Source: Asterias amurensis (Eukaryota > Echinodermata > Asteroidea > Forcipulatida > Asteriidae). From it: a stretch of 64,000 bases of DNA. The notes beneath the pieces were generated by a model. The model was not told the DNA's origin. It worked only from the letters and a program-made list of their open reading frames with translations, and did no database searches. Positions 1 to 64,000 of this stretch are shown one piece after another (the first letter of the stretch is position 1; every line of letters starts with the position of its first letter). Location of the stretch: the NCBI RefSeq assembly GCF_032118995.1, contig NC_092661.1, forward strand, positions 5,086,501 to 5,150,500, in the 5' to 3' direction. The position numbers and the translations under genes are program-made.

Positions 1-550
1 TTTCTACCCTGCCCTGCATCTATGCTCCGATCCTTCTTTCTGACAATCTGACAAATTTAACCACACCTTCCTTGCTTGACGGTTAAGTTTTTTAGCGTTG
101 GAACGTACGTAGTTCCGTTCGTAGTTCTTGATACTAACCTTTTCATCTCAGACAACAAACAGACAATTTCTCAAACTCTTGAAATTATCAAAATATTGAC
201 AATGACCACTAATTCATATGCAAAGAACGAAACAAAAGAACTTACCAAAAGTATCACTAAAACTCTATTCCTGCTGTCGATCGTAACTCGTTTTTCACAG
301 AAAGTTGTTGCTGCAGATTTAATTTTTCGAGGTCATGGTATTTGACAACAGAGGGCGCTATACCAAAATAGACGCTCATCGGCCGTTTTCGAAACCACGG
401 ACAAAAAATAATTGGGCTCGGGCTTGGACCCCGCACGCCTATAGTTTTTGGTGCTATGTCTCTGCCGGAGACCCGCAAGGACAAAAGACTGGTACTTGCT
501 TTTCTGAACCAGTGATTTCATTGGATACAATCATTTCATTCGATAAACGA

Positions 551-672
551 TAAGAGCCCAATTTCACAACAATTTTGCATTAGCATGAAATATCTTCCTT
601 GAGAAAAACGGAATACCAACCAAATTTCCATGTGATTCTATACAGGATAAGCAAACAACACCTGAATACCAG
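551..672. repeat. Fragment of the CCCAATTTCATAG repeat (family M8)
   Basis: Matches the 18678 and 49466 copies through GCCCAATTTCA, AGCATGAAAT and ACCAACCAAATTTCCA, with truncations. Confidence 0.55.
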
Positions 673-1659
673 TATCGTAGGAGGTCCTGTTTTCGAGGTG
701 TCCCTAAAATCGTGGCAAATTTTTTACCTCTCTGTGCGCGATGTAAACAGTCCCTAGATGAAAATTGTGTGGTTTTATTTGCCAAGCAAAGAGTCTCCTC
801 TCCCCCTTGACCAAAACTTAGAAACACGTAGTCGTAAGGCTCCACTGGTCATTTGCACTTGCAAATGCAAAAAGTTTGGTACTTTAGGCATTTCTACAAG
901 GTACAAAAATATGTCATAATGTTGAGGCCATATAAAAATATTTGCCCACCGAAAAAGTTTCATCAAACGCTATTTCAATTCACAATTCATGATGATCAAA
1001 ATCATGTGACTGAATGTTTTGCTGAGCATTCTTGAAAAAAAATACCGAGGCTTAAAGAAGCCATGTGCCTTATATCATTTTCTAATATTTTTGGAGATTT
1101 TTATTTTGTAACCCTCGTATCAATACTATTATTAATATTAAAATTTAAACATCAGCTTGTTGATTCAATTATCACTGTTTATTTATACGCTTTATTATAA
1201 ATATGAGAAGAAAAACAAGAAAAAAAAAAATCAGATTTGGAAGCCAGTAATTATTCACACTTTATATATATATATTTTTGTGTGTGCAAGTTTCCATGGT
1301 AATTTTAAAAATTAATTATAAAAAAAATATTTTGAATAAAATGAAGGCAACTGCTGGCTATACAGTCATACACAGAGTCTCAAAGAACACTTGAAGTCAC
1401 TGCAGATGTTTCTTCCATGCATGGCTTCACCGGGAAACCATACTTTCTCGTTTGCCGTGAAAACAGGAAAAACTCAAAACAAATGGGGCCAGTTGAAGTT
1501 TTCGAAGATCGGTGTGTGGTGTGAACATTTCAATGTCCATCAAGTTTTAATACATGTTTGCATACTTAATATTAACAAATGAAGATAATTAGGGCATCGG
1601 TTGATATATGGCATCATTATTTTTTTTCCAATTCAAAGAAAAAGGCATAATAGCGTGAA

Positions 1660-1752
1660 AACTGGTAAGCAGAGGATATAACAAGCAATATGAAACAAAT
1701 GGAAATCTGGTTGGTGAACCTGTTTTTACCATGGAAGAAATCTCATGCTAAG
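1660..1752. repeat. Right-half fragment of repeat family M8
   Basis: Contains GAAATCTGGTTGGT, CTGTTTTTACCATGG and AAATCTCATGCTAAGC, matching the right part of the 18678-18898 copy. Confidence 0.55.
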
Positions 1753-1853
1753 CCCACTCCACCCCCTTCACCAACGGCATTAACGAATACATGAAAACAG
1801 ATAAGTCTGCCCTTTGGGTTGTTCCGTGCGTTGGGATCAAAATAATGACGCCC

Positions 1854-1989
1854 AGCAACCACGTGACCGAAGAAAACTGGTCGTCCCTGGTGGCGCAATC
1901 TCTCTCAAAACACAACTTTGATGTTGGGAGAGCTCTGATCGAGAGAGTTGCGAAATAGTGACCAGTTTTATTTGGCCACGTGGTTGCTG
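1854..1989. repeat. Foldback element with CACGTG-bearing arms
   Basis: The left arm around 1854-1882 and right arm around 1960-1989 are imperfect inverted copies (CAGCAACCACGTG with CACGTGGTTGCTG; AACTGGTC with GACCAGTT). An inner inverted pair sits around CGCAATCTCTC and GAGAGTTGCG. Confidence 0.6.
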
Positions 1990-3466
1990 ACTGCCATTTG
2001 TTTCCAAATGCAATACAACCCGATGGGCAGCTGAGACACAAAATGGCTTCTAGTTGCAAATTGTCACAACTCTCCTCCCAATGGCTCTGATGTAGGGATA
2101 CCAAGTCACACTCCTTTTTCGTTTGACCCTGATCGGGTGGGGTAATTCTTTCAAGACTATCTGGTGGGAATAACAAGACAATACAAACGGTTCTGGAACG
2201 GATTTGGGAGCCTGACCCCGAGAAGCGTGACCAGGAGTAAATACTAAATCTCATTTGCTTTCTTCTTTCATAATTTATTCTAAGTAAGTTTGACCCTAGA
2301 CTTGACTCAAGTCCCGATCCCGTGCTCAGGAAACTACTGTTTTTTTTATTGATGCTCTGCTTTCCCCAACCTGTTCCGCATGCTCGGGACCACATTTGGA
2401 CGGCGACGAGCGCGCACTGTACTGTGTATGCTACGTGTTGCTTTATAGTAATTAGTTGGGGGTGATGCATAGGGACCTCTCACACGAGAATGGGACTTGA
2501 ATCAAGTCTAGTTTGACCCCTGCTTACCTGGGTTATTGTGACTCAGAATATGGGTCATACAGAGATGAAAAAAGTGGTCAAGCAAAAAATTAATATAATT
2601 TTAGGGAAACATGAGTCGTTTTGTTTCAAAGTTGTACGATGATATACACTTTTATTTTCCGGCTTATTTGGGCCTGTCACATTTCCAGGTACACTATGAT
2701 CTGGAATCCGTGTTAAAATCCCACGTTAACCCTTTCCGGGTTAGCATGATTGGTGAGATAAGTGTCGAGATCCCTACAATAAATTCACGATTAATAATTA
2801 CTCTTTTTCTCTTACAGCTAGTTTATGGTAAAATCGGCCAAACAATTTTATCCAGCTTATTTCACACTTTTGCACACAGACATGAAAAAAATCGTCACAA
2901 ATATTTACCAGTTCGTTATGACAACAATAAACCAATCGAGGCGCGCAAGTGCTGGGCGCCGCCATGCAGTCTTTGACCCCTAACTCGCCTAAGACGCAAG
3001 CACCCTTTTCAAGAGTATTCGGTTTCTATTTTGTTTCTACATTGGTATATCATGATGTCCTGCTAAGAAAATTGTGTAAGTCGTTGAGGAAAACATCTTA
3101 TTTCCATAAAGCGTGAAAGGGAACATGATTTCCTCATGAAATTGACCTTAAAGATTGCTAATTACCACCGAATTTAAATATGCAAATAATTATTGCAAAA
3201 CTTTTGCAATTTGTGTGACGATCGACATGAAACAAAAATTTTGTCTAAATCTGGTACTCTAAATGTCTTTGTGCACAAAACTAGGCACATGTACACGCAG
3301 CAGTGGCGCGTGGTACTCAACACTGTCTTGTGCGCCCGGTGCGCGTCGGATTGGTCTATACAAGAAACTGATTTTCAAATATCACTACCCTACAATCTCT
3401 TTCCAATAATTATTTAAAAAGGTTATTCAGATCGGCTGAATACTGAATATTTTTTAGCAAAACTGT

Positions 3467-3729
3467 CTAGCCACGGCCCATCATATACAGCAAGCAGCCT
3501 GGCTCATCAATGGCTTCCAAGTCTCCAGCCTTTACATCGTAGAGTCTGCACTGACCCGAAGTCGTGACGTAGTCGAAATACAAACACTCGTTATTCTTCT
3601 TGCAACTCAGGAAACATTGCATTGGTGACCTCGAGGTAACTTCATCTAACAGAGGGCCTGGGTCGTTTACACATTTCCCGTTGTAGAGCAAGGTGGACAT
3701 GCACGACTTGGTGAATGAAGGCTCCGTAA
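3467..3729 (-). CDS. Gene A exon 5: PAN/apple domain and stop
   Basis: It encodes a Cys-rich module with MQCFLSCKKNNECLYFDY and SGQCRLYDVKAGDL and ends MMGRG-stop. The pattern C...C...C...C...C...C fits PAN/apple; one extra Cys (NGKC) is present compared with B and C. The acceptor at 3729 (CAG) is phase 1. A second phase-1 acceptor at 3738 would add three residues. The open frame runs further upstream, so the exact start is the least certain boundary of gene A. Confidence 0.78.
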
Positions 3730-6700
3730 CTGACTTAACTTGGGTTTTAAATAAAGGAACAAAAGTGGGTCTACCGTTAGTAAACGTCAAAACAGTGGTT
3801 TCATGTGGACACAAACACACATAACTTGCACAAAAAACTTCGAACAGGTATAATACGCAAACCATAGCCTTCGTCCCGTTTACACGGACGGAAAGTTAGT
3901 CGTACATTGGACGCGTACTGAGTGAGTGACTGCCTTTATTTTCAGGGCGGCCACACAGTCGACTGCTGTGCCCCTGGCACAGATTTTAGATTATGACCCG
4001 GGCACAATTAGTTATGACGTCATCTTGATAGAAAAGGGCCAAGCTATTTCAATGAACCTGATTAGAGTGATCTATGAACTGATGGGAAGTCTCACAAATT
4101 CGGAAAAATCTATACTCCGCCCGCGGCAATAAAATACAAAGCAAGAACAGTTCTCGAAAACACATAAACTATGCAAGTTGATACACACATAATGTTATTG
4201 CAGACCATGTATTCAAAGTTTTTCTTACTTGTTGTTTTAGGGCATTCCTCTTCCGGGCGGACCTCTTCAACCATTACTTCACACAGACTTATTTTGACAC
4301 CATCTAATGCTGTCGCATTAGCCTTGTTGTCCACACTGACGTACCGGGTAATTACAGGCGGGTCGCAAACAACCTGTATGTGTACCCCAGGGATCGATGC
4401 TTGGTCCCATGTCACTGCTGACCCACACACGGCATTGTTGAAAATGTCGCTGTCTATGCCTACCCTCACAAGAGCACCAGTCAAACGACCCTCTGTAAGT
4501 AAATTAATAATTATCTATCGGCAGACTAGACCCACATCCCACAGGTAACCATTTATTTCCTTCTTCCTTGCTTTATTTTTTAATTATCTCTTGTTGTGAT
4601 CAACTGAAACATTCAACTTCAAGGCAGCCACCATCGATTGTAATATAAGTCTGTCAAACATTGTCACTTAAAAACGCCGATGCTATACTGTTAAGCGAGG
4701 CAGGTGTTAGAACAGGTTCAACACTCAAACGAGCGCTGGATGGTGCGAGTAAATGATTTTTGTATTACAGTTATTTTGTTAGCCTTCGAGAAAATCTTTG
4801 CTAGGGTCGAAACGTCAGGCCATTAACTATTTTTGACATGAATCCCATAATACCGTACAGGTCATTTTGGTTGCAGCAGCTAATTCTTTTTTCCCCCAGG
4901 AAGTTAGTTGTTTTACGTTTTTTTGTTCCATTCTTACGCAAGAATGTACTTGCTTTTGCTTGGGTGATTTAAAGGCAGTGGACACTATTGGTAATTACTC
5001 AAAAACTTAGTACGAGTAATGGGGAGAGGTTGATAATATAAAACATTGTATGAAACGGCTCCCTCTGAAGTAACATAGTTTTTTAGAAAGAAGTAATTTT
5101 CCACGAATTTGATTTCGAGACCTCAGATTTAGAATTTGAGGTCTCGAAATCAACCATCTGATAGCACACAACTTCGTGTGACAAGTGTGTTTTTCTTTCA
5201 TTACTATCTCGCAACTTCGACGACCATTTGAGCTCAAATTTTCACAGGTTTGTTATTATTTTTATGTGTATGTTGAGATACATTAAGTGAGAAGACTAGT
5301 CTTTGACAATTACCAATAGTGTCCAGTGTCTTTAAAACAAACGGTGTAGTAAAACTTACTAATGCCGTCACCTCTCTTGACGATGGTGATGCGACCGAGA
5401 AGATGGTCGGCTCCCAAGTCCACCTTCCACCAGGCATGAGGACTGAACTCTAAAATAAATTTTATATTGATTATTTTTACTGGATCAATAGGAAACTTTT
5501 GAACACTAGGTGGCAGCAGACTTACCAGGTAAAATGTTCATAGTAATTAAATGTTCATAATAAAGAACTAAACGATGTAAAATACTTTGACATTTTGACC
5601 GACGACTAATCAATTATTCATCCATGCTCTCACTGAAACGATAATTATTTTCGTGACTCTTTTACTCTTTCTCAAAAACTAAAAAAAACTCTCAGCAAGT
5701 AATATTTTAAGGGAAACTTTCCATCATTATCTCCAAACCGTGTTATGTAAATCTTTGGATATTGTGTTTTGTGTTAGTTACAACAAATACCCAGACCCTT
5801 GAGGAACACGTTGCCGTGGATCAGGCGAGTTGGTATTTGAAAAGCGTTTGAAACCATTGTTATGAAATGCATAATTTATGGTTAGATAGATAATTTAAAA
5901 GTAGAATAATAATCCACTCAAAAATGCCTCGAAACTGCACGGTTTTTGTTGGACGTCGCGAACTAACACGGTCGGCCATTTTATAGTCGAAATGTTGACT
6001 CCACAGAATGGCCGACCGTGTTTGTTCGCGACTTTTAAGGAAAACCGTGCAATTTCGAAGCAAGTTTATGTGGATCAATATATATTCTACTTTCAAATCA
6101 TCTATCTAACCGTACGCATTTTATAACAAACGGTTTCATAAACGCTTTGATAAGACCAACTCAACCGATCCAAGGCAACGGGTTCTTTAAAGCATAGTTC
6201 CGCAACTTACTGGTAAGAGAGCAGGTGAAGTCATTTACGAGTGTTCTTGAGTCGCCATCTATGGCTAGATCCGCTGTAAGAAAAGCTGTAACGTGATAGT
6301 AATTTGATTCCTGGCTGGCAGTTTTCCCAAGAAGATCCACGGCTGTGGAAGAAAAACACATTAATTAAAGAGACGTGTTTGTTCTTTGTTTTTACGGTGG
6401 GGGCGTTTTCAACTCTCGGTGATAATTTTTACAACAAACAGGGCGATTCAAGACTTACCCCCTAAACACTATCCGGGACGATATTTTTTTCTCTAAACCA
6501 GAAATTGCATCTAACCCCCAAAAAGTTAACTTGTCATGTAGCTGAAAGGCACTGAACACCATTATGATTGGTAGTAACTCTAAATAATTATTAGCACACA
6601 AAACTTAACTGGTAACGAGCAATGGAGAGCTGTTGATAATATTAAACTTTGTGGGAAGTGTTCCTCTGAAATATTGTAGTTTTTGACAAATAATTAATTT

Positions 6701-9700
6701 TCTTGTAAGCAAATTAATACGGATCGAGAGCAGGTGGAATATTAGCTAACCAGAGACTCCACAAACATTTTTCAACCATCGATGTCAAAGCGTTTGACTT
6801 GTGTCCTTGAGCAAGATACTTTACTATTGCTTCTCTTCACCCAGGGGGTATAAATGGGTACCTGCGAGGGTAGAGGTTGATAATTTATGTAAATGAAGGA
6901 TACTTTGGAGCGAGGTTAACTGTTGACCAGGTTGTATACTCCCAAGGGAGCTGAGAAACATTAAAGGAACACGTTGCCTTGGATCGGTCGAGTTGGTCTT
7001 TGAAAAGCGTTTGTAACCGTTTTTTATAAAATGCATATGGGTAGAAAGATGTTGTAAAAGTAGAATACAATGATCCACACAAACATGCCTCGAAATTGCG
7101 TGGTTTTCCTTTTACCTCGTCGACTAACACGTCGGCCATTTATGGGGGTCAAAATTTTGACTCCCATAAATGGCCGACCATGTTAGTTCGCACAGTAGAA
7201 GGAAAACCACGCAATTTCGAGGCAAACTTGTGTGGATCATTGTATTCTACTTTTATAACATCTTTCCAACCATATGCATTTTATAAAAAACGGTTACAAA
7301 CGCTTTTGTTTTGACCAACTCGTCCGATCCAAGGCAACGTGTTCCTTTAAGAGTGATGTTATTGGCCCTATGACCAGGGCACTAATGTAAAGAATTGGTT
7401 ATCATTATTATTATTAATTGAACGGTAATCATTTTAATCAAACAAGTGTACGCTCTGGCACAGAAATGACAAACGAGTGTTTAAATAACTTTGGCACGTG
7501 GGGAATCTTACATGACAAATCGAAGGCACGTGGTGGATTTCACACAGAGTTAAGACTAGTCTTATCTCGAGTTTTGACGAGTTACTCGATCAAACTTGAG
7601 ACTATTCATGCGGTTTTACTTTACATCTCATACGACTAGTCATAGCTTAGAACTAGACCTAATAATGTTTAACTCTTTGTGAAATCGACCCAGGTTTTTC
7701 GATAGAATTTCAGTATTAACTTAATTCAATTCAATTCAATTCAATTCAATTCAATATACATTTATTTCCACAAAACATTTCCACAATATTATAGTAATAC
7801 ATACAGGTATATATAAATGATAGAATTAAAAAGAAGAATAAACTGGCGGAAAACGCGTGGAGGCAAGGCCCAAAATAAGCCAGGTAGCTTGTAGCGGCTT
7901 GCCTTCACATAACAAAATAGATAAACTAAAGGTAAATGCTTAGGACAAAACATAGCCGAAACAGACAGACAGACAGACCGTCAAACAGACAGACAGACAG
8001 ACGGACATACATACATACGAACTACTGGAGAAAATGACAATGACAAAGTAAGCGAAAACTACAATGAGAATATAGGTATATAAACTATGTCACATACTGG
8101 GAAATAAGGAACTTTTTATAAGATATTTTGAACCTAGCCACAGAGGATGAGGTTTGGATAGTCTGGTCAACCGAATTCCAAAGACGAGGACCATAGTGAC
8201 GGAGAGTGTTTGATGTGTATGATGTGCGTGTGAAAGAGACATGCATGTTGTTACTAGATCTAGTGTTGTGGTTATGGACGTCTTTATTAAAGGTGAAGTA
8301 AGACGTGAAAAGGCGAGGAAGGAGGTTATGAGTGTATTCGTACATGAAGGTGCCTGTTTGAGATTTATTAATGTCGGAAAGTGTAAGGGTGTGCAATTTG
8401 ATAAAAAGAGGTAATGTGTGATCACGTGGTTTGGAGAGTGTTGCCAGCCGGATGGCTCTTTTTTGAATGATCATAAGAGAGTGGAGTTTACTGGTGTTAG
8501 TGCGTGCCCAAACTTATAATCTGTTTAGTTTTTAATAATTAAATAACATATTGTACCTAATGTTCTCAAACTGTCCTGCAGAGGTGAAGTGTTGGAATTA
8601 TTGAGAAAGACACTTATTTCGCATAAAAAAAGCTAACAAGATTACGATTTTACGATTCCCTCGTGTACAAAACATTGCGCTGCCGCGAGCCAGCAATGAC
8701 GGCGCGGCAACAGGCAGCGTGCAGCACTTGAGTGTATGGTACGTACGGTCTATAAGGTTTCGCATTGCTCGTCGTTCTATCAATTCAAGTTTGAATAGAG
8801 TGCTGTTTATATTTAAACGTGTGTCGTGTGGCAAATTATAGCCGAACGATTTCCACTTCAAATAGTTAATTAACACATTTTTTTTTATACAAGGCAAATA
8901 AAGCAAACTTCAACTGTGGGCAGGGCGAAACAGTGTGTGAAACGACTCTAAGTTGTCCTAGATAACACTTGGAAAAACAAAATAACAAAGCCGGTTCTTG
9001 AAGGCAGTGTACACTATTGGTAATTACTCAAAATAATTATTATCATATAAACCTTACTTGATTACGAGTAATGGGGAGAGGTTGATAATATAAAACATTG
9101 TGAGAAATGGCTCCCTCTGATGGTATGTAGTTTTTGAGAAAGAATTATAAGTTCCACGAATTTGATTTCGAGACCTCAGATTTAGAATTTGAGGTCTCGA
9201 AATCAAGCATCTGAAAGCAAACAACTTCGTGCTGTGATGTTTGTTAGCAGGGGAACATGGGTGGGATGGGGGGCTTGTCAATTAGTTGTTTTACCATGGT
9301 TTGTTACAATTATATGTCAATTGTTTGGTTTACATACGATGAATATACAATCAAAGCTTAAAGGAACACGTTGCCTTGGATCGGACGAGTTGGTCTATAA
9401 AAAGCGTTTGTAACCGTTTTTTATAAAATGCATATGGTTGGAAAGATGTTTTAAAAGTAGAATACAATGATCCACACAAGTTTGCCTCGAAATTGCGTGG
9501 TTTTCCTATTACTTTGCGAACTAACACGGTCGGCCATTTATGGGAGTCAAAAATTTGACTCCCATAAATGGCCGACCGTGTTAGTCGACGAGGTAAAAGG
9601 AAAACCGTGCAATTTCGAGGCATGTTTGTGTGGATCATTGTATTCTACTTTAACAACATCTTTCTACCTATATGCATTTTATAAAAAACGATTACAAACG

Positions 9701-12258
9701 CTTTTCACAGACCAACTCGACCGATCCAAGGCAACGTGTTCCTTTAACAACGGTTTAAACCAGGTTAGGCACCTTCAAAGCAAGGTTTATAGACAATGAA
9801 AGCACGACTTTAAAAAACAGGTCTATAAACCATAACACTCCCGTCTTCAAAACATGGTTTATAAGCAATATAATTGAACTCGGAATGAACCATGTTTTGA
9901 AAATGGTGGACACTATTGGTAATTTATTACTCAAAATAATTATTGCCATAAAACCTTACTTGGTAACGAGTAATGGGGAGAGGTTGATAGAATAAAACCA
10001 GGAACATTAAAGACACTGGACACTATTAGTAATTTTCAAAGACAAGTCTTCTCACTTGGTGTATCTCAACGTCATAATGCATAAACTAACAAACCTGTAA
10101 ATTTTTGAGCTCAATCGGTCGTCGAAGTTGCGAGATAGTAATGAAAAAAAAAAAACTTCCATGGATCCCCGACGGACATGAGAATGTTTAAGTTGCTAAG
10201 CAGTATATCTACTTACGCCCGCCGACGACAATTTAAAATGATTGACGATGCACCAAGTGCATAGTCTAGACTACATGCAGTTAAAGGTATTTACTTTATT
10301 TTATGAAATACCTTGGTGAATTAGATTTTGACTGGAATAATATTAAAGTAACAAACCTGTGAAAAATTGAGCTCAATTGGTCGTCGAAGTTGCGAGATAA
10401 CTATGAAAGAAATAACACCCTTGTCACATGAAGTTTTGTGCTTTCAGATGCTTGAATTCGAGACCTCAAAATCTAATTCTGAGTTCTTGAAATCAAAATA
10501 ATTGGAGGAAAATTACTTCTTTCTCGAAAACTACGCTACTTCAGAGGGAGCCGTTTCTCACAATGTTTCATACTATCAACCTCTCCCCATTACTCGTCAC
10601 CAAGGAAGGTTTTATGCTAATAATTATTTTGAGTAAGTACCAATAGTGTCCACTGCCTTTAACAGAGCAATAATTTGATAATATTTCTGTAATAAACCAG
10701 TACAGCGTGGGGGAATAAAGCACGATTAAATTAGTTCCGTCGGTATTTGATTATGCCTGGGGGACACATTCTCCTTTCGAGGGCATAATATCCGTTGAGC
10801 ACGGCGGACAGAATATCATAGCGAAAGGAATCACTCTCTCGGGGGACTTTGGCATAGGTATAGCCAGGTATATTCAGGGGGACACACACATATTCATCGG
10901 GGGACAGAATCTTTGTCCACAGCGGTACAAAGAATGGACAGGAGACTTGTTAAAGCCATTATACACTTTCGGTACAGGAAAAAAAAAAGGTCACAGATTT
11001 ACAATTAATTTACAGGGTTTACAGAAGGTAATGGTGAAAGACTTCTATTGAAACACTGTTCCATGAAATGCTTTACTTTTTGAGAAAAACATAAAAACAA
11101 TATAAATTCTCGATAGCGAGAATTACGGATTTATTATAAACACATGTCATGACACAGCGAAACGCGCGAAAACAGGAGTGGGTTTTCCCGTTATTTTCTC
11201 CCGACTCCGATGACCGATTGAGCCTAAATTTTCACAGGTTTGTTATTTTATATACAAGTTGTGATTTACGAAGTGTGGGAGTTGGACAACACTGTTTACC
11301 GAAAGTGTATAATGGCTTTAATTACCACGCATTAACAGAGCTATCTTACGCCCACCGACAACAATTACACACAATTTTTTTTATTTTTTTATTTATTTTT
11401 AGAGTCAAGTGTTTTTTGTTGTTGAAAAAAAATAAATCATAATACAACATTTTTATTAGCCGCTCCGTACTTTTGCTTCTTAGCGCACACTTAGTATTTC
11501 CCTGCAAGGTATACGGGACTGTAGACGTTTTAAAACAAAATATGAAATCTACCCCCTTAACCTGGCACATGTAATGGTTTACAATGTGCTGTGGCGCAGT
11601 ACGCTGCCAATCAAATCAGGATCATTTTCTTCGATAAGTGCACTGGCTTCTTTAACGTGCGTTACACAACACACAAAACATAAGGGTATCTTAAATACAA
11701 ACTTGTATAGGAGAACATGGTAAAAGAAAAATGATAATTTCGGAAAAAAAGAAAAGAAACAAAAAATACATATCATTTTTGTTTTTACCCACACACCGAT
11801 GTTTGCACAGTTTACTCATGTGATTACTCGAGTGAGATTCGAACCCACAACCCTGCCTTTAAAAATACACCTGTTAATTGCACATAACATAACCTTGACA
11901 ACAGTATAAGTGAGTTTCTCCAATTTCTCCCATTGCTTTGGCCAGGGTCAAATATCTCTTACGATGAATCTTCTTAGTGTTTGGTGAAATATAGCCTTGG
12001 TCTGTAAGGAGACTTCCCTTTTGTAAGGCACTGTACATGTTTGGTAATTGTCAAAGACCAGTCTTCTCACTTGGTGTATCCCAACATAAGCATAAAATAA
12101 CAAGCATGTGAAGTGTCTTTAACTGGTAAGACACGCTCACAATATGACTTACCTTTGTAACAAACTCCCCAGCACCCAAGCGGGCAAAAGCACACGAGGA
12201 TTCCAAAGAGATATATCAACAGGTTTTTCTCCAGCAATATTCCTTTCAAGCGAGCCAT
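3467..12258 (-). CDS. Gene A: secreted F-type lectin with C-terminal PAN/apple domain (five exons)
   Basis: Five exons join in one frame: 12153-12258, 6211-6342, 5360-5449, 4229-4492 and 3467-3729. All introns are GT-AG and phase 1, and the product is about 284 residues. Residues 1-35 are a signal peptide with core LLIYLFGILVCFCPL. The next roughly 160 residues are a fucolectin-type (F5/8 C-like) beta-sandwich, recognised from SPHAWWKVDLGADH, KRGD and CDPPVITRYVSV. The last roughly 86 are a PAN/apple domain. F-type lectins usually bind L-fucose through one His and two Arg of an R-x-D-x4-R motif. The two Arg are present here, but the usual CC after RGD is GI and the His of the B-type CSHT is Leu, so specificity has probably changed. 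Intron 1 is long (5.8 kb) and full of repeats. ATG 12258 is chosen because it aligns with MAHCEG of genes B and C; an in-frame ATG at 12294 is possible. Splicing is inferred. Confidence 0.8.
4229..4492 (-). CDS. Gene A exon 4: C-terminal FTL segment
   Basis: 264 nt between an acceptor ending TTACAG and a GTAAGAAA donor. It starts GRLTGALVRVG, contains the conserved CDPPVITRYVSV and SLCEVMVEE, and ends ECPKTT. It supplies the second Arg of R-x-D-x4-R across the exon junction. Confidence 0.83.
4969..5335. mobile_element. MITE family M1, full-length, in gene A intron 3
   Basis: The ends are AAGGCAGTGGACACTATTGG and the inverted CCAATAGTGTCCAGTGTCTT, flanked by TTAA on both sides. The centre is the palindrome GAGACCTCAGATTTAGAATTT followed by GAGGTCTC. 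It is about 367 bp and non-coding. No transposase is linked to the family here. Confidence 0.8.
5360..5449 (-). CDS. Gene A exon 3: FTL core and sugar-site loop
   Basis: 90 nt between a TTTTAG acceptor and a GTAAGTTT donor. It encodes FSPHAWWKVDLGADH and ends VKRGDGI. WWKVDLG is the hallmark strand of the fold. The two residues after RGD are GI rather than the CC of gene B and of eel agglutinin. Confidence 0.83.
5504..5516 (+). promoter_or_regulatory. CTCF-like motif in gene A intron 2
   Basis: CACTAGGTGGCAG resembles the conserved animal CTCF core. It is part of a short repeat (TAGGTGGCAGCAGACTTACC) that recurs as hairpin arms at 15.5 kb. Binding is not shown. Confidence 0.3.
5640..5800. 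repeat. Right-half fragment of MITE family M6
   Basis: Matches the right part of the 26124-26481 element (AAGTAATATTTTAAGGGAA, AAATCTTTGGATATTGTGTT, AGACCCTTG). It abuts a family M3 element. Confidence 0.6.
5801..6190. mobile_element. Foldback MITE family M3 in gene A intron 2
   Basis: About 390 bp with arms GGAACACGTTGCC...GGATC at the left and the inverse at the right. The centre is the palindrome ACACGGTCGGCCATT...AATGGCCGACCGTGT. It ends about 20 bp from the exon 2 donor. Confidence 0.75.
6211..6342 (-). CDS. Gene A exon 2: N-terminal FTL segment
   Basis: 132 nt between a CCACAG acceptor and a GTAAGTTG donor. It encodes VDLLGKTASQES, then TADLAIDGDS, and ends CSLT. The ASQ...AIDG pattern is the conserved start of F-type lectin domains. 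Gene B has His in the ending (CSHT); here it is Leu. A foldback MITE ends about 20 bp into the downstream intron. Confidence 0.8.
6544..6705. repeat. Left-half fragment of MITE family M2
   Basis: AAAGGCACTGAACACC, then TAACGAGCAATGGAGAGCTG and TCCTCTGAAATA, matching full M2 copies such as 22666-23032. Confidence 0.55.
6785..7420 (+). repeat. SINE body interrupted by an M3 MITE
   Basis: 6785-6960 and 7351-7420 are the two parts of the SINE seen whole at 27290-27600 (CCTTGAGCAAGATACTTTA, CTCCCAAGGGAGCTGAGAAA, then GATGTTATTGGCC). They are split by an M3 element with TTAA at both ends. The tRNA-like head is missing from this copy. Confidence 0.7.
6961..7350. mobile_element. MITE family M3, 390 bp, inserted into a SINE
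   Basis: TTAA-AGGAACACGTTGCC at the left and GGCAACGTGTTCCT-TTAA at the right, with central foldback CATTTATGGG...CCCATAAATG. It interrupts the SINE at ACATTAA, so TTAA is the duplicated target. Confidence 0.82.
7529..7695. repeat. Foldback repeat family M9
   Basis: The ends GTGGATTTCACACAGAGTTA and AACTCTTTGTGAAATCGACC form an inverted pair with inner GACTAGTC units. The second copy is at 21100-21235. Confidence 0.65.
7728..8520 (-). mobile_element. LINE 3' end: reverse-transcriptase C-terminus and 3' UTR
   Basis: On the minus strand, 8474-8085 encodes 129 residues typical of the C-terminal tail of a CR1/L2-like LINE ORF2: IQKRAIRLATLSKPRDHT, FMYEYTHNLLPRLF, HNTRSSNN, YGPRLWNSV. A non-coding 3' region ends in a (TTGAA)n run at 7728-7755. 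An ACAG run lies at 7963-8003. The element is 5'-truncated, with no RT core, in gene A intron 1. Confidence 0.75.
9000..9236. mobile_element. MITE family M1, right end missing
   Basis: Starts AAGGCAGTGTACACTATTGG, includes the central GAGACCTC/GAGGTCTC palindrome, and stops near ACAACTTCGTG. Confidence 0.72.
9358..9747. mobile_element. MITE family M3, 390 bp
   Basis: TTAA-AGGAACACGTTGCC to GGCAACGTGTTCCT-TTAA with central GGGAGTCAAA/TTTGACTCCC palindrome. Same length as the 6961 copy. Confidence 0.82.
9903..10662. repeat. Cluster of MITE family M1 fragments
   Basis: 9903-10000 is a left end, 10008-10166 is an inverted-orientation end, and 10346-10662 is a near-complete copy ending CACTGCCTTTAA. 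About 180 bp of unrelated sequence (10167-10345) separates the last two. Confidence 0.65.
10663..10949. other. Gene A intron 1 stretch with GGGGGAC motifs
   Basis: GGGGGACACA, GGGGGACTTT, GGGGGACACACA and GGGGGACAGA recur about 60-70 bp apart within otherwise unique sequence. No frame or known repeat was recognised. Confidence 0.3.
10950..11321. mobile_element. MITE family M4
   Basis: TTAA-AGCCATTATACACTTTCGG at the left and CCGAAAGTGTATAATGGCT-TTAA at the right, about 372 bp, with inner palindrome TCTCGATAGCGAGAA. A partial second copy ends at 48500. Confidence 0.75.
11822..11870 (-). repeat. tRNA-like B-box fragment, probably SINE-derived
   Basis: The minus strand reads GTGGGTTCGAATCTCACTC, a good RNA polymerase III B box. 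No cloverleaf can be completed, so it is not a tRNA gene. Confidence 0.4.
12027..12120. repeat. Fragment of MITE family M2, near gene A exon 1
   Basis: AAGGCACTGTACATGTTTGG, then AAAGACCAGTCTTCTCACTT and GTGTCTTTAA. Confidence 0.5.
12153..12258 (-). CDS. Gene A exon 1: signal peptide
   Basis: 106 nt, the same length as exon 1 of B and C. It encodes MARLKGILLEKNLL followed by a hydrophobic core and ends phase 1 at a GTAAGTC donor. It diverges from B and C after the core (GVCY instead of CLDL). Confidence 0.8.
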
Positions 12259-12372
12259 TTTTGCACTATCCACCAGATCGTCTGCTGATAGCACAATAGC
12301 TTACTAATGAGAAAAATACGTGCAAGCTCTCAGATAGTCTGACTGCTCGTTTGATATTCGGGCCAGTTTTAA

Positions 12373-12933
12373 TAAAGGGAATCAATGTGTGGTGAAGAGG
12401 TTTTCAACTAGTGGTTTAAACCCAACGAGGCCTGGTTCTTGATAATTTTAGCGAGACGAAGTCGAGGTAAATTATAAAGAACCAGACCTCGGCGGGTTTA
12501 AACCACTAGTTGAAAACCGATTCAACACACTTTGATTCCCATTCATAAATACATTTTCGGTCAAAAACATCATCACTTTTTGGTCAAAAGTAAAATAAAT
12601 GCAAACATTATAATTGTTAAATGATTCCTTTCAACACAACACCCCTCCAGCTATGAAATGGTAAAGCCCTTCGCCGCCCTCGGGTAAACAACTCCTTGTA
12701 AGGGAATGCTGTGCGCGTCGCGAAAATCGCGTGATGTGGCACAACTGTTTCAGCCGTTGCTCTCGACCAATAGGAATGAAGAAACTGTCTTAAAAAGAAC
12801 AGGTGCAAGGTCGCGTGTCGCATGAATTAACACTTTTTACCGGTGATAAACAAAGGTTTATACACCCCCCCCCCCCCAGACGCGCTCTCCACCAATAGGA
12901 ATAGCGAAACTGTAGGTATTTATGAATAAGTGT
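12373..12933. mobile_element. Repeat family M7, about 560 bp, directly upstream of gene A
   Basis: The left part holds an inverted pair (CAACTAGTGGTTTAAACC and GGTTTAAACCACTAGTTG) around AAGAACCAG. The right part has AGCTATGAAATGG, ACCAATAGGAATGAAGAAAC and TCTCCACCAATAGGAATAG. An inverted full copy is at 29103-29673, with fragments at 48058-48275 and 57349-57420. Confidence 0.7.
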
Positions 12934-13310
12934 TTAAAGGCACTGGACAATATTGGTAATATCTCAACATAATTGTTAACATAAAAACATACTTTATAAC
13001 GAGCATTATTGGAGTGCTGTTAAAAGTATGAAACATTGTGAGAAATGGCTCCCTCTGAAGTAACATAGTTTTTGAGAAAGAGGTAATTTCTCACTCAAAT
13101 AATAAAAGACTTAGACTGAAGCCTTTTATTGTGCATCTGAAAGCACAACAAGTAATGCAGTAAGGCTGTATTTTTCTTTCATTATCCTCTTGAAAATTTG
13201 ATGACCAATTGAGCCAAAATTCTCACAGTTGTTTTTTTATGCATAAGTTGGGACACACCAAGTGAGAACATTGGTCTTTGACAATTACCAAAGGTATCCG
13301 GTGCCTTTAA
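12934..13310. mobile_element. MITE family M2, full-length
   Basis: TTAA-AGGCACTGGACAATATTGG to GGTATCCGGTGCCT-TTAA. The centre has AATAAAAGACTT and GCCTTTTATT arms. It is a distant relative of M1, sharing CGGCTCCCTCTGAAGTA and the end pattern. Confidence 0.75.
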
Positions 13311-13342
13311 GTGGCTTGTCGCCCGTTTAACGGAGACGCTCT

Positions 13343-13627
13343 TTAAATGCACTGGACACCTTTGGTAGTTGTCAAAGACCAGTATTCCCACTTGGTGTTT
13401 TATGAATAAAATAACATCTTTTAAAATTTTGACTCAATTGAGCATTGAGTCTTTTATTATTCGAGTGAGAAATTACCTCTTTCCCAGAAACTACATTTAT
13501 TCAGAGGGAGCCGTTTCTCACAATATTCTATGCTATCAACAGCTCACCTTTGCTCGTTACCAATCAAGTTGTTATGCTAGTAATGATAATTGAATGAGTA
13601 ATTACCATTAGTGTTCAGTGCCTTTAA
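13343..13627. mobile_element. MITE family M2, inverted orientation
   Basis: TTAA-ATGCACTGGACACC to GTGTTCAGTGCCT-TTAA, with CAGAGGGAGCCGTTTCTCAC inside. It lies 32 bp after the preceding copy. Confidence 0.72.
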
Positions 13628-13695
13628 TGTGTAATACACAAAACAAATAATTTAACCACGTATTGTTTGAGTGGGTGGAAATTAAGTATATAGAT

Positions 13696-13723
13696 TGATT
13701 TTTTTTTTTTTTTTTTTTTTTAA
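13696..13723. repeat. Poly(T) tract
   Basis: Uninterrupted run of about 26 T. Confidence 0.85.
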
Positions 13724-13797
13724 TACATCCACAAACAGATGAGGATAGATGCCCTCTAGAACACATGAAAAATGTGATTGTTTCTCTCAATAACATT

Positions 13798-14729
13798 GTA
13801 AAGGCACTGTGGTAATTACTCAAAATAATTGTTAGCATACAAATTTACATGGCAACGAGCAACGGAGAGCTATGGAGAGTAAAGTATTGTGAGACACGGA
13901 TCCCCTTCTGAAGTAACGTACTTTTTGAGAAAGAGGCCTCACTAAAAATGTTAAAGGCAGTGGACACTATTGGTAATTGTCAAAGACTAGCCTTCACAGT
14001 TGGTGTATCTCAACATAAGCATAAAATAACAAACCTGTGAAAATTTTAGCTCAATCGGTCATTCAATTGTTGCGAGATAATAATGAAAGAAGAAAACACC
14101 CTTGTCACACGAAGTTGTGTGCGTGTAGATGGTTGATTTCGAGACCTCAAGTTCTAAACTTGAGGTCTCGAAATCAAATTCGTGGAAAATTACTTCTTTC
14201 TCCAAACTATGGCACTTCAGATGGAGCTGTTTCTCACAATGTTTTATACCACCAACCTCTCCCCATTACTTGTCACCAAGAAAGGTTTTATGCTAATAAT
14301 TATTTTTAGTAATTACCAATAGTGTCCACTGCCTTTAAAAGCCTTCATAGATAGTTTTCGTAGACTTCTGAAAGCACACGAATTTGTGCACCAAGGGTAT
14401 TTTTTCTTTTATTAATCTCTTGCAACTTCGATGACCAATTCAGTCAGAATTTTTCACATTTAATGCAAAATGTTGGGAACCACCACAGCCCAAATTCCCT
14501 GAGCAGCACAACAACGGCTAACCACAACCAAAGTATGCTGACCAAACTAAGGTCACCAGCCAAAATACCATTTATCACGTGTACAATTTGTGACTGGTAT
14601 CCTGCTCAATACTGTTTAGCAGAAGATGACTAAGCAACATTTACTGCTTAAGCATGCAGCTCAACGAGATTGGGCACAAGTTAAGATACCGGTCTTTGAA
14701 CAACTACCAAAATGTGTCCAGTGCCTTTA
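13798..14729. mobile_element. MITE family M2 split by an M1 insertion
   Basis: The left part is 13798-13950 (AAAGGCACTGTGGTAATTAC to GAGAAAGAGGCC). The right part resumes at 14339 and ends GTGTCCAGTGCCTTTA at 14729. The right part also contains a further unrelated stretch, about 14475-14680. Confidence 0.65.
13951..14338. mobile_element. MITE family M1, 388 bp, nested in M2
   Basis: TTAA at both ends, AGGCAGTGGACACTATTGG and its inverse. The centre is GAGACCTCAAGTTC followed by TAAACTTGAGGTCTC, a near-perfect palindrome. Confidence 0.82.
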
Positions 14730-16426
14730 TTTATATTGAAAATTCAGAGAAGTGATAGATGTGATCCATGCAGCTGGGTTGATGATGAATTGATTGCCTA
14801 AACACGGATCTATAAAGTTAACAAAACGTTGTGTGGGTTTCACAAAACAGGTCAATGGTCAACCCCACCAGACCTGGGTTTAATTGTGGGACTTAGTCTT
14901 ATAGGGAACTTATGGATTTTTATTTCAAAATTGAAGAAAAACGTGGCAGGGTAAACAACTTTTGTTCAAAATGGACTTCATTATTACACCGCAGGGTACA
15001 ATTGGACTTGTGCACAAGTCCTTAATGCTGTGACAGCGTAGTGCACCCAGGAGCTATAGCTTCCCGTTCATTCTTCTCGCAAAACATACTGACCTCGCGA
15101 GAAGCTGCTGGCTCTGCTGAGTCTCACTGGGGTCAGGTAGTCTTGCGAGAACATCGCAAGTGTCGCGAGAATCGAGAGAGTCGGGATCTTATCACCGCGA
15201 CAAACATTGAATCAATTGTCTATCAAGTCTACTTAAAACAATGTGTGGTTAGTATTTTCTTAGTTGGTCCTTTGAACTTACATTAAAAGCAACGGATTAG
15301 GATTGCCCAGGTCGATCTGGAATGATGGGGGTAAATTTAAAATTATTGATAACAGTGCAAAGAAGGGGTTCGCCGGACGGATATGCGCTCTTTATAAAAT
15401 CCACTATTACTATTAGCATTATTATTAACTAAATTGACATTGTTTTGCTCCTACAGACATCTATGTGTTTTCCCCGTTTTTTCAGAAGTAGACTTTGAAA
15501 CGCTAGGTGGCAGCAGACTTACCAGGTAATGTTCATTGTTAACGTGGTTCCGAACACGCGCACATTACCGAGAACAATAGATTTTACCTGGTAAGTCTGC
15601 TGCCACCAAGCGTCCCGTAAGTCCCCTATTCAATGTAACATTTGTTTCCGTAGCAACAACTAGAAAATACAGCATCACTAAGATAACGTTATAGTAATTC
15701 AATGCAAGCAACGAGTAAACATGCCAAATTACAATGAAGCTGAAAATACGTATCAATATAACAAGTTAGTAGGAGGCTGTTCAAATAAGCCGAGGCTTGT
15801 GGGGGAACAGCCCTAGACACAAAACAGGTGTTCAATTCGTGCTGTACTTGTGGGGTTCGTCAATGTTGTTCTTCTTTTTAATTAACGTTTTTTCCATCTT
15901 CACATTATCTCTTGCAAAAAGCTTTGAGGAATTGCAATTTTTTTTTAATTAAGTTGGGGAAACTATTATAAGACTCACTTTTGAAATGTAACTATGACGT
16001 GGTTCTTGAACATCAAATTACACCCTGCTCACGAGAGTTGCAAACGTCGTATAATATGCTTGTGATGTGTTTTCACAGGACTCTTTTTTTTACATAACAA
16101 CATCACTTTGAAGCGAAATACTTCTCACAGCGCTGTTTTGGTATTGAAAGCTGTTGGAAATTATGGTGAGCTCGAAAAAAAAACCATCGATTCTACAAAC
16201 AATAGATTTTCCGTTTTCTGTTTGTCAATTTGTGAAAATGTAGGTCATCCATGCACGCTACAGACAAGGTGGGTGTGACTTTGTGGAAACGTTATTTTTT
16301 TCATATGTTTTGAGGTTGGTGCTCGCCGTTTGTTGCGAAGGTAAATTAAACCTTGGTGTTAGTTTGTGGCCAGGAAAATGTGGTCAGTTTCGGTGCAAAA
16401 TGGCTAAGCCTATATAATCATCGTTA
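14730..16426. other. Intergenic DNA between genes A and B
   Basis: No gene was recognised. CTCGCGAGAA-type inverted pieces lie at 15071-15175, and the CTCF-like hairpin is at 15501-15612. Confidence 0.5.
15501..15612. repeat. Hairpin with CTCF-like motifs in both arms
   Basis: The left arm CGCTAGGTGGCAGCAGACTT is matched by the right arm AAGTCTGCTGCCACCAAGCG, about 75 bp apart, with TACCAGGTAA/TTACCTGGTA just inside. The arm core fits the CTCF consensus. A single copy is at 5504. Confidence 0.65.
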
Positions 16427-16762
16427 TTAAAGGAACATTACAGAATTGGTAAGAAAAAAACTCGTCTAAGATCACAGACTTACATAAAACTTACACGGTC
16501 TTTTGATAGTAGAAAACATCCTTTGAAATATTTCTGTCTAAAAAAATGTCAAATTTAAATTGATGAGAAAAAATGAAACTAATTTCCCGTTAAAGGAGTT
16601 TAAAAGGCTCAGTTTGCGTTTTTGTCATGTTGTTCGGTTTTTCACTATTTTCTCGTGACCCAGATGGCCGATCAATTTAAAACTTTCACAGTTGTTTATG
16701 TACATGGTGGGTTACCTACAGTGCCAGCAACTAGTTTGTTGCAAAAATCAATTATGTAATGC
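16427..16762. mobile_element. MITE family M5
   Basis: TTAA-AGGAACATTACAGAATTGG at the left and an eroded CAATTATGTAATG at the right. Matches the 60181-60578 copy (AAACATCC, TTTCTGTCTAAAA, TTCACTATT.TCTCGTGACC, GTGCCAGCAACT). Confidence 0.7.
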
Positions 16763-17997
16763 TACTCTATAAAAAAGCTGAAATAATATGGTATGGTTTG
16801 GTACACTTTGTATAGTTCGGAGCGCCAATGATGAGTAGTCTACTTTTACAATATCCAAATTTTCCCTTTTTCCCCTAACCCCCCTTTTTATTTTATAAAG
16901 GGAGCATTTGTGATGTGCAGTAAGTTTTGAATCTGTCATTTTTTATGCTACATATTTATTTGATTGTAAATTTCGTAAATGCTATAATTTAATGAACCTA
17001 ACTTGCATTTTTTTTCTCGGTATTATGATGTCCATGTAACGTTTTTGTCTTCTAGTCTTTCATTCAAATTTTGCTTATTTCTACTGGTGTACTTTTTCCC
17101 TATAAATTTCTTTTGGTTTGTTTTTTTCGCCCACGAACAGGCTGGTCGGAGAACGCGCAATATAAATTTAATAAATTAATAGATAAAATTATTTAAACAA
17201 ATAATGGGTGAAATTAATAAATAAACATCAATTTTCATCAAAAGCAACTGTAGTTGCTATTCGAGGTGCCCGGATGTCAAGATTTGCGCGAAACCTCGTA
17301 CACGCTCTCGCGGTCAGCTTAAACACAATTGATGATAATTTTTGCTCCAATTAGCAAATTTTCCCAGAAATTAACCGGCCGGCTTGCCTCCCAAGGGTAT
17401 CCATGACAACGATTATTAACACATCGTTGATTTGGTGTTCATATGGCCCTTCGTGAACACGTTTACTTTACCATATCTGAACTAGCGGCTAGAGCTTCGG
17501 CTATCGACTTTTGGTAAAGGTGTTGCTAGGGACGTCCAATATACTTCAACGCATGATGATCAGGAAATCCAGCCGTAGCCATAGCCTTAATCGTTTTGTG
17601 TAGACCAGCTATGGCAGCCGTCGATTTCACCAAACTCTGCATAGCTTAAGATTAATCCTGTATAGGATTTGAGTTGCACCGATTTTTTTAATACATAACG
17701 ACAGATATGCTCTTTGTTTCAATTTACTGGTACATTATTTTGGTTGAGACTTTTCAGAAAAGGCCGAAAAAGACTGAATTTCAGAAGCCCTTTTGACTAA
17801 TTAGTATTAAAACCGAGGTCACGCATGAAAAATCACGCCTACTCGCGCAGATAAATCACAAAAGGAGACTTATTAAATCGAGTGTACTGCGGGTAGACTG
17901 ACTCATTAGTCTTTTTTCCAGTCTAGACAAGAGTAATGAACGGCGAGTCGAAGAGGCAGAGACAGGATCACAGACCCCCCATCAAGGCGTTGGTCAA
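16763..17997. other. Intergenic DNA, no gene seen
   Basis: 17681-17862 resembles 31305-31475 (AGATATGCTCTTTGTTTCAATTTACT type core, AAAAAGACTGAATTTCAGAA), a dispersed repeat of unknown class. The rest appears unique. Confidence 0.5.
17681..17862. repeat. Dispersed repeat R12 (copy 1)
   Basis: Shares AGATATGCTCTTT, TTCAATTTACTG, AAAAAGACTGAATTTCAGAA and TCACGCATG with 31305-31475. Confidence 0.55.
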
Positions 17998-18331
17998 GTT
18001 TTGTAATAGTGAAAGACTAGAGTTCTCACAGCATATGCAAACAAATCTGTGAACATTTTGGGCTCATTTGGTAATTATTTTTGCAAGAGAACCAGGACAG
18101 AAAAAACACCTTTGTTGCATTACTTTGTGTACTTTCAGATGTATAGTAAAAGGTTTCAGTCCCGAAGTCTTTGATTATTTGAGTGAGAAACTACCTCTTT
18201 CTCGAAAACTTCGTTACCTCAGAGGGATCCGTTTCTCTCAAATGTTTTATAATATCAACGGCTCTTTTTTACGTAAGTTTTATTGCTAGCAATTAGTTTA
18301 TATAATTAACAACTGTGGCCCGTGCCTTTAA
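17998..18331. mobile_element. MITE family M2, left end eroded
   Basis: Contains TTTGATTATTTGAGTGAGAA, ACCTCTTTCTCGAAAACTTC and CAGAGGGATCCGTTTCTC, ending GTGCCTTTAA. Confidence 0.65.
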
Positions 18332-18677
18332 CTGGGCCTGCATGCTTATCGAGGTTGTTTGTCGTGACCTTGTCTCATTGACAACCGGATGCAAATTCAG
18401 CATCACAAACAGTGCATTAACGATCGTTGATGCACTAGTGTTTACAAGGCCCTTCGAGATGGTGTCTTATGCATTGAAACGTCTAATGGCATGGCCCAAT
18501 ATCATAAAACATGTAAACAGCCGTTTTGTGCTTACGGAGCGTCCCTTATAGCAGAATTTCTATTTCATAAAGCTGTTTACCGTATAAGCAAAGAGTACAA
18601 ACAAGCCAACCCGCAGTAAGTACACGAGTGACGACCAATGCAATGGTGAACACGCATGTACACCCAGAAATGTTCTG

Positions 18678-18898
18678 GGCCCAATTTCATAGAGCTGCTA
18701 AGCACTTAAATTTGCTTAGTATGACAATTTTGCCTAAATAAAAACAGGATTAACAACAAAATATCCAGGTGATTTTCAGGATAAGCAAACAGCATCTAAA
18801 TACAAATGAAAATTTGGTTGGTAATGCTGTTTTTATCAAGGAAGAAATTTCATGCTAAGCAATTTTGTGTGCTAAGCAGCTATATGAAATTGGGCCCA
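18678..18898. mobile_element. MITE family M8, near-complete
   Basis: GGGCCCAATTTCATAGAGCT at the left and the imperfect inverse GCTATATGAAATTGGGCCC at the right, about 221 bp. The interior has AAACAGGATTA, AAATTTGGTTGG and TTTCATGCTAAGC. A further end fragment lies at 18960-19008. Confidence 0.75.
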
Positions 18899-19084
18899 GC
18901 TTTCTGGAGAGATCATGGTGAAATACGTTAACAAATAAGCCTGTTTGTCTGCTACAGTAAGCAGCAAAATTTGCTAACGGGTAAACAGCTCTATGAAATT
19001 TGGCCCAGGTCAGTAGTTTTGTTGGGCTCAGTCTTGAGTTAATCCTCAAACGAAAAAGAAAGAATTTTCATTGGATAAACGTGC

Positions 19085-19205
19085 AGTGACGGAAGCTTTC
19101 ACATCTGTGTTTTGATTGGTCCGATGTGATGCGGGTACAGCTGACAAACATCACCTCAGACTAATCAAAACACAGATGTGGAACTCTAAGTTTGGGTCGT
19201 ATGCA
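19085..19205. repeat. Foldback repeat with CACATCTGTGTTTTGATTGG ends
   Basis: The left CATCTGTGTTTTGATTGGTC pairs with the right GACTAATCAAAACACAGATG. A related copy is at 40381-40500. Confidence 0.6.
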
Positions 19206-20327
19206 TGAAATAGGCACTGTGTATGTCAGTAAATGTTTTATATGTATACGAATGACATTTGACTGCATTGTTATTGGCTATCGAATGTAGGTAAAAGCTG
19301 ATCATGCATGGGGATTGACGTAGGCTTTATAACGGATCTCTGGTGTAATGCCACAAGCCTCGAAGTCTGCTAAACGATGTCCCACTTCATGCTACAGAGG
19401 TGGGTTCACGAGATGGCGCTAAACAACTTTTATATAGTTTTCTTTGTGCATGTACTGTATGTTGGTCGTTGCCAGTGATACAGTTCAATAAGAACATTAT
19501 TTCTATGGCACTTTCCCCGGGTAGTAGAAGTTGAAGGAAATAATTGACACAATTATATTCAATTTATGTTGTCATAACTTTATTTATCAAACTATTAACT
19601 GTAGTGTAAACGAAGATATTATATATAGATAGGGTTATGGCCGGTGATTAAAAATCATAAAAGCATGTTGTTTGGAATTCTTAGTAATGGTTAAAATATG
19701 ATGACATCCTAAAAACATACCTAATATTGGCAGGACACTGCTCTAGAATTGCATAGGTCGTGGGTTCGAATCCCATCCCGGACCTCGTTTTAGCTATTCC
19801 ATGATGACGGAATCAATCAAAAAGATGCGAAAATTATGCCAACAAAATATAGAAAATAAAAGTAGCCAGGGTTGACGACATCCTGCAAAATGATGACTTT
19901 CTCGTATCTTAGGATGACGACATTCTATTGTGGGATGTCGGGCACCAAACAAGTAACCTGTTTCGGGTGTCATCACCATAAGAACAATCTTAGGATGTCG
20001 ACATGTTACTTTAAAAATTTCGACAAAATGTTTTTTTCCCAAAAAATTTCGGTGTTACTTTTGAGATAATATGATCATCTTTTTGGGGTTTCCAAATCTG
20101 TGATATGTTTTGCCTACCCGATAGCTCATACAGAAATCGAGTAGAACTTTTTAGAGGCGGTTCATCCTAAAATAAATTAGAGATGACGAAAAATTGATGG
20201 AACTTGCTCCGTGGTTTCTATGTTAAGTGTTTTACAGTTTAACAAACTAATAAGACTTAATAAAGAAATGAACAAAATGAGTTTGCAATACATCGAGTGC
20301 GGAGTCAGTTAATATTGCAATACTGGT
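19206..20327. other. Region downstream of gene B, no gene seen
   Basis: Holds a SINE head fragment (19724-19790) and an interval (about 19870-20005) with several GGATGACGACAT or GGATGTCGACAT pieces in both orientations. The latter may be a decayed inverted repeat. Confidence 0.45.
19724..19790 (+). repeat. tRNA-derived SINE fragment
   Basis: CTGCTCTAGAATTGCATAGG, then GTCGTGGGTTCGAATCCCAT contains a Pol III B box and a T-arm able to pair. The 5' acceptor strand is missing, so it is not a tRNA gene. Confidence 0.5.
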
Positions 20328-20614
20328 CTAGCCACGGACTACTGCATACACCAAGCAGCCTGGCTGATCATCTGCCTTCACGTCTCCAGCCTTTACATCG
20401 TAGAGCCTGCACTGACCAGAAGTCATGACGTAGTCGAAAGACCAACACCCGCCATTAATCTTGCAACGCATGAAACATTGCATGGGTGACTTCATGTGAA
20501 CGACCAGCAGAGGGCGTTCGTTGGTTATTTCTTTGTCCACAAACATCAATGTGGACAAGCAGGTGATGGAGACCGACGGGTTTACGATCATTGCAGCTGT
20601 AGACATATCGGGAG
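20328..20614 (-). CDS. Gene B exon 5: PAN/apple domain and stop
   Basis: 287 nt from a CAACAG acceptor to TAG. It encodes SITCLSTLMFVDKE, MQCFMRCKINGGCWSFDY and SGQCRLYDVKAGD, ending VYAVVRG-stop. Six Cys fit the PAN/apple pattern. Confidence 0.86.
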
Positions 20615-23600
20615 CTGTTGAATACAAAAAGAAAATCAGTAGTCGAATGCGAGAAAACGGTTATTTTATTTTATTTATTTTATTTTAAATCTTCGGACAT
20701 AATTCTTTGTTGGCAGGGGCCGTCAAGGGTTAGGCAAAAGTTTTAAAAACTGTCGTCGAAGCGATGTGCCCTCCCAGACCTCTCCAACAAAAACATACAT
20801 GTTTATAAAAATACAGAAAATAAAAAAATGAATTTTAAAAATGTAGATAATAACATATAAAAGTACAAAACGTTGAAGTTGTTTGCTAAAACAAACGCAC
20901 TTTACGAGATCTCTACATCACTTTTGTCGACAAGATTACGTCATAAGTAAACGGCGGTAGGTCGGTTGAAAATAAGAACACCGGAATACGAACACAAATA
21001 GTACCTGAATTTTTGCCAATCAAATGGACAGCGATAAAACAACCGAACGGATTTGAATACCCCTAGATTGATAATGACGCAATGATTTTAACATTCCGAG
21101 GGGTGGATTTCACAAAGAGTTAGGACTAGTCTTATCTTGAGTTAGGACCAGTTACTCGTCCTAGGACTATCCATGCAATGTGTATATTATCTCCTAGGAC
21201 TAGTCATTACTCTTTGTGAAATCGACCCCAGGACTATTTATGGCAAGTACAATGATATAGTAAGTTGACCGTTCAAAATGATGTGTACTGATTTAAAATA
21301 CTTCGTTGTTCCTTGTTTTCCCCCATTCAACAACAGCAGTTCACGAAAAGAAATAAACCAAACAATTCTTGTTTTTATTCCTTCTTCTTACTTGCTATTA
21401 GAGCGCAGTCTTCCATGGGGTACTCTTCGACTATCACTTCGCACAGTGTTAGTGCATTGGAGTCTGCAGTTGGAACATCGTCGTCCACACTGACGTACCG
21501 GGCAATCACGGGCGGGTCGCACACAATCGGTATGTGTGCCCCAGGGATCGATGCTTGGTCCGATGTCACTGGTAGCCCGCACGCGGCATTGTTGAAAATG
21601 TCGCTCTCTATGCCCGCTCTCACGATTGTGCCATTCATTCTTTCGGCTGTCAATAAAAATAAAACTCGTTCTGCTCACTTGAACTAAAGGCAGTGGACAC
21701 TTAGGTAATTACTCAAAATAATTATTAGCGTAAAACCTTTCTTGGTGACGAGTAATTGGGAGAGATTGATGGTAGAAAACATTGTGAGAAATGGCTCCCT
21801 CTGAAGTGCCATAGTTTTCGAGAAAGAAGTAATTTTCCACGAATTTGATTTCGAGACCTCAAGTTTAAAACTTGAGGTCTCGAAATCATCTAAACGCACA
21901 CAACTTCGCCGTGACAAGGGTATTTTTTCTTTCATTATTATCTCACAAGTTCGATGACCGATTGAGCTCAACTTTTCACAGGTTTGTTATTTTATGCATA
22001 TGTTGAGATACACCAACTGTGAAGACTTGTCTTTGACAATTACCATTAGTGTCCACTGCCTTTAAGAGTGTATAGGCTTACGTAACTGTTGAGTTCAAAC
22101 CATTTTCTCGAAATAAATCTTATGACTGGTGTTTTGTCAGTTTTATCCTGATGAAAAGGACAACAAATTTTATGGGTTTGGTATCTCCTATCACATTAAC
22201 GAAGTTGTTTCACTTACTCGCCAATTTGATATCATAGCGCCCTCGTTGGTCAATTATAAACAAGTGTCGAAGTTCAAATAAATGTTAAAAGACACAATTA
22301 TCAACCAAACAAACTCTATGGTTACGGATACCAAATGTATCTTGCTATAAACCTACAGATCAGGTCAGTCATAATAAGCATCCACTATGTCTTTTAAAGG
22401 ACATTTTAAATTATAATGTATCAACGTTTTGAACTTACGACAGCAATCCCCTCTGTTGACAAGGGTGATACGACCAAGGCAGTGGTTTGCGCCCAGGTCC
22501 ACCTTCCACCAGGGATGAGCATCAAAATCATCTACAACAAGGAATTAAAAGAGATGTCTTGATGTCGAATTGTGGAGAAAAAATCACGGTGAAACCAAGA
22601 AATATAGGTGCAGAATCATTGGTTAAAAGGCAATACAAATAAAATAAATAAAATAGTAATGTTGGTTAAAGGGAAGGTACACGTTTGGTAATTACTCAAA
22701 ACAAATATTAACTTAAAAACTGACTTGGTAACAAGCATTGGAGAGCTGTTTATAGTATAACACATTGTGAGAAACGGCTCCCTCTAAAGTAGCATATATT
22801 TTGAGAAAGAGGTAATTTCTCACTATAATAATAAAAGACTTCTAGCCAAAAGTCTTTTATCTGAAAGCACACAAATTCGTCAAACAAGGGTGTTTGTTCT
22901 CTCATCATTTTCTCGCAACTTCGATGACCAATTTAGCTCAAATTTTCACAGGCTTGTTGTTTGATGCTTATGTTGGGATACAATAAGTGAGAAGACTGGT
23001 CTTTGACAATCAAATGTGTACCTTCCCTTTAAGGGTTGGGTTGTATGGTTGCTTACATAAAATAAAAAAGCGTATAAGATTCCAACATCAAACAAAGTAA
23101 ACATGCCAGGATAATATGCTCTAGACCTACACCTTCTTTATTAACCTATTATTTAAAGTTCACACTTACTGGTGTGGGAACAATGACTATTATAGATATT
23201 TGTGTCTGAGTTGCCGTCAATCGCTAGATCTGCTGAAAAGTCCCCGTTGTCCGAGACCTGGCTGGCATGCATCTCATCAAGATCCAACACTGTAAGAAAT
23301 ATAACCCAATTTCTTTAACGCATCCGTTAAAACGGAAGCAAAATAAAAGTTAGCAAAGCACTGAAATTTTATTGTTTTTCGTACTTGTGTTTTTGGTTAT
23401 TAGGAAGCGTATTGTAACTCTAAAATCCGTGTCAATGAAAACACTATGGAGAAATAACACACACTCAACAAATCAAATCAGGAATCTTGGATCTACCCCC
23501 TCTGTAAAGTGATTAGAAAACAAAAAGTGTGTGCCTTAAAGGAACACGGTGCCTTGGATCGGACGATTTGATCTTTGAAAAGCGTTTGTAACCGTTTGTT

Positions 23601-24761
23601 ATAAAATTTCTATGGGTAGAAAGATGTTGTAAAAGTAGAATACAACGATCCACACAATCATTGCACGGTTTTCCTTTTACCTCGTCGACTAACATGGTCG
23701 GCCATTTATGGGAGTCAAGTTTTTGAATCCCATAAATGGCCGACCGTGTTAGTTCGCACAGTAAATGGAAAACCACGCAATTTCGAGGCAAATGTGTGTG
23801 GATCATTGTATTCTACTTTTAAAACATCTTTCCAGCCATATGCATTAAAAAAAAAAAAAAAACGGTTACAAACGCTTTTTAAAGACCAACTCGTCCGATC
23901 CATAAACTTTACAGTTAAAGACGCTGGACACTATTGGTAATTGTCAAAGACCAGTCTTTTCACTTGCTGTATCTCAACATTATGCATACAATAACAAACC
24001 TGTGACAATTTTAGCTCCCTCGGTCATCAAAGTTGCGAGATAATAATGAAAGAAAAAATACCCTTGTCACACAAAGGTTTGTGCTTTCAGATGCTTGATT
24101 TCGAGACATCAATTTTAAAGCTGAGGTCTCGAAATCAAATTCCTGGAAAATTACTTCTTTCTCGACAACTATGTTACTTCAGAGGGAGCCGTTTCTCACA
24201 ATGTTTTACACTATCAACAGCTCCCCATTAATCGTAACCAAGTTAGTGGTTATCCTAATAATTGTTTTGAGTAATTACCAATAGTGTAAAAAACAACAGT
24301 ACCTCAGCAACTATACATATTCTAAGGGAAGCTTTCTAATATCATTACCTTCAAATCACATTAATTTGACACCTTTGTTCATTTTCTTTGTTCGTGGTTT
24401 AGCCTACTGTTGAAGATTAGGCAAATTGAAATATCATTTAAAACATTAATTTGATGTAAAATTGTTTGTATAGTTATTTAAAGTGAACTGAAATTAGACA
24501 GCAATTGTAGACTGTAAACGCTTTTACTTTATTTGGCATGTGGATTTGGTTGGTTGAGAGATTGACTTAATAATATGTATACAGGTCTAGAATAGGAATA
24601 ATTCAAATTTCGAGTTAATTCATTTTTTTTTCTCGAAAGCATCTAAAAGACTCACCTGTAAGATCGAGGCACCAGCAGGATAGCGGGCAAAACCACACGA
24701 GGATTCCAAAGAGAAATATCAACAGGTTTTTCTCCTGCAACATTCCTTCGCAGTGAGCCAT
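20328..24761 (-). CDS. Gene B: secreted F-type lectin-PAN protein, canonical fucose site
   Basis: Five exons, 24656-24761, 23170-23289, 22439-22531, 21392-21646 and 20328-20614, join through phase-1 GT-AG introns into 286 residues without a stop. Residues 1-35 are a signal peptide (core LLIFLFGILVWFCPL). Residues 36-191 or so are one F-type lectin domain. The rest is a PAN/apple domain with six Cys. B keeps the full family signature: His in CSHT, then NRGDCCPER, which is R-x-D-x4-R with the vicinal Cys pair that contacts fucose in Anguilla agglutinin. It is therefore the best candidate for a genuine fucose binder. The likely place of action is the extracellular fluid or the surface glycocalyx; lectin plus PAN suggests glycan recognition with protein-protein contacts, but the biological role is not shown. 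MITEs lie in introns 2 and 3. Confidence 0.87.
20655..20860 (-). repeat. Probable retroposon 3' end with TTTTA-rich tail
   Basis: The minus strand ends in an (AAAATAA)n-like run at 20655-20690 after a conserved-looking segment (GAGGTCTGGGAGGGCACATC). Class not proven. It lies in gene B intron 4. Confidence 0.35.
21100..21235. repeat. Foldback repeat family M9
   Basis: GGTGGATTTCACAAAGAGTT and ACTCTTTGTGAAATCGACCC are inverted ends. The inner TCCTAGGACTA palindromes make most of it foldable. Confidence 0.7.
21392..21646 (-). CDS. Gene B exon 4: C-terminal FTL segment
   Basis: 255 nt between a TTGACAG acceptor and a GTAAGAAG donor. It starts ERMNGTIVRAGIESDIFNN, contains CDPPVIARYVSVDDD and LTLCEVIVEEYP, and ends phase 1. 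Confidence 0.87.
21685..22065. mobile_element. MITE family M1 in gene B intron 3
   Basis: AAAGGCAGTGGACACT to AGTGTCCACTGCCTTTAA, about 381 bp, with the central GAGACCTC/GAGGTCTC palindrome. It starts about 40 bp from exon 4. Confidence 0.8.
22439..22531 (-). CDS. Gene B exon 3: FTL core and sugar-site loop
   Basis: 93 nt encoding DFDAHPWWKVDLGANH and ending VNRGDCC; GTAAGTTC donor. The vicinal Cys pair forms the last two full codons of the exon. Confidence 0.87.
22666..23032. mobile_element. MITE family M2 in gene B intron 2
   Basis: TTAA-AGGGAAGGTACACGTTTGG to CAAATGTGTACCTTCCCT-TTAA. The centre AATAAAAGACTTCTAGCC with AAAAGTCTTTTAT forms a hairpin. The end sequence differs from other M2 copies (GGGAAGGTACAC), suggesting a subfamily. 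Confidence 0.78.
23170..23289 (-). CDS. Gene B exon 2: N-terminal FTL segment
   Basis: 120 nt between a TTACAG acceptor and a GTAAGTGTG donor. It encodes LDLDEMHASQVSDN, then ADLAIDGNSDTN, and ends CSHT. The His of CSHT corresponds to the fucose-contacting His of F-type lectins. Confidence 0.85.
23536..23903. mobile_element. MITE family M3 in gene B intron 1
   Basis: TTAA-AGGAACACGGTGCC left end, with TGGTCGGCCATTTATGGG and CCCATAAATGGCCGACCG as the centre. The right end is eroded after CGTCCGATCC. Confidence 0.75.
23915..24288. mobile_element. MITE family M1 in gene B intron 1
   Basis: TTAA-AGACGCTGGACACTATTGG to ACCAATAGTGT, right end truncated. It lies directly after the M3 element. Confidence 0.75.
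24291..24385. repeat. Right-half fragment of MITE family M6
   Basis: ACAGTACCTCAGCAACTATA, then AAGGGAAGCTTTC and CATTACCTTCAAA match the 26124 element. Confidence 0.5.
24656..24761 (-). CDS. Gene B exon 1: signal peptide
   Basis: 106 nt. It starts MAHCEGMLQEKNLL, runs through a hydrophobic core and ends CWCLDLT, with a GTGAGTC donor in phase 1. The ATG aligns exactly with that of gene C. Confidence 0.85.
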
Positions 24762-26123
24762 AGTGGCAACCCACCACTCGTTCGCCGGTATCACAAATAC
24801 TTACAGAATAAAGAAGCCAAGTGTTGTACGCAAACTGAGTGGTGCAGACTAATCACCAGATAACTGGGCTAGCTAATGGGCTGTTTTTCGTCAGTCAACC
24901 AATAAACTCCCTTGCATGTGACGTCAGAAGCTCCAAACAGCGCCCTCACAGAGGTCAATGAACACCTGTCATTGGCTGAGGGTACCGTGTGCAAGTTTAC
25001 ATTGCCTTGACTCACCGATGGCGGTCAAAAGTAGGATTCTGAACGTGCTTAAGTGGCTATTATACAATGAGGGAAACCAGTTCAATGATATTGCCCTCTG
25101 GAGAGTCACACACACCTCCGGTAAAATTTGGCAATTAGACACGAAATAAATACAGGTAATCAAGTTGGAAAATATTTACATCCAGCACGTGTTTAATTTG
25201 ACACTTAGACCAATCTTTCGGTCAAGACCAGAATTTGACCTGAAAGTTATTGTAGTCCGATATTTATATAGCAAACCAGTATTTTAATAAGTGAGCTAAT
25301 TCTACACGTAGAGTCTTTACTGGTTGACCTCTTCACCCTTGACCTATTCAAATTTCGATTCGTAACTCCTGACAAGATATCTTTGAAATCCGATATTCCT
25401 ATGTTGAAAAGTGAATTTTTGCTGCCATTATCAATGTTAAAAATTTGTTTTGCAATTATAACGTGTGCCCTACGTAAGAAGGCACACGTTTTTTTTCCCG
25501 TTTTTGTTCGGGGAGGGGGGGGGGGGGGTCATTGGCTTTTTATATGCCATATCGCTTTAAATTATTTACCTTGGGGTCCGAAGACAACTGAGACCTGACT
25601 CTTGTTTCGGGTTGCTCTGTAGTTTTAATATTTTTCGCTCCAAATGAAGCTGAACAGGTCCTGGCCACGTTTGATAGTGTAATCAAGTGGCAAGGAACAC
25701 AATAATAAAGAACAGGTTTTGGAAAACTCCAGATGTTATTGAAACAGTGGTTTATTTTAGATGAAACAATGCAAAACTATAATACAACAAATAAGTAAGG
25801 CTTTATAGATCGTAAGGCTATTGGGAATAAGAGCCGACAAAAATAAAGTCTATAAGCCATAAAAAGGCTACCGCAAAATAAATGGGGAATGATGTTGTTC
25901 CATTCGCACTGAAGGGAGTGGAAAAACGAATACAGAAAATTATTACAATATACTATACAAATTCTCTTAGTTCTTCAATCAAAAGAATGCATTTCTATTA
26001 AATGAAATTGTCACTTCAAGAACCGTCACAGTTAGAGACGAACACCGTTCGTCGATTACACAAAAATTCAACATATCTGTTATGGCGCAAAACTGTATGG
26101 AGGCATTTTTATATTAAAACAAT
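24762..26123. other. Upstream region of gene B
   Basis: Probable promoter near 24.9 kb. 24975-25275 recurs in diverged form at 62705-62965 (GTGTGCAAGTTTACATTGCC type start, AGTCACACACACCTC, TACAGGTAATCAAGTT, TTGTAGTCCG). 25455-25660 is a dispersed repeat also seen at 55305-55465, and a G run lies near 25506-25529. No gene was recognised. Confidence 0.55.
24894..24903 (-). promoter_or_regulatory. CCAAT-like element upstream of gene B
   Basis: ATTGGTTGAC on the minus strand, about 133 bp upstream of the gene B ATG. The same decamer lies about 108 bp upstream of the gene C ATG. It is an inverted CCAAT-type box; promoter use is inferred. Confidence 0.4.
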
Positions 26124-26481
26124 TTAAAGGATTTAGGTACCTTTTCAAAATGTCCTTAGATTTACATTAAACTTACAGGGTTTGAAGATAATGATAGTGG
26201 AAAGCTTCCCTTCAAATGTTACTTACTGAGGTGCTGCAGTTTTTGAGAAATGAGTAAAACAATGTCATGAAAATACGTTTGTAAATGATTAAAATAATTT
26301 TATGCTCATGAGAAAATTATTTTCGTGACATTGTTTTAGTCATTTCCCCAAAACTACAGCACCTCAGCACGTAATATTTCCAGGGAAGCTTTATACTATC
26401 ATTATCTTCAAACTGTGTAAGTTTAGTGTAAATCTGTGGACATTGTGTTTTTTGTCCCACAAAAGTTACATAGACCCTTGA
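26124..26481. mobile_element. Foldback MITE family M6
   Basis: The two halves are inverted: TGAGGTGCTGCAGTTTTTGAGAAATGA with the inverse of TCATTTCCCCAAAACTACAGCACCTCA, and inner AACAATGTCATGAAAAT and ATTTTCGTGACATTGTT. About 358 bp, TTAA at the left. Confidence 0.72.
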
Positions 26482-27289
26482 AAACACAATGAGTATTACT
26501 CGTACCTTAACAGGTTGTAGGGACGGGTTTAACTAGCCCGAAGATTAGACTCAGTGAGAGACATCAAAAGGGATTTATACCAGATGGAAATTAATGTAAC
26601 GTTATCATTATTAAATAATACTACATTTCGTTGATCAATAATTAATTTAATGACCCTTCTTTACATTAATTCAAAAAATGTTTAACCAGAAATATCTCAC
26701 GGAACCAATAGAGTCAACTTGGCGCATAGGTCATCTAAACACAATAGTAAATTTTACAGCCCAATCTTAAGTGGCTGTCTCGGCAGAAAAGGATGTTTCG
26801 TGGAACCAATTCAAATCCACAAAATGTACCAAAATTAAAAGCAATGAAAATCTAACTCGACAAGTTCACAATATTAAATGCAATGAAAATGTACACGCTC
26901 AACAATTGTCTAATAGGCTTTATATCAAGTAAAGCAATTCCAATATTTGATAATAACAATTTGCAACTTACTCAGAAACTTCGCTGGAATGGTGCTGGCG
27001 GGTTTCGTTGAATGGTGGCATGGAGCTGCGTGTCATTAATTGCTTGAAGATGTTATACAACTTAATTTAGCTAAAGTTGTGAACCAAAAGTAACGGAAAG
27101 AACGAATCACTTAAAACACGTCTTGCCGCTGTCGCTTCTTGTGCAGGAATGATTAGCCATGTACTGCCAGTGCAGTATAGCTCCGCGCCACACCCTAAAT
27201 GCCTCAGCGAACTGCAAGTATTCTTTATAAATTGAACTTACTTATAAGGAAAGGAATTCGGTGAATAAAAATAACTACGTAAACAAAGG
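26482..27289. other. Intergenic stretch, no gene seen
   Basis: AT-rich apparently unique DNA. A GAGTAAGTT donor-like sequence on the minus strand near 26966-26974 could mark an untranslated 5' exon of gene B, but nothing confirms it. Confidence 0.35.
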
Positions 27290-27600
27290 ACTGGGTATTC
27301 CAATTGTCGGTTGGTTACATTAGTGTGGGTTCGAATCCCGGTCGTGACACTTCTGTCCTTGAGCAAGATACTTTACTGTAAAAAGTGCTTCTCTTCACCC
27401 AGGGGTATAAATGAGGGTAGAGGTTGTTATTGTGTATGAAAAAGCCACAAGCGCCTTACAGGCAGCTCAGGGCTGTATACTCCCAAGGGAGCTGAGAAAC
27501 ATTACAGGGATGTTATTGGCCCCATGACTAGGACACTAATGTAAAGATCATTGATACGGTTATTGTGAAATGCGCTATATAAGAATTTGTTATTATAAAT
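27290..27600 (+). mobile_element. tRNA-derived SINE with LINE-like tail
   Basis: GTGGGTTCGAATCCCGG (27327-27343) is a Pol III B box. The body has CCTTGAGCAAGATACTTTA, CTTCACCCAGGGGTATAAAT and CTCCCAAGGGAGCTGAGAAA. The tail reads GCGCTATATAAGAATT and TTGTTATTA. About 300 bp, the most complete copy in the window. Confidence 0.7.
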
Positions 27601-27605
27601 TACTA

Positions 27606-27954
27606 AACAATGCATACAGATGTACTCGGTAACGAGCAATGGGGGAGCAATTTATAGTATTTTTTATATAACGTTGTGAGACTTCCTCTAAAGTAACAAA
27701 TTATTTCAGAAAGACGTAATTTCTCACGCGATAAAATACTTTAAACAGACAAGGACATCACGCCTGAAGCCCTTTCAGGCATCTGGAAAGCACATAATTT
27801 GTATTTTTTCCTTTATTATTTTCTTACCATTTCGATGATCAATCGAGCCCAAAATATTCACAGATTTGTTTTTCATTGCATTGTATTGTGATAACACCAA
27901 CTGCTAACACTGGTCTTTGACAATATTATTGCCAAACGTGACCACTGTCTTTAA
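27606..27954. repeat. Degenerate M2-like MITE
   Basis: GGTAACGAGCAATGGGGGAG, GTAATTTCTCACGCGATAAA, TTTCGATGATCAATCGAGCC and ACTGTCTTTAA match M2 in order, with the left end lost. Confidence 0.55.
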
Positions 27955-27959
27955 ACAGC

Positions 27960-28348
27960 TTAAAGGCAGTGGACACTATTGGTAATTACTCAAAATAATT
28001 ATAGGCACAAAACCTTCCTTGGTAACGAGTAATGGGGGAAAGGTTGGTAGTATACAACATTGTGAGAAACGGCTCTCTCTGAAGTGACGTAGTTTTCGAG
28101 AAAGAAGTAATTTTCCATGAATTTGAGTTCGAGACCTCAGATTTAGAACTTAAGGTCTCGAAATCAAGCGTCTGTAAGCACACACCATTGTGTGACAGGG
28201 CTGTTTTTTATTTCATTATTATCTCGCAACTTCGATGACCAATTGAGCTCAAATTTTCACAGGTTTGTTATTTTATGCATATATGTTGAGATACACCAAG
28301 TGATAAGACTGGTCTTTGATAATCACCAATAGTGTCCACTGTCTTTAA
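27960..28348. mobile_element. MITE family M1, full-length
   Basis: TTAA-AGGCAGTGGACACTATTGG to CCAATAGTGTCCACTGTCTTTAA, 389 bp, central GAGACCTC...GGTCTC palindrome. Confidence 0.8.
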
Positions 28349-28447
28349 TAATTATTGTAAGTTCTCATGTGCCATAACAACCCGCTTTATAAATTACTGA
28401 ACACATCGATACATTATTATCCTCCTAATTCTTGCTCCAAATAGAAC

Positions 28448-28704
28448 TGTATAACGGGACACGTTTCCATGGTGATTACTCAAAATATACATTTTAATCT
28501 GAGAAAGACATCGTGTCTAAAGCCACTCATGCATATAAAGCGCATAAATTCGTGCAATATGTTTTTTCTTAAATTATTTTCTTTCAAATTCCAAGACCAA
28601 TCGAGACAAAAATGTTTACAAATTTATGAATATTACATTATGTTGAGATAAACCAGGTGAAAGTACTGGTCTTCGACAATTACCAAACGTTGACAGTGCT
28701 TTAA
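28448..28704. repeat. Degenerate M2-like MITE
   Basis: ATAACGGGACACGTTTCCAT, GGTGATTACTCAAAAT, AAAGTACTGGTCTTCGACAA and AGTGCTTTAA; the interior is shortened. Confidence 0.5.
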
Positions 28705-29102
28705 ACAGCTGAATAATTCTTGTATGTTCTCATTTAACCTTACAACCTGTTTTTATAAATTACTGAAAACATCGATAAATATCCTGCTTAGTTTATAAAC
28801 ATAACCGTACAACACATCTAGCTAAGCATGTACATTTTTTTACCATGTGGTATCCAATAAACAATATTTATAAGGTAACCCAAAATTTAGGCCTTAAAAA
28901 TGACACAACTAATCTTCACAGAAATCCTTCCAAAAATTCCAAACGATACTTCTTCTCTAGTTATTTTAATTTACAATAACTCCATGTTGAGTGGGTTATG
29001 GTTGCCTTTCTCGATCGTAGATTGCATTTATCCGCCCATTGTTGACTAAACTAACAACTGACAGTTTGTAAACAAATTTTGTTCATCACATCCCCAACAT
29101 AA

Positions 29103-29673
29103 TACAACATTCATAAATACATCAGACAATTTCGCTGTTCCTATTGGTGGAGAGCGCGTCACGTGGGTGTGTATAAACCTTTGTTTATGACCAGTAAAAA
29201 GTGTTGAAACATGGGCGTGATACGTGAGTTTGCACCTGTGCTTATAAGACAGTTTCTTCATTCCTATTGGTCGAGAGCAACGGCCGAGACAGTAACGTTG
29301 TGCCACATCACGCGATACGCGCGACGCGCAGAGCATTCCCTTATAAGGAGTTGTTTACCAGAGGGCCTTGACTGGGCCTTACCATTTCATAGCTGGAGGG
29401 GTGTTGTGTTGAAATAAATCATTGGAAATTAAAATTTTTGCATTTACTTTACTTTTTGACCATAAGTGTTGATGTTTTTTGACCGAAAATGTATTTATGA
29501 ATGGGAATCAAAGTGTGTTGAATCGGTTTTCAACTAGTGGTTGAAAACCCGCCGAGGCCTGCTTCTTCATTATATATCTCGACTTCGTCTCGGTAAAATT
29601 ATCAAGAACCAAACCTCGTCGGGATTAAACCATAAGTTGAAAACCTCTTCACCATACATTGATTCCCTTATTT
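29103..29673. mobile_element. Repeat family M7, inverted copy
   Basis: Reads as the reverse of 12373-12933: CTATTGGTGGAGAGCG, CATTCCTATTGGTCGAGAGC, CCATTTCATAGCTGG, CAACTAGTGG and CATTGATTCCCTTA. Confidence 0.7.
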
Positions 29674-32483
29674 AACACCAAAGCAAAATTCCCTTCACCT
29701 AGCCAAAAATAATTCAAGAAGGAAGTTAACCTGAATTAATCCTTTGATTAAAATATGATTCTACCTCCCTCCCTTTACAAATCCCCACAGAATTCGTACG
29801 CTTGTCTTATAGCCTTTGGCTAATAGCCACACCTGGCTGTGATAGCCACACCTTACTGTGACCAATCATGTATTCGACTGATTGCTTACATGTGGCTTGA
29901 CAGGGTGCAATTTGAATTGTACTTACAGTGTTGAAAACAGTCGGATAAGGTAAGCTTGTGAGTTTTTTTCTGATTTTGTTGCAACAGGTTTTAAGTTACG
30001 TATCAACTGAGATAACTAAATTAAGATGAAATCCCTTATTAACATAAAGCTATGCTGTTTTACATCCTTGAAAATTTGCGGTGCGACTACCATTAAAATA
30101 AGAGAGTGCCATCTATTGGTTAACAAAAGCGTTCAACTAAACTCTCAACGGAATTAGAGACAATGTAGGCCTACACATATTCGATACACCACAATCGTTT
30201 AGGCAAGGTCATGCCTTTTAAATTTGCAGTGCGAAACAAAAATATTCAATTGAACTCGATGCAATGACAGTTTTCAGACTTACAATATTAAGCATTTTAA
30301 ACTAAACATCTATTTCAATTAAAACAACTGTAAAAGTTAAATTTAAATATTAAACCGGATTAGAGTATTTGTAAAAACGAGTGGCTTGTTTTAATCAAAC
30401 CCAATGAACTTAATTGGTTGTGTTGCTTTTATTTGCTGTCATGTATCCGTGACAACATTGCTACAAACAGTTTTTGGAAACGCTTTCCTTGAATTATGAT
30501 TGCTTGAAGTATTATAGTTTTCCCCAAAAAGATGAGTTTAAGTAGGTTAAAAAAAGAAATTTGTCACAACTCCAAAACCTTTTGTATGAAGTCTAAAAAT
30601 GTGTTGGGGTTAATTTTGCATTATTTTTCATGCAATGAATGTATTTGCTATTTGATGACGCAACGTATATGGTAACCGAACTTTTACGATTACTAATGAA
30701 GTGTGCTTAAAGAAGACTAGCAGAACAAAATAAGTGTTAGATATTATAAGGTTTTAAAGGAAATTATGATGGTCGAAAAAGGGAACACTTTTTTGTTGAG
30801 CTTCAGCATTCAAACAGTCTGATTTAATTTCATCTTTTGCAGATTTCATTGTTTATACAATATTTTATTTTAGTCTTGATTCGTTGACCCTGTCTAGCAT
30901 GAGCAGACCCCCCAGATTCAGCTCATTCAGCTTATGCTTGACAGGGTCTTTTGTTATTGACTAACGCTGGCTTGGCGGTCGGGGCACCATACCCATGATG
31001 AACAGCAAGCTGCCAAATCAATGGATGATGTCATCTTCGGCCAATCACCGTGCAGGAAAACCATGATGTTTAATGGTTGAGTTTTGGACTACCGGTGGAA
31101 ATCGCTGTATCCTGACTGGACTAGGTGAACGATCCGGTCTCGCTTTTAACATTAATTCTGGGAAAATTATGAAACAATCTATCCGTGTATACTATTTGGG
31201 GACTGTTGCCGACGTTCATAATGGAACAATTATGCCGTGTTTTGTGACTTGTTTTCTTTATTTTTGAAGCATTTTCTTACGTCCAGTTTTTTTTTAGTTG
31301 CAACGATTTTTCATACAAAACGGTAGATATGCTCTTTATTTCAATTTACTGCTACATAATTTCTGTCAATACTTTTCAAATAAGGCAGAAAAAGACTGAA
31401 TTTCAGAAACCATTTGGACTAATTAAATATATTTAAACCGAGCTCACGCATGGAATACATCACAAAAGACTGCAGATAAAACCTTACATTTGGGCTTATT
31501 AACGCATGGGGTGCGGATTGACTGAAACCACTAGGAATTCGACATCATTTTATCAACAATGTCGACTACACAGTATAAGAATGGGGACATTCAAATTTTG
31601 GCATGTCGACAAACCAATGTCAATAATTCGTTTCACTAACGACAGTTTCATTACCCTAATAAGTCAGTAATATATCCAATAATGTGGTATCATCGGGAAA
31701 TCTACGGTTGTAGGCTTGGTTTCTAAGTTTGTGATATTGATTTTATTGCCTGCCCAGTAGCCAATACATTATTACTTAATGTTTTACTTTATATAATCTG
31801 TCATCTCCAAAGACTTTGCAGTATGAGGATGGGGACAATCTATTTCGGGGGTGTCAACATACCAATTTCAATATTTTTTTTTGTTATCATTCTTGATTTG
31901 GATGACATCGCCCTAATACGAATCGATTTGATATAGACAACTTTTATTACCCTAAGACGTCAGTATTATATCCAACAATGCTGTCACTGTTGGTCATAGC
32001 ATCTTCGGGAAATCTACAGTTTACCTTTTAGTAGGCTCGGTTTCCAAGTCTGTGAGTTCACCGTTTAACAAGAAACAAATGTCGCATTGACTTTTTCAGA
32101 TTGGGGTCATCCCGAGATCCCAAAGCGGCTCAAGTCGAATATCCAAAAGGGCAGAACAAATCACCTGTCAAATAAAATAGTTTGACTTCTTTATTTTCCG
32201 TTCGCTCGAAACAAAGAAATTTCTTAAATAATACTCTGAAAACATTATTATTATTATTATCATTATTATTATTATTATTTTTTTTTACGACATTGTTTCG
32301 AACGTAGGAAATAAAGAACTCGATTTATTTCGGACTTAATTTTGGCTCATAAACCTGTTTTCATCACAATGTGTCCCTCCAAGAATTCCTTATCGTTATG
32401 GTTAAACGGGTTATTTGTTCTTTAAAAAAAGGGGGAAAATGCAGCCCATCGATTGCGAAGTAAAGTAATATTTCAATACTGGT
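29674..32483. other. Intergenic DNA between genes B and C
   Basis: No gene was recognised. GACCCTGTCTAGCATGAGCA and its partial inverse TTATGCTTGACAGGGTC lie at 30886-30950; TAGCCACACCT occurs twice near 29.83 kb; a dispersed repeat (R12) lies at 31305-31475; GGGAAATCTACGGTT/GGGAAATCTACAGTT segments recur at 31.7 and 32.0 kb; a TTA microsatellite lies at about 32248-32285. Confidence 0.5.
31305..31475. repeat. Dispersed repeat R12 (copy 2)
   Basis: Diverged copy of 17681-17862, same orientation. Confidence 0.55.
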
Positions 32484-32752
32484 CTAGCCACGGACTACAG
32501 CATACACCAAGCAGTCTGGCTGATCATCTGCCTTCAAGTCTCCAGCCTTTACATCGTAGAGCCTGCACTGACCAGAAGTCATGACGTAGTCGAAAGACCA
32601 ACACTCGTTATTCATCTTGCAACGCATGAAACATTGCATGGGTGACTTCATGTGAACGACCGACAGAGGGCGTGCGTTGGTTATTTCTTTGTCCACAAAC
32701 ATCAAAGTGGACAAGCAGGTGATGGAGACCGACGGGTTTACGATCATTGCAA
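32484..32752 (-). CDS. Gene C exon 5: PAN/apple domain, shifted acceptor
   Basis: It encodes SITCLSTLMFVDKE, MQCFMRCKMNNECWSFDY and SGQCRLYDVKAGDL, ending AVVRG-stop, with six Cys. The acceptor used by B and D (CAACAG) reads CAACCG here, so the AG is lost. CCACAG, 17 bp downstream, is phase 1 and keeps the frame, removing six residues before the domain; it is taken here as the start at 32752. Confidence 0.74.
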
Positions 32753-35700
32753 CTGTGGACATATCAATAGCGGTTGAATCAAATTAGAAACAAGTAGTAG
32801 AAAGCCAGAACATGCTGTGGTCGTTAAAAAAAAAAAAAAAAACTCTTCTCCGAGGTCTCTGCATATATTTTTTTTCTCGAAAAGATTACGACACAGTAGG
32901 CGGTAAATCCCTTAAAAAAAAACAAGAATGCCGAAGAAACAAGCAACCGACACACAGTGGGCCAGAATTGGATCTAAGTGCGCCAAAATTATATTTCAAC
33001 ATATTTATGGTGAAAAGTTGATTTTTAGGGATTTTTGGATACGTAGATTTCGTAATGGCTATGACGTCATCATGTTCCTAAGTAGTGATTGGTCGGCAGT
33101 AGTTTTATTATAACTACTAATTATTATGCGTAGGGCATACAATTTGTTCAAACATTTGTTTGGCTAACCTGGGTATAACAAAAACAGTGTGAACAAAGTA
33201 TTTTGCGATGCAAAGTGTGTTTTCATAAAAGTTTCTAAAAGTGAAACTCATGAATGGTGTCCTTTCTTTGATGATGAACAGAGAAACGTGATCGCTGACC
33301 ACACGCACTATCGAGTCGTTACAGGTGGTTGAGTCAAAACAGGCGTCTCTCATTCATTATAGGGGTATACTTCAAAATTAAATAATTTCCAAAGTCGCAA
33401 AAAGTCGCAACCAAATTTGGTTTTAAACTGTTCTTGAAGGTTCAGGCTTCTGTAAAAAGTGAGAATTAAAGCGGCAATCGGTGGCATTTTATATTTCCTT
33501 CGTCTCTGACAAAAAAGAATGAAAATTAGGAGGTATTTTATGTGATTTCTTAGATTTTGTCAAACAACAAACATAACTTAAACTGATTATTAACTTAGAT
33601 TAAAAAAAAAAATCGAACCGGTTTTCATGGCGTTATCTTTTATGAGCTGTTCAGGGCAGCAAGTTAAACTACACATTGACCGTGTCGCACTTTTATTAAC
33701 ATTTTGTGAGTGGCGTTTTTTCATTAATTCTAAAACAGTAATAAACCAACTTAAGTATTGATTCTTGAAACTATCCCCAATTGGCGCAGTTTGACACAAC
33801 ACGTAAAACTCTCAAACAACTAACAAAAACCGAAATACGCAATTACTCAATACAATGTTTATCCAAAGACCAATTCAAGACGATGTGTACCTGAATAATA
33901 ATAAAAAATTGTTTGTAGATTTCCTCATTCTACAAGATTAGTCCATTACAAGAAAATGCAAAAACCGTTCTTTGTCATAATTCATATTCTTGTTAATGTC
34001 CTTACTTGTTGTTTGAAGGCAGTCTTCCATGGGGTACTCTTCAACCATTACTTCGCAGAGCGTTAGGAGGTTGTCCCATTCTCCATTCACATGGAAATCG
34101 TCGTCCACACTGACGTACCGGGCAATCACCGGAGGGTCACATACAATCTGTAGGTGTGCCCCAGGGATCGATGCTTGGTCTCTTGTCACTGGTAACCCAC
34201 ACGCGGCGTTGTTGAAAATGTCGTTATGTATGCCTGCCCTTACCACCGCACCATTCAATCGTTCATCTGTCAATGAAATTAAACTCTTTGTTAAACTTGC
34301 TTTAACTCAGGATGCACAACATTTTTTTTTCAAATTAGTCCAAATGCTTGATGTTTTGTACAGTTATACTAGGATTATCAATGTTACTGGCTTTGGCAAT
34401 AACATTTTTTCATGTTGTTACATTAATTATGTTCAAATGCATACTCGCGAACATCAACCAACGACATTGGGTTGGCAGAAACCAATATGCATTGCAGTAG
34501 AATCTTTGATTAAAATATTTTGTCGGTGTTTGCAATAAGAACTTCCCTTTCAAGTCAGAGTTATCTTAAAATAACGAAATTCTGTCTGCGAACAAACCAT
34601 AGAAATCACCATGAGTATTGTTATAGTATCCATAACAACAACTAATAAGTGTTAGTATCAACACGTTCTAAATTATTAACGCTTAAGAACTTACTACCAG
34701 CATCTCCTCTGTTGACAAGGGTGATACGACCGAGGCAGTGGTTTGCTTCCAGGTCAACCTTCCACCAGGGATGGGCATTATAACCTGCAACATGAACATC
34801 GTAAGAGAAGGCATGATTTACAGAAAATTAGGACAATATTGGCTGAAACCCAAAAGGTATAAGTAGTGCAGAATCACTTTTATACAGCAAACCGCGGGTG
34901 TGACTATTCTGTGTTTCCACGAAGCCCTTTTCAGTTGTGACACCGCCTCTCGGGAATGTTTTTTTTCTTCTCTCGTCTATGCAATTTCCCAATAGGGAAC
35001 AGATTTCCCTGTGACACATTAACTGGGCCACTGTCAGTGATATAATTGGATGCAATGATGTCGTGTGTGCGGCACCGTAATGTAGCCCGAGCCCTAAATG
35101 TAGCCCGGACCTAAATGTAGCCCCAAACATGTACCTAGATGTATCCCGGACCTAAATGTAGCCCCAAACACGTACCTAAATGTAGCCCGGACCTAAATGA
35201 ACTTAGCCACAGACATGGCACTACTGCTTAATGGTGTTCCAAAAAAGACACTTCGCGTCGCTGTCGCCGTCGCCGTCGCGGTCGCGGTCGCCATCGCCGT
35301 CGCCGTTGCCGTCGCAGTTGTCATCGCCGTCGCCTCCGGACTCCTGAGGGCGCTGTTTCACTATCCTGCACAGAGCTGTCCAAATATTTAAAGATGTTAG
35401 GGGGACGAGGGCTGCGACCGTGACGGCGTCGGCGACTGCGACTGCGACGGCGACATTGATGGCGACGGCGACGGCGACGCAAAGTGTCGTCTTTCGAACA
35501 CCATAACTGCTAGATATCCATCTACTGTGGATGTTCAATCTATGGTATAAGATTTACTTGAACTGGGGACAAAGTCCATTGCGTTGTTTCCATTGTCCGA
35601 CACCGCTCCCACCCCCCCCCCCCCAAGACACACACACACATACACCCACACAAACACCACAAACATTCCGGATGCTGCGGTTTCAGGACTCGTTTCGGTT

Positions 35701-38700
35701 TAGGTAGTAAGGCAGATGACTCCTGGTGCCAAGTGCATTCGGCGGTAGTTTGCTCATCAGTCCCAAACTGCACTATCAACTGTGAAATAACGCTGAGTTA
35801 ATATATCTTTGTCGTTGCTCCTTTGTCTATATATTCAAATGTTAAGACCTGCGAGTTAGGTATAGCCTTAAAATCCTTTTCTTTTTGTCATTTTCTTTTG
35901 TCCTTTTTTATTTTTTTTTAATTACTTTTATTAATTTTATTCTTCTTCTTCTTATACGAGACCCCACATAAACCCACCCTGTTAACAGCTGTTGCTTTTA
36001 TCTGCACTTTGAATAGTTATTATTTAAACACTTTAATAGACCGATTGCATTACAAATGTTTTCATGTGATCACGTGACCTAAGTGAGTATTGAAAAACAC
36101 AGTTACACAGTAAAGACATGGGAAGACTCGTACCGACGGACCATAATTGGCTGTATTTTCGCTAAATAACCCTTAACTTAAAACGAAGCCCTTTTTGTTA
36201 ATTTGAACGTTGTGATATTGATTTAAATCACATTTGCTGTTTGATATTTCCAGTAATCTACTACAAAATGCTCACGCGCCGTTTGCGTTGTGCACAGCGT
36301 CAAGTCGGGCTGAAGGGAGATTACGAAGTTGATCCGACTCATAGTTGACAGCTACCCCTTCCAATCAAATAGTTTGAGGGTGAAAAATAAGGGATTTGCA
36401 GCTCCTATTTGGTGTAACTGTGTTTACCCAATACTGGCATTGTTCAGCCACCGGTAAGGTCTCATGTTACAATCCCGGAATATTCTTCAGTGATTTCGAG
36501 AATTGAGTCTTTATTGAACAACAAATTGCAACAGTAATCATGTCTTTTTACCGCACGTTTTATCCCATGTTTGTTTACATATAATAAAACCCACAACAGG
36601 TCACGTGACGCATGGAGCGCAATCGATCTATTGAGTCCAGTTTATTATGCATGTTTTTCATTTGAAACGAGTCAAACAACTCGCACTTTCATTCATTGTA
36701 GCAATCATAGTGTGTAAGGGGAGAAGCGAATCATACATGTAGCTGTGTATCCGACCATCAGATGAGACAATTGTGATTTTTAAAAATTTTATTAAATAAG
36801 TGCATCTTTATACAGAGTTTTACTATAGATGGGCAGGCGCCGTTTGTATGATAGTGCGGGTAGGAAACGAAAATGGGTAGAGAATGCAGAGGTTGATGAG
36901 GAAAACGCATGTTTTTGGTGTGGTCCCTGGTAGTAAACCATCCCTTGGTTGCTTGGACGTTGCTTTTGGAGCTGTCAATACGGCGGTTAAAACTGCACTT
37001 ACTATCTTTGATGTTTTTATATATCTCCACGGAAGAAAGGGGGTGTGGGTTTATTAGAGATCGATCATTGGTGCTGCACGACAACGACATACCATTCAAC
37101 AACATAGTGTGTGTATGGGAAAAGAGAATAACGCGTAGCCCTTGTGCAATCAGACTATAAAGACGAGACTGTATATGTGACCAAAAAACAACATTTTGAT
37201 GGTTTTGTAGAATAATAAGCATCGTAAAGAGTGTTTGTAGGAAGGAGGACACGCACAAACAAAAATAAAGTAATACCGGAACGCACTGAAAGTATTTCCC
37301 TTGTTAATGGAGAATCATGTAAATTAAAGTTTTAAAGAACGTATGGGGCGATATGTGGGTAGTCCTTACGGAATGGGTTTTTGTGCGGGGGTGGGGGGGG
37401 ATGGATAGGATAGATAACAACACATGTTTTCGGTATGGTCTCTGGTAGTAAAAGTTTCCCGACTGTTAATTGATGTTTTGAGGTGGGAGACAGATGTCTC
37501 TGTGTTCAAACACTGAGTCAATGATTACAGCAGAACTAATTTATGATGTTTTTATGAAACTCTATGAAGACAAGGGAGGTACAAAGGGAGGGGGGGGGGG
37601 GTAAAAGGAAGGGGTTTCTGGGGAAAGGGTAGTTGGAACATAAAGGTCGGGGAGACATTGAGGATGGGGGTGTTTAGAGTAGCGGTGTTGAACAATAAAA
37701 ACAACCCAATGGGCTTGTGCCCAAGAAACGGTTGAAGCAAATCTTCCACATACTTCATATACGACGAATATCTAGCAGTAGGTTTGTGTTTAAGAAAAAC
37801 ATTAATATGAAAAAAGGCGTCTTTGTCCAAAACGAGAACGTGTTGAAAACATGTACTTGCATTTAGTGTTGGTGTAGATTTGACTGCGCATATCTCTATG
37901 TGAAATGAATGTAGGTGAAAGGTGAAGAGGGACGAGGACCGACCTTGTCCGGAAGCCACTCTCAGGCGTTATTCACGAGCCTCGAAGTGTGACGTCTGTG
38001 CGGCCCCTAATTGCAGCCCGAGCCCTAAACCTCGTTTTTATCCAACCCAAAGTACATTTATTAGTTGCAAGATTGAAAAATACATCAGCAGGTCGTACTA
38101 AGGAGGAAGTTTGTTTTACTTTGTTTCAAATGTTTTTGCTAAAAATTGTAAGTACGAGTGTGTGAACACAATTTTAAAAAGCGAGGATTGTATGTTCTTT
38201 GCCCCGAGTTACACTCACTTCTACCCACCAATGTAATGTGCATCTTGCAAACATTTTTAACTTTAATAAATTTTCCTCTTACCAGTGTTAGAGCAAGACC
38301 CATCAGCGTAGCTTGTATTTAAGTTGCCGTCAACTGCTCGAGATGCGGCTGAAAATTTTGAATTCTCGTAGTCCGAGATCTGGCTGGCTTGCATTCCATG
38401 GAGATCCAACGCTGAAATGAACATGATTCAATTTTGGAAGTGTATTCGTTGTGGACGCAATCCTATACTTTTAATCGATGTTTGTTTTGATGGGAATGTA
38501 TAATTTTGGTAATCATATTTAATATTAATGAAAGTTATACCTTTTAGTAGAAACCACAAAAGCCGCTTTGGATAGTGTCAAACATTTATAATACATTTCA
38601 ATTCGTTATGATTTTATTAGAAAAAAAGATGAAGGTTTTTGTTTCATTTCATTTCATGTCCCTTGAATCTGAGATTAACGGTCCTATTATTGCGTATTTT

Positions 38701-41700
38701 AGAGATTTTATTTCCTGCGTGGACATTAAAATAATCTGTCTGGATTTTTGGGCGATATCTCAAAACGAGACTTGTTCAATGAAACGTTCCCAACTACATT
38801 TTTAAGCGATATAGACCAGTTCCGAAAACCGAAGTAATAATTTGCTTTGAAGTATGTTTCGTTCCCTAGTTAGTTTCGTTAATTAAATACTTACCTGTGA
38901 GATCGAGGCACAAGCAGGATAGCGGGTAAAACCACACGAGGATTCCAAAGAGAAATATCAACAGGTTTTTCTCTAGCCACTTTCCCTCGCAGTTTTTTCA
39001 TTAATTCTAAAACAGTCATAAACCAACTTAAGTATTGATTCTTGAAATAATCCCCAATTGGCGCAGTTTGACACACTACGTAAAACTCTCAAACAACCGA
39101 CAAAAACCGAAATACGCAATTACTCAAAACAATGTTCATCCAAAGACCAATTCAAGACGATGTGTACCTGAATAATAATAAAAAATTGTTTGTAGATTTC
39201 CTCATTCTACAAGATTGGTCCTTTACAAGAAAATGCAAAAACCGTTCTTTGTCATAATTCATATTATTGTTAATGTCCTTACCTGTTGTTTGAAGGCAGT
39301 CTTCCATGGGGTACTCTTCAACCATTACTTCGCAGAGCGTTAGGAGGTTGTCCCATTCTCCATTCACATGAAAATCGTCGTCCACACTGACGTACCGGGC
39401 AATCACCGGAGGGTCACATACAATCTGTAGATGTGCCCCAGGGATCGATGCTTGGTCTCTTGTCACTGGTAACCCACACGCGGCGTTGTTGAAAATGTCG
39501 TTATGTATGCCTGCCCTTACCACTGCACCATTCAATCGTTCATCTGTCAATGAAAATTAAACTCTTAGTTAAACTTGCTTTAACTCAGTATGCACAACAT
39601 TTTTTTTTTAATTAGTCCAAATACTTGATGTTTGGTACAGTTATACTAGGATTATCAATGTTACTGGCTTTGGCAATAAAAACATTTCATGTTGTTACAT
39701 TATTTATGTTCAAATGCATACTCGCGAACATCAACCAACGACATTGGGTTGGCAGAAACCAATGTGCATTGCAGTAGAATCTTTGATTATATTATTTTGT
39801 CGGTGTTTGCAATAAGAACTTCCCTTTCAAGTCAGAGTTATCTTAACGAAATTCTGTCTGCGAACAAACCATATAAATCACCATGAGTATTGTTAAAGTA
39901 TCCATAACAACAACAGTTACTAATAAGTGTTAGTATCAACACGTTCTAAATTATTAACGCTTAAGAACTTACTACGATCATCTCCTCTGTTGACAAGGGT
40001 GATACGACCGAGGCAGTGGTTTGCTTCCAGATCAACCTTCCACCAGGGATGGACATTATAACCTGCAACATGAACATCGTAAGAGAAGGCATGATTTACA
40101 GAAAATTAGGACAATAATTGGCTGAAACCCAAAAGGTATAAGTAGTGCAGAATCACTTATACAACAAACCGCGGGTGTGACTATTCTGTGTTTCCACGAA
40201 GCCCTTTTCAGTTGTGACACCGCCCTCTCGGGAATGTTTTTTTTCTTCTCTCGTCTATGCAATTTCCCAATAGGGGACAGATTTCCCTGTGACACATTAA
40301 CTGGGCCACTGTCTTTATCCGTAGGTACTTGCTTTTCAAAACGAGTGATATCATTGGATGCAATGATGTCGTGTGACAAGAGCTTTCAATGGCTGTGTTT
40401 TCATTGGTCGGGGTGATTGTGGGTGCAGCTGAAAAAAACATATTACCACGGACCAATCAAAACAAAGATATGAACAACTTACTTTCGGTCGTCTGCTGCA
40501 TGCAGCGTCCATCTGTAATAACTATGTTTAGTGCATCCACCATGTAGAAAACATGTACATTTAGTGTTGATGTAGATTTGACTGCGTAGCTCTATGTGAA
40601 ATGAATGTGTGAAAGAAGAGTGACGATGACCGACCTAGTCCGGAAGCCACTCTCTGGCGTTAATCACGAGCCTCGAATAATGACGTCTGTGCGGCACCTA
40701 AATGTAACCCGAGCCCTAAATGTAGCCCGGACCTAAATGTAGCCCCAAACGTGTACCTAAATGTAGTCCGGACCTAAATGTAGCCCCAAACATGTACCTA
40801 AATGTAGTCCGGACCTAAATGTAGCCCCAAACATGTACCTAAATGTAGCCCGGACCTAAATGAACTTAGCCACAGACATGACACTACTGCTTATGGTGTT
40901 CCAAAGACAAAACTTTGCGTCGCCGTCGCCGTCGCGGTCGCCTCCGCCTCTTGACTCTTGAGGGTGCTGTTTCACAATCCTGCACCAAACTATCTTTAAA
41001 GCCGTAAATGCGCCTTATATCCAGCAATATAATCTGAGTAAAATGTGCTCTTGCGCCTGCAAGAGTTCAGAAATGCTTCCGTCGCCGTCGCCGTCGCCGT
41101 CGCATTCGCCGTCGCAGTCGCAGTCGCCGTCGTCGCCGTCGCCATCGCAGTCGCAGTCGTCGTCGCAGTCGCCGTCGCCGTCGCCGTCGCATCCGGACTC
41201 TTGAGGGCGCTGTTTCACTATCCTGCACAGAGCCGTCCGAATATTAAGATGTAAGGGGGCCGAGGGCAATACAATATTTAGTTGGACGCAGATTTGAATT
41301 TTAAGTAGATTGGCTCATTGATCTGTCTCTTAGCTTAAACCGGCTTTATTTTGATTACAACACGAGGGACCTACATCTACTTATTTGTTTGTTTGTTTAT
41401 TTGTTTGTTTGTTCATCTATTTAGTTATTATTTTATAAAAAAAATTATTGATTGGATGAATGAATGAATGGATGGATAGATAGATTAGATGAGTGCATGT
41501 AAAAATCATATAAAAAAAATCAATATATTTTATTAAGTTCATTTAACTATTCTTTTAACTAGGTACATGACTTTATCTATTCTGGTCCCCAGCACTACAG
41601 TAACTGCCTAATGGAGAGCTATAGCTCTAGCTACCTAAAAAGCCTCAAAATTAACAATAAAAACGGGGTTTCTTCCAACCAAGACATACTGAGCAAATGT

Positions 41701-44700
41701 CTAGAGATCCAGCAATGTTGCAAAAGAACTAAACGTGGTTGTCGTGCTGGGAAACTTCTACAAAGGAGAATTGAGGTATATTGTGAGACCTCGATCTGCC
41801 AAACCAACCTCGTACCCACGTCTACCCTCAGTGCTCTCAGTGCCGATGTGTCACAAACAAAAACCTGCTTGAACTACTACTAGCACGAATTGCCCAAGGC
41901 TGAGCTCCCTCCCAGGTTTTTTTCCTCACAAACATTCGTTCAGCCATGAATAAAGTTGATGAACTTGAAGCTATCCTCAAGCAGCCATATTCCTCCCCAA
42001 TTGACATTGCTGTTCTTAACATGATCACTCCAGATATTTACCAAGATTAGAACTGAAAGAAGTGGGGGTGGAGTAGCGATTTATGTTAGAGACAACATCC
42101 CCGCTATGGTTCTAACCATTATTACAGTGCCCGAAGAGCTTGAATGCCTGTGGCTACAGGTCCGACCCCATAGGCTCCCACGTCAAGTATCGAGTGTGGT
42201 TGTCTCATCCACCTAAATCGGAACATCAGCAACAAACTCTGGTTAATCACATTGTCAGAACCCTCGATCTACTGAACTCAAAACATCCAGACGTGGGCCT
42301 AGTGATTTTATAGGGGATCTCAACAGAACTGACACCAATCCTATATGCAGAGCTCATGCCCTGAAGCAGGTAGTTGACAAACCTACGAGAAACGATGCGA
42401 TCTTGGACGTTATCATCACTACGGTCAGGCAGGCATCATGTGTGTGAAGTTTCAGATCAATGACGTCATCGGGGGTCAAGTGCCGCGGCAATAAAGGTGC
42501 ACTTTTTGAAGTCGTATAACTCTCGAAGTAATGATGCGATTATGTTGAAACCTTGTAGATTGTTAGATATTGGCAAGTTCTTGTGAATGGTGAAATGACG
42601 TCCTGATGGCGTCATCACATGATTTTTTTAATGATTTTTTTCATTTTTGTACTTTTAACACATAAATTGCTATCTGAACATGGTACAATCCAATTTGTTT
42701 AAATTTATTTATGTCACATTGGGCAAATTGCTTTGAAACACAACAAATTTCAAACTCAGTTGAGAAATTTGAAAATGTTATTGACGAAACAGCTATGCAT
42801 TTGTGCACAAATGCAATCATGTCTAGATTCAATTGTGTCCTCCCTGCAATACTGTCCACTCCGGACACTTTTGCATATGCATATGAATATTTACGTATTT
42901 TATGATTGCAGCGAATACCCAACGGCCGAACATTTCCAATGCCATTCATTACATGCATTTAGCTGTACAAAATGGCGAACGTGTTCCGTCAACCAAGGGC
43001 GTTTAATTTACTGCAATGACGCTTTTGCACGGGGCGGACACAACTGCATATGCAAGTGTGTCCAGGCGGACACAATTGCATTATGCAGCAGCGTCCGTGC
43101 GGACACGATTGCATATGCAAAACCGCCTGGCGGAAATTATTGCATATGCAATAATGTCCTCCGGATAGTATTGCATAGAGGACATAGTTGCACCTATCTT
43201 AAAAAAACTAATTTAAAACGTACACTTATGGTTTGCGAGACTATGAAAAGAAAAATCCACACCAATTATCTGGGAACTTTTTTTCACATTAGTCACCCGG
43301 CTAATTCAATTTCATTTCAAATAAAATAAGCTTCAGCAATCTATAGTTTGGGGGAGCTGTTGATAGTTTAAAACGGCTCCCTTTGAAGTAACGTAGAAAG
43401 AGAAAGAAGTAACTTTCCACGAATTTAATTTGGAGACCTCATAATTAGATTTGAGGTCTCAAAATCAAGCATCTGGAAATACACAACTTCGTGTGACAAA
43501 GGTATTTTTTCTTTCATTATTATCTCGCAACTTCGACGACCAATTGAGCTCAATTCTTGACAGGTTTGTTATTTTATATATATGTTGAGACACACCAAGT
43601 AAGAAGAATAGTCTTTGACAATTACAAATAGTGTTCAGTGTTTTTAAACAAATACCGGTCAATATTAAGATCATACAAATTCACGAAGTTGTAAAGTTCA
43701 AGTTTGCCTTTTGTCAGCCACATTTCATCAACATTATTGTAAAAATTAAAGCCTCAGTATTTGTTTTTTCTATATGTGCAATATTTATTTTATATACGAC
43801 GAATAGCAACACAGCACATGTGCTGCGAATCACCCCTGTTTCGGTTCAGATGCGTATAATCCGTCGTATTATACAGCAGCGAGCCATGGTAGATTCGCCG
43901 TTTTAGTTTTGTTTTAATTAAATTTGAGCTTTAACGGCACTGGACACTAATAATTGCTAGCATAAAAACTTACTTGGTAACGAGCAACGGAGAGCTGTTG
44001 GTAGTAAACAAGATTGTGGGAGACGGCTCCCTCTGAGGTGTTCTTATGAATCTCACAGCACGCAAAATAATGCAGTAAGGCTGTTTGTTCCTTTTATTCG
44101 ATGACCTTGAGCCCAAATTTTCACAGAATTGTTATTTTAAACAAGTGTTGGGATACACAAGTTAGCATACAACTGTTCTCTTGACAATAACCACACGTGT
44201 CAAGTGCGTTTATTCGTCATTGACAATTTTAAAATGCTGCCTTAAAATCTTATTTTGTCAGGTTCAAATTTTGGAGAATTGTTTGATTGTTAAATACAAA
44301 TCCGGGGTGCGTTTTGAGGAAAATTTTGGAGTTGAGATATCATACATTTCTGAATGTTAAGTAAATTTTCTAAAGTTTTCAAAACATCTGTCTAACTAGA
44401 GGAGGGTAATACCCCTATTGGCCATTGACAACATGTGCCCCGTACAATGTAGTACTATTGCTCATTATAGTTTGTAACCCGAAGGAAGGTATTATAGTAG
44501 TTAAACAAAAAAGCAGAACAGTTATTTTCAGAACCGAGAAGTCTCCCGAACATCCGATGATATACTCCGCGGTAGTAGAATAAAGAAAGACAGCTCTCTA
44601 TGAACAAACTCTACCTATGAACAAACTCCAAAGACGAGAACCGTGATCACGGAGAGTAATGGTTGTGTATAATGTGCGTGCGAAAGGGACATGCATATTG

Positions 44701-47700
44701 TTACTACATCTAAGTTGTGGTTATATGAACGTCTTTATTAAAGGTGAAGTAAGACGTGAAAAGGCGAGGGAGGAGGTTATGAGTGTATTTTTACATGAAG
44801 GTGCCTAAACAAGATTGGTAATCAATTAATTGTTTTACGTCAATCCCTTGAAAAGTCTAGTGTGTAATCTTGTGTAAAATGCTTGACTGAATAACACAAA
44901 ATTAATAACAACATCGAAAAAAGTTAACAACAAAGTAAATCAACGCAAGGCCTACCATGCATGGGCCCTGTTTGTGGATTCAAATACTCGTTGTTCCAAC
45001 ATTGACATTTCTTGGAGCTTTTTCAAGCTGATTTGATTATTTTTTTTCCTTTTCCTTTCAACCTTTGTGGACACTATTGGTAATTACTCAAAACAATTAT
45101 TTGCATAAAACCTTACTTGGTGACGAGTAATGGGGAGAGGTTGATGGTATAAAACATTGTGAGAAACGGCTCCCTCTGAAGTGACATAGTTTTCGAGAAA
45201 GAAGTAATTTTCCACGAATTTGATTTCGAGACCTCAGATTTAGAACTTGAGGTCTCGAAGTCAACCATCTAAACGCACACAACTTCGTGTGACAAGGGTG
45301 TTTTTTCTTTCATTATTATCTCGCAACTTCGACGACCAATTGAGCCCAAATTTTCACAGGTTTGTTATTTTATACATATGTTGAGATACACCAAGTGAGA
45401 AAACTGGTCTTTGACACTTACCAACAGTGTCCAGTGTCTTTAATACATTTCTTGGAAAAAGATCGCGGCGAAAATTCACGAATCATTACAGATAAAACCT
45501 ACATGGGCTTTTTGTCCGGGGCCCTTGATCAGAGAACCCCGGGAAAATTGAATTGTATTGTTATGGTTTATTTATAACAAAGTTATCACAGCCAGAGGTC
45601 GAATTAAGACAGTTTTTTTGAGATAAGAATATTTACAAATATAATATTTTGATAGTAAAGACATTATTTCAAATGCACACAACAGAAAACAGAACTCAAA
45701 GAGGTAATATGGAAATGGAACTATAGCACAAAATTACCCATGCATGATCGAATACCACAGAATGAGTTCACCAAAAGCTGATATAAAGATTACAAAAGAT
45801 TGCGGCTTAAAGACACTGGACACTATTGGTAATTGTCACTTGGTGTATCTCAACATATGCATAAACTAACAAATCTGTTAAAATTTAAACTCAATTGGTT
45901 GTCGAAGTTGCGAGATAATAAGATAATAATGAACGAAAAACACCATTGTCACTCGAAGTTGTGTGCTTTTAGATGCTTGATTTTGAAACCTAACAATTTA
46001 TTCTGAGGTCTCGAAATCAAATTCGTGGAAAATTACTTCTTTCTCGAAAACAACGTTACTTCAGAGGGAGTCGTTTCTCACAATGTTTTATGCTATCAAC
46101 AGCTCCCTAAGTTTTATGCTAAAATTTATTTTAAGTAAATACCAATAGTGCCCACTGCCTTTAAGATACTTTTATTTCTGGTGGTTATTCAGCCTTTCTG
46201 GATTATCTGTATAGCGGCACACAGCTTAATGTTTTTTGTTTTGTTTTTTTACAAAAAAAAAAAAATAAGGTAAGATGCAAGCCTCTCCTTATACATTATT
46301 CTTGCGACTGGTGTCCGTTCACTCTTAATTAAATAAAACATCAACAGGTTCTCACTCCCTTTTACTGGGTCATCCATTCAACCACCGGAAGCAGCAAGCG
46401 ATCTTGAACTGACATTTTTAATGTCGTAGCGCTGATGAAATTTCCCTAATAAATTGTTGATGATTTGTTAAAAATGGACCCGGCAGTGTAAATAACTCAC
46501 TGTTCCAATCGTTTGAGTTGTTATGACAGCACCTATGATACAATATCGATTTTTCTCAGAGGCTGCCGCAGCTTGTGTTTTGGTTCGAAGGCGGGCTAAT
46601 AAATAATAAAAAATAAAACCAAGCCCCTTTCACACTAAAGCGCTTTTCACACTACAGGTATTTCCCGGGAAATTCCCGGGAAATGTTAGTCGATCTGTTC
46701 ACACTACAAAAAAATTCCGGGGAAATAACATTTTCCCGGGAAATAATTTACCCAGTTAAGGGGTAGGGTTAAAGGAGTGCTGTCTACCACCTGACAGTAA
46801 ATATTTTAGTTCAATTTGTTGCTCAACTTCTTACGATGGGTAGAAGTGACCGATGGAGTGATGATAACACTTTGAAACTAGTTGCATTTTTTGCCGACGA
46901 TGCAGTCCAAAAACAGCTAGATGGGCATATAGGCCTACAAGAAACGGAAAAGTTTTCTAAAAATTGGCTGACTGCCTGCGTGAAGCTGGATATGAACGGA
47001 CCCCTAACCATTGCAGATAAAAACTGAAAACCTTGGGGAAAAAAAAAACTATAGGTCGGTAGGATAATAGTTTTGTTTTTTTCAAGAAGAAACACACATT
47101 TAAAAGTCTTTATGAAGCCATGAAAAAATGCTAGACAATATAGGGCTAAAGCCTATTCAGTGTTCTTTCTTTGCACAATGGGAAAACAGCACTGTTGGTG
47201 TTAGAAAGGAAGATTGCTTCTTCTTTCTACTGCTATTGTCAAATTGTGCAAAATCAACCATGCGGTATTTTTTCTATAAAACCTTTAATTACCTTGGCCC
47301 TATATCATCATGGACATTATTATGCAATCCTTTGAAAATGCCATTCAGAAAAATACTAGGCCTTACCCCATGGTTGAATCCCTTAACCCTGCCCCTGAGC
47401 AGGGTTAATTATTTCCTGGGAAATGTTTGAAAATCTATATCAAGTCAGCCAAAAGAGACCGTAGGTTTCTGTTTGCGGGATTGGGTAGGGAAAAATTAGG
47501 TCTTTTTTTTTTCGTGTGCGTGACCTAACATGACATCTACTTCCGGTCGGAACGGGCCAAAAACGGAAGTGCCCTGTAACTCAAAAGTGGTAAAAGTTAT
47601 GAAGTTGCCCAAGGACGTAAGTGTCCAGCAAGGGTGGGCAGTTCAAAGAAAATGTTGATGACGTCACACATTGCAACAGCGCCCTCTAGCGGCAGGTTAA

Positions 47701-50700
47701 TAACTCTTCAAAATGGACTTTTTGAAGATGTCTGCGGTGAAATTTTTTGTAATCACTTTCAATTTTACACACACGTTAACTGTCAGGCATCAATGTGTGA
47801 AGTTTCAGATCAATGACGTCATCGGGGGTCACGTGACGCGGCAATAAAGGTGCACTTTTAAAGTCGTATAACTCTCGAAGTAATGATGCGATTATGTTGA
47901 AACTTTGTAGATTGTTAGATATTAGCAAGTTCTTGTGAATGGTGAAATGACGTAATGATGGCGTCATCACATGATGTTTTAAAAGACGTTTTCCATTTTT
48001 GCGCCTGCAACACATCAATTGCTATCTGAACATGGTAAATTTCAAATTCAGTTGAAAAATGCTGTGCGCGTCGCGCGTATCGCGTGATGTGGCAGAACTG
48101 TCCCGGCCGTTGCTCTTGACCCATAGGAATGAAGAAACTGTTTTATAATATAAGCACAGGTGCGAGCTCGCGTGTCACGCCCATGTTTCAACACTTTTTA
48201 CTGGTCATTAACAAAGGTTTATACACATCCACGTGACGCGCTCTCCACCAATAGGAATAGCGAAACTGTACGGGTCAACCGGGAAGTGTGACCTTATATC
48301 AAGAGCTACACAACTTTTTTGAAACCTCTTTTTCCGTTAAAGATTCCTTGGGCATTGAAGCACATAATCCAAACAAAACAACACGGAACAGCTTTGTGTT
48401 TGTTCACAAACACTTAATGTCTAGTTTATATATACGTTGTGATACACGAAGTGTGGGCCTTTGGACAATACTGTTTACCGAAAGTGTCCAATGGCTTTAA
48501 GGAATAACAGTGCGAGTACCCGGTCTGCACTGCATGGTAATGACCGGCATGGTAATGGTGGCTGGCGCTGTTAACGGACCGAGCCGGGCTCGGTCCGTTA
48601 ACAGCGCCAGCCACCAACCCGGTCAATACCACGCAGTGAAGACCGGGTCCGAACACTATTATTCCCATTAATAAATACATTGTTTAGCGAATTAAACGGC
48701 TAAAATTGTCAAAATTTTGTGTGACTTTTCTCTCGGCGGTACTTCCAGACATGTTCAGGGGCCATATTTGAGCTTTTGATGGTTCCCATCTCTTTCGTGC
48801 ATTAATCACATTACTGATCTTTGAGACCAGTGACTGACTCTTTTAAATAATGATCTGTTCAGCGCCTCTACTGGGGTCAAAGGAGGCAAATGATTGTACG
48901 AAAGCTGTTCTTTGTGCATTAAAACGCGCACATGAGCTCAGCGTCAGTTATACGCGCGCACCTGTTACACGCGTGCGAAGTTGCAATGAAACTAACATGG
49001 ATATAAAGCATGCGATACAGTGCAACGCGCAAAGTTTACACAATGTATGCTGATTTAGTGGCCACTAATTCGCTATTTTCCAAAGCCGGTCTTTATACCA
49101 TCGTTTCACTCCCACACGTGACCGGGTTTTGACCAATCAGAATCTTGAAACCGTCCAAGGTATTTATTAATTGTTAATAGGTAGTAGAAATTCAACTTAA
49201 GAATGGTCAAAGTGTAATCTTGAACACCTAAAATGAAATAGAATGACCGAAGCGAATCTGAACGAGAAAAATGCCATCAAGTGTGCACGAAAACGAAATT
49301 GAATGCATTAATAGCTAAAAAGAAACCCTAGTTTGAGAGGATTAGGGGAAACTGCGTGAGTTTGAATGCATGTTAATGAAAATAATTGACTTTTTTTGCT
49401 GAAATTAGCCGGGAAAACCTATACTTCATTAATTTTTTTAGCCACCAGTATTGACGATCGAATCTGGGCTTAATTTCATAGAGCTGCCAAGCACGAAAAT
49501 TTGCTTAGCATGAAATTTCTTCCTTGATACAAACAGGATTACCAACAAAATTTACATTTGTTGATTATTGCTTGGTACTTGTATTCAGCTGTTGTTTGAT
49601 TATCCTGAAAATCACGTGGAAATTTGGTTGAGAAATCCTGTTTTTGTCATGCTCAGCAAATTTTTATGCTTAGCAGCTCTATGAAATTGGGCCCTGCTCT
49701 TTGCTCCGGCACATGTGATGGAACGAAACCAACCGTGACAGCAATCGATCCAGTAATAATCTGAGTAAAATGTGCTGTTGAGCAAAAATTCAGAAGCGAC
49801 GGCGACGGCGACGGCGAGGGCGACTGCGGCGGCGACGGCGACGGAAACATTTCTGAACTCTTGAAGGCGCAACAGCACATTTACTCAGATTATGTTGCTG
49901 AATATAAGGCGCATTTACATCTTTAAATATAGATTTGTGCGGGATTGTGAAACAGCGCCCTCAAGAGTCAAGAGGCGGAGGCAACGGCGACGGCGACGGC
50001 GACGGCGACGCAGAGTTTCGTCTTTGGAACACCATAAGCAGTAGTGTCATGTCTGTGGCTAAGTTCATTTCAGGTCCAGGCTACATTAAGGTACATGTTT
50101 GGGGCTACATTTAGGTCCGTGCTACATTTAGGTACATGTTTTGGGCTACATTTAGGTCCGGGCTACATTTAGAAACATGTTTGGGGCTACATTTAGGTCC
50201 GGGCTACATTTAGATACATGTTTCGGGCTACATTTAGGTCCGGGCTACATTTAGATACATGTTTGGGGCTACATTTGGGTCCGGGCTACATTTAGGTACA
50301 TGTTTGGGGCTACATTTAGGTCCGGGCTACAATTAGGTACATGTTTCGGGCTACATTTAGGTCCGGGCTACATTTAGATACATGTTTGGGGCTACATTTG
50401 GGTCCGGGCTACATTAAGGTACATGTTTGGGGCTACATTTAGGTCCGGGCTACAATTAGGTACATGTTTCGGGCTACATTTAGGTCCGGGCTACATTTAG
50501 ATACATGTTTGGGGCTACATTTAGGTCAGGCTACATTTAGGTACATGTTTGGGGCTACATTTAGGTCCGGGCTACATTTAGAAACATGTTTGGGGCTACA
50601 TTTAGGTCCGGGCTACATTTAGATACATGTTTCGGGCTACATTTAGGTCCGGGCTACATTTAGATACATGTTTGGGGCTACATTTGGGTCCGGGCTACAT

Positions 50701-52126
50701 TCAGGTACATGTTTGGGGCTACATTTAGGTCCGGGCTACAATTAGGTACATGTTTGGGGCTTCATTTAGGTCCGGGCTACATTTGGGTACATGTTTGGGG
50801 CTACATTTAGGTCCGGGCTACATTTAGGTACATGTTTGGAGCTACATTTAGGTCAGGCTACATTTAGGGCTCGGGCTACATTTAGGTGCCGCACAGACGT
50901 CTGTGCGGCCTCTAATTGTAGCCCGAGCCCTAAACCTCGCCTGACCTAAATGTAGCCCCAAATCTTTACTTAAATATCGCTAAATTATATGACACAGGCA
51001 TGTTGATTTGTTGGTTCAAACCCGCTCAAAGTACATTTATTAACTGCTCAAAATAGTTGCAAGATTGAAAAATATATCGGCAGGTCGTACTAAGGATGAA
51101 GTTTGTTTTACTTTGTTTCAAATGTTTTTGCTAAAAATTGTAAGCACTATCCTTAACAGCAGTTAAAAAAAAAACCACGAGTTCACGAGTTCAACTTCAA
51201 CTGCGATCTTCTCTAAACAAGGAATTTTATGATTCGCACTCGTCAGTTCCTGGAGCAACCGACGATACCATACGAGTGTGTGAAGATTACAACACCAAAC
51301 ACAATTTTAAAAAGCGAGGATTGTATGTTCTTTGCCCCGAGTTACACTCACTTCTACCCACCAATGTAATGTGCATCTTGCAAACATTTTTAACTTTAAT
51401 AAATTTTCCTCTTACCAGTGTTAGAGCAAGACCCATCAGCGTAGCTTGTATTTAAGTTGCCGTCAACTGCTCGAGATGCGGCTGAAAATTTTGAATTGTC
51501 GTAGTCCGAGATCTGGCTGGCTTGCATTCCATGGAGATCCAACGCTGAAATGAACATGATTCAATTTTGGAAGTGTATTCGTTATGGACGCAATCCTTTT
51601 GATCGATGTTTGTTTTGATGGGAATGTGTAATTTTGGTAATCATATTTAATATTAATGAAAATTATACCTTTTAGTAGAAACCACAAAATCCGCTTTGGA
51701 TAGTGTCAAATATTTACAATACATTTCAATTCGTTATGATTTTATTAGAAAAAAAGATAAAAGGTTTTTATTTCATTCCATTTCATGTCCCTTGAATCAG
51801 AGCTTAACGGTTCTATTATTGCGTATTTTAGAGATTTTATTTCCTGCGTGGACATTAAAATAATCTTTCTGGATTTTTGGGCGATAGTTCAAAACGAGAC
51901 TTGTTCAATGAAATGTTCCCAACAACATTTTAAAGCGATATAGGGACAGTTCCGAAAACCGAAGTAATAATTTGCTTTGAAGTATGTTTCGTTCCCTAGT
52001 TACGTTAATTAAATACTTACCTGTGAGATCGAGGCACAAGCAGGATAGCGGGTAAAACCACACGAGGACTCCAAAGAGAAATATCAACAGGTTTTTCTCT
52101 AGCCACTTTCCCTCGCAGTGAGCCAT
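32484..52126 (-). CDS. Gene C: F-type lectin-PAN gene with an internal duplication, predicted two FTL domains
   Basis: Exons in transcription order: 52021-52126 (signal peptide), 51416-51544, 39973-40062 and 39283-39543 (first FTL), 38283-38411, 34695-34784 and 34006-34266 (second FTL), 32484-32752 (PAN). All junctions are phase 1 and the joined frame is open, about 444 residues. The duplicated halves are nearly identical, so the duplication is recent. The left copy of exon 1 (38895-38993) has lost its start at the junction; with no acceptor it should be skipped as intron. Neither FTL copy has the CC pair after NRGD (AG in one, DR in the other), and CSHT is CSNT in both. Alternatives: the right copy could end alone by a poly(A) site after exon 4, giving a lectin without PAN, or the locus could be partly silent. 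No transcript evidence is available. Confidence 0.68.
32753..34005. other. Gene C intron before the PAN exon
   Basis: Contains the inactive ancestral acceptor position (CAACCG near 32770-32776) and the left limit of the internal duplication at about 33714. From 33714 rightwards the sequence is matched at 38994 onwards. Confidence 0.65.
34006..34266 (-). CDS. Gene C exon 4, left copy: C-terminal FTL segment
   Basis: 261 nt encoding ERLNGAVVRAGIHND to EDCLQTT; GTAAGGAC donor, phase 1 with final base A. Confidence 0.83.
34695..34784 (-). CDS. Gene C exon 3, left copy: FTL core, site variant GDAG
   Basis: 90 nt encoding YNAHPWWKVDLEANHC and ending VNRGDAG. It differs from the right copy at four bases. 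Three change the protein, and two of these are the adjacent codons after RGD. Confidence 0.83.
35060..35545 (+). repeat. Composite foldback/minisatellite element, copy 1
   Basis: Starts TGTGCGGCACC, then about three units of the 41-bp CCTAAATGTAGCCC...GTAC repeat, GAACTTAGCCACAGACATGG, then two GTCGCC-rich arms in opposite orientation (35250-35335 and 35410-35480) flanked by ATGGTGTTCCAAA and TTTCGAACACCATAA. Confidence 0.7.
35546..38000. other. Gene C intron stretch with two unrecognised minus-strand frames
   Basis: Poly(C)/CA repeats lie at 35617-35660. Two open frames, 36758-37258 (166 codons) and 37552-37959 (135 codons), show no recognised domain. GATGTTTTTAT and GGTATGGTCTCTGGTAGTAAA-like pieces recur about 480-540 bp apart (36920-37040 and 37430-37560), suggesting an old internal duplication. 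G runs lie at 37385 and 37590. Confidence 0.4.
38283..38411 (-). CDS. Gene C exon 2, left copy: N-terminal FTL segment
   Basis: 129 nt with the same acceptor and donor as the right copy, encoding LDLHGMQASQISDYEN to CSNT. Being phase 1 at both ends, it can follow either exon 1 or the right-hand exon 4. Confidence 0.83.
38895..38993 (-). pseudogene. Decapitated copy of gene C exon 1 at the duplication junction
   Basis: The sequence matches exon 1 at 52021-52119 (EGKWLEKNLLIFLFG to LCLDLT plus the GTAAG donor). It stops matching within the TGC codon of MAHC, where gene C intron 4 sequence (as at 33714 onward) begins. In frame, ATG-GCT-CAC is replaced by TGA-AAA-AAC, so the signal peptide cannot start here. 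With no acceptor upstream, it should be passed over in splicing. Confidence 0.85.
39283..39543 (-). CDS. Gene C exon 4, right copy: C-terminal FTL segment
   Basis: 261 nt between a TGACAG acceptor and a GTAAGG donor. It starts ERLNGAVVRAGIHNDIFNN and contains CDPPVIARYVSVDDD. The protein is identical to the left copy, with three synonymous differences. The last base (G) allows in-frame joining to the exon 2 copy at 38411. Confidence 0.83.
39973..40062 (-). CDS. Gene C exon 3, right copy: FTL core, site variant GDDR
   Basis: 90 nt between a TTGCAG acceptor and a GTAAGTTC donor. It encodes YNVHPWWKVDLEANHC and ends VNRGDDR. It lies 11.35 kb from exon 2 across an intron full of repeats. Confidence 0.83.
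40381..40500. repeat. Foldback repeat related to 19085-19205
   Basis: AGCTTTCAATGGCTGTGTTTTC, GGTGCAGCTGA and GGACCAATCAAAACAAAGAT match in order. It is absent from the left duplication copy, whose sequence jumps from GTCGTGTG to TGCGGCACC. Confidence 0.55.
40670..41262 (+). repeat. Composite foldback/minisatellite element, copy 2
   Basis: Starts GTGCGGCACC, then about four 41-bp units, GAACTTAGCCACAGACATGA, a short GTCGCC run (40918-40945) and a longer one (41079-41190), ending near CCTGCACAGAGCCG. Confidence 0.72.
41378..41490. repeat. TTTG and GGAT/GAAT microsatellites
   Basis: A (TTTG)n-like run at 41385-41412 and GAATGAATGAATGGATGGAT with GATAGATAGA at 41455-41485. Confidence 0.8.
41560..42425 (+). 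mobile_element. LINE fragment with endonuclease domain
   Basis: The pieces read RGCRAGKLLQRRIEVY and FFLTNIRSAMNKVDELEAIL, then GGGVAIYVRDNIPAM, LECLWLQVRPHRLPRQ, IVRTLDLLNSKHPDVGLV, GDLNRTD and KPTRNDAILDVIIT. This is the order of an APE-type endonuclease in CR1/L2-like LINE ORF2. Several stops and shifts are present, and it ends where repeat R11 starts. Degraded and without RT. Confidence 0.72.
42428..42700. repeat. Dispersed repeat R11 (copy 1)
   Basis: TGTGTGAAGTTTCAGATCAA, TGACGTCATCGGGGGTCA, CGAAGTAATGATGCGATTAT and GGCGTCATCACATGAT. Very similar to 47785-48035 in the same orientation. Confidence 0.75.
42861..43190. repeat. 32-bp tandem array carrying TTGCATATGCAA palindromes
   Basis: Units begin GCGGACACAA or similar at 43034, 43066, 43099, 43130 and 43161 (spacing 31-33 bp). 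Each has a (T)TGCATATGCAA-like palindrome in the middle and a partial GTGTCC inverse at the end. A solitary related unit (CCGGACACTTTTGCATATGC) lies at 42861. Confidence 0.8.
43347..43647. mobile_element. MITE family M1, left end missing
   Basis: GAGACCTCATAATTAGATTT followed by GAGGTCTC centre, ending AAATAGTGTTCAGTGTTTTTAA. Confidence 0.7.
43931..44212. mobile_element. MITE family M2, shortened interior
   Basis: TTAA-CGGCACTGGACACT to CACGTGTCAAGTGCG. Shares TGGTAACGAGCAACGGAGAG and ACGGCTCCCTCTGAGGT. Confidence 0.65.
44625..44815 (-). mobile_element. Fragment of the same LINE as 7728-8520
   Basis: Matches 8175-8355 (AAAGACGAGAACCGTGATCA, GGGACATGCATATTGTTACT, AAAGGTGAAGTAAGACGTGA), part of the LINE tail coding region, with scattered differences. 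Confidence 0.7.
45067..45443. mobile_element. MITE family M1
   Basis: GTGGACACTATTGG to CCAACAGTGTCCAGTGTCTTTAA. The centre reads GAGACCTCAGATTTAGAACT followed by TGAGGTCTC. Confidence 0.78.
45807..46164. mobile_element. MITE family M1, inverted orientation
   Basis: TTAA-AGACACTGGACACTATTGG to CCAATAGTGCCCACTGCCT-TTAA. Confidence 0.78.
46625..47432 (+). mobile_element. DNA-transposon fragment with Myb/SANT-like ORF
   Basis: Inverted pieces flank the unit: CCCGGGAAATAATTTACCCA with GGGGTAGGGTTAA on the left; TTAACCCTGCCCCTGAGCAG and GTTAATTATTTCCTGGGAAA on the right. Extra TTCACACTA and CCCGGGAAAT pieces sit on the left only. It contains the 63-codon frame at 46836. PIF/Harbinger elements encode a separate Myb/SANT-like protein, which is the likely source. 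No DDE transposase is present. Confidence 0.5.
46836..47027 (+). CDS. Myb/SANT-like DNA-binding fragment (transposon-derived)
   Basis: 63 codons starting MGRSDRWSDDNTLKLVAFFA, then DDAVQKQLDG. The W-S-D-x-x-T-L-x-L start followed by an acidic turn and QxQLDG is typical of the Myb/SANT-like domain of Harbinger-type elements and related host proteins. The third helix is replaced or lost before the stop, so the domain is incomplete. It may be a first exon or a decayed remnant. It lies inside gene C intron 2 on the opposite strand. Confidence 0.45.
   Translation: MGRSDRWSDDNTLKLVAFFADDAVQKQLDGHIGLQETEKFSKNWLTACVKLDMNGPLTIADKN
47433..47784. other. Gene C intron 2 stretch, no gene
   Basis: Contains AGCGCCCTCTAGCGGCA (around 47677-47694) and otherwise unrecognised sequence. 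Confidence 0.4.
47785..48035. repeat. Dispersed repeat R11 (copy 2)
   Basis: Same orientation as 42428-42700; TGACGTCATCGGGGGTCACG and TAATGATGGCGTCATCACAT. Confidence 0.75.
48058..48275. repeat. Fragment of repeat family M7
   Basis: GCTGTGCGCGTCGCGCGTAT, ATAGGAATGAAGAAACTG and CTCTCCACCAATAGGAATAG match the right half of 12373-12933. Confidence 0.65.
48410..48500. repeat. Right-end fragment of MITE family M4
   Basis: ATACACGAAGTGTGGG, then GTTTACCGAAAGTGTCCAAT and GGCTTTAA. Confidence 0.6.
48501..48665. repeat. Long hairpin with perfect 59-bp palindromic core
   Basis: The core 48557-48615 is a perfect palindrome (29-bp arms, one-base centre), GGTGGCTGGCGCTGTTAACG on the left arm. The flanks continue the inversion imperfectly: GGAATAACAGTG/CACTATTATTCC and ACCCGGTCTGCACTG/CAGTGAAGACCGGGT. 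Confidence 0.85.
49060..49465. other. Gene C intron 2 stretch, no gene seen
   Basis: AT-rich; no repeat or coding signal recognised. Confidence 0.4.
49466..49694. mobile_element. MITE family M8, near-complete
   Basis: TGGGCTTAATTTCATAGAGC at the left and GCTCTATGAAATTGGGCCC at the right. Interior AAACAGGATTACCAAC and GAAAATCACGTGGAAATTTG. Confidence 0.75.
50065..50890. repeat. 41-bp minisatellite (about 20 units)
   Basis: The unit is GGGCTACATTTAGGTCC followed by GGGCTACATTTAGGTACATG and TTTG. Two related half-units differ by the ACATGTTTG tail. Variants AGATACATG, GAAACATG and TTCGGG alternate in a higher-order pattern. Confidence 0.85.
50880..50915. repeat. Palindrome at the minisatellite edge
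   Basis: GGTGCCGCACAGACGTCTGTG followed by CGGCC is a near-perfect inverted repeat. Minisatellite orientation reverses across it. Confidence 0.7.
51416..51544 (-). CDS. Gene C exon 2, right copy: N-terminal FTL segment
   Basis: 129 nt between a TTTCAG acceptor and a GTAAGAGG donor. It encodes LDLHGMQASQISDYDN, then ASRAVDGNLNTS, and ends CSNT. It differs from the left copy by one base (Asp for Glu). Confidence 0.83.
52021..52126 (-). CDS. Gene C exon 1: signal peptide
   Basis: 106 nt encoding MAHCEGKWLEKNLL, then a hydrophobic core and LSCLCLDLT; GTAAGTATT donor, phase 1. This is the only complete exon 1 of gene C. Confidence 0.85.
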
Positions 52127-52199
52127 CTTGGTACCGTACTACACTTCACTCTGGTTTCTGAAATGTCTCTTCAGTAGAAGAGATTGAGAGCGGGACGTG

Positions 52200-52243
52200 T
52201 TTCATATACAAGCTACTACGATGCTTCAACTCCGTCAACCAAT
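52200..52243 (-). promoter_or_regulatory. Candidate gene C core promoter: CCAAT-like box and TATA-like element
   Basis: ATTGGTTGAC at 52234-52243 is followed 25-30 bp downstream on the minus strand by TGTATATGAA (about 52202-52210). The spacing to the ATG at 52126 would allow a short 5' UTR. No initiation data are available. Confidence 0.35.
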
Positions 52244-52394
52244 GGGCGCCGGACTCGTTGGTCACGCGTTAACGGGGGTCCTCTCCCCTTATTAGGGTCG
52301 TAGATTTTAACTGCTTAACAAAACAATTATTATGATACTTGTTTTGCTGCGAATCGGTGCAGCTAGTAATGGTTGGTTTACGTTTTTGAGAAAG

Positions 52395-52570
52395 TATACA
52401 AGATAAAAGTGCACTACAATGTAATGTCATTTGTTTAAAGCTTCTTTTTTGTAGTTTGCCTATTTTTATCTTGTATCTTTCTCTAATTGTTTATTTTATT
52501 GTTTCTTTAACGCGCTTAGAGGCTTTTGCATTAGGCGCTTTACAAACGTCTTATTATTATTATTATAATT
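52395..52570 (+). repeat. Retroposon 3' tail ending in (ATT)n
   Basis: ACGCGCTTAGAGGCTTTTGC, then GGCGCTTTACAAACGTC and a TTATTATTATTATTAT run. This tail type is usual for LINEs and SINEs sharing an ATT-repeat end. Confidence 0.45.
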
Positions 52571-53599
52571 GTGATTTTGTTCCCTCTTCGAATTGATATG
52601 ATGAAAATAGACTGAATTGAAAGTGGAGTACTTTCAACTGTAAGCTAATCGAATGCAACGATATTTAATATTTTGTTAAAATATTACAAATAATTATTTG
52701 GATTTCAAGATTGGGTTAGGGCTTATAATGATCAGGGGAAAAATGGCGCGGTGAGATCATACACCACAGAGAACGAGGTTGTATGTTAACGTGTGCCAAT
52801 TTGAACACGCGCGAGATATGCCCGGTTTATTGGGAACACCATTAGACTTGTGTCATGCGCCATGCACGAAAAAGCATACATTTCAATTAAGTAGAATAAC
52901 TCAACATGATACATCTTCAATAACGGGATTTATTAGGGAGCGCTCTACCACCAAATGCCTTCTACACGGCCGAACTCAGAACCAGTTCAGATTTATCTAA
53001 AGTAACTCTAAAAACCTCCAAGCAAGATGTCTTAATACCAAATCACATGATGATATTTGACAGCTTATTACTAATCGTTAGCTTCCCCCTTTCTCTGCGA
53101 AATCGGCACCTCCCCCAGTGTTAGTGTGCACAGATCTGCACGAGCGATATGCTGTTTTTACATCATTTCATAGGGGTGACTGGGAACGTGTCGTGTGTTC
53201 CATGCAAGCTGGCATGATGCTGCGGTTAGTCAGCCAACCAAAATGCCGAAGACAAAACAAAACACAAATTTGACTCACGTTTCCATCCTGATGCAGAAAT
53301 GTCAGATTGTCCTTTCAAATATAAAATAATTCATATTAGTAAGTTTATGGCCCAACATCAAACTAACCGTAAGCAGGCGCGGATCCACAAATCGCTCTTC
53401 ATGCGGGGGGGGGGGGGGGGTCACACTTAGGTTCAATATTATGTTTATCGTTATTTTTTGGAAAACAGTTTTTCTGTTTTTTTCAGGCGTGGAAAATAAT
53501 ATTTGCTGAATAAGTTGTAATTATTTAGTTGAATGTCTAGCAACTCCCTTTCACCCCTCTTTTCTCCCATATTAATTTTATTTCTTTTTCTAACAGACT

Positions 53600-53895
53600 T
53601 TAAAGACAGTGGACACTATTGGTAATTGTCAAAGACCAGTCTTCTCATTTGGTGTATGTCAACATATGCATGAAATAACAAACCTGTGAAAAATTGAGCT
53701 CAATTGGTCGTTGAAGTTGCGAGGTAATAATGAAAGAAAAAACACCCTTGTCACTCGTAGTTGTGTGCGTTTAGATGGTTAATTTCGAGACCTCAAGTTC
53801 TAAACTTGAGGTCTCGAAATCAAATTCGTGGAAAATTACTAGTTTTATACTAATAATTATTTTGAGTAATTACCAATAGTGTCCACTGCCTTTAA
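53600..53895. mobile_element. MITE family M1 with internal deletion
   Basis: TTAA-AGACAGTGGACACTATTGG to CCAATAGTGTCCACTGCCT-TTAA, 296 bp. About 75 bp between GGAAAATTACT and TTTTATACTAATAAT are missing compared with full copies. Confidence 0.8.
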
Positions 53896-55464
53896 AACAT
53901 TGACAGAGTAGTGCAATGCGCGCACAACTATTTATTCACAAACAGGCAACTATTGATCTGCGTGCATGTTCAGCTTTTGCACCACTATGTATTTTCATTG
54001 TTGTGCAATAAAGGGCAATAAAGGTATTAAACCAAACTCAATCATAGGAATATGGAACAACCAACAAAACTCTGGCGTTCAAATCCAACAAAATTCTTAC
54101 TGCAGGCCCAATTGCTTATCATTGCTATACCAATCTAACTGTAAGTCTAATTTGTGTATGGGTATACCTTGGCAAATTGCGTTAAAAAAGGTTTTGTAAA
54201 GTTGGGATTGAAAATAAATTATGGTTTTGGTATAATGTTGCTATTATATTTTTAACGTTTAGGGGTCTGGTTTTACACATCTCTTAGATGACAGTTTTTA
54301 TACTTTTTTGTTTTAACCTTGACAGCCTCTGTCCAACTTGTAATCATTGTGTACGTCTAAAGATTTAATAACATACAGCAATTGATGTTGGTGCTGTGGG
54401 TTATTTTGGGTCGAGTAATTGCATTACATCAATAAAGTGAAAGGAGATGATGCAACGATGATGTCACTGTGTCAACATTTTTTTCTTTCTTTCTAAAATC
54501 ACTAATTCTCGTCATTTTGTTGCAGTGGTCACCGATCTCCAATGTTATCCAGGCACGGGACCCACGTACATCAAGTGCTTTAGTGACCAGTGCTCCCTCA
54601 CCAACAACAGGGATTAAAAAGAGGTGAGATTGATAACTCAATGGGCTGGAAATGTCAAATTTCATGAATGTTTGTTCTTGTAAATTAATTTTTACAAACA
54701 AACAATCCTCCATTAATATCATTCGACCAAAAACCTTTTCGAAGTTCACAGCCTAAAAAACAAAATGTTTTCTGAAGATCGGGATCACTATTATGTGAAA
54801 AACAAAAAAAATCCATTTTCAAATTGTGGTACCAATTGAACTAAAGAGGATGGAAAATTAAATTATACTCGACAATTGTTGTTAGCCACTTGGGATGAGT
54901 AGGGCCTATTAGCTGGCATCAGTTTATCTGTACCACGATTCTTTTTTCTGTACCACGATTCTTTGTCATCAAGGACATTTGGCTACGCTAAATCCTAATT
55001 GCCTTAATTAATCGTGTGTGCTTTCCTTTATTCGGCAAATTCCTCGCCATCGCTACCTCCGTGACGTGCGTTCTATCATCAGATTATTGCTCGACAACAA
55101 CAGCTATAATATGCCTACGGTGCACCACACTACGTAAATTCAAATGGAGGTATGTCAATATTATGGCTAAATTCAAATACTCAACAAACTAAGTCACTTA
55201 GCCTCTTGAAACAATTGAAACAACTAAACTTTATATTTATTTTCAATGTTTGGCTTGTTAGAATTTTCACTGATTAACATCCCCCGAAAATAAATCAATT
55301 ATGAAATTATTACATATGCCCTACGCATGGAAGCGTATGCCTATTAATGGCTTTTTACGAGCCACTTCGCTTCAATGTTGTTAGTTGGGGGTCCAAGGAT
55401 AGACGAGACGTACTCTTTGTTTCGGGTTTGCGCTGTATTTTTTTTTTTTTATCCAAATGAAGCT
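53896..55464. other. Intergenic DNA with possible unrecognised exon-like segments
   Basis: At 54429-54749 the minus strand is open for 106 codons with an acceptor-like TTTGTTTTTTAG just before it. On the plus strand 54533-54630 is flanked by TTGTTGCAG and AAAGAG-GTGAG. No domain was recognised in either. 55305-55465 is a dispersed repeat shared with 25455-25660. Confidence 0.3.
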
Positions 55465-55872
55465 TTAAAGGCAGTGGACACTATTGGTAATTTTTCAAAA
55501 TAATTATCGACGTAAAACCTTACTTGCGGTAACGAGAAATGTGGAGAGGTTGATAGTTATACATTGTGAGAAACGGCTTCCCCTAAAGTGACGTAGTTTT
55601 CGAGAACGAATGATTTTTTTTCGAGAATTTGATTTTGAGACCTCGGAGTTAGATTTTGAGATCTCGAAGTCATGCGTGAAGCTTTTTTTTAAGCATCTCA
55701 AAGCACACACATGAGTGCTACAAAGAATTTTTCTTCTTATTTTATCACCAATTCGATGGTCAATCGAGACCAAACTTTTAAAGATTTGTATTTTATGCAT
55801 AATGTTGTGATAACACCATGTGCTGAAACTGGTCTTTAACAATACATTACCAAACATGTCCACTGCCTTTAA
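55465..55872. mobile_element. Diverged M1-type MITE, 408 bp
   Basis: TTAA-AGGCAGTGGACACTATTGG to AACATGTCCACTGCCT-TTAA. The centre is GAGACCTCGGAGTTAGATTT followed by TGAGATCTC. Confidence 0.75.
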
Positions 55873-55933
55873 ACAGCTCACTAATTCGTGTAAGTTCTCA
55901 TTGCACATATCAACCCTTTTTATAAATTAAAAC

Positions 55934-56035
55934 TGTAAACTGGACACGTTTCCATGGTAAGTACTAAAAAATATATATTTTGCTCCGAGAGAGACATCTT
56001 TCTCATGCATTATATTTCCAGGTGACTTTAAACAG
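55934..56035. repeat. Short M2-like fragment
   Basis: AACTGGACACGTTTCCATGG and TAAGTACTAAAAA resemble the start of 28448-28704. Confidence 0.4.
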
Positions 56036-56294
56036 CATTTCCCATTACACCCCATAAATTACTCAACACATCGATAAACATCCTCCTTAGTTTACAAAAC
56101 ATCACTTCTAGCTAGACATGTACATGTTTTTTATATTATGTATCGAGTAAATTATAATGATAATAATGTTACCTAAAATTTAGGGCTGAAATTAGGCAAC
56201 AAATCTTCATTAAAAAATCCTTTCACGTAATAACAAATGATACTTCTTCTCCGTTTTAAATTACCATTACTTAATGATGATTGCGGCTCATGGT

Positions 56295-56602
56295 CTAGCC
56301 ACGGACTACTGCGTACACCAAACAGCCTGGCTTATTATCATCTGCTATCAAGTCTCCAGCCTTTACACCGTAGAGCCTGCACTGACCAGAAGTCATGACG
56401 TAGTCGAAAGACCAACACTCGTTATTCATTCTTAAACACCGCTGGAAACAGCGCAACTTCGACTTCATGTGAAGGACCGACAGAGGGCGTGCGTTGGTTA
56501 TTTGTTTATCCACAAGCATCAATGAGGTCTTGCAGGTGATGTAGATCGGCGCGTCCACGTCCAATGCAACTGTAGACATCTCAGTGGTTGACTTATCAGT
56601 GG
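56295..56602 (-). pseudogene. Relic D PAN/apple exon, open frame
   Basis: 308 nt, phase-1 acceptor to TAG. It has one residue more between the Cys pairs than B and C (RCLRMNNEC). It is the most diverged PAN copy but is uninterrupted. Confidence 0.72.
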
Positions 56603-56990
56603 CTGTTGAATAGCATTATAAAATAAAGAAGTAGAAGGCGAGAACACGCTTTGGTTGTTCGCAAAATATTTAATATGACTCTTCTCCGAGATCTTTGCAT
56701 CTTTGTCGAAAAGATAACGACAAAGTAATTTACAGAGGCGGTAAATCCCTTTATAATAAGACCGCCGAAAAATCAAACAACCGTTACAACACATTATAAA
56801 GCTATTAATGAAACAATCAGGCATTCTGGCAAATACTTTCACAAAGTGAGTTTACCATTCAAGACTATGTGTACTGAATAAAGAAAAAATAGTTGTTTGT
56901 AGACTTCCTCATTCAACAAAAAAGGTTAACTACATAAAAATACAAAAACCGCTCTTTGTCATAATTAATTTTCTTAATATTATTTCTTAC

Positions 56991-57252
56991 TTTTTGATTG
57001 AAGGCAGTCTTCGATGGGGTACTCTTCAACCATTACTTCGCACAGTGTTACGAGGTTGTTCTCAAATCCATTCATTATGATCTTTGTCGTCCACACTGAC
57101 GAACTGCGCAATCACGGGAGGGTCACACAACAACTGTATATGTCCCCCAGGGATCCATGCTTGGTCCAATGTCACTGGTAACCCACAAGCGGCAGTGCTG
57201 AAAATGTTGCTCTCTATGCCTGCTCTTACGACAGCACCAATCAACCGAACTT
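56991..57252 (-). pseudogene. Relic D FTL exon 4 with one-base insertion
   Basis: 262 nt where the family has 261 (gene C) or 255 (gene B). Acceptor TTGGCAG and donor GTAAGAAA are retained. The frame breaks after DDKDH. Confidence 0.75.
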
Positions 57253-57348
57253 CTGCCAATTAAACATCCATGCTTATTAACTCGTTTCAATTAAGGATGC
57301 ATTAACTTCAAACCATCTTCATCTGGGTGTAAAACTTGGTTTTTAATA

Positions 57349-57420
57349 AGGGAATCAATGTGTGGTGAAGAGGTTTTTAACTAGTGTAAACCCGCCGAGG
57401 CCTGGTTCTTGATAATTTAA
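57349..57420. repeat. Left-end fragment of repeat family M7
   Basis: GGGAATCAATGTGTGGTGAA and CGCCGAGGCCTGGTTCTTGA. Confidence 0.6.
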
Positions 57421-57604
57421 CCATAAATGTCCGACCGTGTTAGTTCGCAAAGTAAAAGGAAAACCACGCAATTTCGAGGCAAATTTGTGTGGATCATTGT
57501 ATTCTACTTTTAAAACATATTTTTATCCATATGCATTTATAACAAACGGTTACAAACGATTTGCAAAAACCAAATCGACCGATCCAAGGCAACGTGTTAC
57601 TTAT
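57421..57604. mobile_element. Right half of MITE family M3
   Basis: CCATAAATGTCCGACCGTGT, CACGCAATTTCGAGGCAAAT and CCGATCCAAGGCAACGTGTT. Confidence 0.7.
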
Positions 57605-59037
57605 GGTTTGCTTACCGCACAAGCAAAGAATCGGCGCCAACGGGAGCAAGGAGTTTTGTGGTAACGCCAAGCGAATTTCACGGGTTCGCGGGCAATTTCG
57701 GCCTGTGCGCCAGCACAGGCGGCGCTTTCACGTAAGCGGAGAATGGTGAGCGTAAGCGCAGAATTCGGCGGTTAGCAGAGCCCTGAAATTGGCCCCAGGT
57801 CTGGCAGCTAGGTCAGTTTCCACGCCTACCTTTTAAACCCTGGAAAGCGCCCCTATGTTTTTTCAACGTGGACTCGTGTCTCACTATGGGGTTTCGCGCA
57901 TAATAATTTTCAGATCAGAAATATGAAAAATTAATTTGTTTCAATGCCTTTTCTAAATGTTTATGGATGCTATAAAAACCGGAGTAGTTGTGGATGGTAT
58001 TTATTTAATGTTGGAAGAATTGTATTATTATTATTTTTTAACCATACAACAACTGTATAGTGACAGCAACCACCAAGACTTGCACTTTCCTAACCCCAGG
58101 CTAACTTGGGCGCCATAGGTGATCCCTAATTTGCATTTTACGCTTTCCTTGTGTTAGGACCGCACCTTTACCATTGTGTTTGATAGTCAAAGTCATTCAA
58201 GCGTATTCAAGCCTATATAAATGAAGAGCTTTCTCAGCCTCCCCATTCAGGTGAAATCACTTACATCGAGTTCAGATCGTTTTATCATTTATCTCTGCGT
58301 GTATTTAGACCTAACTTGGTGCCCCCCCCCCCCGATTCAGGACGTTTATTTTTGGTTTTGGTCGTTCCCTTTTCTCTCGTTCTTGTACAATTGTGTTCAG
58401 GCATGCCGACTTTGAGTCGTGCTCTCCTGCGGCATGTCTGGCCATTGGTCCAGTCAAGACCCACACAAGCCGTCCCTTACACCGGTCACAGACCTCCATT
58501 CTCATCATGGCATTGCCCCAAGCAGGCCACCAGCGTCTCGACAGGGCCTTTTGATAACGCCATTTCCAGCAGTAAAGACAATACATGTATTTGCAATAAT
58601 ATTTGATGAGCTTCCTAAGATAGTCCGCAACCACCCATGTGGCTCGAGTTTCCTCTCCTATTTCAAGCCCAGTAAGAAAAAGTGCTGCAAGATGTAATCT
58701 TTGCTAAATCTGAGGTAACGGTTATGTTTTTTTTTCTTCAAAATGTCATCAATTTTGGTCCTTGTAAGAATTACAAGGTATTTCTCTGGTATCCCCTTTT
58801 CCTGAAGAAGCGTTAGCAATTTACTTGTCACATTATAAAAAATCTCATTCAAACTTCAAATAATTATGCTCTCCTTTTTCGTCACAACGAGACGGCCGGT
58901 GTTTAGGCTAATCCACTTATCTGTATTGCCAAAACAATAAATTCTTCTTCTCTCGCAAACATTGCACGAACGCATGGCGTAATGACACACAACTGTTCTG
59001 CAAAACATCGCTTTGAAAACTGCATCACAGCTACGAG
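57605..59037. other. Intergenic DNA, no gene recognised
   Basis: GC-richer at 57.65-57.78 kb (several AAGCG and CAGAATTCGG pieces). A poly(C) run lies at 58323-58333. Overlapping open frames on both strands at 58.3-58.7 kb match nothing recognised. Confidence 0.4.
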
Positions 59038-59475
59038 ATCCTGGATGCTTGTGAACAAGTTAAAGTTAAAAGAATCTTAATCAGATAAAAACCCATCATG
59101 TAAATATTGGTAGTGCTCAGACTACCCCCGCTACATCTGTACGTTATCTTGGTGTTATTTTTTATATGAGTATGTCTATGGATACACATGTAAAGAAAGT
59201 TTGTCAGTCTGTGTATTATAATATCCAGAACCGGAACAGTTTTCGTAGAACTCTTGATGACAAATCAGCTTCTATCCTGGTACATGCCTTTGTTTTATCT
59301 CGTTTAGATATTGGAAATAGTCCTTGCTCAATATGTCTAAACAAAATCTCAATAAACTCCAACATGCCCTGAATGCAGCAGCTAGGGTCCTCTCTAAGAC
59401 CTCTAAATTTGATCATATTTCACCGGTTTTACAGAAACTTCATTAATAGTTGCCAGTACAAGAGCGTATTCAGTC
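59038..59475 (+). mobile_element. CR1-like LINE fragment (reverse-transcriptase 3' part)
   Basis: The frames read SVRYLGVIFYMSMSMDTHVKK, TLDDKSASILVHAFVLSRLD, LNKLQHALNAAARVLSK and FDHISPVLQKLH, the standard order of a CR1/Jockey-type ORF2 after the RT catalytic core. At least two frameshifts; both ends truncated. Confidence 0.75.
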
Positions 59476-59546
59476 ACGATAAGTCACGATAATAAAGCAC
59501 TCTTTTGATCCTTTTCTTCGTAAAAACTTCATTGTTTCGGTTTTCC

Positions 59547-60004
59547 TTATTGTCAACAACTAGCCCTGCACTTTAAATTAACAAACATTGTTTAACCCTG
59601 TAGTCCCTGCACCGCCCGAGTTTGCTGAAAACTAATATTTCAAGATTGTTGCAGTTAATTACTGGAATCGTAGTTCAAATTTTAAAAGATAGCCACAGCT
59701 TAAACTTTATGCACAATTTGAACCTTGATATTTGTATAAAAGTACAAGTTCGCATAAGAACAATAAATGTCTCTCGTTAAACGGCTACGGTAATTTTTAT
59801 GGCGAATATTTGTTTGTAAGGATAAAACGGACTCAATAGCTTTTCAAGGCTTTTATCTGACTCAATTATTATACTGATTAAATGCGAAGGCGTTAGTTTT
59901 CGACAATATTATCATGAATGATGAATAAATACAGTTTCCTTTGTGTTTATTAATGAGCGTTTTGTTGGGGTAAGAGCCAAATCATCATTAGCTTCATTAG
60001 CTTT
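59547..60004. repeat. Recent direct duplication, copy 1
   Basis: Nearly identical to 61511-61975 from TTATTGTCAACAACTAGCCC to TTAGCTTCATTAGCTTT, with only scattered single-base differences and a small indel near the right end. Confidence 0.85.
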
Positions 60005-60180
60005 TTTTTTTACAAACACAAGCTAGCAAGGTTTCCTCCTACCACATACAGTATATCGATAGGCGGCTGGGCGGTCCAGTGGCTAAATGGTTAAAAAACT
60101 AGATATTGAAAAAAGAATGACCGGGTGGTGCTTTTGAAGGGTTTTTAATACAAAGGATTGTTTAGAAATATGTTGATGAC

Positions 60181-60578
60181 TTAAAGGAACATTGCAGAAT
60201 TGGTAAAAAACAAAAATCGTGAAGTACTCAGATTTACATAAAACTTATACAAGGTCTAATGATGATGATACTAGAAAACATCCATTGAAATGTTTCTGTC
60301 TAAAAGGTCATATTTGATCAGAAATAAATAATTTAACTTCACCATTGGAGTTTATCGCTCAATGAGGGTTTTACTAATTTTTATCTTGGCTTCGACGCAA
60401 TGCAAAGTCCGAATCGGTTTTTCACTATTCTCTCGTGACCGAGATGGCCGATCGATCTCGAAAATAATTCTACAGGTTTGTCAGTTTATGTATAATACAA
60501 AATGGTAGATTACATAAAGTGCTTACAGTGCCAGCAACTGTTTTGTTGGCGAAAAACCAATTCTGTAATGTTCCTTCA
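60181..60578. mobile_element. MITE family M5
   Basis: TTAA-AGGAACATTGCAGAATTGG to CCAATTCTGTAATGTTCCTT, about 398 bp, inverted ends. Confidence 0.75.
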
Positions 60579-61510
60579 GGTATTGTTGAAACTCTCTTTT
60601 CACATTAGCAGTCCGGTAAAATGCAAGAATATCTCGACTTACTTCTACAGTGGTCAGAAATAAATAAATAAAGTGAAGCAGGCGAGGGTGATTATTAGCA
60701 CCCAGACTGCAACCGGTATTAAACATAGTGTTTAAAACCGGCCATTCACAAGCACAATTTTATTTATTCCCTTACATACAAACTCTTCTTCTACAAGTTT
60801 AAAAGACAATCTGTGCCGCTAAGTTTTGAATTAACTATCTTTAGAACTAAACATTCATTCAACTTCTACAACCGTATACAATGACGATCAAACACAAAAT
60901 AAGTTGCCTCCACAGATTGATTAATTTGTTTAAAGTCTTTAGCGTACCTTAAACTTTAGTAGACTTGGTTTGCAAGTCTGTGATCGTAATATTGTTTCCC
61001 TAAGAGCCAATACAGAATTGATCGATAGAAATGGTGTTCGTTTCGAGTAGACCATTAGTCAGATACAAGTGTCGAATTGACATGAAATCGACTCTTACTT
61101 TGTAATATGTGATTATCATGAAAACAAAGTTCTCACGCGGGCACAAGTCTGATTTAACTTTTATACCCGCGTGTTAAAGTAATTAAAGTAGAATTTCAGT
61201 GACAGTCCTTGTCAAAACACCATAACCAGGGTTACAAATCACAAAAACAGTATGACACCTAGGTTCATTGATGAAGATTTTGCCTCAGTTGTTTTAATGT
61301 TGTTTCTTAAAGACTATAAACAAAATAATTAGTAATAATCAAACGCACATGGGTGCACCATTCGGATGATAGTCATGGGCATGACAAACTGATGAAAAAG
61401 AAAAAAAAGAAAAAAAAAGGCAGATGGCATCAATGAGTGCAAAATATTGTTCAGCTCTTTATTGGTAAAATTTACCAGGTCATTAGAAGCGTCGAATGCA
61501 CTGACAGTGT
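60579..61510. other. Intergenic DNA between the two duplication copies
   Basis: 60955-61030 contains AGACTTGGTTTGCAAGTCTGTGA-like sequence also seen near 31.7, 32.0 and 20.1 kb. No gene was seen. Confidence 0.4.
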
Positions 61511-61975
61511 TTATTGTCAACAACTAGCCCTGCACTTTAAATTAACAAACATTGTTTAACCCTGTAGTCCCTGCACCGCCCGAGTTTGCTGAAAACTAAT
61601 ATTTCAAGATTCTTGCAGTTAATTACTGGAATCGTAGTTCAAATTTTAAAAGATAGCCACAGCTTAAATTTTATGCACAATTTGAACCTTGATATTTGTA
61701 TAAAAGTACAAGTTCGCATGAGAACAATAAATGTCTCTCGTTAAACGGCTACGGTAATTTTTATGGCGAATATTTGTTTGTAAGGATAAAACGGACACAA
61801 TAGCTTTTCAAGGCTTTCATCTGACTCATTTATTATACTGATTAAATGCGAAGGCGTGAGTTTTCGACAATATTATCATGAATGAAGAATACATACAGTT
61901 TCCTTTGTGTTTACTAATGAGCGTTTTGTTGGGGTAAGAGCTAAATAATTTCATCATCATTAGCTTCATTAGCTT
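61511..61975. repeat. Recent direct duplication, copy 2
   Basis: Same orientation as 59547-60004, about 1.96 kb downstream. Confidence 0.85.
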
Positions 61976-62164
61976 TATAATGACTATCGAGGATTCTTTT
62001 GACGTTCCTTTTTTCCCTTTTTGTTTCGTTTATTAAAAATCAAACTTTGCATCCAAAAGGCTGACCTGCGTTAGAGATACAATAAATTAAATTCAAACAT
62101 CCAAGAGAAAAGTCCTAGAGTAAAAATACAACAGAGACTATAAAAAATAGTTTTCTGAACCGGT

Positions 62165-62350
62165 TGTACTGCACTGTTGAACAAAATGAATATCTCAGTA
62201 AATATTAAAAGACCTCAAATGCTTGAAGCCTTTTATTATACATCTTAATTGTGCAACAAGAATGTTTCGTTTTCTTTAAATTTTCTTTTACAACTTCGAT
62301 GACCAATTGGGTCAAAGTTTTTTACAGATTTGTTAATTTATATAATATGC
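62165..62350. repeat. M2-like MITE fragment
   Basis: TAAAAGACCTCAAATGC, GAAGCCTTTTATTATACATC, ACAACTTCGATGACCAATTG and ACAGATTTGTTAATTTAT. Confidence 0.5.
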
Positions 62351-62355
62351 ATCTG

Positions 62356-62567
62356 CAGGGATACAACAATTTAGAATACATGGCCCAATTTCATAAAGCC
62401 TGTAAGCACAAACATTTGCTTAGCATGAAATTTCTTACTTGATAAAAACAAGATTACCAACCAGGGATACAACAATTTAGAATACATGGCCCAATTTCAT
62501 AAAGCCTGTAAGCACAAACATTTGCTTAGCATGAAATTTCTTACTTGATAAAAACAAGATTACCAAC
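62356..62567. repeat. Exact 106-bp tandem duplication
   Basis: 62356-62461 and 62462-62567 are identical as far as I can read, from CAGGGATACAACAATTTAGA to AACAAGATTACCAAC. The unit includes the left end of an M8 element (CCCAATTTCATAAAGC). Confidence 0.85.
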
Positions 62568-62704
62568 CAAATTTTAAATTGTTGCATATTGCTTATTACT
62601 GGCATTCAGCTGTTGTTTGCTTATCGTGAAAATCACGTGGAAATTTGGTTGGATCTATAGCAGGTGTTGCGGATAAAGACAGTGGCCCAGTCTACGCGTA
62701 CACG

Positions 62705-62965
62705 TGCGTGCAAGTTTCCATTGCTTTGACTCAACGATTGCGGTCAAGGCAAGGGTTCTGAACATGCTTAGCACAATAAAGGAAACACGTTTAATGATGT
62801 TGCCATTTTACGAGTCACACACACCTCAGGTAAAATATCGCACAAAGGTACGAAATAAACAGGTAATCAAGTTACAAAATAAGCACGACTCCAATTTGAC
62901 ACTAGGTCTATCTTTTGGTCACGACCGGTAGACCTGAAACTTGTTGTAGTCCGCTTGACGATATA
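62705..62965. repeat. Diverged copy of the gene B upstream segment
   Basis: Matches 24975-25275 in order and orientation (CAAGTTTCCATTGC, TCACACACACCTC, AACAGGTAATCAAGTT, CCTGAAACTTGTTGTAGTCC). Confidence 0.6.
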
Positions 62966-63303
62966 GTGAACTTGTCTTTTAATAAGGTACTCATGTCTCT
63001 TGAATAAACACAACACAGTTTTGAGTTTTCTTTTGTAAATGCTCGAGACCAATTTTTTGGCCCTTCATTGATTTACAATTTACCAGGGTTTAAAATACCA
63101 TTATGCCCTGTTTATGTTCGCAGGCCATGTCACTAAACGTATACAAAACAAGGAATGTTTCCTATATATAATAAGGGACAAAAGTACACCCGCAAATTAT
63201 GGCAGGAAACCTTAACCAAACGAAACAAAATTAAGGGCCTTCTCCTGTATAGACTGCATTGAATGTGACGTCACGCGGCTCAAAAGTAAATTAGTATATA
63301 TCA

Positions 63304-63479
63304 ATAGACCTTATGCACATGACGTCATTTCAGTAGGGCGCCCTCACCTAGAGGTCAAAAGGAGGTTGTTCATTGGCCAATCCTGTGCGCCGCGCATACA
63401 AATCTGTGCGTTTCGATTGTTTCGTCACCCTTTTTTCCACTAAGATGACCGCTGGATGACGTCAATGCATAAGGTCTAT
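63304..63479. mobile_element. Short MITE with ATAGACCTTATGCACATGAC ends
   Basis: 176 bp. The left ATAGACCTTATGCACATGAC pairs with the right GTCAATGCATAAGGTCTAT, each followed inwards by a TGACGTCA-type site. It contains GCGCCCTCACC, also seen upstream of gene B. Confidence 0.7.
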
Positions 63480-63487
63480 GGCTCAAG

Positions 63488-63543
63488 TATCTGACCATTG
63501 ATCTCCATTATACTGAAGTATAATGGAGATCAATGTATCTGAC
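63488..63543. repeat. 40-bp palindrome flanked by 8-bp direct repeats
   Basis: TATCTGAC at 63488-63495 and 63536-63543 exactly bracket a palindrome with 18-bp perfect arms (CATTGATCTCCATTATAC) and a TGAA loop. Confidence 0.85.
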
Positions 63544-63919
63544 CTACATGATGGCGTGTGTGCGTGTGCGTGTGTGTCCGTGACGCTGCGGAGCGTACTC
63601 AGTCACTCCGATATATTCTCTTCAACCAGCGAGGTTCACCATCTACTAAATAGCTCATGTTACACTTGCAATGAATTATTTCCTTTCTTTTGTTAATAAT
63701 GGATAAAGACAGGGGCCAAAAACAACTCATAATTTTCTCTCTTTGAAAAAAGAAATATTGAAAACGGGACAAACATAATTGCCGGTTGGGAAATAAAGTC
63801 TATGTAGAAAATTAATACGAATTGTTGGTAAACACAGTATTTTGTATGTACCACAGATTAATTAAGGGAATAAAAGGGTAACGACGAGTTCTTACACGGC
63901 CGTTTAAAGCCGGCAAGGT

Positions 63920-63980
63920 TGGATTGCCGTGTGATAAAGGCCCGAGCCGAAGGCTAGGGCATTTAGCGCACGGCAACGAC
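63920..63980. repeat. Hairpin at the right window edge
   Basis: TTGCCGTGTG and CGCACGGCAA form outer arms; AAAGGCCCGAGCC and GGCTAGGGCATTT form inner arms around GAAG. It may extend beyond the window. Confidence 0.65.
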
Positions 63981-64000
63981 CCTGCAAGGTATTAAACGGA

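Follow-up and report, generated by a model that had tools for sequence, protein, structure and literature searches.

Gene C of Asterias amurensis carries two sets of F-type lectin (FTL) exons ahead of a single PAN exon, and this arrangement raises the question of whether a recent duplication inside one gene has turned a one-domain lectin into a two-domain lectin. The gene lies on the minus strand of the 64,000-nucleotide stretch that we analyzed (C14:5086501-5150500, here called the window), which we aligned to itself, and we also searched the genome (491,506,623 bases in 23 contigs). A first-pass annotation of this DNA had claimed that exons 1-4 of the gene occur twice in tandem and PAN once, and the self-alignment, the exon boundaries and the Pfam matches all confirm this. 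The self-alignment pairs 33715-35035 with 38992-40313, and 38165-38993 with 51298-52119, each pair at 95.9% identity. Since these two blocks meet at 38992-38993, the duplication is head to tail, with its joint at 38993/38994. The right duplicated unit (38992-52119) measures 13.1 kb and the left duplicated unit (33715-38993) 5.3 kb, a difference that arises because intron 2 holds DNA that is not shared by the two copies. A stretch of ~10 kb within the right-copy intron 2 has a 41-bp minisatellite at both of its ends (40543-41127 and 49796-50887), in inverted orientation and similar in this to a foldback element, and the left copy carries a short piece of this minisatellite sequence (35054-35412).

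Inspection of the junction (38992-38993, minus strand) demonstrated that intron 4 runs directly into exon 1 from base 8 of that exon, and that 2 bp (AC) are common to both sides. A 241-bp probe spanning this junction has one full-length match in the genome, with the other 27 of the 28 listed matches being one-sided. The annotation had placed a joint of intron 4 to the middle of exon 1 at about 38994, with the second start codon removed; the joint itself and the loss of the ATG both stand, but the break falls after the first 7 nt of exon 1 and not in its middle. The left copy of exon 1 (38895-38993, minus strand) thus begins after the ATG, and this remnant retains 99 of 106 nt together with an intact donor, CAG/GTAAGT. 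Homology-driven recombination at the breakpoints was rejected, as just 2 bp are common to both, and the sequence of the junction instead resembles the outcome of end-joining with 2 bp shared. The left copy was also rejected as an independent gene on inspection of the junction, since it has no ATG of its own and the one close by (in GAATTAATGAAAA) does not share its frame.

How old is this duplication, and is it real? Comparison of the left and right copies shows 50 differences in 1554 aligned intron sites (3.2%) and 9 in the 480 sites of exons 2-4, where there are no gaps; this divergence bears out the recent age that had been proposed for the duplication. A second study of A. amurensis, working with its own sample, gives a heterozygosity of 0.96% from k-mers and heterozygous SNPs at 0.632% (PMC11090083). 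The intron divergence is far above this reported heterozygosity (binomial P 5e-13 for 3.2% versus 0.96%), which argues that the two units are most likely paralogous copies rather than haplotypes. A false tandem duplication, produced during assembly by haplotypes or mis-joining, is therefore very improbable: in addition to the 3.2% intron divergence, the copies show length differences on the scale of kilobases, the window is free of any N, and the assembly (GCA_032118995.1) was made from HiFi reads using hifiasm, with haplotigs purged using purge_dups (PMC10625585). At the codon level, the copies are separated by 4 replacement and 4 silent changes (NG86 dN 0.011, dS 0.038), and 4 of 160 residues distinguish the two FTL domains. 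Selective constraint acting on the two copies after the duplication was considered and rejected for want of significance, with P=0.16 both for the 4:4 ratio of replacement to silent changes and for exons versus introns (Fisher).

The open frame is compatible with a product containing both domains. Exon 1 (52021-52126, minus strand, as are all exons of this gene) contains the ATG and a hydrophobic N-terminal segment, judged by eye to be a signal peptide, and comprises 35 codons plus 1 nt, ending at a CAG/GTAAGT donor; our genome search found this exon to recur in many paralogs. The FTL exons of the right copy are exon 2 (E2R, 51416-51544, 129 nt), exon 3 (E3R, 39973-40062, 90 nt) and exon 4 (E4R, 39283-39543, 261 nt, donor CAG/GTAAGG), and those of the left copy are E2L (38283-38411), E3L (34695-34784) and E4L (34006-34266, donor CAA/GTAAGG). 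In both copies exons 2-4 have intact splice sites, are multiples of 3 in length and start in phase 1, as does the PAN exon. Because every intron is phase 1, a transcript could splice 39283 to 38411 in frame and skip the remnant, as the annotation had predicted, and the phases and the joined translation agree with this. The further claim, that signal, FTL, FTL and PAN can be read through with no stop, also holds: the joined sequence is 1335 nt, encoding 444 aa, with a single terminal stop and none internally. We observe a duplication that is real, young and in frame, that was made without long homology, and that is compatible with a two-FTL protein. Pfam returned two stretches in the joined protein that each match PF22633 and PF00754 (F5/8-type-C), and one PAN_1, and the match to FTLs extends over most of the domain (Pfam; PDB 3cqo and 1k12). 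Gene C also has the common exon 1, the FTL exons 2-4, the PAN exon and the phase 1 introns of the FTL-PAN family, and from its open frame is predicted to encode a binary F-type lectin.

Residues of the fucose site are only partly retained in these domains. The fucose motif consists of a His, followed by Arg-x-Asp-x4-Arg/Lys (PMC5712786). On comparison with 3cqo and 1k12, both gene C copies have Asn at the position aligned with this His (SCSNT vs SCTHT), but retain the RGD and the later Arg. The contiguous Cys pair of RGDCC is replaced in both, by RGDDR in the right copy and RGDAG in the left; this pair is also missing from one domain of MsaFBP32, and hence is not strictly defining. Because loss of the His and of the Cys pair is common to both copies, it most simply predates the duplication. 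Gene B, in the same window (20.3-24.8 kb) and with an open frame in every exon, keeps the His (HCSHT) and, by inspection, RGDCC, whereas other members that have no His are found at C14:4794k (SCSST) and 5202k (SCSTT). Judged on these alignments, the gene C domains are FTL members by fold and sequence, and we do not assume that they bind fucose.

The claim that the duplication creates a two-lectin-domain protein is upheld as far as the frame is concerned, but the remnant donor and a lost PAN acceptor both weaken it, and such a product is a prediction only. We scored splice sites with matrices built from 24 donors and 52 acceptors, a small training set that is nearly all from this family and includes the sites of gene C itself; starting from 28 donors and 55 acceptors, we dropped misplaced donors ending in GTA and three inner-site PAN acceptors (gene C, gene D and C14:4795656), and at least one of the acceptors retained is doubtful (the lowest leave-one-out score is -11.9). 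The remnant donor at 38895 scores 13.8, the highest value among the eight donors evaluated in gene C and tied with the parent exon 1 donor, and between 39290 and 38405 just two donors reach the 5th percentile of the family, this one and that of E4R (12.6). Acceptor-like sites are present 0.1-0.3 kb upstream of the exon 1 remnant, and those at 39220 (6.5), 39167 (7.4) and 39006 (1.4) all precede its donor, with 39167 outscoring the acceptor required for the two-domain transcript, 38411 (6.1). As the remnant keeps its donor and has acceptor-like sites upstream, a poison exon could compete seriously with the 39283/38411 junction, and the duplication may have created this exon itself. The remnant donor and an intron 4 acceptor would then make a chimeric exon, for example 38895-39167 (minus strand), with a stop soon after the first FTL (at joined-frame codon 200 from 39220, at codon 206, an in-frame TGA, from 39167, and at codon 260 from 39006), such that the transcript would be degraded or would encode a single-FTL protein lacking PAN. 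Matrix scores from 24 donors and 52 acceptors that include gene C's own are, however, weak evidence, and the stretch containing the 39167 acceptor is presumably plain intron in single-copy paralogs; we consider this outcome unlikely, while giving it real weight. A conserved alternative terminal exon at 33890/39167 is one further candidate, though by inspection the frames differ among paralogs B, C and D. A transcript that leaves out one exon set altogether, by joining 39283 to PAN or 52021 to 38411, would give mainly single-FTL proteins, and either version is in frame and 284 aa long; alternative splicing changes FTL number in oyster bindin as well (PMC5712786). This would, however, mean bypassing three exons with splice-site scores inside the range of the family, and seems quite improbable.

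The second weakness concerns how PAN is joined. The PAN exon, as we place it (32484-32752, minus strand), extends from a fallback acceptor (ACAG/TTGCAATG) to a TAG stop and is recognized as PAN by Pfam. The usual PAN acceptor is lost (32771-32776, minus strand, with the fallback start of the exon 18 nt downstream), with gene C reading CAACCG where 8 alignable paralogs read CAACAG or CGACAG; examined by eye, all 18 other PAN exons have AG at their start, making the CG of gene C the sole exception of 19. The closest AG that keeps the frame lies 18 nt farther downstream and has a score of -2.1, which is below 94% of the sites in the family. These observations would fit a gene in decay, where PAN is joined inefficiently and the result is PAN-less transcripts or no useful product. 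Several further features point the same way: PAN dN is about equal to dS when gene C is compared to gene B (0.042 and 0.046 across 88 codons, which gives no hint of constraint, although the numbers are small), neighboring gene D (56.3-57.3 kb) is already broken, an AATAAA is present at 33697, and a stop is reached at codon 366 if E4L joins an acceptor at 33890. On the other side, the FTL exons are intact in both copies, and the inner position is, by eye, the start of at least three other PAN exons, which have better tracts; since these paralogs begin PAN there, a shift of acceptor is possible in gene C, and the frame is kept. Decay of the gene appears unlikely. In their PAN exons, genes C and B (32484-32752 vs 20331-20596) are far more alike, with a dS of 0.046, than in their FTL exons, where dN is 0.19 and dS 0.55 (exon 3 of gene B entered this comparison one codon short), and these PAN exons have probably been made alike recently by gene conversion.

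The two-FTL transcript that we prefer can be set against the rest of this family in the same genome. Paralogs on C14, C1 and C8 share exon order, phase and PAN with gene C; we scored the best 137 of 315 candidates from our genome search, so that all family counts are lower bounds, and many paralogs were read just in loci of ~3.2 kb. Our survey covered 19 PAN exons, and each of the 18 outside gene C has one FTL exon 4 beside it, compared to two in gene C. In 16 of these 18 the exon 4 is matched over its full or nearly full length. At C14:4328286, 67 of 84 residues of exon 4 are matched and the exon contains a stop, and in gene D (56300-57290), a pseudogene fragment, an FTL exon 4 with a frameshift and an in-frame stop is found together with a PAN exon. 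The gene at C14:4338539, one of the 16, has an extra exon 4 fragment of 22 aa just downstream of the full exon (C14:4338161-4338226). At 12 further PAN places among the matches listed, at most one FTL exon 4 match is listed beside any of them.

A second locus with FTL exon sets arranged head to tail in one open frame, all phase 1, is present at C8:20564315-20583423. This array contains 15 near-identical copies of exon 4 (88-100% aa identity) with 15 matching exons 2 and 15 exons 3. Of these exons, 39 were located by a pattern search, and 37 of them, joined from the first exon 2 on, translate to 1981 aa with no stop; this join comprises 11 complete sets and 2 sets with no pattern-matched exon 3, and a protein search supplies both of the missing exons 3, one of which is divided between two of the stretches retrieved. 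Over 12.9 kb of the array, 2,635-bp dimers are 99.5% alike. Unlike gene C, the array has 15 sets and keeps both the His (VCSHT) and RGDCC. A search for PAN in the 30 kb read gave no match up to an E of 1, and a candidate signal-peptide exon, located by a crude pattern only, lies near C8 20585930. Sequence similar by eye to a dispersed repeat of ~390 bp, which is found many times in the window (for example at 4968-5335), is present in the introns of this array. We regard the array as a candidate poly-FTL gene. Its in-frame FTL sets make gene C less singular, in that such duplication recurs in this genome, and the gene structures suggest that FTL cassettes multiply in frame in A. amurensis.

Gene C can also be compared to F-type lectins described previously. 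The best match of its domain to a solved structure is 3cqo (E 3.1e-28, in two stretches), which is MsaFBP32, the binary F-type lectin of striped bass, with two tandem FTLs per chain as we predict for gene C. The two domains of MsaFBP32 have diverged from one another while keeping the basic triad (PMC5712786), whereas those of gene C differ at just the 4 of 160 residues, have no His, and would be followed by PAN. Bindin of the oyster Crassostrea gigas contains one to five FTL repeats within one gene, with recombination in a variable mid-repeat intron and FTL number varied by alternative splicing (PMC5712786). FTL repeats have multiplied inside one gene in both oyster bindin and gene C. However, the breakpoints in gene C are in exon 1 and intron 4, and not in an intron inside the FTL as in recombination of the bindin type; gene C has undergone one end-joined duplication of a three-exon set, and PAN is not mentioned in what this source says of bindin (PMC5712786). 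It is plausible that the duplication in gene C is independent of that in oyster bindin. Our literature search found no work pairing F-type lectins with Asterias, and no work on an architecture of F-type lectin domain plus PAN domain.

Taken together, the reading we favor is that the ancestral gene C had the five exons of an FTL-PAN gene, as its neighbors do, and that a break-and-rejoin event would have joined intron 4 to exon 1 just past the start codon, with 2 bp shared, leaving a head-to-tail doubling of exons 2-4 together with most of exon 1. Some two-FTL transcript would then be the main product, accompanied by aberrant or single-domain forms, and splicing into PAN would use the fallback acceptor, 18 nt downstream from the lost site. 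To this explanation as a whole, i.e., an end-joined duplication with a two-FTL transcript as the most likely main product and a fallback PAN acceptor, we assign a probability of roughly 0.4. A further step, which we advance tentatively and with some doubt, is that this very young and possibly polymorphic duplication of an exon set has been caught in mid-change from a one- to a two-domain lectin. Of the four replacements that separate the copies, three are in exon 3 (V/A, D/A and R/G), near site residues and the loops of the binding site, a number too small to support a claim but one in line with the domains perhaps starting to diverge in binding. Repeats of lectin domains are common, but it is rare to see their first step at so early a stage, with the breakpoints, both copies and the leftover exon still readable. 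Gene C also points to a hurdle that such duplications may face, in that the new transcript can be poisoned by a leftover exon that has no start codon but keeps a strong donor.
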